This document shows positions 1-64,000 of a stretch of DNA of 64,000 nucleotides, one piece after another. Each line of letters begins with the position of its first letter. The stretch's first letter is position 1. A model generated the notes under the pieces. The model was not told the origin of the DNA. It searched no databases and saw only the letters and a program-made list of their open reading frames with translations. A program made the translations under genes and the position numbers. Location of the stretch: assembly GCA_963855995.1 (NCBI GenBank), contig OY979720.1:4962501-5026500 (forward strand), read 5' to 3'. Source of the DNA: Muricea muricata. Taxonomy: Eukaryota; Cnidaria; Anthozoa; Malacalcyonacea; Plexauridae.

Positions 1-335
1 ATCGAGGTATTCAACAAATATTACAAGTTGTAATTTGCTGTCTTAAAGAAAATAGTCCCTTCGGCCGTCCGTGACCGTCTACTTAAATCTAGCCGTCTAA
101 ATTCAGAAGTAGGCGTCCCTAGGACGGTCAGACGACCACCTGGCTAACACCCTGCACCTCCGTCTCATTAGAAACCAAAACTACCGTCCATCTAGACAAG
201 ATTTCCGCAGAAGAAATATTTCCAAACGTCTAAACAAGCTGCCGCACGGAAAATTTCTTTTGGACCCTACGTTAACCCAGGGTTAAACGCTATATTTTTT
301 AAAAATTGCCCATCATGAACTTTTAACTACAGTAC

Positions 336-3300
336 CTTTCATGTTCCCCAGTTTCTGCTTGTACGGTTTCTGCTAGAGCGCGCATTTCATCCGAAAATGA
401 TAGAATCTAGAAGAGATACGTAAACAACGATTAGTAGTTTGTGTTATGTAAGACGTGATAACTCTGGCCTGATGTTGCAGCAAATACAGCACAGGTATTT
501 ACATTACCTCAGATTCTTTGTCTTTAAGAAGGTGTGCCACCTCCTCTGCGGTGTTTTCGAACTCCTTCAAGGCCGCTAGTAACTCATCTACGAGAAATAA
601 TTTAAATGAGGTTAAGGGAATGATTATATGAAGAGTTTTCAGCTCGATCAGGCTGACAGTTTAACGTTTGCAGGACTAGCTTTCCCATAGCTAAACAACG
701 GCATTACTTTGAGGTATACTGTGCATGTTTTGAAGAAATAAAGGCGACTTTAGTTAAGGACTTACCTTCATTTTCCGGCATGAGAACGTCCTGAAGGGTT
801 ATATGATGCCTGGTTGTGTCAATTCCATCATAAAATTTGTCGTAGTTTGGAATCAATCTTCGAGTTTGTTCATCCAGAGTTCGCAACATCTTTAACTTTA
901 CATAAGTAAACATACAATGGTTTTAGTTTACCCTGACCAAAAGGCTGGTTAACTAATCTTTGTTCACATCGTTCCTACCCAGTTCCCATGCAATTAAACA
1001 AATGCCAGGCAGTTGTATCTGTTGTTTCACGTAATGACATTTTCACATTTGCGAACCATGATTTTTATCGTGTCTAGATGTTTCATACGCATATGAATAT
1101 GATTTCTATGCCCTCAATGTATAAACATCACAAAGATATTTGCCGACGAAGGCCTTTTCCCCAAAACAACGATTTTCAATTTATCGCTTCAGGTAGTCAA
1201 AGAACATAAGTGTAGCTTTCGTGTTTACCTTAGTAAGCTTTCGTTACCTACACGGACAACGTTAGTTCGAGTTGTTTAATACAAACTTCACCTGCATTTC
1301 AAGCTGCCTGTCAATTTCCTCTTCTTTTCTCTTCTTCGCCAATTTCATTCTCAGTTGATGATTTCGTTCTCTCATCTCATGATTCAGTTTATACATGGAG
1401 TAAAAATATTCCTGTAAAAAATATATGAATACGCACCTAAAACTGTGAGCATTACATACTTTGTTTTATCATGAAGACAGCGAGCTATCGAAACACAATG
1501 CGAGATATTTTCCGTATCTTTGCACCAGTGAAGATATCGCTCGTATATAACTTCATGTTTTTAATTGCATTAAGTTTATTTTTATATTACCTGAGCTTGT
1601 CTCTCTTGTTTTTTAAATGTGTTTCTTTGCTATGGTTTTCAAAAGAAAATATCCATAATCAGTGTATAAATAATAAAACACCATGTATAGTAAAAACGGC
1701 GAAAGACTCTACAAACTCTATAATTTTTATATTGTAAGATACCTTTAGTTCTAAAAACCGCCATTGGCATAGCCTCGCATATATCAAGTCACTCTGGCAG
1801 ATATCGTCAACCTGTTTTCCAGAACGAACCTAAAGAATGTTGAGAATGTTAGCAAATTAAATTTTGATACACTGTAGCACCATAAAATTCTACAGTATAC
1901 AACTGATTCAATAAATGTTGTCTTTCCAAAAGCATACCGTGCGCACAAGCGCGCAAAGGATGATGGATTATTGCTTATTTTCACCACGCAATTATTTCTT
2001 TGAAACAGCATCATATGGGCAGATGGGAAACATACCAAAGCAAATTTTCTTGCTACAAAGGTAACTCCCCGAGGTCTAGGCCTAAATAAACAATAATCCA
2101 TCATCCTTTACGTACTCATAGTTCACATTTTACACTTTTGAAAAGACAATCTTAATTGAAATAGCTGTATTGAAGAACATACAATATTATATTGAAGGAC
2201 TATAACAGATCCGCTTCACAGCAAGAATGCTGAAAAAACTCGCCAACTATCTATGCATACAAGCTCACTGCATCACGTGCCACGCCATCCCGCTCTGACC
2301 TCTTGTGGTATAATTTAGGATTGTATCATATATGTACTTGTTTCTGGTAATGCTGGAAAAGAAAAAAAAACACAAAATATACCTGAGCTGCACGTTCTGA
2401 TTTGCCCTCATTGCTCGGAAGTGCATCTAGAAGAAAATAATGAAATTACTGAGTTTTACTTACTGAGAAATTACTCGACATACATGAACCTGATACCATT
2501 AGCTCGTAGTCTTGAACTACGATTGCATTTGAAGGCGCTGTAAACCTGTTTACCTTTGGTTTTGCCCGGCTTCATTCGATTGAACTCTTTGATTGATGTA
2601 ACCTGAGAGGGACGTAGAACACCAGAGAGAAATGACCTACGAATAAGAAAGAATAACACGGGTTGGAGATCTTATAAGTTCTGGAAAGATCATGTCAACA
2701 TCCTGACATGATCAACGAATCTTGTCAAAGTAAGGTAAAGTCTTGGCAAGATTTTTTTCCAGTTCTGCAAGATCTTTTTGAAAATCCCGCAATATCTTAA
2801 CAAGATCCTAAGATATCCTCCATAATGTTGACATGTATCAAAGCAAGATCATATAATGATCTTTCCTGAGATCTCAACCTGGAAAACTTTATTCAATTGA
2901 TCTTTCCTAAGATCTCAACTGGGGAAACTTTATTCAATACCTTCAACTTCACAATAAATTATACCTGCAAACACTAGCCCGGTGAAAAGATAAAAACCTC
3001 CTTTTACAGTTTTTAACTAAACTTGATTTTTGCACAGAGGTTAAATCGATGAAGGGTAAAGAATTACAAAAGCTGATAACAGACTAACTATGCATACAAC
3101 AGCGTGTATCTTACCTGTCTATTTTCTGGCCTATATTCGGTTTACTGTCCTCAACATGATAAAGACCGTCAGCAGGAGTTGAAGTATGAAGAGGCTTTTT
3201 CGCATTCGTAACAATTGATTCATTGCCTGTTAAATTGTTGATCACGAATTTCGAGGCTTTTTCAGCCTTTGTTTTTCTACCCTTGGTCGTTGTAGTGGAA

Positions 3301-6300
3301 GTGTTTTTCGAATGTACATTTTCACCTCTCTACACCAAGACAAAACAAACGAGTAGCTGCATTAATTTTAAGTGTTGAACAATATCGAATGGGTAAATTT
3401 TGTCATCTGTACAATGTGTATAACGTACAATCAAAGTGTACGTACGATTCAAGCTAACTACGAAATTCATACATTTTTGGTTATCATTTCGCATGCACTA
3501 TATCTAGAACGTTCCGCCAAATTCATGCTTTTTGATAGAAATAGAGACAGATCCTTACCTTTACATTAGATGGTTTATTTCCAACTCTCGACATGTACTT
3601 AGATTGTACAACTGTAATTATGAAGAAAAAAAAATATGGGGTTGAGTTTAAACATTATGGGGTATGAATTTGTCATTACTAACATCTAAAACAGCGGCAT
3701 ATTTTATACTGAGTCTCGATAACCAATCGGTCCTATAGGCGTGCAGGATCGCTGAAATGTCCGACAATTGAATCATTGGGTCTGACTCGTCCCCAGTCGC
3801 TTCCGAACGCGCGATGAAAGACGGAACGCGCACTGAATGATGGGAATGCGACGGAAAGGGAAGCAAAACTAACAAAAACGACTAAGGGCATTGCAATGGT
3901 CCTTTGTGTCATATTCATGGCATTCCCATGAATCACTGCACGAATAATAAGCAATGTTAACAATGTTAGGGACTGTGGAAGAGTCAGTCATTAGCTTATA
4001 CACGTCAGGTACCTCTTGTCTTTTTCTTTTTCTTCCGTGTGACGTCCCCAATACTAAATAAGAACGGTTTTCATGGTAAATGTTAATGTATGGAAAGATG
4101 CTGATCAGGCTCGATTGTTCACCTCTTTTTATATATTTTCAAAAACGTTTTCATTCTCTAAATGCAGTTCTTTAGATGAAATATTAGTAGTCTTACCCAC
4201 TGTCCAGTCTCGATGTTCCAACAATACTAGACACTCCTAAATATGAGAGAAATGTTGGCTAAAAGTGTGGCCTTTTCGAGTGGAAAATAATCATTTCTGA
4301 AGAACAAATAACAACTGCACTAGAGTACTCTATACTTATTCGATTACCTTTTTTTATGCATATATTAGGCGACTGTATCAAAGGGGTACTTAAATGTCTT
4401 TAAGTAATGTTTGTTTTAAGAGTTTTAATTGACAAAATCAGCAAAAAATAACCTTTACATTTTACTTGTACCTGTATCATCGAAGTTAGGTTGACTCACG
4501 CGCACTTCTGATTGGTCAATATTTTGAGCATCTCTACACGGTAATGACACATCCGTACACGATCCACTGTCGAGGAAACTTACATACGATCTCGGATTAC
4601 CTTTTTCTTGAACGACGACTGTTTCGACAGCTTTGCTACGTGGGTCGACGGGGCTACCAGCAACCGTACTTAACGAACCATCTTCAAATTTGCAAAATAA
4701 TATTTAGTAAAGCGAAAAACACTTTTATTAAAAGCAAATTTTTCTCAACATGACTTGGAACTCCTGTTATCCAGTACCGAAGTAAATGTATTTCGTTGTT
4801 AAACTTAAAGGTAAATGCAACGTTACTTGAGACTTTGCACGTGCGGTCTCATTCAAAAAGAGTATTTTCTACTGCAAAAACACAGCAAATAGGTTGCTAA
4901 ATTTTTAGACCAAAATTATCCGGCTTCCTTTAGGCTAGGGTTGGCCGGGGTTTTTATAAAAACGTCGGAATTTTTTGTCTCTGAAACATGTTTCCCCCTT
5001 TTGAACTAGAATTACAAATTACAATAATTATTTCTAGTGTGGCATACCTTCACTTGGAGGAGGGCTACAAGTTGACGGAGATTCATCTTTGTGAGGAATG
5101 GCAGGAACATTGAGTGAAGATACAGTTTCCACAGGAATGCAGATCTTGCCTGCATTGCCATAATGAGGGCTGCCTGTCAAATAACTATAAAGAAAAGCTT
5201 CGTGAGACCTAATATCAATGGAAATGTTCAAAACTGGCTGGTCAGCGCTAACCCTGGGCTAAACTGATCAACACACTGTAAGTCTTGGTTTTCACAAACT
5301 CCGAATATCATTAATGATCTTGTGAACTCAAAATTTGAGTTACTTGAATGAAACAAAAACAGGACAAAAATTGTCGTTAAAATAGAATAAAGTTGAGAAA
5401 ACAGTTAATCAATTAGCTCCACAAAGGTTGTGTAACGTTTTTCAATTTTCAAACAGTGTCAATAGTTGTAATCTAAGAGGTTCTGCAACTGGTCTATTTA
5501 TTCCAAGGCTCAGAACAGAATTATCAAAAAAAGTTTCGGTTATAGTGGAGATAAATTATGGAATAGAATACCAGAAGATATTCAAAATTCGATATCTTAT
5601 AAGCCGTTTTGTAAAAATCTCCCCCCTGGCCTCCCAATTATTAGGTTAGAATTTAAGAAAATTTGTTAATAAATTTTTATGACTATAGTTTGCACATATT
5701 AATAATTTAGTTTAAAATTGTAATAGTTAGCACATTTCTAATGGAAATCGGCAGATTGTTGATTGAGACCAGTGGGCCTACATAAAGTTGATCTATCTAA
5801 TATCTATCTAAATATCATCAGAATTTTATTTCTTTTTTTTTCAAGCAACTCAAATCTTAAGTTTACAAGATCATGATATTTGGAGTCTGGCTAATTGTAT
5901 TAATTATGTTCATTAAATTGTTAACCGGAAAAGGATAAGATCAACTCACTGTCTCAGTTTAATTCGACTCAGTATACCTTGAACTTTTTCTCTGGGGAGA
6001 ATGACATACTACTTTAGCAGGAGACTTTATATAACTTGCTTTTATTGGGACCTCGTTATCCACACGGCTAACATGGCGATGAGTTGCATCCACAGCCAAA
6101 ACTGACTTCTAAATATGATAAACGCAATGCTTTTGTCACATATTTCTCTTCCTTTAACGAATACCGGCATCAACATTTAGCCATGCAGATTTTTAGATTA
6201 TGGAGGCCTCCGGGATCCAAGAATCAGAGCTTGAATTATAGAACTGCGAGGTGATAATGCTTGTGAAACAGTTCTAGAGCTTTTCTGTCTATTTTTTTAC

Positions 6301-8264
6301 AAATATCCTGAACATCTTACAAACACAAGAAGCAATTATAGGACAAATCAAACCTCAAAAGACGATGGAGGGAGAAGGATCACATCTGGTTTTCTTGTTT
6401 CATCTTCAGGTTCTGATAGTGACAACGACGAGGACGGCTGAACTTTGGCAGGTGAATGTTTGATTGTTGGTGAAATTTCGTGGGAAGGTGTACTGGGGTT
6501 CCTTAATAATATAATGACATAAATTATGTATAAAATTATAAATACTTAGATCAGATAAGGTTGCTAAAAAATGTCAGCTGAGCTAGCTCAATCAAAAGAA
6601 GCACCTGTCAATTTTATTTCAGACATTATAAGAAGAGCTGACAACTCTTTGATCTTAACATTGTGATGAAACCGGTACAGTCATGTAATATTTACATATA
6701 CAGTCATGTAATATTTACATACACTCGTGCAGCCACAGCCGAATCATAGTTAAGAGATCTTTTCACATGGGATCCTTGACGAGTATGTCTGCTTGGTGAC
6801 TGATCAGTTTCACTATTAAATTAAAGACAAATTCAGACTAAAAAATTCTGTATTTTTTGAGTTAATTGTGCCAAGCTAGACTAACATATTACAAAACAAG
6901 GCACGAATTCAGCTCACAATTAATTTAGTTGTTTCACAATTAACTGGGAAAGCAACTCTTACCTGGCTTGTTGACTGACATTGGCCAGAAGTACCCTTGG
7001 GTCTGTAGATGCCAAACGCCCCTGAGGCAAAGACCGCCTAATAGAAGGATTTATTTGATAGTAAATGCTTCAAATTGCATTTCTGTAATCAATTATATCT
7101 TTATTATGTTTTATGAGTCATTGTGAAGTAAATACTATCACTATTTTAAAATGTTTTAGAGACATTTGTGTATTCATTATTATTAACAATAGAACAGCTG
7201 CACTGTGTTTGTCTAATACTTTAACAGAAATTGTCAAATTGCCACAAGAAAACAAGATAACATTGAAGAGTTGACATAATAACCCACCCACGAATGTTAT
7301 CTGCCGCAAAATGAATATGGACATGGCCCTTAAGATGGAAACTGGAAAACTTTAAACCTGCCCATATTCAATTGATCACCCTTATATCATATATACCTAC
7401 CCACCCATGCTTGAAAACTCTAAATGTGGCAATAAAAATCTCTCGTAGATCCAATTTGCCAAAGCAATTTAAACATCAAAGAAACACAGTTGTAGATCAA
7501 CTACCCACCCAAAACGTCAAATTGGTGAAATAGATATATATTTAATATTTCTTATAGCCAAATTATAGTAATTTGTACCATCAGTCCATCACCCATGACT
7601 ACCAATTGGTTTTTTCACATGTTACATGATGGGAGTCCTGCTGGTGAGTTATTTCTAAGTACCGAAGCTCATGAGAGCAAATAATTTTTGGATTTATCTT
7701 TACACGTTTAAAGGCATTTGTCCACCAGCAAGGGACTACTGAATACATGAAATCATATATTGTTTAAGTTATAGTCTGTCTTGCCATTGTTGCCAAAACC
7801 ATCTGTCCATAATTATTATAATTAATGTAACTTTACAATGGCAGATCACATTTATTTTCCGCACATAGGGGGTCGCTGTTTCAGTTACCATACTCTGTTG
7901 AGTTCATCTAATTTATTCCCCCCCCCAGAATTTCCTGGGAATCTCGATTTGATTTCATAGGTCTTTCCATGGATTTTTGCCTCTTTATCCCCCTCCCCTT
8001 GAATTTTCCTTGATTCATAAATTCTCCCCTGGATTTTTGCCTCTTGATCACCCTACCCTTTGAAGGTTTTTCATCACTTCTACCCCTGAAATTTTGTGTT
8101 TTAAAATTCCTCCCTTGGATTTTCCAAGGCCTTTAATTAACCAAATGTCCAAATAAATGCAATCTGGCAATTGACAGACGTTTTGATGAAAATACTTACC
8201 TTGATGTGTTTGGAGGAGTCTGTGCCGCAGGTGCCGGTTTGTATAGTTTTCGTTTAGACGACAT
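336..8264 (-). CDS. HAUS8: HAUS augmin-like complex subunit 8 (3' end outside window)
   Basis: Eighteen phase-compatible exons on the minus strand: 8200-8264 (ATG at 8264), 6963-7037, 6723-6812, 6354-6501, 5978-6108, 5048-5169, 4472-4681, 4197-4236, 4013-4053, 3559-3584, 3115-3329, 2554-2636, 2383-2426, 1743-1811, 1292-1411, 766-895, 508-587, 336-406, giving about 586 residues before the window edge. The N-terminal ~420 residues are basic, Ser/Pro-rich and disordered, as expected for the microtubule-binding tail of HAUS8/Hice1. The last five exons are a coiled coil, and the segment YDKFYDGIDTTRHHI aligns with the human HAUS8 stretch containing LDTTRHELP, followed by a similar DELLAAL/LLDAL helix. 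Augmin recruits gamma-tubulin to spindle microtubules for branching nucleation. The identification rests on recalled family sequence. The 3559-3584 exon uses a weak acceptor and is the least certain. The N-terminal tail is longer than in human (410 aa in total). Confidence 0.72.
2858..2942. repeat. Two-unit tandem repeat in HAUS8 intron
   Basis: A unit of about 41 bp beginning TGATCTTTCCT(G/A)AGATCTCAA is present twice in tandem with a few differences. The surrounding 2680-2860 is rich in degenerate (A)AGATC(T) motifs, suggesting an older decayed array. No coding potential is seen. Confidence 0.6.
5400..5760 (+). mobile_element. LINE 3' end fragment in a HAUS8 intron
   Basis: In one plus-strand frame (about 5478-5625) the sequence reads as the extreme C-terminus of a non-LTR retrotransposon ORF2. 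It has the typical order of a FIPRLRTELS-like segment, an aromatic SFGYSG-like segment, a 'KLWNRIPEDIQ' motif and a final 'FCKN'. Upstream reverse transcriptase is absent, as expected for a 5'-truncated insertion. It is antisense to HAUS8 and lies between its exons at 5048-5169 and 5978-6108. Identification is by the recognisable tail motif only. Confidence 0.55.
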
Positions 8265-8493
8265 TATCCTTGAAAAGAAGTCTTTAACTCAGAGAAGTGC
8301 TTGTATTTTATTGTACAACAATTATTAGTGTGAATATTTTACAACAAGAACCGCCATCTTTGAATATTCCCGCGAGTGCTTCCATTTTGCCCGCGTACAA
8401 TTCCTTGTTTCATCCAGAAAGTTCCTTTCACTCTCCTATTTCATTTTCGACGCAACTTGAGCTCGTGGCTTATTGAAACCACTGGTAGAAACA

Positions 8494-9208
8494 TAGACTT
8501 GGATCAAGTCCGTCTCTCTAAAGTGCGAAGAGAGCCGAGAGAATTGAAACTGCAATAATCGCACCGCAAGCGAACGTGCCGTGAAGTGGCGCGCGAGGGA
8601 GAGACGGACTTGGCTCACTTGCACAGTTTCGAATCAGATTTACAATTTTGGCGGGAAATGGTATTAATACCAGGTGTTATTTTTATTTTTGCTTGATCTC
8701 TCATTAGGGATAGTAAAGGGGCAATGATCAAGCAGACAGAGCCAATACTTTCTCGTACGCCATAGCTAATAAAGTCGAAGACAAAGGGTGCTATTTGAAA
8801 AATTAAACTCTTCCCAGATCCAGTTGGAGCGACCATAAGGACATCCCGATCAGCCACATAAGCTTCGAGAACCTTTCGCTGATTGTCCTTAATCTTATCG
8901 TATCCAAGTTTACGCAAGCCATATTCAATACTATCTTGAAGCAAATTCATAGCAATTTATACCAGACACGAAGATAGACAGAATGGTGGTGTGTATTTTG
9001 AGACATGATCAGTGAACAAGACATTATTTCCGCTGTATTGCAATTAGCATAAATTATTGCCATCTGGTTATTGGTTGCCATCTGAAAAATCGGTCGGTAA
9101 ATTTGCCGCGTTTCAGGTGAGCCAAGTCCGTCTCTCCCGTAAACTTTCCCGCGTAAATGCACCTTGCTTCCCTTCGGACTTTAGAGAGATGGACTTGGTC
9201 CAAGTCTA
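8494..9208. mobile_element. 715-bp Mutator-like non-autonomous DNA transposon
   Basis: The element begins TAGACTTGGATCAAGTCC and ends with the matching inverse GGACTTGGTCCAAGTCTA, an imperfect inverted repeat of about 37 bp. It is flanked by the exact 9-bp direct repeat GTAGAAACA at 8485-8493 and 9209-9217, read as a target-site duplication. Each end carries a second, inward inverted copy of the core AGCCAAGTCCGTCTCTC (about 8594-8622 and 9114-9141), so each terminus can itself fold. A 9-bp duplication with long TIRs is typical of Mutator-like elements; the superfamily call is inference. It sits about 230 bp upstream of the HAUS8 start codon and carries a RecQ-like ORF. Confidence 0.75.
8615..8950 (-). 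CDS. RecQ-like helicase N-terminal fragment inside the transposon
   Basis: An ATG-initiated 111-codon ORF. Residues 14-31 resemble the RecQ motif-0/Q-motif segment (KLGYDKIKDNQRKVLEAY), residues 41-48 are Walker A (APTGSGKS), and residues 74-86 match RecQ motif Ia (LIIAPLLSLMRDQ). Nothing after motif Ia remains: no DEAH box, no helicase C lobe and no RQC domain. The ORF then runs into the element's right-hand subterminal repeat sequence. It is either a host gene fragment captured by a Mutator-like element or the relic of an element-encoded helicase. It cannot be an active helicase. Being open and in frame across the conserved motifs suggests recent acquisition. Confidence 0.7.
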   Translation of the reverse strand: MNLLQDSIEYGLRKLGYDKIKDNQRKVLEAYVADRDVLMVAPTGSGKSLIFQIAPFVFDFISYGVRESIGSVCLIIAPLLSLMRDQAKIKITPGINTISRQNCKSDSKLCK

Positions 9209-9217
9209 GTAGAAACA

Positions 9218-10118
9218 CTATTCGATTTATATTATCCTATAACCGTAACACATAACACAAGTTGATTGAAATTTTTAAAATTTTAATTAGAATAAATTAG
9301 ATTACAGCGGAATAAGTTAAGTCTTTCTCACCCGCTGTACATGATGAATAAAAAAATAATCCAACTTCGCAACGGCATCACCTTATAAATGGCTCCACAC
9401 GCTAAAAGATAGTTCACGTTCTGCGCAATGGTTCTGCTCACAAGAAAGGGAGACTCGAAGATATGAATATTGACCAAATTATGCACCTTTTGTACTTTTT
9501 TAAAGTGTTCGATATCTTGAGGTTCAAATGCAAGCAAAGCGTTTGTTTCGCGGCTGTAGTCTATCTTTTTAAGGTGATGTCGGATTTGATAAATTTGATT
9601 TTAACTTATTATATACTAATTGTCAAATTTTAATTAGCCTTGCTTCTTATTGGACAAGGGCGTATCACGTGAAAATGAAGATACTGGACAGTGTCCCAGA
9701 GCGGTGGACAATTCGTTTTTATCATGGACAGTTAAAAATAGTTTTCAACTACCCATGCTTTTTATTGACCAGTGCTAAGAAATGTTAAAAAGTTCAATTA
9801 AATCTACATTTTATAATGATTTGTGGTACTTTTCTTCTGCTTTGACACTTAGTAAATAACAAGGTTGTGTCCCGTACGAATTCGAAACAGTATGTTTTGT
9901 GGACCCTCAGATTTCCCTCGGCTTCGCCTCGTCAACATCACCATGCAGTCCTAGGTCCACAAAACATACTGTTTCCCCGGGCGACACAGTGTTAATTATT
10001 TCTAATTACAAATGTAAACAAGGCTTAGAACCTGTTTCCATTTGTCGCAGTTCCCTTGTTCTCGCATAAGTCATTCCTTTTGCGTCTGTATGTTTACGAC
10101 CACCAGTCGAAGATGAAA
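9218..10118. other. Intergenic region with a foldback repeat
   Basis: No supported gene. At about 9886-9975 the sequence AACAGTATGTTTTGTGGACC pairs with GGTCCACAAAACATACTGTT across a short loop, a foldback or MITE remnant. The stretch at 9328-9537 is open on the minus strand but matches no family recognised here and lacks splice or codon support. Confidence 0.5.
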
Positions 10119-13100
10119 CTACTCCGTATCAGACCAATAATAGTCTGCGTCCTCACAATTCTCACTCTCGGAGTCTTGGAGACCGTAATTTGTGTTGCAG
10201 TTAAAATCACATGAGTTGCTCTGAAAAATTCGGCTGGGTTTCTTTGATAGCGGTGTGTTGGATTTCATCTGAAAAAGATCCATAAAATATCAACAAATCA
10301 TTTCTTTTCGTCAAGGAAAGAGTAATCATGAAAGACAAATTATTTCACACGGAAGAAAAAAGTAATTATGAAAAATGAATTATTTCACACGTTGTCGTGT
10401 GAAATTTGTAAGCTGAGACTTGAATCAGAAAGTTCGAGTTTTGCTCAAAAACTTTAAAAAACAAAAATACCTACCTTTTTATTGCAAACGAGATGGATTT
10501 TGCGTCTCTTTAACTTATTCACATAGCAATCAACGTGATTTCTACATGTGCATGAAATTGAAGTACGTTTTTGTACAGAATAAAAATTAGGGTCATGTGG
10601 CATTTCTAAGTTCTGCACGAGTTCTGGTACTGTATTTCGGGGGAAGACAGTACGTGAGGGGTGCCTCATTCCAATATTTAGCTTTACACGGGCCAAAACT
10701 TAAGGTTACTAATGAATGGTAGGTTCTACATACTGTAGTTTGGTTAATATTCGCACCTGTTAAAGCTGTTCAATAAACCTGGAGTCATGGTGTCGCTGTC
10801 TGATGTTGCAGATGGAAGCGGGCCAGCAGGCCGTAGACGGTTAACAGGAGTCTTAAAAATGTAAGGCGTTCTCAACTCTGTGTCTGTACTGATACTCTGT
10901 AAGCTCGTATCAAGAACCACTGGAGACAATTCACACTGAAATAAAGATATGAAGACGTCGAGAGATTTCGAAAAAGCTACGAGTGTCACTTTTGACAGAG
11001 GGTTTACCATGTCAGGCTTTGGAATTATAGTTACCACAAATTTCGTTGGAAACTTCCGTAGGTTGGTAAGTTGTAGTCACATTAGTCGTTTATTTACCGC
11101 ATAATAGTCATTCATTATTAGTCATTTATTTTACCTCATACTTCAACAGTGAAAGATCTACAAAAAGCTACTAGGAATATATATATATACCTTTAGTAAA
11201 GATTTTCTGTTTCTAAATGGCGTTCCCTCGAAAGCATCATCTTCATAGCCTTCATCTTGTTTTTCCAACATGGCCCGTAGTTCCCGCTTCCGAGCCATTG
11301 GTCCTGTTTTCCTCACTAAAGTAAGAATATTTGATTAGTAATTACATCGTTCACTTCTTATTCGCCATTTCTGGCAGGTACATTTACGGGGAGCTGGTTC
11401 CTACCTTTTCCCCGATGCATTCCGCACATCTCCCGTGTATCCTTTGTCATGCAAGTGGAGCTGAGTGTATGAATTTAAGTTCCCTCAAAATTGAAGCATA
11501 AATAATAATGAGTAAGTATATCAAAGCATGAGCACTTCACCTTTGGGCTCCTTAACGTCTTCTTCCTTATTACTGTTTGAGAAGGAAAGCGTGTATGTCC
11601 TAGGTTCTTTGAATTGCACATCGGAACCCGATGGCTTTCGGACGTTTTCATTTTTCCTTGCTTTGGCTTTTGTTTTCTGCGCTTTCTTCTTCGTAATCTT
11701 CTCAACGCCAGCGTTCAAAATTTCGCCACTTTTCTCCGCAAATCGAGGACTCCTTAAACTGTACCTTCTTTTCTTCGTTACACTTCTCATAACAACATTC
11801 TTCGCTGTTGTATTGTTGCTCTCTTCAGATCGAGGACTTCTTGTATCATGGAAACTTTCTTTCTTTGTTGCGCTACTTAAGACAGCTTTGGTCGATGTTT
11901 CGCTGTCGCTTACTTCAAATCGAGGATTTCGTGACTTGCAACTTCCTTTACTGGTTGCACCGCTCAAACAATCGTTGTTCAGAGTTTTATCCTCACTCTC
12001 CTCAAATCGGGGACTTCTTCTTGGAATGTAGCTTTCTTTGTTTGTTGCGCTGCACAAGACAGCATTATTCGAGGTTTCGCTGCCGTTCTCTTGAAGTTGA
12101 GGACTTCTTGATTTGTAACTTCTTTTGTTTGTTTCACCGCCCAGAGCAGCGTTGCTCAGTGTTTTACTCTCACTCTCCGCAAATCGGGGACTTCTTCTTG
12201 GAATGTAGCTAGTTCTTTTGTTTGTTACGCTACACAAGACAGCGTTATTCGACGTTTCACTGCCAACCTCTTGAAGTTGAGGACTTCTTGACTTGTAACT
12301 TCTTTTATTCGTTACACCGCCCACAGTAGCGTTGCTCAGTGTTTTACTCTCACTCTCCGCAAATCGTGGACTTCTTCTTAAACTATAACTGTTTTTACTT
12401 GTTACACTACTCAAGGCAACATTGTTCGGTGTTTTATACTTACTCTCCTCGAATTTTGGAGTGCTTCTTAAATTGTTACTTTGGTTATTTGCTGCACTGC
12501 TCAAGGCATTGTTTGGTGTTTTATCATGACTCTCTTCCAATTGAGAAGTTCTCCTTAAACTGGAACTTCTTTTGCCGCTCTTCAATGTCTCGCTATCGTT
12601 CTTGCTCATTAAAGGACTGGCTCTTCTCCGTAAATTGTAAACTTTCCATGATTCTGTTGGATGTGCTATCAAAATATGTATGACAAAAACAATACACCAA
12701 CAAAAGCAATAACAGGATAACAAATTGAACAACAAATAAATATTGTCTTTTTGGAATTCTTACAAATACCTTTTCTGTTACGTTGTCCCCCATTGATTTT
12801 TTTCTTATCAAGCATCTGGTTTTGATCAAAACTTTTACAACTTAATATCTCAAAAAGAAAAATATAACACATGTAGAGTCATGGGGGAAGGGCTTTTACT
12901 TAATATGAAATTAATAGTTAAAGTTTATAATAAAACAATTTTTTTATTCCCTATTTTGCTGCTTTTCATTTGCTTTCTTCTAACTTCATTGATATATTTA
13001 TATATTAGTTTGTTTGATTTTTTTGTATTTTAAACAATGTGACATCACAATGCATATTAATAAGCAATCGTTTAACCTATATAACTTTATTATACTGTAT

Positions 13101-14694
13101 ATATTTGGTTAATCAAGCTGAAAAACACCTTTACTGCAAAAGATTTAAGTTGTTATATACCAGTAATATATATTGTTTAAAATATCTTTTCAACTAAGGA
13201 ATAACAAACTCATGTAATATGCACTTAAATAAGATTTACCTTTTTGTTTTTAACCTTGTCATTGCTGGAATTACTGTCAGAACTTGAGTATGTTAAATTT
13301 TTAACAATACTTTTCCCTGAACTGATCTTTTTCTGATCATTGGTACTGACATCTGTAACACTGGATTCTTCCAGTTTAGAATTGAATATGCCACAGCAAA
13401 TAAACCCTCTTGAGTTACGTGTTATCACTGAAAAAAATTACACAGTGCTATGTTATTGCTTACTTTTGGAGCTACAGTGCCCCTGTCAGACTGCTGTTTT
13501 GAAAAGCATGATTGTAACCAAACATTTGAATATTTTAAAATCTTGAAGTTGTTTATTGGAAAATCAGCTAAAATGAAAGAGTGTCTCTTAGACTCTCCAA
13601 CTGATAAATAACCTGATCACTAAATAACCTGATCACAGACTAACCTGATCACAGACTAACCTGATCACAGACTATAGATTAAGGGCCTGTTTATATGGAG
13701 GCGAGTTGCCCGTTTGACCGAGTTTCAAACAATGCTGGGTAACTCACCTTCAACAGAAAATTATACTAGGTTTCATGGTGAAATGCTTACATGGCAAAAC
13801 TGCAGCCTCTTCTCCATTCACTTCAATGCTTCTGTGTGCACTTTGATACTATTGAGTGTTGGCTATGATGCTTCTTCATGCATGGAATGCTTTTGCATAT
13901 GTAATGCAAAATGCCTCACAAGGCCCGCCTCGAGAGACATCATACACACAAAAGCGTTTCTCACGAAAGCATCAAAGTGCCAGAGGACAAGGCTGGTGCA
14001 TCTCAGTCTGGTCAAGTTACCCATAGAGTAGTGCAGGATCTCACCCAGACAAGAGCAATAATTTTGCATTTTTTGCTACAGGGTCGACTGAGCTTGACAA
14101 TATTTTTAAGCATCAGATAGTACTATTACGAACAGCTAATTTACCAACCTGGATAAGTTTTTAGATTCTCTTTAACATTATTCAGTCTTACAGATTTTCT
14201 TGTAAACTTTCCACTTTCTAATTCATAGTTCTTCCTGTGAGGCATCTTCCGCAAACACCGGCTCATCTTGAGATCTTTAGTTATAACGTCTATCAAAAAT
14301 GATTGAGTGTCATTCAGTTCTTCACTATACATTCAGTCAAAATCATATGAACCATGTCCATGTTGAGGCATCAATTGGCTTAGGGTATATGCATGGGATT
14401 AATTGACAGTTACAGGGACATTGGGAAACTTGTCCAAATAATTGTACCAAAATGTCAATCTTATAATTAACTGGGTAGACAAATACTGCCCTACCTGGGA
14501 CAAACCATTAAATGGTGCATTACCATCTTATAATTTACTGTTGTTGATACATTTTTTACAAGTCCAACCAAGTCTTAAACCTGGGTAATCCACTAGCTTA
14601 CTTACAAATTTTCTGGTGGTGCTTTACTATCAAAGCAGGCTCCAGTTGCCAATTTCGTGAGCATTAAGGTACGGGGTACATTTGGAGAATCCAG
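10119..14694 (-). CDS. Unrecognised basic protein with tandem SPRF-type repeats
   Basis: Nine phase-consistent exons: 14606-14694, 14149-14324, 13240-13427, 12770-12815, 11541-12665, 11191-11315, 10779-10935 (or 10757-10935), 10475-10698, 10119-10268 (TAG stop), about 759 residues. An upstream exon is likely, because the first listed one starts at phase 0 without an ATG of its own at the boundary. A start at 14266 (MSRCLRKM) is the fallback. The 1,125-bp exon encodes about 11 repeats of roughly 30 residues built on R-S-P-R-F-x-E-S-x-x-K-T. Many carry minimal S/T-P sites, and the composition is Lys/Arg/Ser-rich, so a nuclear, phospho-regulated or chromatin protein is plausible. The C-terminus is acidic and ends YYWSDTE. 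I do not recognise the family. Confidence 0.6.
11700..12640 (-). repeat. Coding tandem repeat (about 90 bp units, partly ~180 bp super-repeat)
   Basis: About eleven units encode R-x-S-P-(R/Q)-(F/L) followed by an acidic patch and K-T-x-x-N. In the centre, two unit types alternate (one with YIPRRSPRF, one with YKSRSPQLQ), so a two-unit super-repeat has been copied. Flanking units are more divergent. All lie in one exon and stay in frame. Confidence 0.8.
13609..13676. repeat. Short tandem repeat, 16-bp unit
   Basis: The unit AACCTGATCACAGACT is repeated about four times, the first copy being divergent (CACTAAATA). It is in an intron of the SPRF-repeat gene. Confidence 0.8.
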
Positions 14695-15300
14695 CTTAAT
14701 AAAAGACAACATTTATAATCCAGCTAACAGGATCTCATTTGAAATTTTTCTCACATACTCTCTGTGTAAAAATATGTGTAGATTACATGCTTTATGTGTG
14801 TAAAATCGAGGCCCTTAACGTCAAACTACTTTAGTGGTTTATTCAATATAAAAGGGCTCGACATTTCATATCACCACGACCACATGCAATGTGCACAGTT
14901 ACAATTATTATCAATCCAGCAGGAAAATGCTTCATAAAATACCTTACATAACGCTGTTGATGTCTTCCAAACACAAAAATTTCATATAAACGTACTTCTG
15001 GTAAAACGAGCGAAAGGAAAAGCTATTTACCTTGCTTAAAAAAATGTAAATAAAATAAAAGCAAGCGACAAACGGCCATTTTGAATAATTCCGCCAAAAT
15101 TCGGGCATGCAAATTGTGCAAATTAGGTACAATTTTAAACATGAGATTGCGTTGCACAAGCAAGCGGTTATTTGACGCAAGCAGCGAATACTCGAATCAC
15201 GCGTTTGCTTTTGTAATTCAAACAACTGAAAGTCATTCAAGCAACTGAAGTTTCAAACAAGGCTATATAATATATTCAGCTTGGTGTTTTGCGCGCAACA
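14695..15300. promoter_or_regulatory. Divergent intergenic interval between two oppositely oriented genes
   Basis: It separates the most upstream supported exon of the minus-strand SPRF gene (14694) from the plus-strand bHLH ATG (15301). A candidate extra minus-strand exon, with acceptor TTTTACCAG and donor GTAAGG at about 14956-15010, would extend the SPRF protein, but its upstream partner is unclear. The promoter role is inferred from gene arrangement only; no core promoter motif is claimed. Confidence 0.4.
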
Positions 15301-17045
15301 ATGAAAGAAACATTACCAGGTAGGAGCTAAAAAGTTTCGTTTTGGAAATAGTTTTAGAAAAAAGCGATATTAACTGGTTGCTCTTTAGCTGAAAGTGATA
15401 ATCAAATGTATATTATCGTCAGTTTTTGAAAATAGTTTGATTGTTTGCCATCAATATTTCTATTTAAAAATATGAGAAAAATCGACATAGGAACTTACTC
15501 GGTTTTGAAATATTTCATTCAGCGAATCAAAGAAGTTGCAAGTCCGACGAGAAGAGGACGGATCAAGAAACTATTAAAAAAACTGAAGGAAATGAACCGA
15601 TCACCTACTCCAAACTATTGACTTCTGACGATGAGTGTCCGTTATCGTCTATGTTAAACTTACCTTTATCCAAAGGAATGACAACCAACTCAACGAACTT
15701 GCCCAGTTCCACAGCAGCGCTGGCTCCACCCCAGCAACAGTTCATTCCCATGCATCCTTATCCTTATCCTCCGGTAAGATTTCAGTAGAGTAGGTCGCTA
15801 GAAATAGTCATGAAAATAAAGAAAACACAGCCCGAAACAAGCCTTAGGGGTGTCTACATGAAGAGCCAAGTCCCCAAGGTGAGAATCTGGTTGAAAAACT
15901 TTGATTTTCCATGGAAAATGAGTTGCACAGACGCCATTAAGTGATGTTAGCGAGACAGAGGAGGCTGATGTTTCTCATGCAAACAGGCAGTAAACCAATT
16001 CTATTGCTACGGCTAGCTTTTACGGGTACTTTACACTTTACCGTACCCGAATAACGCCAGTAGGCGATGGCGTCATTATTTCTCGTTCTTCTATAATATG
16101 TTTTGATGGCGCATGTACTTTGTAATTACTAGGGTACGGTAAAATGTAAAATTTCCGCTTTTACATAAAGCTCACATAAACATCACCTAAAACTTGTACC
16201 CGGTCTAGCCCCTATAAAACGCTAACCATGTCTACGCCATCCTTTAGAAATCCAACGAAGCATTAGCATTACCTGAAACCTTAAACTTTCAAAGTCACGA
16301 ACTACCAATTCAAAATACATGCAACTCAGATGTAGTAGACCAAACCCCACCTTACTTCCCCTCCAATCGGATTTTCGAAATGAAAGAAGTGCCACGATTT
16401 CACGAAGTAGATGTCAAGTTAGACAGTGCAAGAAAGGTGACGTCAGAAATACTGCAGAATCAGAACCGAAATGCTACGGGAGGGCCAAGAGTAACGTGTC
16501 CAATAAAGTTTGGAGAAAACACTCGGAAAAGGCAACGTACAAATGACGGAGCTAAAACTGCTTTGCAGAGAAAGATGGAACACCTTGATAAAGAGAAAGA
16601 AAGAAGGTAGCTTCAAAACCTTTGTCAAAGATCAAGCAGTTAAATTGATTATATGTCAGAACATGTAAAACCGTTTCACATGTTTGGGTACTTTACACTT
16701 TACCTTAGCCGAATAACGTCAGTATGCTATGGCGTGGTTGTTTTCTCGTTCTTTTACATGTTTTGATAGCGTATGTACTTCATAATTATTACTAGAGTAC
16801 GGTAAAGTGTAAAATTTCCGACCAAAGCCAGTCATTCAGTTACGGTGGTCTGGAAGTAGAGCTTTGCAATTATACTTCACTTTTCCAGGTTGCGTCAAAC
16901 GAAATGCTATGATTACCTGCGAAGTTTGGTTCCTTGCGGTAGCCTAAAGACAGACAAAGCCAACATTCTTGAAGCAACTGTATCTTACCTTACATATATC
17001 AAGGAGACATTAGGAGCTACCATGGACGTAATTGATAAGGTCTGA
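15301..17045 (+). CDS. bHLH transcription factor, SOHLH/TCFL5-like
   Basis: Four exons, all phase-compatible: 15301-15319 (ATG), 15523-15773, 16248-16606, 16889-17045 (TGA), 261 residues. Residues 1-200 are Ser/Pro/Gln-rich and disordered. The bHLH spans the last intron, with a basic region and first helix start (DKEKERRLRQTKCYDYL), a loop with TDKANILEA, then helix 2 (TVSYLTYIKE). The lack of a canonical E-box-binding Glu pattern in a long basic region and the 'LEATVSYLTYIKE' helix 2 resemble SOHLH1/2 and TCFL5 proteins, which act in germ-cell differentiation in vertebrates. The protein ends only about 10 residues after helix 2. An AATAAA lies near 17073. The bHLH call is firm; the subfamily is an inference from motif resemblance. 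Confidence 0.78.
16025..16157. mobile_element. MITE copy 1 in intron 2 of the bHLH gene
   Basis: About 130 bp bounded by the inverted repeat GTACTTTACACTTTACCG and CGGTAAAATGTAAAATTTCC. A second copy of the same family lies in the next intron at 16687-16820. No coding capacity. Confidence 0.7.
16687..16820. mobile_element. MITE copy 2 in intron 3 of the bHLH gene
   Basis: Same ends and interior as the copy at 16025-16157, including a shared TTTTGATRGCGYATGTACTT segment, with roughly 80% identity by eye. It has TIRs but no ORF. Confidence 0.7.
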
Positions 17046-17948
17046 TAAAACATACAATAATCTTATAACATTTAATAAAACATACCATAATCTCTTTAAG
17101 GTAGTTCTCTAAGCAGACATGTCACAAGGTAGGCCTCTTGGAACAAGGCAAGAACGTACCCTCACGTTTTTCATCAGAGAAAGTTCCATTAAACAGTTTT
17201 TATTTAGCTTCAACAAAAGGGCGCAGTCACCACATGCAAATACTCTGGGCCCGTATCACCTAACCCTTTAAACGGAGTGCTGCGATGAAACCCACGACTT
17301 TCAGCAGACTTATACTCTTTGCACACAAGTACTGAGGTCTGAAGACAGTTTGAGGAGCTCTTACAGAAAGTCGAACCAGCGAGTTGAGAGATGCAGGACG
17401 AATTGTTTAAGCACTTTCCTACCGACGCCCCAATAAAATCCGTGAATTACTTTACAAACATTCTTCCCTTTATTTAGAATTTTCTCGACGAATTTGAAAG
17501 AAATAGAGGATCTTTGGAGTAACTGGAATGCTATCTTTAAGAGAGTAAACTCGCTGAATTAATTTAGGATAATCATTAGAGACAACTTTATACTCTAGCA
17601 CTAATTAAATGTCAGTATGTATATAAAAATTTTGAAAGAAGAAAAAAGTGTATTCAGAAAATATATCTATTTAATATATTTAAATAAAGGAAAATCAAAC
17701 CTATTTCTGCACAAATTTTATCATATTTGTACTATAGCACGATAGTTCTTATCAAATCTTATTTGAGATATGTCTACAACATACAATGCGATCACTCTTG
17801 GAATCGTGCATACATGCGCTGTTGAAACAATCTGAGCCGCCTGAAAATTATACATGCCAATTCATATTTCTTTCTTTTCCCAAAGAATATTTCCAGTATA
17901 CAATAATATACAAAAATATACGTCTCTGCCATTTATTGAATAAGATAG
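17046..17948. other. Convergent intergenic region
   Basis: It lies between the 3' ends of the bHLH gene (+) and the ENTPD4/7-like gene (-). A possible AATAAA for ENTPD on the minus strand is at about 17933-17938. No coding exon, RNA gene or repeat family is recognised. Confidence 0.5.
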
Positions 17949-20900
17949 TTACAATGATATCCTGAAGTCTGTCGGGTAGTTAGGAGTTTTACTTGTCACG
18001 GGAATACTGGGCGAGCTTCGTCCCAATGGTGATATCAGTCTGGGCTTGGTAAAGATTATATACATTGATAACAAAACAACAACAGAGCAAATGAATACAA
18101 TGACCTTGAAACCTGAATCACCGATATAGATCCAAGACTGATAGGAGCTTGATACCACGTTTGATTTTCCTTGCATTTCCCTGAAAACGATAGGTGTGGG
18201 TGATTTGATTTATATAAAAAATACGGGAGTCTTAAAATTCCCATTTTTTTATTTTATTATAAAACAGAAACAATTAATACCGTAAAAGACACAAGGCATA
18301 GTGTTTTGCAAGTACCAACCGATACTTTTCAAAACTACGGAGCCCATTACAATCTAAGGAGCAAGATTCGACCCCAAACATCCAAACCTATACCCCCTCT
18401 ACAACTTCTGCTTCTGCACCTACCTTAGAGGAAGAAATCGTGTTCGATATAAAATGGCGCCCAACGTCCACTGAATTTCTTTACCATCGATCATAAATGT
18501 TGGATGTAATTTTCTGAATCTCTGTGGAAATTTGAAGCCTTCGTGTAGTACGCTCGTCATCCAGGCTGATTTGAAACATTGATACCTACATACAGTGTTG
18601 TAAAGCCATAAGTACGATGTTTAAGAGTACATCGCACGGGTTACAAGTGCTTTGAATATCTTAAAACATGATAATGCCATATATGCGCCATCAGATAAAG
18701 GCTACGTGCACGCAGTCCTTCAAATGTGATCAGTTTCCGAACGTTTTCATTCCGAATTATTTCAAAAAGCTCCCGATTTGTTGACATAATATAAAAACAG
18801 CATCAACCTCGTCTAAAGATAAAAACTAAAAACTTCATGCAATGAGAATTTTTTTAGTTCATATCGTTTTCATTTTGACTGTTGTGAAAACGCTCGAAAA
18901 CGACCTCGTGTGCACATAGTCAAAGACTCAGGTTAATTAGCGTTTTACGAGGAACAAAAACAAACTAATAGAGTGAAGGAAATTTAATGCATACATAAAT
19001 CTATGTTCGTCAGCAAATGGATACAAGCGGCTTTGGAATCTTTTGTGCAACACTGGCCATTTAGTTTCACAAAATTCCTGGAAACAAAAAAGAATGAACA
19101 AAATGCATATTTGCACCCGCGGGTCTGATTCACAGAGGCCAACATTAATACGGTTTCGCCAGGAAACTCTGTGTAGTCTAGCAGTTCGGGCCCACTATAA
19201 TATATGTCTGGGCTGAATTGGCCTGAACAAAGACAAATTTCTGACTTGGTCGGAACGGCGAAATGCTGAAAAACAGGTGTGTGTCCAAACAATTTTAAGA
19301 AGATTTTCATCGAAACTCTCCCTTGCCAGTATTTAGTGTCGTTTGACTAAACAGGCTTCGGTGTTTACCTCATGAATCATTTACTTTAAACGTATAAATA
19401 AAGCTCGATAATCAATATACAGCATACCTTAGATGCTTTATCGAATGTTTTCGCATTGTATACGCCCTTCAGCCTCAACACGTCATTAACAGAATACCAG
19501 AACTCAGAAAATCCATAAAACTCCGTAGTGTTAAACGAAATACGTGGTTGATGTACGCCATTAAAAGAACATGGCGGTGAAAGACATGGTTCAGATCTAT
19601 TCAGTAACGGAAGCAGTTTACTACGGCAGCTCTGGAAGTCTCCCGTTCCTTTTAGACGATATTTCATTCCTTCGTGTGTTCCTTTGATTCGAAGATCAGT
19701 CGGCAAACACGGATCAATATTCACCCTGGAGTGACTTGAAAAAGATAAAAATATACCTAATGTCAGTGATACCTATGATACCATGTTCAAACAAGACCCA
19801 AGGGTCGTTTTGGCAGGATTTTTTCGATGTAACAGCACCAAACATCATGTAACAACCCTGTCTGCGAGTTGTCTTCACAAAGCTTGTCTCAAGATTTCAA
19901 CAAGTTTAGAACAAGCTGTTAAGAACTTGTAACAAAATTGATGGGATTATCAGACCAATTATTACAAAGTTGTCCTCACAAACAACCTGTTGCAGCATTG
20001 GTATACAATATTCTTACAGCCTTGTTTTGTCAACCTTGCTACAGTACGACAACTCCGCATGCTTGTTACTTTGCAAGTTGTTAATAGCAGTTGGTAGCAG
20101 TGCGAAGGCATCTTGTTAATAGCTTGTGAACAGACTTGTTGGAACGTGTTAGCAGTTGTTTCGACAACGGCAACGTTTTAGAGCTTAAAATGATGTTTTA
20201 AGTGCTAAACTCAAGGACTGAAAAGATACCTTCTAAATCGAAACTGCTGGTCTTACCAAGTCGGGAATCATGTTTGCGGCGCTCACACCATCGAAATGAG
20301 CGAAGTAATATGTTGAAATGAGAAATTTAAAACTTTCTTTCCGAGTGAAAAAAGTCGCTTTAACAATCATCAAAATCGCGTTTTAAGCGTTCTAGAAGCG
20401 ATTTAAGCGTAAAAAAGCTATCTAAATCGATAACGGCAACGTTTTAGAGCTTAAAATGATGTTTTGAGTGCTAAACTCAAGGACTTAAAAGATACCTTCT
20501 AAATCAAAATTGCTAGTCTTACCAAGTCGGAAATCATGTTTGCGGTTTCCTTTTAATTTTGCGTTAACACAGAGTTGACTTAACCCGTTTTTGAACTATC
20601 GGCTCAGGTCTGGAACAACTTTGCCTTTTTACATGTATGTTCAACGGATTTTCTCATAAATTTAACTTTTGAAGAAATTCCTTACCTGTGCACAGAGTTA
20701 TTTTTCGTTGTGAGAATTTCACCCAGATAACGAACACGTGCTGTGGTAGCACCATAACCCAGAAACGTTGCGACGTAAAGTTTGTAACTGTGTGTGGTCA
20801 TGTGAGAATCACAGCCTAGGTTTACCTCTGTAGTCAGGTGAGCTGGAAGTTTCTCCTGTACAAAAATGTGGCAGCAAATAAAAAATCTGTGGAACTTTAA

Positions 20901-22872
20901 AAGCTAAAGGCAGGCTTGCTCAAATCAGTTCAATGTTAGAGCCACCTTAAGTGAGTTTTCAAAACAGAACGCAAGAGCAGATTTTCAGTTTTTTCACAAG
21001 AGGGGTGAAAAATTTTAGGTGGGGCACAAGCCATGCAAACTAAAGTCATTCTAGTGAGGTTAAGAAAAAATTAGGGGCAGGGGGGAACCTACCCCTAACC
21101 CACCCAGAAAATCCACCCATGACAGAACAACTTTATGTATTTTGTCTGTTACCTAAGACTTTGTTACAAACTCCAATGTTTACAATTCAACTCACAGTGT
21201 AGCATCACTTAAAGACAATCTTTGCCGAAAGCATAGAAACCATTATTACTTTCTGTAATGCTTCATACAACTTGTCTTGCAACAATTTTGACCATTGTGA
21301 TTTATATGCTGATATGATTTGTTAGACCAGTTGCACATACAGAACATTTCAGAACAATATGTAACAACACCTTCAAACAAATGATTCTTCTGAGAATTAT
21401 TTTCAGTACTTACAGATTTTGGTACTTCAAATGTGATTTGTGTTGAAGCCCCACCCATGTCAAGAGAACCAACAGTTCGTTTACGTAGTCTAGCTGAACT
21501 TGAATTACCACGAACATGATCTGTTTAGATTAAAACAACAAGCTATCAACATATTTCACCATATGGTAAATGTTGCTGTTCCTGCTTGTAAATAACAAGA
21601 CTAACAGGAACTACATGGTTTTCAGTCAACTTTAGAAACTATGATAAGTTCTGCAGTACTGTACATAGTATACAGTCAGTAAAAAAGCAGTTAAGGGATT
21701 AAGCAGTTAGAGTATCAGAAAACACTATATTCTTAATCTATGAAAAGTGATAAGATTTAAAAAAAGCTATTAATGAAGGCTTATCCAAAACTTGCCATTA
21801 GAATGATTGAACCTTCCCAGCACATAATTAATTGTTATCCATGCATATATACCTAAAACAGATATATATACACATCAGTTATATTTGATCACCTCTTCAA
21901 TACAATACCAAACAACAGTAAGCAACTTAGGTAAATTTCCAAACAAATAGTCAGAAAATACTACACCTTCTTGTTTACCAGTTATTACTTCAACTTGAGT
22001 GGATGAGAAGAGAAAGTCAAAGCGCAATGGTATTTCACTGACAAGATTATTAATGATTGCATCCTGTTTCTGCTTGGATAACAATCTCATGCCAGCTGTG
22101 GCAAGGATGTATAGAGGTGTTTCAGAATGTTTTTCCTTTGGAATGTGATTTGCTGCATGTCTTAACAATGGGTAGATGTAATTTGATGCATTCTGAGGTT
22201 TGTCTTCATATGTTGAAATCCCTGAGACAAATAGAGGAAATGTTTCTGATCAAACCATTTTAATATAAGAAAGAAGTTTAATCACTAATCAATTTTATAC
22301 TTTCTTGTTTACTAGCTATTACTTCAACTCAAACAGATGAGAAGAAAAAATCAAAGTGTGCACGAGAAGAGAAATTTCTTCAAGTTGGGTGGATGATAAA
22401 AGAAAATCAAAGTGTATTTGTCTTAAGAGCAATGTCTATTAATTGTTAGAGAGCAATGTCAATTAATTGTTAGGAACTTAGTTCTGATTCACCCAAGAAT
22501 TAACCTCGCGAACTCACCCGGTCGTACTTTCATCCGTACAGGTTTCCCATCTCGATCAATCATTTGCTGAATATTTAATAAGTGTTCTGGATTACCATTA
22601 TGATCTGGCCAATAATAAATAAATACTCTGGTTCCACTGCTACCACAGTCCAGTACTATACCATAATGAAACTTCGAATTTTTGCCATGTATCCACAGGC
22701 GATTACTGGCAACAACATTAAATTTATGTACCGATTTATCTTTACGAACATCCATAGTTATCATTAAAACTATTATAAAGATAATGACAATTGCAGCCAA
22801 CAAAAGGTATCTTCCATTTACACCTTTTCTGTCTGCTTGACCTGTTGTATTTTGTGGTGTTGAAAAAGTCAT
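17949..22872 (-). CDS. ENTPD4: Ectonucleoside triphosphate diphosphohydrolase, ENTPD4/7 type
   Basis: Nine coding exons: 22518-22872 (ATG), 21967-22221, 21796-21852, 21414-21520, 20686-20855, 19428-19734, 18995-19077, 18424-18585, 17949-18180 (TAA), exactly 575 codons plus stop. All five apyrase conserved regions are visible: ACR1 DCGSSGTR, ACR2 ATAGMRLL, ACR3 GKQEGIYAWITINY (across a splice), ACR4 SLDMGGASTQITFE, ACR5 YGFSEFWYS. There are transmembrane segments near residues 22-42 and close to the C-terminus, the two-anchor topology of GDA1/CD39 enzymes. The NGNP segment after ACR1 and the QWTLGAILYRTRFLPL motif match the intracellular ENTPD4/ENTPD7 branch, which hydrolyses UDP and other NDP/NTPs in Golgi or endosome lumen. 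Choosing ENTPD4 over ENTPD7 is a guess. The 21796-21852 exon uses a GC donor. Confidence 0.9.
20162..20545. repeat. Direct repeat, two ~118-bp copies 266 bp apart, in an ENTPD intron
   Basis: Copies at 20162-20279 and 20428-20545 share GGCAACGTTTTAGAGCTTAA at the start and TCATGTTTGCGG at the end with few differences. The segment between is low-complexity 'GCGTTTTAAGCG'-like sequence. Probably a local duplication. Confidence 0.75.
22297..22417. repeat. Decayed partial copies of ENTPD exon 2 in the neighbouring intron
   Basis: 22297-22358 closely matches 21962-22025 (CTTGTTTACTAGCTATTACT versus CTTGTTTACCAGTTATTACT and onward). A second shorter copy at about 22379-22417 matches 21990-22030. 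The copies have substitutions and no retained splice structure, so they are remnants of local tandem duplication. Confidence 0.65.
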
Positions 22873-22918
22873 TTTGAAATTGAATGAGACAGGAAAATTT
22901 GTCCAGGGACATAGGATC
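22873..22918 (-). other. ENTPD 5'UTR portion of exon 2, and upstream UTR exon
   Basis: A long pyrimidine tract and AG acceptor end at 22919, giving 46 nt of leader before the ATG. A strong GTAAGT donor at 24113-24118 (exon edge 24119) marks a probable non-coding first exon about 1.2 kb upstream, placing the promoter near 24.12-24.35 kb, just next to the 4.4-kb transposon. The intron between (22919-24118) shows no other feature. Confidence 0.5.
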
Positions 22919-24797
22919 CTGAAAAAAAAATTATATGCAATGGTTACTAGCAATGTTATAAATATTAATTATATATTAAGCTGTATTCTATTGAGCAAAA
23001 TATCAAAATGTTTTTGTCTAAGTAAACCAACCTTGAAAACACCAAAAGCACTCATAACTGTGCAATATCTGTCTTGCTATGAAAGTACATTTTTAAAACA
23101 CCCATACCGACCACCCAAAATGTTAATTTGACACTTTGTATGTGTGGCAATGTGAATAGTGTATAGCATGTCCACTGAAGCTTTCAAATCAAAAACATTT
23201 TGCTATTTTTTGTTCAGTGGATCTACAAATGGTTGTCCAGTGTTGAACTGTCTATGCATTTTGTGTAGTGATGTACTTGGCATGTAACAAAACCCGCAAC
23301 AACTGGAATGAAGCCACTACAACAAAACAACTTTAACTGCTAAAACACAGGAAAATGAGTGACATAAGCATGTCAGGAACATGTAATGCATGTGATAAAT
23401 TGTTTTTCTGTTTAGTTTTAGTACATGCTGATGTATTTGTGTCCTGGAGGCTGATGCCCCATACGGGTGAGTACAAACAGACATGAGAAAAGGGTCCTAC
23501 TAATTCATGCCTGTGACATGCCCAGGACCTTGAAATTGATAAATAAGGGAAAAAATACAACCAGTTTGTCAAAAACAGGTAGGATTTATATTAATTTTAT
23601 GACTATAATGCAACCAGGTTTGTATATATAATCCAACATATTAACTGCCACACTGGTCTTAGTTGACTGCAAATATGCAATCGCCAAACAATGAATGCAT
23701 TCAACACTCCGGTCTAATGCCGGTCTAGGGCACAAGAGTTTGCATTTATATGCAATCATCTATTTTGGTGTAACATATATTTTTCAGTAAAAGATGGAAC
23801 GCCCTATCTTTCATGTCATGAAAATATTCTTACCATTGCACGAATGAAAACATTCATTATTTGTACATTTGTAAACTGTAAACATCAATAATTTTAGCTA
23901 TCTTTCATAGATACGATTTTACAGGTTACATAATATAGGTAATATACCAAAAAAATAACAAACACCCTGTCAAAGATCGATGTTACAACACTTTTTAAAA
24001 TGCTACGTATCTATATATTCTGTGACTATTTATAATCAGCACTGAATCGAACAATCGAACTTCTTTATTCATACTTTTACACGAAAAATGTACTTCTAAA
24101 TCCTGCAACCTTACTTACCTTCGCGGCATTTAGTCCTTGTTCAGCTAGATATAAACTGTACATTATATCTTTTAAGTAATTGAGAAAGTATCAAGAATCA
24201 TATTTTTAACTTGAAAACCCATGCTACAAATGTAACATGACTGAAAACAAAGCTTTTACACGTCGGCGAAGGTTAATTGGGGATAACTGTTGTTACTGTT
24301 GTTAGTGTAGGTAATTGAGGGATTACTTAACTTACTGACGTCACCATAATGCCCAGACCACTGAGCTATACTATATATCTGGAGACTGCACTCCTTAATA
24401 TTTTTGGTCAAAAAAGTGTAATCGAAAACATGGCGGATTGTGACGTAAAACGCGTCACTGTTCCCTATTTTTTTCGGATGATCGCTGACCAATAGGGGCT
24501 CAATGGATAGTGGGCTCGATTTTCACCCCCCCTGATTTTGTGAAAAATAAATTGGGAAAAATAAAAAAATCAGATCCGATCAAGATCCGACAAGTGTTGT
24601 AAGTATTTTTTTAAATTTTATATTGAATTAAAGACTGTTTGAGTTTTAGTGTACTATATGTTTGGCATTAACTAGAGGTTTTGAAAAAAAGGAGCTTATT
24701 CATAACATTTTTTGCTTTGATTAAAACTGAGTTACGACCTTTTTTCATGCTGAAATAATAGTCTTTACCGACCCTCACTGATAGCTCAGCATCGTTT

Positions 24798-26183
24798 ATG
24801 GTTTATATTTTTTCTATTGCTCAAATAAAAAAAAATAACGGAAAATTGTGTGGTTTTTTAGTGACAGATAGCAAACGAGAGAAAAAAGGTGAGATTTTTT
24901 TTATTTTTTACATGTACGAAACCTTTACAAATGTGCTTACATACAAATACCTGTCAAATAAATTAAATGTCAATATATTATTACGATCTGTTATCCTTTA
25001 GCAAACAAACAGGACGAAATGAACGAAGGTATTTCATATACAGTATATTTCATCATCTGAGTTTTATAAAACAGTTATGTTATCTGTACTGACTATAGTC
25101 TGTTTATATTAATACTTGCATACATCTATCTTATTTTCCAAGTATTTTTTTGTAATTTGTAGATGAAGAAAAATATGAAGGAGGAAATGGTAAAAATTAT
25201 ACGCTAATTCTTTTCTATTGACTATTATTGTAATGCACATGTCAAATATTCTTGAATTTCTTGATTTTCTTATCTTTATATTATTATGGGTGGTTATTTA
25301 TTGAAAATTGATCTTTTGTTCACTTCATTGAAGTAGTTATTTGCAGTCTGTTTATTACTTGCATACATGTATCTTATTTCCAATTATTTTTTTGTAACTT
25401 GTAGATGAAGAAAACTATGAAGGAGGAAATGGTAAAAATTTCTTTTCTATTGACTATTATTGTGATGTACTTACCAAATGGTAATTAGGGTTAGGTCACC
25501 AACACATTCTTGAATTTCATGATTTGCTAATCTTTATATTATTGTATATTTTTTAAGTAAAAATGGATCTTTTTGTTCATTGCTTAGTTATCTGTTATTA
25601 TTTGTAGATGATGAAAACTATGGAGGAGGAAATGGTAAAAATTATGCACTTTCTTTTCTATTGGCTATTATTGTAATGCACATACCAAATGGTAATAAGG
25701 GTTAGGTTGCCAACACATTCTTGAATTTCCTGATTTGCTAATCTTTATATTATTGTAAATTTTTAATTAAAAATTGATCTTTTTATTTGTTTCCATACAA
25801 AAAGCTGACCAGCCATTTGGGAAGGTTAAAGGTATGGTAATATTAGGTTGAATTGAGTTACAGTGTATATTGGTATGAAATGTGCAAATACAATTAACAG
25901 CAATAAATAGATTGACTTCTTTTTTAATTAGGGTGTTGTTGGAAATGTGGCCTAAAAGACCACCAAATGAACAACTGCGAGTATGTACAAAAACAAAATA
26001 ATTTCTATATACTGTGCTATGTCTACTAAATCTTAAATTATGATTTACAGGAATGATATGCTGGCTCTGCTGAGAAAAGGGGCACGCAAGATTGGTATGC
26101 CTCTTGCCCAAAAGAAAAGGCGAACAGGGCGCAAAAAATCCAACATTTTTAATAATTGTACTAATATTACACTTAATAACTAA
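24798..26183 (+). CDS. Microexon gene: six 27-nt phase-1 coding units plus CCHC zinc knuckle
   Basis: Proposed exons: 24798-24888 (or only its last 27 nt, 24862-24888, which has its own acceptor TTTTTTAG), 25002-25028, 25163-25189, 25405-25431, 25608-25634, 25805-25831, 25932-25980, 26051-26183 (TAA). Each of the 27-nt units has AG before, GT after and phase 1 at both ends, so each inserts nine residues without shifting the frame. Units 3-5 encode near-identical acidic peptides (DEEKYEGGN, DEENYEGGN, DDENYGGGN). The 49-nt exon encodes the CCHC knuckle CWKCGLKDHQMNNC (C-x2-C-x4-H-x4-C). The last exon is basic (KKRRTGRKK). Read from the ATG at 24798 the product is 135 residues and the phases close exactly. 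AATAAA at 26270-26275. The 5' end is uncertain. No known family recognised; a nucleic-acid-binding accessory protein of the element is possible. Confidence 0.65.
25140..25790 (+). repeat. Tandem triplication of an intron-microexon-intron unit
   Basis: Three imperfect units (periods about 242 and 203 bp) each contain one 27-nt microexon. Flanking intron segments are also shared, e.g. TTCTTTTCTATTGACTATTA downstream, TCTTGAATTTC(T/A/C)TGATTT, and a TTTTTTTGTAAYTTGTAG acceptor. The microexon repeats therefore arose by duplicating genomic DNA including introns, not by in-exon slippage. Confidence 0.8.
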
Positions 26184-26320
26184 TTTTAAAAAATATTTTT
26201 AATGAGTGTATATACAACTTTAATAATAATTTAATGTTGAATATTGTAATGTATTTGTTTTAATTGTTTAATAAATAATAACATTTCTTTTAATGAATTA
26301 TTCTATAAACTAAAATGTAA

Positions 26321-26575
26321 GGGACTGGTCATAAAGTATGTGGGGGCTGTAGAAATTGAGGGGTGGGTCATGACTTTTTTAAGTTGCAAATAGAGGTGGG
26401 TCATGAAAATTTTAAGGATATACTGGGGGGGGGGGTGTCATTATAATTTCCAGTGCCAAATAGGGGATGGGTCATGTATATTTGTACAAAAATCACAGGT
26501 GGGGCACACAAACTTTAGCCTTTAAATAATTAAATTCTTATAGCCCACCCCCACCCATACTTTATGACCAGTTCC
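26321..26575. mobile_element. 255-bp MITE, PIF/Harbinger-like, nested in the 4.4-kb element
   Basis: Ends GGGACTGGTCATAAAGTATG and CATACTTTATGACCAGTTCC, flanked by TAA at 26318-26320 and 26576-26578, a TWA target duplication typical of PIF/Harbinger. The interior has G-rich GGGGTGGGTCATG-like motifs and a run of G. No ORF. Confidence 0.75.
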
Positions 26576-27775
26576 TAATCAGTATATATTTTTTTCATTT
26601 TTGGCAACTTGTCTTACCTCAATTTTATGGGTGAACTTAGCCTATCTATGCACTAGATATAGCATAAACATCAAATTGACCATAATAAAAAAGATGGCAG
26701 TTACACATTTTACCAGAATGCATAGCGGTTCAAAATCTTTTAAAAAGTAAATTAATGAAGAATGGACAGAATATAGTAGGTTATTTTCTTACTTATGCCA
26801 ACTGAAAATTTCTATCAATTAGCTTTGTGCAACTTGTCACCTTTTTTCAGCATTATTTATATTTGATACTCCTAATGCATTCTGGTAAAATATACATCCT
26901 CCACCCTTTTCATTATCATCAATTGTAATGAAATACCAGAGCTAATGTACTAGCGACAACTAGTAAACAGATTTATTGTACATATTAGGAAAATCTACTT
27001 GCTAACTTCCTTCATTTATCTGGCATAATTTTTCTATATTATGACAGTATTGGACACACAACCCCAAATTATTGAGACAATGTTGATACTATTAACTGCA
27101 TTAGATGCGTAATGCATATACAATAAGCAAAATATGTCTTAATTGTTCTGACAACTTTCCTTGATTCCGCTGTTCATTGCACACTATGTTTTAATTCATG
27201 ACCTAACCAGCGAGTTATCTCTGTAATCAGTAATATAATATATTGAGTAAAATAACCAGCATTTCCTGTGATTCCATTGATATAGTATAGTGCTTTAGAC
27301 TCACTATTCCAAATAATACAATAGCTCAATACTCTCTTGGTCTAGACATATATGCCAATGACATTCCAGTGGATCCAATTAAACCATCTGTGATATCTTC
27401 CTGGAATTAGAAAACGTCAATAAATTTACCATTTTAATTCACTGTTATAAATATATATATATACATTTTGTTATATATAACACTGACTGGGTTAGTGTAA
27501 GGGAAAAAATAAATTATATAAAGAAACAAAAACCAGCACCCCAGATTTCTTAAACATGCATGGTTGCTGAAGTACTACCACTATGTGCATGCTGGTATGC
27601 TAGAAATCATACACTAACCATAACAAGTGATATGTTCTTCTCATTAAGAACATTATTGTATTTAACTCTATTATTTTTTGTATAAAAACAGTCATGTAAA
27701 AATGCAAAATAATGTAAAAAACTCCAAGCTAGCCTATGTTGGTATACGCATAGTTTTTGGGTGAAAAGTACTGAC

Positions 27776-28534
27776 CTGAGAATGCACTTCAAATATTGTT
27801 GGTGTCGCTTGCTCGCTATGAAGTTCAGGATTTTCAAATATTGTTGGCACAGCATGTGAAACATTTCAGCACTGAAATGCTCCGAACAAACTCGGCTGTC
27901 TTGCACAGGAACAATTTCTACTGGTGAACAGCTGTTTAATCCTTGAGTTGAACCCATTTCCCGAGCAGTTCTGGACTTTTTACTTTATCTGGAAAACTGT
28001 AATTAGATCAAAAAACAATTGTCTGTAAATTTTATAAAGCATGTCGACGTCGTGTGTATGAAATCGGCTTCCGGTTGAGAAGCACTGTAAATCATTAACT
28101 ATACTTCTTAGTGTAGGACTTAAACCATCACTGCTTAAACCACAGTTAGCTATTAAACTTTCACGAAAACAGCTCAGCTTTTGAAAGTGTCAGCCAAAGC
28201 TGTAAGTTCTTTGCATTATAGAACTAAATTTCGCTTGCATTTGTCAGGCCTGTTCCTAATAATTTCAAACTTAAAAGCAAAAACAAGCTTGTATAGAATC
28301 ACGAAAAACAAACATCGCCTTACCACATATTCAGCTGAAAAAATACAGCAAAAGTTTTGATCTCGTCAAAACATGGCGAGATGCAAAACAACTGAGTGAC
28401 GAACATTTCGCGTATAAAAGAAATGCGTATAACTATAGCACAGGTTAAATATTGAGGAAAACTTACCGGTGAAAAGATATTCCTTTTCTCTTTCGAGAGT
28501 TCTTGCACCAAAAAAAGGAACAAGGACGAGGCAT
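27776..28534 (-). pseudogene. THAP-domain (P-element-like transposase) remnant
   Basis: Exon 1, 28467-28534: ATG then MPRPCSFFWCKNSRKRKG, giving the first zinc pair of a THAP domain (C-x4-C) and a strong GTAAGT donor. Exon 2, 27776-27996: starts FPDKVKSPELLGKWVQL with the conserved THAP tryptophan, and further on has the second zinc pair in SRVCSEHF (C-x2-H). These two parts of exon 2 are in different frames, so a frameshift lies at about 27925-27960 and the frame with the tryptophan hits TAA. No further transposase exons are recognised. THAP is a DNA-binding domain, and in P elements it recognises sequences near the element ends. The zinc-ligand pattern is clear; the transposase origin is inferred from position and TSD size. 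Confidence 0.7.
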
Positions 28535-28930
28535 GTTTTAAACAAAGTGAGTCGCAGTTTACAAAATTTCAATAGGGGAAAATTGCATTGAAAGTTTAGG
28601 CAATGATCCAGGGGGAACAGGGGGGGAGGAAAGCTTTGGACTGCTTTTCTGGTCAGCGATCATCCGAAAAAAATAGGGAAGAGTGACGCGTTTTACGTCA
28701 CAATCCGCCATGTTTTCGATTACACTTTTTGGACGGGAATGCGATCTCCAGATATATAGTATAGCTCAGTGGCCCAGACCCTAGTTGCATAACTGCATTA
28801 GATCAGTTTGAGCAGCAGTTTGCATCAATCACTATTCACTAATTACAATGATTACACTGCGCAATAATTCTGCAGTGCTGCAACTTGTTTTTGCAAACGT
28901 TTATTGTTATATGTAAACTACAATACATTA

Positions 28931-29368
28931 GGGCCATTTATACGGACCAAAATAAGCCGCGGCTTAAATAGGCCGCGGCTTAAATAAGTCGAGAACATCT
29001 GTATAAACGTACAATTTCTTTGCGACTAAAATAAGCCGCGGCTAATTTTAGCTCAGGGTTCGGGCCTCGTCTTAAATTGGCCGCGGCCAATTTTAGGCGG
29101 GAAAACCTCGTAAAAACGCTTCGTTCGCGACCAAGGCAAGTCTATTTATACGATGTTTATTAATATTATTTATTATTAGTTTAGTTTATTAATAAGATGT
29201 TCGCGGCCAAGGCAAGTCTGTTTATATGATGTGTTGTCTTATTTATACGAGTGTTTTGGGCTATTTTAATAAATTTAGTAAAACTGGCGTATAAAAGGCT
29301 GTGTTCTCGACTTATTTAAGCCGCGGCCTATTTAAGCCGCGGCTTATTTTCGCTCGTATAAATGGCCC
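28931..29368. mobile_element. 438-bp MITE with CCGCGG-rich long inverted repeats, TA target site
   Basis: The left end GGGCCATTTATACGGACC and the right end CGCTCGTATAAATGGCCC are inverted. About 70 bp of each end pairs, including repeated AAGCCGCGGCTTA and AAGTCGAGAACA motifs. TA lies at 28929-28930 and 29369-29370. The short palindromes within the TIR are themselves self-complementary. It is non-coding. Confidence 0.75.
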
Positions 29369-29639
29369 TATTGTTACCTTATTAAAGCAAACAATTTATA
29401 AATATCAATCAATTCTAAACTATTAAAAATGTTTGTATATATAGTTTCTACACTAAAATAGTTATTCTGTAGTTAACCTGACAAAGTCAGGCCCTTTCCT
29501 TCGTTCGCTAGGATTTGACTGGTAGTGGGCGCGAATTTATTTTTCTCGTTTTCTCGCCCGCCGCCTCCGCCCGCAACTTGCTAAGTGTAGCGAAAGACGA
29601 GGAAAATAAAGACTGACACTCTGTAGTATATTGTAACTA

Positions 29640-29916
29640 GCCTCGCGTATACACATAATTGCTGATCGTAGCAGTGAAAAACTAAGTCTACATCTCATCC
29701 AGTTGATTGTCTTACTGTAGGGTTTACCGTGTTTATCAGCGATCAAAGATGTGATTATTTTGTATACCACGTTGGCAGTGGCACCCATACCCCCTGCGGT
29801 TGAAAAAACAAGAGGAGATAATGATCTGTGCTCTGCTTCTCTGATTCGTTCGTCGTACGCTCTTCTTTTTTCAAGCTCATTTCTGCGATAGCACTGGGAT
29901 GCCAAAGGGTTAAAAA
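29640..29916 (-). mobile_element. Retroelement polyprotein C-terminal fragment
   Basis: One open frame carries the common metazoan retroelement tail: 'FNPLA' start, a basic RRNELEKRRAYDERI helix, LSPLVFSTAGGMG, and the terminal MRCRLSFSLLRSAIMCIR. Reverse transcriptase itself is missing. I recognise the tail from many animal retroelement proteins but cannot assign the clade (LINE, DIRS or other). Confidence 0.6.
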
Positions 29917-29989
29917 CTCTACCTTATTAAAGTATATACAGTATTACGTTCCTTGTATGTTTGCATGGTGGATATCAAATTAAAATATA

Positions 29990-30148
29990 ATTTTGTGGAA
30001 ACACCACGTGAATTTACTATCGCAAAGTTTTCGATCCGTAAGGCTCGGATGATCAGTGCTATTACTGATTAGCACTGATGAAGATCCGAGCTTACGGATC
30101 GAAAGCTTTGTGATACTAAATTTATACGCGTGGTGTTTCCACAAAATT
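29990..30148. mobile_element. Foldback element copy 1 (~160 bp hairpin)
   Basis: TTTTGTGGAAACACCACGTG at the left pairs with CGTGGTGTTTCCACAAAA at the right, and ATCGCAAAGTTTTCGATCCG pairs with CGGATCGAAAGCTTTGTGAT, leaving a short loop around 30050-30075. A second copy lies at 52286-52420. No coding capacity. Confidence 0.8.
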
Positions 30149-31463
30149 GTAATTAATTTTATTATACAGTATACCAACAAGGTGATCGTTTGTAAATATA
30201 GAAACTATCAAAAAGTTTCCAGACTTTCAAAACTAAAAGAAACCTCAACAAAAACAACAAAGCCTATTCATTTGAGTTTTTAGAACAGTGCTGAACTTCG
30301 CATATGTCTTTTGAAACGCTAAAATAATTCTCTGGATGGTAGAAGTAATTTCCCTTACCTTCTCAAAGGACCATTTCCTTTTGCTCTCAAATTGTCCGTT
30401 GGATGCCCAACGTAACTGTCAAAAAAGGTAAAATTTCAGATTAATTTTTTAGAAAAAATATAACTTATCGTATTACGCATAAAAAGCTACATAGAAGACA
30501 TTATTATGGTTAAACCTTGAGTTTTCAAGTGGATTTCTAGTTATAGCTGCTTTAAAATTCGAAAATGGCTGAAAATAGCTCAAAACTAGTCTGAATATAG
30601 GTTTTCAAACCCTCATAACTCAACAAAAACTTGAAAAATCGAAGAATGTCTTATGAAGTTTTTTTTTATAAAGTTTTCGATGGCATAAGCTATTTTTCCA
30701 GCACAGGAATGTAAGATTTTACCTTTTTTGGCATTAGAACTTTATAAAGAAAGTGAAGAAAACCATGTTGGCCGAAGCTCACAAGAAAAACTGGGCCAAA
30801 CAACATTCAGAAATCGACAGCGTTAGTAAACATGCACTTTTATACATGTACCTTCCTGGCTGTAATGTTAATTGCGATTTATCGAATAAGGTCACGAAAA
30901 ATCTGAGAACTGATATTACTGATTATAAAACCCCTATTGCCCTCGTCTAAACCGTTTTTTCTTGTTTAGATGAAGCAAAAACCCGACTTTTATTTTATCC
31001 AGTCAGATTAACGCATGGTGACGTTAGTGAACGGTTATTTATTATGCAACTTCGACTACCGCTACCTTTCCTGATTTTTAAAGAACCTGATTGGTCAATC
31101 TGACTCAATCGGGTATGTCTGGTGCATCAGACTGGCCAAAAGATAGAAGGTAACCGTAGAGTTAGTGGAAGTCAAGTCTGGACCTCTCTATTTTAGCCCC
31201 CAGGACCGTATTGATATCAATAGTATTGATAGCCTACTCTTGAAACAAAATTTTGTGACACGTCCCACCACTATACCCTGCCTCTTACCCAGTGTGACCA
31301 TATATGCAATTTTTTTACAAAAGCTGCTTAGATTTGGTGGGAACACCCCCTCCTGTTCTAAATGTTGCAAATCTTTAAAGCAGGGATGTCCAAGCCCATC
31401 CAACTGGATCTGGTAAAAAAACATACCAGATCTGGTTACACTGCTCTTACCCCCCCCCCCCCC

Positions 31464-31582
31464 CAGCGCACGTTACGTCATTGCAACACTATTGTATAAA
31501 TAAGGATAGGATATTTATATTTATATAATAATATATGCAATGGCGTAACGTGCGCTATGCAATGACGTAACGTGCGCTGGGA
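31464..31582. mobile_element. Foldback MITE present only in duplication copy 1
   Basis: CCAGCGCACGTTACGTCATT pairs with AATGACGTAACGTGCGCTGG, with a third partial copy (GGCGTAACGTGCGCTATGC) inside. The equivalent place in copy 2 (about 49640-49670) lacks it. It follows a 16-C run that may be a sequencing or assembly weak point. Confidence 0.65.
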
Positions 31583-32639
31583 TGCCTGTGATAAAGCTGA
31601 ACGAAATATAGTATTTATGAATTATTAAATTGCCGTTTACAACGCTAAATACATGAAAATCCTTATAGGAAAAGCACTGGAAAAGGTATGTCATATAATA
31701 AAAATTCCATTGAGTGGTTTCACATATAATCTGGCCGAGTATAACTTATGTATAATACGAGACAAATATTTCGTAGAATCACACATATAATTATCGTCCA
31801 TTCGTCCTACATATTTTAATTTGGAATTTCATACCGTATATCTCTGGTGATATCCTACGATAGTTGCTTTATATTCTTAATATAACTTGTTTTAATCGGG
31901 ACAAAGTACAGTAATTTCGTCGTTCAATATCCCTGTACTTTCGTTAGGAAGACTTAAAATGTCGACTGGCTATACGACCTAGAAGGCATTTAAGTCGACA
32001 AAAGTCATCTTGATAAATATAAATAGTAAAGATTAGGAACCAACAACATTGTAAAAATGTAATTCGTGATATTGGCAGATAGCATGGGACAACAAGTAGT
32101 CGGTGAAAGTCGGTGAGCATAGCGGGAGAGAACAGTATAAATGTAACAAGACGCCTGCTAAGGCGTTCACTCCGCCTGCCAAACGAAAATGGGCACAAGG
32201 CCAGGCAGGGCTGTAACTAGAGAGTTCATTGGGGGTGGGGTACATTCACTTATTTCTATTCTGCCCAACTAATTCCTTTTTAAATCAATTATTATTAGGG
32301 TACCTTCCAAGGCATTTTAAGACATTGCTAGCACATCTTATGTAATCACTAAGATAACCAAAAATCAATGTCTGAGTGACCTGCCAGGCACTCTGTCCAG
32401 AGTCCTAGTAGGATTGTATTTTTTAGAATTTAATTTAGATTAAAGACTTTCATAGTACATATGTTAAACAAGATTCTTTTACCACCAACATATAGCTGTT
32501 TTATTTTGCAAGTAAAGAAAATTTTACTAAAAGTGTATACAATACATCAATCTATTAAATCCATCAATTTATTAAATCTATTCTGTAGCACACTGCCTGA
32601 AGTCTCCACGATATAATTTGTTGGGAAAATGTTGGCTAG

Positions 32640-33240
32640 CCTTTTGATATATTGACAAGCTTTGAATTAGATATTTGATGTGTTGATAAGGTGTCAGGTA
32701 AATATTTGGCATGTTTATAAAATGTTGGTAAGGATTTTGACTAGTTGACAAGTTTTCGAGCAGACTTTTGACATGTTGATAAGATCTGAGTTAGTCTTTT
32801 GATATGTGGACAAGCTTTGAAATGGACTTTTGACATGTTGATATGCTCTTAGTTAGACTTTTGGCATGTTGACAAGACGTCGGTTAGGTTTTTGGCTTGT
32901 TGACAAGATGTCAGTTAGGCTTTTGGCTTGTTGACAAGATGTTGGTTAGGCTTTTGGCTTGTTGACAAGATGCCGGTAAGGCTTTTGGCTTGTTGACTAG
33001 ATGTCGGTAAGGCTTTTCGCTTGTTGACAAGATGTCGGTTAGGCTTTTGGCTTGGTGACAAGATGTCGGTTAGGCTTTTGGCTTGGTGACAAGATGTCGG
33101 TTAGACTTTGACCTGTACATGCCCACAAGTTGTCAGTTAGACTTTCGACATGCTGAAAAAGTATTTACTTCCAGAAAGCTTCAGGTGTCAGTTAAAACAT
33201 TGGTATATAGGCAGGGTGTCTGATAAAGGTTTGGCAAATT
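32640..33240. repeat. Minisatellite, ~31-bp unit, about 18-20 units
   Basis: The unit consensus combines GACAAGATGTCGGTTAGG and CTTTTGGCTTGTT. Units between 32860 and 33110 are nearly identical; those at both edges are increasingly divergent, the usual pattern of unequal exchange in the array centre. Absent from duplication copy 2. Confidence 0.85.
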
Positions 33241-34219
33241 GAGAAAGTGCCAGTTGAAATTTTACTAAATTTAAGTTAAATTTTGTTCTTTTTTATTTTG
33301 CATTTTTGAGTTTTTTTCTCGCTATTTTAATAATTATAGCAACAATCTTTACAGTAATCGACTTAAAAGTATTTCTGTGATCTGTATTTTCTGTGATATC
33401 CAATTTGAAATCCTTTCTCTGAGTCAACTATTCAACAATAAACATGTCAATATTAGACTAAGCTATTAAGTCTGAAGTCTCCACGATATAATTTGTTGGG
33501 AACTTTAGACTAACATATGTATTTCTGGAATTGGAATGTAAAATGTCTCTTACCTTTTATAATTATATGAGATCCCACAAGCAAATAAATCATTTTGCAC
33601 GAAATATTAGCATCTCAACATAGGTAGAAATAGAAAACCAAGGAAAGAAATCACAACGTGTTTAGAATTAGGAACACATTTCCTAGACTCACTCCTTAAT
33701 CATGGAATGATGGAGTTTATCAAAATTTGCCGTTTTAAAACATTTCTGGAGCAATTTTTTGATAAAGAGCCTTCCTGTCCCTTTTTGTTAACTATTACAT
33801 GTTAAAAATTGTGTTTTGTATATAGATATTTCAGTAGAATTTGCGTTTGATTCTTGTGTAGAAATTTCTAAATTTCCTTAAAAGTAGGAATACAACAGGA
33901 AATGATGGAAGCACGCTCTCATCGCTCCTCGGTAAAGTTTCGCGGTGGAATTTGTCGTTTTAAAACATTTTGCATGAGAATTTTTGCACGTAAAACCTTC
34001 TTGCGGTTTAGATGTTCTCGCATACATGTTAAAATGCGTGTTTTGTTGACATATTCCGCCGGAAATTGAGTTTAAACGCCTTGTTTAGGTCGGCTCACGC
34101 GGCTTGTGCCCAGCGGTGTCACCCATGAGCGGCGGCACCGACTTCTGACACCGAAAAAAAAAAAACAGAAACGGGGCGAATTTAAAACTCCGCCTCGCCT
34201 ACGGCAGGCGGAGTAATGA

Positions 34220-34525
34220 TTGGTTTTAGTAGAATCATACTAGGATACTATTGCAAATGCTGTAATTTGATTGGCTACTCTACTCGCTATCTATTCATCA
34301 TTAGATAGCGAGTAGCGAAACAATCATCTTTCTAGAGATTTCCTTTTTAAGAATTTTTAAAAAATCATTTTTTTTGTTGAATATTTCATGTTTAATCTTT
34401 GATTCTACTAAAACAATTAGATTACTGGCTCTCAATTTCTATGAGATGATAGTTGATTCGGGCTTCGCCCTCATCAACTATCACCTCATAGAAATCTCAA
34501 GCTCGTAATCTAATTGTTAAATAGA
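34220..34525. repeat. Dispersed repeat, copy 1
   Basis: Shares TGCAAATGCTGTAATTTGAT, an inverted TAGATAGCGAGTAGC pair, and the TGATAGTTGATTC ... CATCAACTATCA hairpin with 58305-58590 (XPO7 intron 2). It ends in AATCTAATTGTTA in both. A non-autonomous element with several internal hairpins; class not assigned. Confidence 0.7.
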
Positions 34526-37094
34526 ATATTCTGTCCACGGTAAGCCAGCGACTTTCAACGAACAAATTTAATTTTGAAGTTATAATCCAATTTTTGAACT
34601 TTGCTATTGATATAATATTTACTTAGCCTTAAAACCCCAAAGGTTACAGCAATGCATTGGTTGGGGGGGGGGCACATATTTTTTAAATTTGTTCCACAAT
34701 ATAGTGGTTAAATAGGTTTTTTGTGCTCTGCTTGCTGTTTGTGTGGTACTAGAAATTTGTAAGAATTTTTTGTCAATAAAACGTGTGTGGTCCAAGCACC
34801 GACAGTACAGTGCCTGGCTGGGTGAGATACTGAGGGTGGGTGAAATTTGATTAAAAATGCAATCGAAAATCCAAGACTTACCTGGGGGAGCATGCCTCCA
34901 GACCTCCCCCCCCCAGCCTCACTGATCCAGAATCGATCTACAGAGGAAATTTTTACCATCCAGAGAGGGAGGATCATCTAAAGAATGTGTTAAATATGCA
35001 TGGGATGTCTGGGAACGGGGGCATTGTTAATTTCCTTCTTCGGGGTGGACTTTTCTAGAACAACCAATTGAGCCATAGCTATGCCACTGTGCATGCAGAG
35101 TAAAAATCTGTTAAAAATATCCTGCCCCCAACAAAAAGTTTCACCCCTGCTAGTAGCTATCTTTTTTATATATTGTAAAATTCATGAATAATCAATTTGG
35201 TCATAATGATGCAATATTTAGGTCACACTTGTATACCACATTAAAGATCAGAAAAAGAGATGTTTTTGAAAGTTAACAAATGCTAATTGACAAGCAAGGA
35301 CATTTATCAAAGTTAACAATACTAATGATGTGCTGCAAGCTTGCTATTGTAAATCCTTATAAAGACTAGCTGCTCATATTTTAACTAGTACTTAAATAGC
35401 TCATTAATTAATAATTCATGTACAAAACGCAAAGGAAATCATAGCCGTGAGTCTTTATGTGTGATAAAACACACTTCAATTTTTCCAAAACTTTTGCCTC
35501 AAATTTCTCACCTATACAACATGTACATAAGTAAGTTGAAAATTCTTTCGCAAACAAACTGACAAGATGGGTGTAAAATGGATCTTTTTTTAAGCCATTT
35601 AAAACATTTGTGGTTCATGTTTAATGCACTCCTACTCATGTTTTAACTAGTACTTAGAAAAGATAATTAGAAAATCAAACAAATGAATGTTTTATGTGTA
35701 TACCAGTGCCATAAGGCCAGCTTATAATTCAGGGCATGTAGTATTCATATATTTCTCTTCTGCATTCTTAATTTCTTTTCAAAATCTATGCACATAAATA
35801 TGGGTAATAATTCCGTGTTCTCTATAAATCTTAATCCAAGCTCTAACCCAAACCCTAATCCTAACCAGCATTTTATTTGTTATGTTTTAACTTTGATGGA
35901 TTGAAGATTTGATTAGATTTAGAGCTTGGATTAAAATTTAATTTTGCATACTGAGAACACGAAATTATTACCCAAGTATATGAATATGCCCCCCCCCCTA
36001 ATTTTCGATGCAGGCTACACCACTCAGGTGTACGTTTATTTTTTGTGCTATGTGAAATTTATAATGCAAAGTGAGATTTGTATTGTTTGAATTTAAGCTG
36101 GCCCTGGCAGTTTCAAAAGAATACAATAATTGCTGGGCAGGCATTGCCCACAAAATTCTGAATAATTCACATATAGACATATATACTCCTTATTGCCTTT
36201 ATTGCAACAACAATGTGTAGATATAGTGGATATTTATGGATGCAAGTAATTTACTGTAACTTGAAAATAAATTTTTTTTTTGGGGGGGGGGTAAATGCAT
36301 GTCTTGTGTATTACATAAAAGTGGCAAAATGTATATGTTTATGTGGGTGTTTTTATATTTTATTAATTTTTTACGTCAATTATTGAGAGTTTTGTGTAAT
36401 GATTATCATTCATTGGGAGGGAGGGTATTTTTGTGACCCGTTATTTGCGTATCGTGATTCGTGATTTGCGAAAATACGGCAATTCCGTGAATCGTGATTA
36501 GTGAAAATTGAAAAAACTTCTTATTCGTGATTTTGAAAATTGAAAAAACCTTCGTGATTTCGTGACAAGAACCCCTCTTCATAAGATATCTCACAATATG
36601 CCAGGTTTAAAATGCTACAAATGCAGGAATACTTAAAACCTAACTGAATTTCATCGTTTTTGTGTTCCCAAATGGGATAGTTTGCCCCTCCTTAAATAGT
36701 CTATACTTGTATGACATATAGAAAACGATGTTCATTAAAAACGCCATAGAAGTGAAATATTTAATTAAGGAACTAACACTTTCAAGTTCAAATCCGAGAT
36801 GTTCCCGCTCAGTAGGCGTAGACCCGCAGTTTTCGCTCAAATTGCTATTTTATCTTTGCTTAGGGAAGCATCACATAACGATTTTGTCCACGAGAAACGT
36901 CATATGGACGTTTTTCTGCAGACCCCCCCCCCCCCCCACTACCCACAAAATTATATTTTGATATTTTGAAATTAAAGTTATTTTCAAAATGTTGTGACAC
37001 GCGGTGAAGCAATAATTCGCATCTGCTTATTGATATTTTCCTTTTGTTGTTTATAATTTATACTGATTGTTTCCAAGGATTTTGTCTCGTCAAA

Positions 37095-40000
37095 ATGAAT
37101 ACGTCCCCAGAACACAACAACTGGATTACAATCGGAGAAGTTATCAATTTAATTAAAAAGCCTGTCGCTTCGTACACCAGTCAAGTCGTGGGAAAATGGC
37201 ATGCCAAACTACTTGCCACATCATCGCCCAGAAAGTGCACGAATCCTGCAAATTGCAAAACGATAACTAAGGACCCTAAAAAGCTTTGCCTCAAGTGTAA
37301 AGGGTGGTACGATGAGCTTTGTAAATCGCATCAAAGTAAACCGCAAATGATCAACTGCGACCCATCAAGGTGGTCTTGTGATTCATGGGAGGTAGCCAAA
37401 TTCTTTATGCCTATCCTTGGGGATAACAAAGCAACTGTCAAAGACGCTGAATCAACCGATTTGGGATCCCTTTTGAACGTTCTAGAGAGGATGAAACGTT
37501 TGGTTTTCGCTCCAGACAGACGCGTAAATCTTAGTTACGTTAAAGATCTCCGTTCAAAAGTTAGAAACCGGTGGGCGCATGCAGCAAAGCAAGAATTTAC
37601 CCAGGCGGACCGTGATCAGGCATTTGATATTGCCATCGACTTTGTTGATGACCTCAATAAAGTTTATCCTTGTGCCCAAGTCGAAGAATGTTTTCAAAAT
37701 GTCCAGCTATTAAAAACTGAGGGACTAACCAACGTCGCAGAATCCGAGTTACGAGTTTTATTGAAATTATCTTCCGATGAGTTGCGTGCAGATATCCAAC
37801 AGATGAAAGAAGATATACAATGTTTAAAACGAGAGCAGAACTCCGATCGACACGCAATCGAGGAAAACGAGCGTAAGTTGAACGTTCTGGAAGACCTTGT
37901 TAAGAAATTGCGTCAGCAAAATAATTACATACCAAAAAGCTGCATACCCGACAAACCAGGAAAATTTGTTGGACGCGGCGAACAAGTAGAGCGGATTATA
38001 TCCTCCATCGTTAAAGACAAGTCTGGAATTGTCTCAATTATTGGGGGACCAGGGTTTGGAAAAAGCACTATTGCAGTCATAGTTTCCCATCGTTTAAAAG
38101 CTGAACATGACGTTGTCGTCATTTTCTCGTTGCTGTCCAATGCTTCAACTGTAGAAGAAGTTATTTTGCAACTCTGTCATGATTTTGGCATCGATCCTGG
38201 AAAAGATCCTGAATCATCATTGATGATGCGGGTAAAAAGGATTGAGAATAGAGTCCTCCTTGTCATGGATAACATTGAGCAACTGCTTAAGGATGGAGTA
38301 AAAACTCGGTTCGTTGAATTGATAGCAACGCTCCGCAAAAATTCAGACCAAAAACTGCAGCTTCTAACGACGACAAGAATCCAATTATCAAATAGTCACC
38401 AAACAATCGAGAAAATACGAGAGTTAGATGAAGAATTTGGTGTTAAACTATTAAAAACATATTGCAACGAAGACTGCGACAAAAAGGTAACAGACAGAGT
38501 AACAGGGCAGCTGTCTACTTTGGCAAAACTATGTGGCTACGTTCCTCTCGCCTTATGTCTCACAGGATCTCAAATACCAGATCTTGATGATCTTGACGAA
38601 ATGATCGAGTGGTTGAGAAATGCACCTATGGAAGCTTTGGAAAGCCCTGACGACTCCGACCAGTCTGTACGAAAGGCGATAGAATTCTCTTTTAAAATGT
38701 TGGATGATGAAGATAAGCAAGCGTTGGTTCGGCTTTCAGTTTTTGCTGGAAATTTCGAAAAAAAGTCCGCTCAGGAAGTTATTGAGAGAAAAAAGATGCT
38801 AACTCAACGTTTTTTAAAAAAGCTCGAAGCTCGTAGTCTAATACAGAGTAGCGTTGACAAGCGCTTCGTAATTCACCCGCTTATTCGGCGGTTTCTGGCG
38901 GATCATGACCAGTTCCAAGATGCAAAGCATAAAGCACAAAAATTTATGGTAAAGTATTTTCTGGAGGTGTGCCATTCGTTGACGATGGAATCGTATTCCA
39001 AAGATAAATTTACCCATGCCAGAAAATCTCTAAAGGATGACGTCCACAATGTCGGTGAAACTTTGAAAATGTGCAGTCATGATCAAACAACCGAGCGTAA
39101 TCCAATTATCGTTGACACTCTGGCAGGTAGTGATATTTACAGTTCTTCGTCCCGTTTCTTCTACAACTTTTGTTGGGATCTTCTTCCACAAAAGGTTTTA
39201 AGAGATTTTCATGAGACTTGTGCGACACTTGCTGAAAGTCGAAATGATGTGGGTATTGAGATCACATTCCAGTGTCTTGCAGCGGATCAAGAGGGGCGTG
39301 AATGTGGTTGGAAATCTACTCCTGAATTTATCAACAGAATGAAGAATATCAAGAAAGCGTTTGATGAAAATAAATTGGTGCTGAAAGACGACAGGACGTT
39401 ATTTCTCTATTGTTACTATTTTTGTGCCCGAAATTATAAAGCAGAAAACACGCAAAATTCTGACCTTCCAGAAAGTGATCTTCCAGAAGAATGCTTTGTC
39501 CCTTCGCCTGAAAGCAAAGAACGAAGTAACATCGAGAAAGTTGATGGCGATATATTGATTAGTATCGAGCGTGGAAATTTGTACAAGAATTATGCAAATA
39601 AAATATTCAAGAAAGATAAGAAAATTTACGAGCAATACATGGAACAGGCAGAAGAGTTTTACGACAAAGCTTTGAAATCAGCCAATGAGTTGTTGGGTGA
39701 CCACGAATCGACTTGTATTTGTCAAAAATTGTTGGGGGATTTATATCTTAATTGGCGGAAGAACGAAAAAGCACTGCACTTTTATTCAAAAGCCATAGAG
39801 CTACGCGAAAAGTTACAGCTGAATTCCAATGAACCGTTCGTCTTCTTGCTTAAGAACTGTGGATCTTGTCTTTTTTATCTTCGGCGCGACGAGGAATCAG
39901 AGGAAAAGTTACAAGAAGCTCGCAAGATAGCTGACCTTCTCGCTGACAAGAAAACGGCAGAACATTGTAGAGCAAAGGTGTATTGTGTGTTGGCAAGAAA

Positions 40001-40160
40001 TTACAGTAGCTGGAAACCTGATTGCCAAGAAGCCGCAAAATACGCCAAAGTGGCAATGGAGATGCGTGATTTCCTGAAAGAAGGGGAAATCGAATGTTTG
40101 GAAGACATCATTATAAGAGCTCAAGAAAACATGGCACGACAGGACGCACTACATCCTTAA
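37095..40160 (+). CDS. Intronless HEPN-NB-ARC-TPR STAND receptor (NLR-like), intact copy
   Basis: 1,021 codons without interruption. The first ATG in frame is at 37095, just after an AG (37077) with a pyrimidine tract that probably ends a 5'UTR intron. Residues ~5-190: DZIP3-like HEPN region with the RNase-type motif RNRWAH at 157-162 (R-x4-H), and a Cys cluster (C-x5-C-x10-C-x2-C-x7-C, residues ~48-76). Residues ~220-280: coiled coil. Then NB-ARC: P-loop GGPGFGKST at 317-325, Walker B LLVMDN at 388-393, TTTR at 425-428, GYVPLA at 481-486, winged-helix start LSVFAGNF, and IHPL at 593-596 in the place of the MHD motif. The C-terminal ~250 residues are TPR-like (LGDLYLNWRKNEKALHFYS near 880). 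STAND NTPases of this kind act as oligomerising sensors; HEPN suggests RNA cleavage as output. Ligand unknown. Confidence 0.88.
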   Translation: MNTSPEHNNWITIGEVINLIKKPVASYTSQVVGKWHAKLLATSSPRKCTNPANCKTITKDPKKLCLKCKGWYDELCKSHQSKPQMINCDPSRWSCDSWEVAKFFMPILGDNKATVKDAESTDLGSLLNVLERMKRLVFAPDRRVNLSYVKDLRSKVRNRWAHAAKQEFTQADRDQAFDIAIDFVDDLNKVYPCAQVEECFQNVQLLKTEGLTNVAESELRVLLKLSSDELRADIQQMKEDIQCLKREQNSDRHAIEENERKLNVLEDLVKKLRQQNNYIPKSCIPDKPGKFVGRGEQVERIISSIVKDKSGIVSIIGGPGFGKSTIAVIVSHRLKAEHDVVVIFSLLSNASTVEEVILQLCHDFGIDPGKDPESSLMMRVKRIENRVLLVMDNIEQLLKDGVKTRFVELIATLRKNSDQKLQLLTTTRIQLSNSHQTIEKIRELDEEFGVKLLKTYCNEDCDKKVTDRVTGQLSTLAKLCGYVPLALCLTGSQIPDLDDLDEMIEWLRNAPMEALESPDDSDQSVRKAIEFSFKMLDDEDKQALVRLSVFAGNFEKKSAQEVIERKKMLTQRFLKKLEARSLIQSSVDKRFVIHPLIRRFLADHDQFQDAKHKAQKFMVKYFLEVCHSLTMESYSKDKFTHARKSLKDDVHNVGETLKMCSHDQTTERNPIIVDTLAGSDIYSSSSRFFYNFCWDLLPQKVLRDFHETCATLAESRNDVGIEITFQCLAADQEGRECGWKSTPEFINRMKNIKKAFDENKLVLKDDRTLFLYCYYFCARNYKAENTQNSDLPESDLPEECFVPSPESKERSNIEKVDGDILISIERGNLYKNYANKIFKKDKKIYEQYMEQAEEFYDKALKSANELLGDHESTCICQKLLGDLYLNWRKNEKALHFYSKAIELREKLQLNSNEPFVFLLKNCGSCLFYLRRDEESEEKLQEARKIADLLADKKTAEHCRAKVYCVLARNYSSWKPDCQEAAKYAKVAMEMRDFLKEGEIECLEDIIIRAQENMARQDALHP

Positions 40161-40206
40161 CATCCAACGTTCTTCTACTTGACTATTTGCATTCAGATAT
40201 GATGCG

Positions 40207-40401
40207 TTGATGCGTGAGAGAGCAATGGAACGTATGCGCGAGAGAATGAGACAACGCGAGTTGGAACGTGAACGCGAACGTGAGAGAAAAGAGCTAGAAC
40301 GTTTGAGACTCACCGAAGGACGGCAGTTACGTGAAGGTCGCGAGCAGTTAGACCGTGTGCGATTGGAACGTAAGAGAATGAAAGACTGCGAAGTGTCCTA
40401 G
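40207..40401 (+). other. Arg/Glu-rich open stretch in the 3' flank of the receptor gene
   Basis: 63 codons from ATG 40210, almost entirely RERERER-type charged sequence. The paralogous stretch at 55660-55830 keeps the nucleotide similarity but is frameshifted and broken. It is probably low-complexity 3'UTR sequence, not a gene. Confidence 0.3.
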
Positions 40402-40563
40402 AGATTCGTACGTGAAAGAAAAATCTTCTACACGTGCTCCGGGATATTGGTCTACCACTGAAGGGGATTTTTCGTCTGGTTCCTTCTCTCCAACCGGTTT
40501 GGGTAGTTGCGGGTTTAGGTACATTATTGGATTTCTCAACGATATGTGAAGAACTACAATCAT

Positions 40564-40714
40564 TGGCGAAGCCGGCCCGACATTTGGTCATGCAAATGCA
40601 AATTTTTCCGTGTTTATGGACCGTATAAGGAATCAATTTCTAAAGAAATCAATAATGATTTAATGATTTAAATTTGCATAGCATGACCAAATTGTCGGGC
40701 TGGCTTCGCTACTG
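40564..40714. mobile_element. Foldback MITE shared by both duplication copies
   Basis: TGGCGAAGCCGGCCCGACAT pairs with GTCGGGCTGGCTTCGCTA, and GGTCATGC with GCATGACC. The same element is at 56041-56190 in copy 2, so it predates the duplication. Confidence 0.75.
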
Positions 40715-42070
40715 ATTAAAATGCAATATGATCTTTGGTGGGAAGGTGTGAAGGAACAGCGATTAATAGTAATAGTGGTTATAGGACAATAGTAGGATAT
40801 TATATGTAATTTTATAGATGAATATGTTAATTATAAAGCAAAAAAATCGAGCACAGAGGTTCTCAAAGTCAGTGAGAGATCGGACAAGTAAGAAAGATGT
40901 CCTTGAAGCGAGATATATAAACAGATATACAGAAACTTGGGACTTGGTATCGTCGCAAGAGACGACCCGATATTATACATAAAGACGTCAGAGTATTATT
41001 AAAACAAGTCTTAGAGCTTATTGTGGTGAGAAGTGATGGGCTTGAGATAAAGCTATGGTCGTTCACGACTGGTGTATTAGGTAACTTGCAGTGGGAACAC
41101 AACTGAAATCTCAAGGCTTGAGACGAACAAGTTGTTAAGTTTTTAGAAGTTACGTGAGGTATCCAGAGCTGGAGAGAGAAGACTCGGAAAACTCTGTTGA
41201 CTCGGGTTTGTTAGATTACTATAGGTATTTTTTTCTTTTGTAAATTATATGACAATTAATGCCATACATTGTTTTCACTGTCTCGGATATTTGGGGGACA
41301 GTAGCAGTAACACCCACGCTGATGAGTTAAATCGTCAGACTCGAAAATACAGAATTGAAACGGACTAATTAATATACATACTTTTTTGCACTTTTGGGGA
41401 TGAGTCTTCCCACTGCAAGAAGATTCTTTTTGTTCGCTTGCTTGATGTATTGCAGAGGCAGGGTGCTGAAAAAGTCTTCTTGAATTTTTAACAGATGACC
41501 TGGTTTTGCTGAAATACCTACTGTAATTTATTTATTACAGTATTAGGTATCTCTTGTCATTCCTGGTCAATCAAGGCGAAGACTAGAGACAGGTAGATAA
41601 GAAATACCGTAAAGTGTTCGTCATTGCGCGCATGTAGTAGTGCACCATTGTCGTCAATGCAGTCATGCAGTGAACTCCAAGTATAGTTCTCTGGTATAGT
41701 CGGGTTTAAATGTGCTGCCTACAGAGTTTCAACTTATTAATTATGCATGCCCCTTGCTTAGCCAGTGCGCTAAAAAGAGGCATTCTCCCTCTGAAAGTAC
41801 TCATCATGGCTATTAAAAATGGCCAGGGGGAGAAGGCCTGTCCTTGGGGCACTGCTAAGCTATTAGAAGCCGAAACTCTGTATGCTTTGTGGTACTGCAA
41901 CTTACAGCTAAATAGAGAAATGCACCCGAGCCAGACTCAACTGTGGAAGCCGTTCCAAGTGAAAACAATACGCCATCTAGACTTGAACAGGAGTTTTACG
42001 CTGTATTAAAAAATGGAGAAAACAAATAAATTACCTACAAGGTCAAATTATAAGTCAAAGAAACATAACT

Positions 42071-42745
42071 GTGTTAGAGAGAGAATCCCGTGTCCTACAG
42101 GAATGCATGAAAGAACTGGCATCAGTACAAGAGGTATTGGAAAACATTCAAAGTTCAACAGTGGAAAAAATGACTTTGTACGGAAAGTTCGAGATGAGTC
42201 GAGAAGCCAATCAAATTCTCCAACAAGTAGGACAAGCTGTCCGTGAGCTAAGAGGGAAAGAAGATGAAGACAGACAGTCTGTATGTTCTACACGAAGCCA
42301 TCGAAGTAGAAACTCGCATAAAACAAAAGGAAGCAAATCATCACATTCGTCCTCAGCCAGCACGAGCTCGTCTGCGCGGTTCAGAAGACTAAACTTAAAA
42401 GAAGAAATTGCTACCTTGTGGGTCAAGTTGAACTTGGCGGATGAAAGGGAACAATTAGATAAGGCAAACAGACTTGCACTTAGCGAAGTAGAGAGACGGA
42501 AATCAGAAATCGAAAGGGAACAGCAGCGACTAATGAAGGAAATCGAAGTCTCAAAGGAAAGGTTCAAACTTAGGGAGCAGCTAGCAGAGAAGGAGGCGAG
42601 AGTTGCGGCACGTGCACGATTCGAGAATGAAGGCATGTCAGTGATACTCGATGATGGAGATCAAAGCAATGCAACACGAGAACATATCGAAAGGTTTCTT
42701 CAGTCACAAGCAGAATTATCAGATCCCCCAACAAAAAAAAAATGA
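42071..42745 (+). pseudogene. Bel/Pao gag, N-terminal coiled-coil part
   Basis: 224 open codons without an ATG at the start (a GTG codon opens the frame), ended by TGA. Predicted long charged coiled coil with a Ser-rich linker (SHSSSASTSSSARF), as in many Bel/Pao gag N-termini. Continuity with the next ORF is lost by a stop and frame change. Confidence 0.6.
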
Positions 42746-42957
42746 CGAACACACCTCACAAGTCGTACGGAAAATTCCTGAAATCCATCAAAACCCCTCT
42801 ACTACCCAACCAATCTGCTTGGAACCCCAACTGTACCCATCTACGCCTGCCTATATCCCTAACACGCCCACCGTACCACACCTCGAAAATGTACCTTCTA
42901 CGAATATCAAAGATGGCCTACCCTGTATCCCAACCGGTACAGCAAACCCCGACTTAA

Positions 42958-44538
42958 GTGCAAATTCAGCTGTCGACAATTGCCAAGTTATTGGGAATCC
43001 AAGACCAGAATCGATTACCTTTACCGGAACCAGGAGTATTCAGTGGTGATCCTTTGAAATACACGATATGGGTAAAGGCGTTCGAGACCCTGATAGAGAG
43101 TAGAGCAATCAAGCCGAGAGAACGATTGCACTTTTTTGGGAAATACGTAAGTGGCGAAGCTAAGGAAGTGTTGAACGGCTTTATGCTCTTAGACGGTGAA
43201 GACGCGTACCAGAAGGCAAAGGAAATGCTGGCAAAACGATTTGGAGATCCGTTTACGATCGCGACGGCGTTTCGAAAGAAACTCGACGAATGGAAACAAA
43301 TCGTGCCGAACGATGCAATTGGCTTACGAAAATACGCAGATTTCCTCGTTCAGTGTGCAACAGCAATGAAGAAGGTTAGTGGCCTAAACGTCCTCAACGA
43401 CATACAAGAGAACCATAAAATGGTATCCAAACTTCCCAAATGGTTATCAACAAGATGGGCAAGAGTTGTGTACAAATCTAAGGAAGAGAAGAAAGGTTTT
43501 CCCGCCTTTTCGGAGTTCGTTGACTTCCTCGTGACCGAGTCAAACATTGCGTGCGATCCAGTTAATGTGAAATTTAACAGGAATAACGAAAAGAACAAAC
43601 GATCAAGGGACACCCGAAAACCAGATCCTCCTCATCCGAAATACATGTCCAGACCGTCACCCGGCGGCCTAAGAACCTTCGCGACAAAATCGGAAAACAA
43701 CAACCCCGAAAAACCTGCGACGAATTCCTGTCAATTGTGCAAGGCGAACCACCATCTAGATGCCTGCGAACGGTTTCGTGAAGTGGGTATCAAGGAAGGA
43801 AAGAAGTTCACACGAGACAAGCGACTTTGCTTTAGTTGCCTTGAGCAAGGTCACCTGTCGAAGCAATGCAAGAAACGAAGAAAATGCCACACCTGCGGAA
43901 AGCTACACCCTACCTCACTACATGGTGATCTTAAGGAGAACGCAAACGACGAAAATGCCAATAACCCATCTTGTGAAGAAACTGCTAATTCCACAACCGT
44001 CAACTGCACCAAGGCGTGCTTCATGAACGATGGAAGCCAAATGCGAACCAGCTCCATGATAGTCCCGGTCTGGGTATACCACAGCGATCCTGAAAACAAG
44101 AACCTTACCTACGCCCTGCTGGATGACCAGTCAGATACAACCTTCGTCACCCAGAAAACTTTAAATAGTCTTAACGTCAGCGGCCCAGAAACAACGTTAT
44201 CATTGTCAACTATGCACGCAGACAGACAAGCGATAGAAAGCACCAAAATCAAGGGACTTGTGGTTTGCGATTACAACTATAACGTGTCTATCCCTCTACA
44301 CGTGAGCTTTTCCTGTTCGGTCATACCAGCTAAAAGAACACAGATTCCATGTCCCGAAATGGTAACCCAATGGCCACATCTGACACCCATTGCGACGAGC
44401 CTGGCACCTTACCATCACGACATCGAGGTGGGACTTCTTATCTGTTCAAAAAGCTATTATGCCACGAGAGATCGTCGCAGGTCGAGACAACGAACCATAC
44501 GCGTAGAAAACAGAACTTGGTTGGGGCGTCATCGGTAA
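42958..44538 (+). pseudogene. Bel/Pao gag (DUF1759-like) with zinc knuckles and aspartic protease
   Basis: 526 open codons. First ~180 residues resemble the DUF1759 capsid-like region (PEPGVFSGDPLKY, RLHFFGKYVSGEA). Two zinc knuckles follow: CQLCKANHHLDAC and the canonical CFSCLEQGHLSKQC (C-x2-C-x4-H-x4-C). Then a DUF1758-type aspartic protease core with ALLDDQSDTTFV. The frame ends in a stop at 44536-44538, just before the reverse transcriptase part. Confidence 0.8.
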
Positions 44539-44559
44539 CGTCTCAAGGTTCAGACGAGA

Positions 44560-45320
44560 TATCGAGGAAAACGAACGGGAACCCGCACATGTTACACATC
44601 GAACAGTCACGCGCTGATGTGTTTGATTCGAATACGTGCTACTTCACCTTCAGGACAACTGCGAAGGAGCTGATAAACCCGGTCCAAGTGAGGCAAATGA
44701 TGGAATCGGACTTCTCGGAGAGAAAATCCGCCGAACAGCCAATGTCCCTCGACGACAAGAAGTTCATACAGAAAATGAAGCAAGGAATCCGTCAAGGAAA
44801 TGATGGTCACTACGAAATGCCCCTGCCGTTTCGTGACGAAGAACCGAGGATGTCCAACAACAGGTCTCTTGCGATGCATCGACTTGCAAAGCTTAAAACT
44901 CGGCTAGAAAATGACGAACAGTACCGCAATGACTACGTTGCCTTCATGAACGACCTAATGGAAAAGAAATACGCCGAGAGAGTCCCTGAACAACAACTTC
45001 CAACTAGCAACAGCAGAATTTGGTACATCCCACATCACAGAGTATATCATCCCAAAAAACCCACGAAGATGCGCGTAGTGTTTGACTGTAGTGCTCAGTA
45101 CAAAGGCGAGTCACTTAATAGTTATCTACTTCAAGGTCCCGACCTAACCAACCAACTCCTAGGGGTGCTTTGTAGGTTCAGGCAAAACCCCCTTGCCTTC
45201 ATGTGCGATGTGGAATCAATGTTCCACCAGTTTAAAGTGCTTACGGCTCATCGAGATTTCCTGAGATTTCTTTGGTGGGAGAACGGAGACACCACCAACC
45301 TCCGTCTGAATTTAGAATGA
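44560..45320 (+). pseudogene. Bel/Pao reverse transcriptase, N-terminal part
   Basis: Open frame with KMRVVFDCSAQYKGESLN (finger/palm start) and the first catalytic Asp in CDVESMFHQFKV. It stops at 45318-45320. The second catalytic box, DLYVDDGLI, is readable only after a frame change at about 45428-45454, so the enzyme is split. Confidence 0.8.
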
Positions 45321-45419
45321 CAGTACACCTTTTCGGCGCTGGTTCTTCTCCCGGGTGTGCGAACTACGGACTAAAGCAGATTGCGGACGACCACGAAGAA
45401 GAATTTGGTGCCGAGCTTC

Positions 45420-46155
45420 GTGAGGGACGACCTTTATGTCGATGACGGCTTAATTAAGGTCAGTCAATTCAGTTTCAGAGGCAGTTTCGCTGATTAAGGG
45501 AACCAAGGATATATGCGCACGAGGTAGATTACGACTACATAAGTTCGTATCGAATTCAAGAGAAGTGATGGAGAGTATTCCACCCAACGAAAGAGCCTCT
45601 GGAATAAAGAACCTAGATACGCGCAAGGACAATCTACCGGTAGAACGAGCCCCTGGCGTCGAATGGTGCGTAGAATCCGACACCTTCCAGCTTCGAGTCA
45701 TCCTACAGAACAAACCCCCCACCCGACGCGGAATTTTATCCATCGTTAGTTCCATATACGACCCAATAGGATTCGTAGCCCCTCTCCTTCTACGAGGAAA
45801 GCAAATCCTACAAGAATTATGCCGCGAAGGAGTAGATTGGGATGACCCAGTCCCTAACGAAGTGCGAACGCGTTGGGAGATGTAGCGTAGCGATCTTATC
45901 CTACTAAACGACTTCGGCGTCCAAAGATGCTTTCGACCCAACAACTTTGAAGTATTGAAATCGATCGAACTGCACCATTTCTTGGATGCCAGCACATCAG
46001 GGTATGGACAATGCTTGTATCTGCGACTTGTTAACGAAAGAGACGAAGTCCATTGCTCGTTCGTAATGGGAAAGGCTCGCGTTTCCCCACTGAAGAGTGT
46101 TACAATCCCACGCCTCGAATTAACGGCGGCACTAGTCTCGGTTAGAGTGAGTTAG
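45420..46155 (+). pseudogene. Bel/Pao RT thumb and RNase H remnants
   Basis: Fragments: YVDD box region (about 45434), then ILSIVSSIYDPIGFVAPL typical of Pao RT connection, then HHFLDASTSGYGQCLYLR, the RNase H-like start. In-frame stops at about 45883 and 46153 interrupt it. Confidence 0.7.
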
Positions 46156-46194
46156 AAAGGTGAGATCCCTTGCCACCCAAGCAACAGCTAACGA

Positions 46195-47810
46195 ATGCGA
46201 ACGATCCCACAACGGCTCGAATACTTCCCCGATTGGCACCACGCAAAGCGAGCAATTGCAGTTTGTCGAAAATTCTTGAAGCGTCTAAAGGAGCGACGAG
46301 AAAGTTTAGAACCAAATCAACCAAAGACACCTACCCGGTTTTACCAACCGCCAAATGTGAACGACTTACGCCAAGCTGAGGTGGAGATCATTAAAGCTGT
46401 CCAAGTCCAAGCGTTTCCGGATGAAATCGAACTGTTGCGTCGTCTGAAACCAAATCCGACTAGTAGAGAAGACGTCAAGATCCGTAAAGCCAGTTTAAGG
46501 AAAAACAGCGCACTTTTTCGACTGGACCCATTTCTCGATAACGAGGGTATCTTACCAGTCGGAGGACGCATCCACCGGGCTGACGTTCCTTTCCATGTTA
46601 AACACCCAGCTATCATCCCTCGAAAGGGTCACGTTACGTCATTAATAATCCGATACTACCATGAACGAGTTAATCATCAAGGTCGAGGATTCACCCTTAA
46701 CGAGATTCGCGAGAATGGCCTGTGGATCATTGGAGGAGGTTCTGCCGTAGCTGAATACATAACCGGATGCGTCATGTGTCGAAAGCTTCGCGGGACCGTA
46801 GGCGAACAGAAAATGTCCGACCTTCCTCTAGATAGACTTCAACCTGCGCCACCATTCACCTTCTGTGGAGTGGACTATTTCGGCCCATTTTACATCAAAG
46901 ACGGTCGAAGAGAACTTAAGCGCTACGGTGTCTTGTTCACGTGCTTGTCGTCGCGTGCCATTCACCTAGAAACTGCGAAAACACTGGAAACAGATTCGTT
47001 TTTAAATGCGCTGCGTCGTTTTCTGGCAAGACGTGGACCAGTGCGTCAACTGAGATCGGACCAGGGAACAAACGAGCACAACGCAAACTAAGAGAAGCCT
47101 TGACGGAGATGGATCAGAACAAGGTACGATCGTTCCTACTCGAAAGGGAGTGGTTCGAGTTTCAAATGAATGTCCCTGCCAGCAGCCACATGGGCGGCGT
47201 GTGGGAACGCCAAATCAGAACGGCCCGCAACGTTTTTAACGCTCTCCTCCTTCAAGATGGAAAGCAGTTAGACGAAGAATCATTGCAAACATTCATGTGC
47301 GAGACCGAGGCCATCGTAAACAGCCGACCCCTAGCCGTTGCTAATATTTCTTCCCCTTCCGACGCAGAACCCTTAACCCCAAACCACCTGCTAACAATGA
47401 AGTCGCGGATATTATTACCGCCACCAGGAGAATTTCAGCGAGCTGATCTCTATCTAGTAAAGAGGTGGCGTAGAGTTCAATATCTCGTTGACCAGTTTTG
47501 GTTGCGGTGGCGCAAGGACTTTCTATGCACCCTGCAAGAGAGACCAAAGTGGAACAAGCCAAGGAGAAATATGTGCGTGGGAGATATAGTACTTATCAAG
47601 GATGACAACGCTCTTCGAAACTGCTGGCGAAAGGCTCGCGTTGACGACGTTTACACTGACGATGATGGTTTGGTGCGAAAGGTTAAGATCGTTGTGGCGG
47701 ACTCATCATTGAACGAACATGGAGAACGAGTACGAGCTACGAGCATCTTGGAACGACCCGTTCAAAAACTAGTATTACTCCTAAAGAGTGAAGATGCGAG
47801 AACCCAATGA
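46195..47810 (+). pseudogene. Bel/Pao integrase and DUF5641-like C-terminus, two frames
   Basis: First frame (46195-47091): H2C2 zinc region (YYHERVNH ... CVMC), then the catalytic core with Asp in GVDYFGPF and Asp in RSDQGTN. Second frame (from about 47085 to 47810): catalytic Glu in GGVWERQIRTAR, NSRPL motif, and the C-terminal GDIVLIKDD segment. A frameshift near 47070-47090 separates the second Asp from the Glu. Confidence 0.8.
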
Positions 47811-49557
47811 ACGATTCCCCGACAAGGAGCCAAAGTGTATGAACAATTTAACTAATTTTGGACACGATTCTTATTTGTTGATTTTATTGTAAATTGCCGT
47901 AGACAATTTAGGGAAGCCATGTAACAGCTGTCCAGTTATTTCTATAGTTCAGTTAAGGTCTTGCCTTATTAACACCCAATCGCGGGTTTCTTGGCATGCT
48001 TTAAAAACGTTTTGTGTGGTGAGAAATGCGAACTGTTTTAGGTATATTGGTATTTTGTAGAAGACATTTCGTTTACGTCAAGTTTTTCATCCATTTGTGA
48101 ATAATACACTGTTTTAACTATACCGAAGTGTTGTTGCGAGTTAATTCATTGTCTGCGTCACGGGATAAGGGAAATTCTTGTCAGTATAATTATAACGAAG
48201 CGTCGATCGAATCTGTTCTTTTAACTCTGGCAAATGCGTATAAATACCACAAAGCGAAGCCAGGGGTTCGATTGAGTTTTAAAGTGGATTTCCAGTTATC
48301 GCTGTTTTAAAATTCGAAAATGGCTGAAAAAAGCACGAAACTAGTTTGAAAATAGGTTTTCAAACGCTCATAACTCAACAAAAACTTGAAAAATCGAGGT
48401 AACCATAAGAATGTCTTATGAAGTTATTTATGAACTTTTCGATGACATAAGTTATTTTTTCGGCACAGGAATGTAAAATTTCACCTCTTTTGACAACAGT
48501 AGAATTCTATAAAGAAAGTGAAGAAAACCCAACCTCCTACCCAGGGGCCGGTTGTATCAAAGGCGTTTAGCTTAAACGGTGGATAAGCCAAAAATATAAA
48601 ACAAGTTTGCATGTTGCATAAACAAACCAGCTAAAGTTATTTGACTTGACAAGAACAGTTATATTTAAAACTAGATATTTATTCTATTAAACTCATAATT
48701 TCGGCTCCCTACTAGATGTAAACGTGATCTTTAAATTTCACTTATCCACCGTTTAAGCTAAACGCCTTTGATACAACCGGCTTACCGGCCCCAGGGCATT
48801 ACCTTCGCCCACCCTTAGAAAACCGTGTTGGCCGAAGCTCAAAAGAAAAATTGGGCCAAACAACAATCTGAAATGTTTTGCTGGGCATCCAACGGAGACT
48901 AATTGAGAGCAAAATAAAACTGTCCCTCGACAGTCGACAGCGTTAGTAAACATGCACTTTCATACATTTACCTCCCTGACTATAATGTTAATTGCGATTT
49001 ACCAAATAAGGTCACAACAAATCTGAGAACCGATTATAAAACCCGTATTGTCCTCGTCTAAACCAGTTTTTCTTGCAAAAACCCGAACGGTTTATTTTAT
49101 TTTTATTGTAGTTCTCTTTTCACTTGAAATAATGCACTTATCAATGCACTTTCAAGCTGGCAGGGGGGGGGGCAGGTTGACATTTAAAAAAAAAGCGCAA
49201 TTTTGTGTCAAATTTCCCATCCCCGAAATATTGTTCTTTGTTTAAATGCAATAAAGGCAGTTTACCCCGGGGAAGTAGACAGAGCTATCAGAGCTTCGAT
49301 CCCCTCGCTGCGCTCAGGACCTTGTGCTCGCCGTACGGTATTTTTACCACATTCGAGTCGACTGGTAGCAAGTGTACCACTACCGCTTCCTTTCATGATT
49401 TTTAAAGAACCTGATTGGTCAATCAGGTATGTCTGGTGCATCAGATTGGCCAAAAGATAGAAGGTAACGGTAGAGTTAGTGGAAGTCAAGTCTGAACCTC
49501 TCTATATTTTAGCCCCCAGGACCGTATTGATATCAATAGTATTGATGGCCACTGAGC

Positions 49558-49582
49558 TCTACTATAGCTCAGTGATTGATGG
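49558..49582. mobile_element. 25-bp relic of the 4.4-kb transposon family with target duplication
   Basis: CACTGAGCTCTACTATAGCTCAGTG, left end joined directly to right end, is flanked by ATTGATGGC on both sides (49549-49557 and 49583-49591). The first and last 9 bases equal the termini of the 24359-28771 element. The paralogous site in copy 1 (about 31223-31240) has a single ATTGATAGC and no insertion. Confidence 0.7.
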
Positions 49583-50284
49583 CCCACTCTTGAAACATAA
49601 TTTTGTGACATGTCCCACCACTATACCCTGCCTTCTCTCCCCCCTGCCAGCTTAACAATAATAGATGCATAAGCTGAACGAAATACGGTATTATGAATTA
49701 TTAAATTTTACAATGCCAAATACGTGAAAATCCTTATAGGAAAAACACTGGAAAAGGTATGTCATATTATAAAGATTCCATTGAGTGGTTTCACATATAA
49801 TCCGGCCGAGCATAACTTATATATAATACGAGAACGACTTCCGCCTTTGAATATACGCCGCCTCTACAAATATGTCGGAGAATCACACATATATTTAGTA
49901 TCCATTCCCACATGTTTTAATTTGGAATTTCATACACTATATATTTGGTAATATTCTAAGATAGTTGCTTTATATTTTTAATATAACTTGTTTTGATGGA
50001 AACAAAGTACAGTAATTTCGTCGTTCATTATCGCTGTACTTTCGTTAGGAAGTCTGAAAATGTTGACTGGCTATTATGAAAACCACGTAAGAGCCATGGT
50101 TTACTTCCTTAGATAACTCACTGTAATCTGAAAGACAGAGTTAGAATGGCAATGTGTTAAAATTACAATAATGAAAAGTTTAATTGACAAATGCTATGCA
50201 TACCTAGAGGAGAAGGGGCCTTGGTGAGATATTGAGGGTGGGTGAAATCTGATTGAAAAAATGAAAACCAGCCAGCAGCGCTTC

Positions 50285-50412
50285 CATTTTGAAGGAAATT
50301 TCCTTTTTGAAGGAAATTTTAGTTGGTGGAAGGAAATTGTAAGGAAATTTTAATTTGAAGGAAATTTGGTAGAATTTTTGGAAGTTCGAAGGAAATTTGA
50401 AGGAAATTCACT
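50285..50412. repeat. Degenerate GAAGGAAATTT repeat array
   Basis: About nine copies of (T)GAAGGAAATTT with variable spacing. No coding capacity. Unique to copy 2 between blocks A and B. Confidence 0.6.
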
Positions 50413-51276
50413 TTGAAATTCCAAGAAATAAAAACAGCTTTTTCTATATATTTGTCAGTTTCAGTTTATATTTTTCAATTGATATTTTGTTACAGAAGCT
50501 GCAAAACAAATTTTTTTGTGTTTTCCAGTTCAATTTACTGCAACATGAGAGTTAATCATAAAAAACGTAACCATGTATAGTGACGAGTTTAATGATTTAG
50601 AAACACTTTAGCGGTCGGCAAGTGAGACTGAAAGTGACAGCACTGAATGTCAATATGAGAAGCAAGGATGTTTATCAAAGTTAACAATACTAATGATGTG
50701 CTGCACTCTTGCCAGTTTAAATTCTCATAAAGATCAGCTGCTCATATTTTTACTAGTACTTACTTAGAAAGGACAATTAGAGAATCAAACAATTGAATGT
50801 TTTATGTGTATACCAGTGCCATAAAGCCAGTTAATAATTCAGGACATGTATTCATATTTTTCGTTTTTGCATTATTAACTTCTTTTCAAAATCTATGCAC
50901 ACAAATATATGAATACGCCCCCCCCCCAATTTTCGATGTAGCAGGCTACACCACTGAGGTGTACATATTTTGTGCTATGTGATATTTTTAATGCAAAATG
51001 AGATTTTTATTGTTTGAATTTAAGCTGGCTCTGGTAGTTTTAAAAGAATAGGATAATCGCAGGGCAGGCATTGTTTACAAAATTCTGAATAATTTATATA
51101 TGGACATACATAATCATTATTGCCTTTACTACAACAACAATATGTAGATATGGTGGTAATTTCGTGACAAGAACCCATCTCAGTCATAAGATAGGCTATC
51201 TCACAATGTCAGGATTAAAATGTTACAAATGCAGGAATATATATAAAACCTAACTAAATTTCATCGTTTTTCTTTT

Positions 51277-51750
51277 ATTTACTTTACAGTTCATGAATGA
51301 CGGACAGGACAACAGGACATAAGTCCCAAGTTAAGTCCTAGTTCCAAAATTTACATTACAAAACTAAAATACACATATACATTGACATTAGGACATATAA
51401 CAATTTATCTACGAACAACAGCTAATTTGTAAGGATCGATACATAGTTTTCCAAGTTCTAGGTCGAACTATTTCAAATGAACTGCTCAGCTTGCTTTTGT
51501 AAAATAATTATAGTGTAGATTTCAGTATAGAGACTGAAGAAGATGATTGAATATCTGAGGTTAGATTGTTCCATAAAAATACATTTCTGTTAAAGTACGA
51601 GTTTCCGAAAAGGGAAGTTTTGCACAGGTTTGGACGAAGATCACCAGAGCTAGAACGAGTGGAGGGTTGAAGGGAATGGATAATGAACTGCTTGATGTCA
51701 AGCTCATATATGCTGGATTTACATTTGTAAAGGAATACGATAAAAATTTT
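51277..51750 (-). mobile_element. LINE 3' end insertion in duplication copy 2
   Basis: The minus strand reads as a non-LTR retrotransposon ORF2 tail (DLRPNLCKTSLFGNSYF, VFLWNNLTSDIQ, then a short SILKSTL end and stop). It interrupts sequence that is continuous in copy 1 around 36655-36665, so it inserted after the duplication. Confidence 0.65.
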
Positions 51751-52285
51751 TTGTTCCTAAATGGAATAGTTTGCCCCTCCTTACATGGTGTATGCTTGGG
51801 GAACTAACACTTTCATGTTCAAATCCGAAATGTTCCCACTCCGTAGACCCGCACTTTTCGCTCAAATTGCATCACATAACCATTTTGTTTTAGTGGAACG
51901 TCATATGGACGTTTTTCTGGAGACCCCCCTCCACTCACCTTAGAAACGTCACGCACTGACTTGAAAAACAAATGAGAAAAATGTGTCATAAAATTAGTGC
52001 AGCTGAAATAGCAACTTGTGAGAAAACTGTGGTTATACGAAGCGGGAACTTTCTGATTTGAACTTGAAAGAGTAGTTTCCAACTTTCCGTAATATATTTC
52101 TGAGACATGCTTAATGAAGCTGTACGATCTCGGGACAGAGCAAATGACCTATATTGAGCTACAACGGCAACCAGCAGTCTCCGTAAAAAAAGACATGCAG
52201 AAAATGTGCATAATCTTAAACAAGCCGCCAATTTAAAAATTTGGAGAATAGGATGTTTCGGATGGTGAATATCAAATTAAAGTAT

Positions 52286-52420
52286 AATTTTGTGGAAACA
52301 CCACGTAAATTTATCATCGCAAAGCTTTCGATCCGTAAGCTCGGATCTTCTTCAGTGCTAATAATACTGGATGGAAAGCTTTGCGATGATAAACTTACGT
52401 AGTGTTTCCACAAAATTATA
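52286..52420. mobile_element. Foldback element copy 2, just upstream of the second receptor gene
   Basis: Same family as 29990-30148: TTTTGTGGAAACACCACGTA at the left and TACGTAGTGTTTCCACAAAA at the right, and ATCGCAAAGCTTTCGATCCG inside, with a partly deleted right arm. It ends about 145 bp before the receptor ATG (52566). Copy 1 retains only a trace of the right end (CACAAAATTATATTTT near 36945). Confidence 0.75.
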
Positions 52421-52565
52421 TTTTTTTATATTTTGAAATTAATTAAAGTTCTTTTCAAAGTGTTTTGACGCGCGGTGAAGCAATAATTCGCATCGGTTTA
52501 TTGATATTTTCCCATTATTGTTTATAATTTATGCTGATTTTTTTCAAGAATTTTGTCTCGTCGAA

Positions 52566-55500
52566 ATGACTACGTCCCCAGAACACGACAACTGGATTAT
52601 AATTGGAGAAGTTATCAATTTAATTAAAAAACCTGTCGCTTCGTACACCAGTCAAGTCGTGGGAAATTGGCATGCCACACTACTTGCCACGTCATCGCTC
52701 GGAAATTGCACGAATCCTGCAAATTGCAAAACGATAACTAAGGACCCTAAAAAACTTTGCCACTATTGTAAAGGGTGGTACGATGAGCTTTGTAAATCGC
52801 ATCGAAGTAAATATAAACCGCAAATGATCAAATGTCTCGAAAACTGCGACCCATCAATGTGGTCTGCTGATCCATGGCAGGTAGCCAAATTCTTTATGCC
52901 TACTTTTGGGGATAACAAACCAACTGTCCAAGACGCTCAATCAACCGATTTGGGATCGCTTTTGAACGTCCTAGAGTGGATGAAAGATTTGGTTTTCGCT
53001 CCAGACAGACGCGTAAATGTTAGTTACGTTAAAGATCTCCGTTCAAAAGTTAGAAACCGGTGGGCGCATGCACCAAATCAAGAATTTGCCCAGGCGGATC
53101 GTGACCAGGCTTTTGATATTGCCACCGACTTTGTTGTTGACCTTAATAAAGTTTACTCTTGTGTCCAAGTCCAAGAATGTGTGCAAAATGTCCAGCTGTT
53201 AAAAACAGAGTGACTAACCAACGTCGCAGAATCCGAGTTACGAGTTTTATTGAAATTATCTTCCGATGAGTTGCGTGCAGATATCCAACAGATGAAAGAA
53301 GATATACAATGTTTAAAACAAGAGCAGAACTCCGATCGACACGCAATCGAACGTAAGTTGAACGATCTGGAAGACCTTGTTAAGAAATTGCGCCAGCAAA
53401 ATAATTACATACCAAAAAGCTGCATACCCGACAAACCAGGAAAATTTATTGGACGAAACGAACAAGTCGAGCAGATTATCTCCTCCCTCGTTGAAGACAA
53501 TTGTGGAATTGTCTCAATTGTTGGTGGACCAGGGTTTGGAAAAAGCACTATTGCAGTCATAGTTTCCCATCGTTTAAAAGATGAACATGACATTGTCGTC
53601 ATTTTCTCGTTGCTGTCCAATGCTTCAACTGTAGAGGAAGTTATTCTGCGTCTCTGTCATGGTTTTGGCGTCGATCCTGGAGAAAATCCTGAATCATCAT
53701 TGATGATGCGGTTAAAGAGGATTGAGAATAGAGTCCTCCTTGTCATGGATAACATTGAGCAACTGCTTAACGATGGAGTAAAAACTCGGTTCGTTGAATT
53801 AATAGCAAGGCTCCGCAAAAATTCAGACCAAAACCTGCAGATTCTAACGACGACAAGAATCAAATTATCAAATAGTCACCAAACAATCGAAATACGAGAG
53901 TTAGATGAAGAATCCAGTGTTAAACTATTAAAAACATATTGCAACGAAACCTGTGACGAAGACCAGCTGTCTACTTTGGCAAAACTATGTGGCTACGTTC
54001 CTCTCGCCTTGTGTATCACAGGATCTCAAATACCAGATCTTGATGATCTTGACGAAATGATCGAGTGGTTGACAAATACACCTATGGAAACTTTGGAAAA
54101 ACCAGACGACTCCGACAAGTCTGTCCGAAAGGCGATAGAATTCTCTTTTAAAATGTTGGATGATGAAGATAAGCAAGCGTTGGTTCGGCTTTCAGTCTTT
54201 GCTGGAAATTTCGAAAAAAAGTCTGCTCAGGAAGTTATGGAGAGAAATAAGATGCGAACTCAACATTTTTTAAAAAAGCTCGAAGCTCGTAGTCTAATAC
54301 AGAGTAGCGTTGACAAGCGCTTCGTGATTCACTCGCTTATTCGACGGTTTCTGGCGGATCATGACCAGTTCCAAGATGCAAAGCACAAAGCACAAGGATT
54401 TATGGTAAAGTATTTTCTGGAGGTGTGCCATTCGTTGACGATGGAATCGTATTCCAAAGATCAATTTACCCATGCCCGAAAATCTCTCAAGGATGACGTC
54501 CACAATATCGAGGAAGCTTTGAAAATGTGCAGTCATGATCAAACAACCGAGCCTAATCCAATTATCGTTGACACTCTGGCAGGTAGTGATATTTACAGTT
54601 CTTCGTCCCGTTTCTTCTACAACTTTTGTTGGGATCTTCTTCCACAAAAGGTTTTAAGAGATTTTCATGAGCATTGTGCGAGGCTTGCTGAAAGTCGAAA
54701 TGATGTAGCTATTGAGATCACATTCCAGTGTCTTGCAGCGGATCAAGAGGGGCGTGAACGTGGTTGGAAATCTACTCCTGAATTTATCAACAGAATGAAG
54801 AATATCAAGAAAGCGTTTGATGAAAATAAATTGGTGCAGAAAGACGACAGGACTTCATTTCTCTATTGTTACTATTTTTGTGCCCGAAATTATAAAGCAG
54901 AAAACACGCAAAATTCTGACCGTCCAGAAAGTGATCTTCCAGAAGAATGCTTTGTCTCTTCGCCTGAAAGCAAAGAACGAAGTAACATCGAGAAAGTTGA
55001 TGGCGATATATTGATTAGTACCGAGCGCGGAAAGTTGTACAAGGATTATGCAAATAAGATATCCAAGAAAGATAACCAAAATTACGAGAAATACATGGAA
55101 CGTGCAGAAGAGCTTTTCCACAAAGCATTGCAATCAGCCAATGAGTTGTTGGGTGACCACGAATCGACTTGTATTTGTCAAAAATTGTTGGGGGATTTAT
55201 ATCTTAATTGGAAGAAGAAAGAAAAAGCATTGCCCTTTTATTCAAAAGCCATAGAGCTACGCGAAAAGTTAAAGCTGAATTCCAATGAACCGTTCGTCTT
55301 CTTGCTTAAGAACTGTGGATGTTGTCTTTCTTATCTTTGTCGCTATGAGGAATCAGCGGAAAAGTTGGAAAAAGCTCGCAAGATTGCTGACCAGCTGCTC
55401 GCTGTCAAGAAAACTGCAGCAAAACACTGTAGAGCAAAGGTGTATTGTGAGTTGGCAAGAAATTACCGTGAATGGAAGCCTGATTGCCAAGAAGCCGCAA

Positions 55501-55619
55501 AATACGCTAAAGTGGCATTGGAGATGCGTGGTTTCCTGACAAAATGGGAAACCAAATGTTTGGAAGACATCATAAGAGTTCAAGAGAACATGGCACGAGA
55601 GGACGCACTACATCCTTGA
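52566..55619 (+). pseudogene. HEPN-NB-ARC-TPR receptor, paralogue with a single in-frame TGA
   Basis: Same architecture and start context as the copy at 37095. 215 codons encode the complete HEPN region (RNRWAHA intact). TGA at 53211-53213 then replaces the GGA glycine of copy 1, after which the same frame runs 801 codons through coiled coil, P-loop GGPGFGKST, LLVMDN, TTTR, GYVPLA and TPR region to the TGA at 55617-55619. Indels relative to copy 1 (extra YK/LE-type residues near 52810-52845, missing residues in the EENERKLN and KKVTDRVTG segments) are all multiples of three. The stop is followed by CTA. It could be a very young pseudogene, a HEPN-only truncated protein, or a readthrough product. 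Confidence 0.8.
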
Positions 55620-57325
55620 CATCCATCGTTCTTCTTCTTGACTATTTGCATTCAGATATGATGCGTGAAAAAAGCAATGGAACGTACGCGCGAGAGAATG
55701 AGACAACGCGAGTTGGAAAGTGAGCGCAAACATGAGAGAAAAGAGCGAGAACGTTTGAGACTCACCCAAGAACGGCAATTACGTGAAGGTCGCGAGCGGT
55801 TTTAGACCGTGAACGTGTGCGATTGGAACGAAAGACTGTGAAGTATCCTAGAGATTCGTACGTGAAAGAAAAATCTCCTACACGTGCTCTGGATACTGGT
55901 CTATTAGAGTCCAGTTAGGAGTGGGGGCCATCCCTACTGAAGGGGATTTTTCGTCTGGTTCCTTCTCTCCAACCAGTTCGGGTCGTTGCAGGTTTAGGTG
56001 CATTATTGTATTTCGCAACGATATGTGATCAGTTACAATCAGTGGCGAAGCCAGCCCGACATTTGGTCATGCAAATTTTTCTTTGTTTATGGACCCTATA
56101 AGGAATCAATTTCTAAAGAAATCAATAATGATAATGATTTAAATTTGCATAGCATGACCAAATTCTCGGGCTGGCTTCGCTACTGATTACAATGTAATAT
56201 GATCATTGGTGGGAAGATGTGAAAAAATAGAGATTAATAGTAATAGTAGTTATAGGACAATAGTAGGATGTTATATGTAATTTTATAGATGAATATGTTA
56301 ATTATAAAGCAAAAAAATCGAGCACAGAGGTTCTAAAAGTCAGTGAGAGATCGGACAAGTAAGAAAGATGTCCTTGAAGCGGGATATATAAACAGATATA
56401 CAGAAACTTGGGAACTTGATATCGTCGCAAGAGACGACCCGATATTATACATAAAGACGTCAGAGTGTATTATTAAAACAAGTGTTAGAGCTTATTATGG
56501 TGAGAAGCGACGGGCTCGAGATAAAGCTATGGTCGTTCACGACTGGTGAATTAGATAACTTGCAGTGGGAACACAACTGAAGTCTCAAGGCTTGAGACGA
56601 ACAAGTCGTTAATTAAGTTTGGGAGTTACGTGAGGTATCCAGAGCTGAAGAGAAAAAACTCGGAAAACTCTGTTGACTCGGGTTTGTTAGATTACTGTAG
56701 GTATTTTTTCTTTTGTAAATTATATGACAATTAATGTCATACATTGTTTTCACTGTCTCGGATATTTGGGAGACAGTAGCACCCACGCTGATGAGTTAAA
56801 TCGTCAGATTCGAAAATACAGAATTGAAACGGACTAATTAATATACATACTTTTTTGCACTTTTGGGGATGAGTCTTCCCACTGCAAGAAGATTCTTTTT
56901 GTTCGCTTGCTTGATGTATTGCAGAGGCAGGGTGCTGAAAAAGTCTTCTTGAATTTTTAACAGATGACCTGGTTTTGCTGAAATACCTACTGTAATTTAT
57001 TTATTACAGTATTAAACATCTCTTGTCATTCCTGGTCAGTCAAGGAAAAGACTAGAGACAGGTAGATAAGAAATACCGTAAGGTGTCATTGCGCATGTAG
57101 TAGTGCATCACTGTCGTATTGCAGAGGTTAACATTATTAATTATGCATGCCCCTTGCTTAGCCAGTGCGCTAAAAAGAGGCATTCTCCCTCTGAAAGTAC
57201 TCATCATGGCTATTAAAAATGGCCAGGGAGAGAAGGCCAGTCCTTGGGGCACTGCTAAGCTATTAGAAATCGAAACTCTGTATGCTTTGTGGTACTGCAA
57301 CTTTTAACTAAATAGGGGAATGCAC

Positions 57326-57851
57326 CCGAGCCCACCATGTTGATTTACTAAGCGGCATCAACGCTAGGACACGGCTGGGAGTTGGGACCATTGAAATCCT
57401 CTTAATTCTTATATTTAGGTTTTCCTGCGCTATTCGCCCGACCAGTTATCGATATCTGCCCGACAAAATCGTCATTGGGGGGGGGGGGTCAGATCCCTCT
57501 ACACCACCCAGGAGTTACGCCCCTGTCTACGCATGTCAGGCGATTTTTTCAAAACTTCAGATGCCAACAACATCTGTTGATCCAGACAAGATTTGTGTGG
57601 AAAAAAATTTCAAATAAGCTGCTCTGAAATCACGTTCAAACTTTACGCTAACCTAAGGTTAAGCTAACTGACTTTTGAGCAACCGGTTCTTGGAGCGTAT
57701 CAACTCAATTTCAGAGAAACAAGTTGTTTAAACTCAGCCAAAGAAACCCTGCGAGGAATCACCATCATGCATTAACTGGTTTAGCCTGCAAAGCCTGTGG
57801 ACTTAATATAATTAGGTGGAGTGAACCTGCAAAACTCAGGCAATTTCCAAT
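57326..57851. other. Intergenic region upstream of XPO7 with a dispersed repeat
   Basis: About 57412-57530 (GGTTTTCCTGCGCTATTCGC ... AGTTACGCCCCTG) recurs at about 63343-63443 in an XPO7 intron (GGTTTTCCTGCACTTTTGCC ... AGTTACGCCCCTG). A G-run of ~11 lies inside the first copy. No gene is seen; the XPO7 promoter should lie in the last 200 bp. Confidence 0.6.
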
Positions 57852-60800
57852 ATGGACGACCAGGTTAGTGCATGTGTCATAAAGAACAAACAATTTTGAT
57901 TTTATTTGCTTTCTAACTTTTGCATAACGACGTACGTTTTCTGTATTATCCAAATATGCAGGAACTTGGGCAGTTAGAAGTACTTTGCAAGCAACTATAC
58001 GAGAGTACTGACCCCACAGTTCGTGGTCAAGCTGAAAAGGCACTGATCAGTTTTACAGAATCGCCTGATTGTTTACAAAAGTGTCAGTACGTCTTGGAAA
58101 GAAGCACTGTAAGTCTTTATCTGTTGCACATTCTCATGCTGTTTTGTTACCGTTTACAGTCATGGGTTTTAACTTTCCCAAATGTGTAATATTTTGTACT
58201 ATATCGCCGCATTTATTATTTAAACAAAAATGTTTGTTTATCAAAGTTACTTTCATTATGAATTTCAAATAATCTCGTATGTAAATAGGATTATAAATAT
58301 TGTTAGTAGAATCATGCCAGCATAATAATGCAAATGCTGTAATTTGATTGGCTGCTCTACTCACTATCTATTGCTCGATAGATAGCGAGTAGCAAAACAG
58401 TATTTTTTCTAGGTTTTGTTAGCAAAATGACTTCAATCATTTATTCATCTCAGACTGTACAAAAACAATTAGATTACTCGCTCTCAATTTCTATCCATTG
58501 ATAGTTGATTCAGACTTCACCTTCATCAACTATCACCGTGTACAAATCTCGTATTATCATTAAAATTCATAGGAAATCTAATTGTTAATTCAGCTCATGT
58601 TAGCATTTTATACATGCGTCTCTGAGGCATTTTTATGTTGAAACTTGAAACCAACGTCACACCTTGTATACTGCTAGTTGCTAACCATTCTGACACTCCA
58701 TTGTGCCTCATGTGTGATGCTATGCTACAAAAGCAGAAAAATGTTATGCAAATTACATTTTTCATGACCACACAAGCCAGACTGGAAAGTTTTCAAAATG
58801 CACACAAGAGATTCTCCCTGAATCCTAGTATGTGCACATACAATTTGAAAATTCACACAGAAGATCTTCCTTGCACACTACAAACTTTCCAATCTGGCAC
58901 ACAAGATGCAAGTTTCTGCAAAAATCAGAATTATGCGGTCCTTTACTTTTTATTTTTTATGAATTATAAGTACCAGTACTTATATATTGTATATATATGA
59001 TGCCAACTTTAAAACATTAAAAACATCACTGATGATAACAAAAATAGATCAAAAGACCAAACACATTTCCTCTCATGATTAGAACTTAGATGTGCTGTAT
59101 TAGTATATATAAGGGCTCTTACCATGATTTACATCCTGGATGCCCAAATTTAAAGTTTGACATATGTTAGTGCTGGTGTTGCTGATCTAGTGTTGCACTC
59201 CCCCCCCCCCCTTTCCCCTGCATTCCACTTGTTGAAACTTGCTTACAGTGGCTGAAACAATTGTAATAAATTTCAAAATAAACTACATAAATTCCAGTTT
59301 CATAATATCTGCCAAAGTAGTGTTATGAAGGGTAGGAGGCAATATCCAATATCTCTAAATGGTGGTCAGCCACCACTGCTCAGTGTTGGGCTTCTCCTTT
59401 AAATCCTCTTTGAGATTTGTTAGATATTTTGGGCTTTTTTACCTAGTTTCTTGTAGTGCTGAGCATTTAAAATCTTCTTCAAGGTTTTTTTTAGACCAAA
59501 CATTTAATTTGTATTTGCTTAATTTTTCTTCAAACTTTGCCAAAATCAAGTGGTAAGAATCAAAAGCCAAAGCCTTGTCTTTCTGACTGTAGAAGAATGA
59601 TTTCTGTAGATTAATTAATAAACTCATCAGTGAGAGCACTCCAAAGTTTGAGTAGTTTTTATACACCCTGTATATCTGTGAGAAGTAGTGAAAATATTGC
59701 AGTGAAACTATGGGAAGCTGTGACATACTAAAGATTTGGGAACATTGCATGAAACATGGCCAGGTTTTGGCAAGCTGGCATTCAGTTGTTTTTGTGGATT
59801 CATGCCTATCACAGCAACTAGAATTTTATGCACTAGTACTATTCACATATAAAAAACATTTCATTGATGCTTAACAGATGAATAAATAGGAAGAGGCAAT
59901 TGTTTTTTTATTTTGCCTCATAAAATTTTTGCAGAAATTTTCTAGTCCTGGACACAGGGTCCCAGAAAGAAAAAACTTTTTCCAACTCTGCAGTGGTGTA
60001 GCCAGGATTTCCTCTCATCAGGGAAGAATACCCAGGGAGGGCAAACCTACTTTAGTACTAGATTCAGTATTACAGTGTAGATTGTCAGTTTTCTTAGGGC
60101 ACAGCAATCCTGCTATGGGGAGAGTGCCCCCTCTCATGCTACACCACTGTCCTCTATATTTATCAAAATTAATCAAAACTTCCTCCATGACATTCTTAAC
60201 TAAATGAAACCCTACAGACCTTCTAAATTTAAAAAATTGCTGCCTAAAAGATTACCCTCTTACTATAGATATCAAAACAAGTATATGATTTTGTGATCCT
60301 AAATTTGACACCTTTGTATTAATGTGTTAATAGTTTAAAATATTTTATTTTAAATTCTATATTTAATTTTTTAGTCATCATATTCCCAACTTTTGGCTGC
60401 TTCATCATTAAGTAAACTCATTTCAAAGAATTCTGGGGTGTTAACAGTGCAACAAAAAGTGGATATTCGTAAGTGTCATCTCCATGTTTTTATCTCCGCC
60501 ATTGTGGGGAAATACAAGACTTACTGTCTTCAGATGGGAAGGTTCTAAATCTCTTTGGTGGAATGTGTTGGGTACCATTGCACAAATTTATTAGAACCCT
60601 GACCAGTTCTGATGGTGTGATTCTGTTGTTCATATTAAGTGTTTTTATTATTAGGCAATTATGTGTTGAACTACTTAGGATCAAGGCCAAAACTTGTTCC
60701 ATTTGTAAGACAAGCCCTCATACAGGTATAAGATCGAGTTTCTTAAAAGATGATTAAACATGATATATTTCATTTTTAACTTGGTATTTTACATGATGTA

Positions 60801-63800
60801 TTTTATTCTTGACTTGATATATAGTTGTTGGCTAGAATAACTAAACTAAGCTGGTTCGATAGTCAAAAAGATGAACTTGTGTTTCGTAAAATCACAGATG
60901 AAATAAAAGAGTTTCTTAAGGTCAGTGAATGCCTGCTGCAGAGAGGCAGTAAAACTGTCTGAAACTTTTTTAATTAAATCATTTATACTTGAGTCCTTTG
61001 AAGTATTCTCTCATGTTGTAAAGAAATTAATATTCAAAATTATGATCAAAAAGGTGAACATTCGGGGAATGCACAAGATCAGTAGTTGTGGGACCCATAT
61101 TCATATATTTGGATTCTGCCTTGTTAATTTCTTTTCAAATTAATTGCTGTTATGGTTTGTGAACCAGAATACATGAATTTGGGCCCCTCAATTACAGACC
61201 TTTTGCAGTCCCTGACATTTAGGATGAAACGTTAGATGTTTTTAGTGGGTAAAGAATAGTTAAGCAGGAGATAAAGCATTAAGTAAATAAATACATTTCA
61301 CTTTGGTTACATTGATTTACCTTTTCAAATATATTTAGGGCTCAATAGAATACTGGATTATTGGTGTTCAGATTTTGTCCACTACAGTGTCTGAAATAAA
61401 CCAGGTACACTGCATTGAGGAGAATATACTGGGGGTACTACTTGCTCAATGCAATGTAATCTATGAGTCAGTGCAATTAATAAATTTTTGTCTTCATATA
61501 GACTAGTTCATGTCGGTCTTTGACAAAGCATAGAAAAGTGAGTACACTGATATTGCATGCATTGAAACAAAACAAACAAAAAACAAAAAAAATGCAATGG
61601 GCTTGATCCATTGGTTATTTAACCAAGGATAGATCCAGCATGATCTGGTAAGGGGGAGTGCACTGCCAACAAGGGTGCTGAATATCATTGGTTACTTACT
61701 TGTGCATTCTGCAATGTCTGCAGTATTTGACAATTGTGGTAATTTAATAATATTATCACCTCCTGCTGAAAATTACTCTATCTGACTCTGTTTCTGCTAA
61801 TTTTTATTGCTTTATCATGAAAGATAACCCCTCTTCATTCCCTATCCAGAGCTGGGGGTGTGTACCCCCTAGTAAATCCATCCCATTATTTCGCTACTTA
61901 AATGATACAATATAAAATCAATAATCATTATGCTATAATGTTGAGTTAGTCTTGTGAGAATCATAAATGATTAACAAATATATAATATATATTGTTGCCC
62001 TTTGTTTAGATTGCGTCTTCATTTCGCGATGTTGCGTTGTACGACATATTTATATTGTCCTGTTCGCTGTTGAAAGAAGCATTTGAGAAGCATATCAATC
62101 TGCAGGATCAGAACCAGGTACAGCGCGATGCTGTTGTTTGAGCTTATGGCTGGCAAGGCAGGGCATACATTGTTCATACAGTAGGTGTCAACAATATTGA
62201 GCTGTAGTGTAGTATTGATAAGCCTAAATCTGCGTTGCCAACCGTAATTTTGTACAAATCCTAAGTATTTCCTTGAAAATTCCGAAATTCGTACTTTCAT
62301 TCTCATGTTCCCAGTCTCTGCGCAATTTAGGCCTCAGGCCTCTTATTGTGTGTTTTTGGCCTCTCGCTTTTGCTTTTGAGAGCCTTCCGAAATGAAATTT
62401 TGTCAAATATGCAACTCAAGAGGACTTAAATACGAGCGCATGAACTGTCTATTTTAACAAAATCGTTTGTTAACTAGCCAATTTCACCAAAAACTTGATT
62501 ACTAAATTCAAAACTTGAAGTTCTGAAAAATTCCAAAAAATCTGGAGACTGAGTTTTAAAAATTAAAACTCCCAAAAACTTTCCAACTAATTTAAAAAAT
62601 CCCGAGATGTCGGGATAAAATCCAAAATCGGCTGTAACAATGCTAATAAGCAATATTGTTGACAACATTGACCAATGGGGACAACAAAACATTGTTCCAT
62701 ATACAAATACCTAATTGTAAGTTCTGTTTTTGGATGGCTTGTTCCAAACATGGCTGTTAACCAATCAGATTGTGCATACTATGGATGTTATTTTATTATT
62801 CTGTTTTCACAAACATTGCAACAAGTTTTTCAACAAGTTGTACTGCAGGCAATCATTTTCGAAACTGCTTTTTTCAGCCATAAAATGTTGTTTTCATTTT
62901 TAGCATGTATTAATGAGCGAGTTGCTTCAGCTCACGTGCAACTGTCTGACATTCGATTTCATCGGTACAGCTTCGGACGAGTCCGCAGATGAACTCGGAG
63001 CTGTACAAATACCAACCACGTGGAGGGAAAGTGAGTTTTTATATTAACAGTTGATGTCAATCTCTCTGAGCTCATATGTGATAAAGATGTGATGTTTCAG
63101 CTGATGTAATCGCTACAGTAAAATGCTTTTTTAAAATGTTTTTTAGCATTTCTTAATTTTGGTTCACTGCAGTTGTTCTTTGATTTATATCACGCACTGC
63201 CCTCAACACTCTCGCCTCTGGTAAGTATAGTTATTAGGGCAGAAGTCTCTCGTAATTATTACAAAATACTTACTAACCTGTATGTATGAGCATATGATCA
63301 GGACTCTAGTACTACCACATTCTGTCCGATTAAAGCAAAATTAGGTTTTCCTGCACTTTTGCCCAACCAGTTATTGATATTTGCCTGACAAAATCGCCAT
63401 TTGTAAAACTGGGGGGTGAGACACCCCACAAGTTACGCCCCTGGACGAAGCTATGGCGAAACAGAAATCGCTAGACTATGCATTAGGGCAAGTACACGTG
63501 ATTCAGATGTGACTCAACGTACATAAAAGCACTGGCGAATTTGGGTGAATTTGAATGAAAAAGTCTGGCAAAATTCGCATTTCGGTGGCCTAAACTGAAA
63601 ACTCTGAGTTACTGCTGTAACTTCCTTTCGTTGGACTGGCTGAATATATGAACTGTCGTGTTTTTTTAAGGCTCTTGGTTGTTTGATACAAATTGCCTCT
63701 GTACGGCGATCGCTCTTCAGCAATGCGGAGAGAACAAAATTTCTGGATAAGATCGTCAGCGGAATTAAAGGAATACTTGATTCACCACAGGTAATGATTT

Positions 63801-64000
63801 ATTTCCAAGTAGTAGTTACAATAGTGCAGTAGTCAGACGAGGAATCGTCATCTCACAACCTTTCAAGATAAGAATCAACTGTCGCTTCAAAGTACCTCAA
63901 ACTTGAGATTATTGGATGTTTGAGCTTTTAGACACTGTATCGTTTTGTAATCCATTGTTTCTAGTCGTTGGCTGAAAGAAGTAATTACCACGAATTCTGT
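57852..64000 (+). CDS. XPO7: Exportin-7 (5' part, exons 1-12)
   Basis: Twelve exons with consistent GT-AG boundaries and phases: 57852-57863 (ATG), 57962-58108, 60375-60468, 60655-60725, 60825-60920, 61339-61404, 61502-61537, 62010-62117, 62904-63030, 63147-63220, 63671-63790, 63965-64000 (cut by the window). Predicted residues follow human XPO7/RanBP16 closely: [76 protein letters not shown]. This is the N-terminal importin-beta-type HEAT array that binds RanGTP. XPO7 exports, and in some cases imports, proteins through the nuclear pore. Exon 1 encodes just four residues and exon 7 only twelve. Introns hold a dispersed repeat (58305-58590) and a MITE (59988-60150). Confidence 0.93.
58305..58590. 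repeat. Dispersed repeat, copy 2, in XPO7 intron 2
   Basis: Counterpart of 34220-34525 with the same internal hairpins (GATAGATAGCGAGTAGC; TTGATAGTTGATTC) and the same AATCTAATTGTTA end, about 75-80% identical by eye. Confidence 0.7.
59988..60150. mobile_element. Small hAT-type MITE in XPO7 intron 2
   Basis: Ends GCAGTGGTGTAGCCAGGATT and GCTACACCACTG are inverted, the CAGNGGTGTAGCCA terminus common to hAT-derived MITEs. No ORF. The target duplication could not be fixed by eye. Confidence 0.55.

Follow-up and report, generated by a model that had tools for sequence, protein, structure and literature searches.

The locus between positions 24,798 and 26,183 of the 64,000-nt stretch of Muricea muricata DNA that we analysed (the window) raises the question of whether serial exons of one very short length can make up a gene carried by a DNA transposon. 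A preliminary description had proposed such a gene, composed of six 27-nt phase-1 segments, a 49-nt zinc-knuckle segment and a terminal segment. Judged from the letters of the window and from related database proteins, the best reading, to which we give modest confidence, is that a real split gene with serial 27-nt exons lies in a P-like, probably non-autonomous element. The existence of a split coding gene inside the element is moderately supported by its GC contrast, its codon use and its zinc-knuckle motif, and the positions of the features concerned are collected in Table 1.

The element (24359-28771) has perfect 27-nt inverted ends (24359-24385 and 28745-28771) and is flanked by a perfect 8-bp target-site duplication; a 6-bp duplication read by eye was dropped because ends placed at CACTG give the perfect 8-bp copies. 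These ends, the inner arm of the inverted repeat and the remnant of a THAP gene all agree with the earlier claim that the gene is carried by a DNA transposon. Since the 8-bp target duplication and the THAP domain point to the P-element superfamily, the assignment of 24359-28771 to the P-element-like DNA transposons is supported. As described in PMC7776569, the P-type elements of fly and zebrafish both have a THAP domain and an 8-bp target duplication, and the likeness to the Drosophila P and zebrafish THAP9 elements extends to their inverted terminal repeats and to defective, internally deleted copies (PMC7776569). In contrast to these elements, the inverted repeats are longer here, a second gene with a micro-exon-like layout faces the THAP gene, and no transposase region was recognised. 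A transposase of this superfamily would have a split RNase H domain and a GTP-binding insertion. The Pfam scan behind this negative took in one of the only two stop-to-stop ORFs of at least 120 aa within the element, the other being antisense to the exons; the element is probably non-autonomous. Scans of prokaryote genome contigs and of viral contigs returned no relatives (0 confirmed among 82 pattern-matching stretches in one prokaryote scan and 0 among 9 in one viral scan), and searching the window for Rfam families and tRNA genes gave no hits. Just right of the element, a 73-nt inverted repeat at 95% (28925-28997 and 29302-29374) could be a small inverted-repeat element in its own right.

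Table 1. Window coordinates of the P-like element and of the candidate exons within it.
Feature	Positions	Strand	Basis or remarks
Whole element	24359..28771	.	4.4 kb; bounded by inverted repeats and an 8-bp duplication
Target-site duplication GCCCAGAC, left copy	24351..24358	.	
Target-site duplication GCCCAGAC, right copy	28772..28779	.	
Left terminal inverted repeat	24359..24491	+	27-nt perfect end and 85-nt inner arm at 98%
Right terminal inverted repeat	28650..28771	-	Inverted-repeat comparison
Candidate upstream exon (tentative)	24565..24598	+	GTAAGT donor (24599); phase fits unit 1; no ATG
Unit 1, candidate 27-nt phase-1 exon	24862..24888	+	AG/GT, splice score, codon score; residues identical in P0001 and P0002
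Unit 2, candidate 27-nt phase-1 exon	25002..25028	+	AG/GT, splice score, codon score
Unit 3, candidate 27-nt phase-1 exon, tandem duplicate	25163..25189	+	AG/GT, splice and codon scores
Unit 4, candidate 27-nt phase-1 exon, tandem duplicate	25405..25431	+	AG/GT, splice and codon scores
Unit 5, candidate 27-nt phase-1 exon, tandem duplicate	25608..25634	+	AG/GT, splice and codon scores
Unit 6, candidate 27-nt phase-1 exon	25805..25831	+	AG/GT; poor acceptor (38th percentile); region kept in P0005
Candidate 49-nt zinc-knuckle exon, C-x2-C-x4-H-x4-C	25932..25980	+	Junction differs in P0006 and P0007
Candidate last exon, basic tail, stop TAA	26051..26183	+	Intact in P0003, frameshifted in P0004
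THAP gene, exon 1	28467..28534	-	Inward from right end; donor GTAAGT; Pfam domain
THAP gene, exon 2	27859..27996	-	Broken: two stops and a frame change

The THAP gene at the right end and the plus-strand gene at the left end stand face-to-face, and the two THAP exons join in register across an intron. When the pieces were scanned jointly, with X at the breaks, they scored 40.4 bits against Pfam THAP (cut-off 23.9, E 5e-10); the longest single ORF in the region scored 14 bits alone. A short open stretch past an acceptor-like site (27406-27329, minus strand) may be the last exon of this gene.

For the plus-strand gene, all six 27-nt segments were found where first described, each with AG before, GT after and an open phase 1, and units 3-5 are indeed duplicates, being copies of one another together with parts of their flanking introns. 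The region holds two further AG-N27-GT segments, unnamed in that description, at 25075 (open in phase 1) and 25911 (open in phase 2). We also reproduced the frame in which the 49-nt knuckle segment and the terminal segment close the chain to 135 residues (91 + 5x27 + 49 + 133 = 408 nt), for which 24798-24888 must read as a single 91-nt piece. Since that piece is read without an intron, unit 1 is not a spliced micro-exon in this chain, and five units rather than six would be spliced. Thus the unit anatomy and the 135-residue chain were correctly observed, but unit 1 as a spliced micro-exon within that chain was not.

The proposed start at ATG 24798 did not hold. Codon use in the 21 codons of the lead-in that follows it (24798-24860) looks non-coding: the log-odds is -7.75, which ranks at the 6th percentile among 4169 non-coding open frames of equal length, whereas unit 1 alone scores +3.22. 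Nor is the ATG present in P0001 or P0002, both of the related copies that span its position. On these grounds we rejected the 135-residue model from ATG 24798 and also the inclusion of unit 1 in a 91-nt exon; the latter rejection is not certain, because a run of 28 residues from the lead-in through unit 1 matches P0001 at 25. Since the lead-in scores as non-coding and the ATG is lacking in both copies, unit 1 more probably forms a separate exon. The tentative exon at 24565-24598 has a codon log-odds of +2.2 over 11 codons, and its donor ranks at the 94th percentile among the GTs of the window. For the model with unit 1 as its own exon, no convincing codon was found for the presumed start site, the ATG candidates further upstream having weak donors. 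Of the original interpretation, the DNA transposon and, to a moderate degree, the split gene are supported; the start and the exact 135-residue chain are not.

The main rival to a real split gene, which we regard as a serious possibility of lesser likelihood, is a decayed gene in which the knuckle exon, the last exon and perhaps unit 1 are genuine remains of a transposon gene, and in which units 2-6, wholly or in part, are AG/GT pieces that lie by coincidence in an AT-rich intron with local tandem duplication. We counted chains of AG-N27-GT segments that stay open in phase 1 and lie 50 nt or more from one another, in 2000 dinucleotide shuffles and, as a real-sequence control, in 402 stretches of 1254 nt from the window, none overlapping the locus. 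Six such units were reached in 1 of the 2000 shuffles and in 2 of the 402 real stretches. Because units 3-5 duplicate a single sequence and should count once, the fairer measure is four independent units, and four were reached in 43 of 2000 shuffles and in 72 of 402 real stretches. With the locus included, four units occurred in 80 of 420 stretches and six in 3 of 420; when phase was free and units of 18-36 nt, taken in 3-nt increments, were allowed, six units occurred in 13 of 2000 shuffles and in 70 of 402 real stretches. Because so many equal-sized stretches of the window also reach four units, the bare AG-N27-GT pattern is weak evidence, and we rejected it as proof in itself on the shuffle and real-stretch counts. 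The commonness of the formal pattern is what a decayed gene with coincidental pieces would lead one to expect, whereas units 2, 3-5 and 6, being alike in length and phase, speak against it.

The case for real exons is carried by the composition and codon tests. The GC content is 39% in the exons versus 25% in the introns, with all eight exons at about 30% or more and all seven introns at 26% or less. When eight segments were placed at random, 5 of 20000 trials matched the exon GC; the corresponding counts were 386 of 20000 for six 27-nt segments and 85 of 20000 for four independent ones. Codon log-odds were trained on 3751 codons from the window's long ORFs, with 217 phase-1-open AG-N27-GT segments from non-coding parts as the null. 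Against this null, units 1-5 fell at the 97th-100th percentile and unit 6 at the 77th. In 20000 random draws, the summed log-odds of the four independent units was never matched. The codon signal was weaker, although not gone, under a best-phase null (n=316) and other training sets, where units 1-5 fell at the 80-99 percentile and unit 6 at 58-83. The GC contrast and the codon scores of units 1, 2 and 3-5 argue against the decay of the gene into partly coincidental pieces.

Other scores were less one-sided. In units 3-5, phase 0 scored slightly above phase 1, and the knuckle exon scored 3.35 in phase 2 versus 0.28 in phase 1. Compared with open non-coding frames of equal length, the knuckle exon fell at the 78th percentile and the last exon at the 63rd, so codon use says little for either. 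The predicted splice sites of the units appear fair, the unit 6 acceptor excepted: when scored with vertebrate weight matrices and ranked within the window, all unit donors stood at or above the 87th percentile and five of the six acceptors at or above the 89th, with unit 6 at the 38th. The poor acceptor of unit 6 and its ordinary codon score are consistent with a decayed gene.

Among units 3-5, summed over the three pairs, the exon has 6 mismatches in 81 sites and zero gaps, the downstream intron 44 mismatches in 349 sites with 96 gap columns, and the upstream flank 46 mismatches in 156 sites. We rejected the lower divergence of the units than of the intron as a sign of selection because the pairs are not independent and the upstream flank is only partly homologous, and the three-pair comparison gave no clear sign of purifying selection on these units. 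All three distinct substitutions among them change an amino acid, as would be expected more readily if the gene had decayed.

Relatives of the plus-strand gene region were found on at least seven other contigs. Three protein searches, which passed 2 of 8, 2 of 2 and all 3 of their candidates, respectively, yielded seven database proteins from other contigs (P0001 to P0007, with longest contigs of 47,522, 60,985, 564,741, 2,111,862, 9,000, 630,820 and 14,362 bases, respectively, and two contigs for P0006); these searches reach only relatives of similar length that have short exact words in common. As to a sequence relationship with the proteins of the schistosome micro-exon genes (MEGs), the first, a short-exact-word search, returned only P0001 and P0002 of its 8 candidates. 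Since the seven proteins are ORFs that run through exon and intron, they are DNA relatives viewed through an open-frame filter. They suggest a repeat family, and we infer that they lie in copies of the same element.

The copies differ in what they retain. P0001 and P0002 have unit 1 residues identical to those of the window and, like the window, read on into the intron at the donor. The last exon is open in P0003, with 5 of 41 residues changed, and frameshifted in P0004. The remaining three, P0005, P0006 and P0007, cross the knuckle exon on the opposite strand: in P0005, unit 6 and the knuckle exon are both retained along with the junction, its one two-residue insertion falling in an intron; in P0007 the knuckle exon is longer by five bases at its end; and in P0006 a GT is impossible at the position of the window's knuckle donor. 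Over every back-translation retaining ACTGC, the first GT follows TGC after 2 bases in P0005 and after 3, 7 or 11 in P0007, while in P0006 it follows after 7 or does not occur, and the window's knuckle junction cannot be shared by two of the three copies that show the knuckle donor (P0006 and P0007). In addition, the C-terminal halves of P0006 and P0007 have in common an unrelated stretch where the window has the part of the intron towards unit 6; the join lies near 25862, and the stretch is perhaps another inserted repeat.

P0003 aside, three of the four copies that show the knuckle junction or the last exon (P0004, P0006 and P0007) carry frame-breaking changes, and the THAP gene in the same copy as the units is broken; both observations favour a decayed gene. 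The preliminary description had looked to other copies for frame-breaking changes in the 27-nt units; those found affect the knuckle junction (P0006, P0007) and the last exon (P0004), but none was seen in the units that the copies display (unit 1 in P0001 and P0002, unit 6 in P0005). Units 2-5 are covered by none of the seven related proteins, and the unit-5 part of the third search's query had no visible match in its three hits. That the plus-strand gene is instead a captured host gene or exon array, a passenger fragment with no role in transposition, is improbable: no known transposon protein was similar by Pfam or by the protein database outside its own relatives, as such a capture would predict, but a host homologue was likewise not found in the Pfam and protein searches (the latter by short exact words and for similar length only), and relatives on so many other contigs are what a repeat family would give.

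Across all six frames, the window contains the spacing C-x2-C-x4-H-x4-C in only two places, the knuckle exon and a retroelement ORF at 43828. The retroviral nucleocapsid CCHC knuckle has the same spacing, and the best solved-structure match has an E of 0.011 over 18 residues. However, the knuckle scores 11.6 bits against Pfam zf-CCHC, far under the gathering cut-off of 20.8, and no other feature is shared with the nucleocapsid.

If the preferred reading of a real split gene is right, the P-like element would bear two inward-facing genes, the broken THAP gene at its right end and the small split gene at its left end. The middle of the latter would consist of serial 27-nt phase-1 exons, followed by the zinc-knuckle exon and a basic last exon, and the 27-nt exons would code for a linker that is charged, in part rich in glycine and probably disordered. 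Tandem duplication of one exon plus its flanking introns would have given rise to three of these exons, and would be tolerated because each unit is symmetric and the frame is kept. The putative product would be a short accessory protein that binds nucleic acids, with a linker that may differ in length according to the number of exons and to exon skipping. It is conceivable, though doubtful, that a P-like family uses serial symmetric 27-nt exons to build an accessory nucleic-acid-binding protein and that duplication of exons between copies and their skipping within a transcript grade its linkers in nine-residue steps, making it a mobile micro-exon gene. A ladder of isoforms is possible on paper, and its actual use is less likely than the 27-nt exons being real.

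The resemblance to schistosome MEGs that had been proposed is confined to exon layout. According to PMC8293314, most exons of MEGs are short (36 bp or less) and symmetric, and a transcript can do without them and still keep its frame; the DNA anatomy of the candidate exons fits such a layout. In contrast to MEG proteins, which carry signal peptides according to PMC8293314 and PMC10526429, the predicted chain looks charged, with a basic zinc-knuckle tail. MEG exon lengths are mixed, with 15 bp the commonest (PMC10526429), whereas all units here are 27 nt and the gene lies inside a transposon and would end in the zinc-knuckle/basic tail. Units 3-5, as tandem exon copies with flanking introns, are also like the tandem exon duplications of host genes; the latter, in the titles and abstract openings listed, are often spliced in a mutually exclusive manner, unlike the serial symmetric units of this transposon. 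No description of a transposon gene made of serial micro-exons was found in the titles and abstract openings among the literature matches listed. If the exons are used, micro-exon architecture would not be limited to host genes, a DNA transposon could carry and duplicate such genes, the P-like element would gain a second gene, and a mobile element would be a possible supply of ready-made symmetric exons for genomes.

Elsewhere in the window, a 412-aa ORF on the minus strand (11521-12759) contains tandem repeats with a period of 177-180 nt and had no Pfam match above the cut-off. A region at 36970-41932 is duplicated at 52441-57332, about 15.5 kb apart and at 90-97% among the repeat blocks listed (20 of 36 families), and contains an NB-ARC/DUF4559/TPR gene with a 1050-aa ORF at 37008-40160. 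Between the duplicate copies (42000-47800) lie retroelement-like ORFs with integrase domains below the Pfam cut-off. Finally, a minisatellite with a 31-nt period occupies 32610-33140, where 14 overlapping 128-nt copies lie in register.
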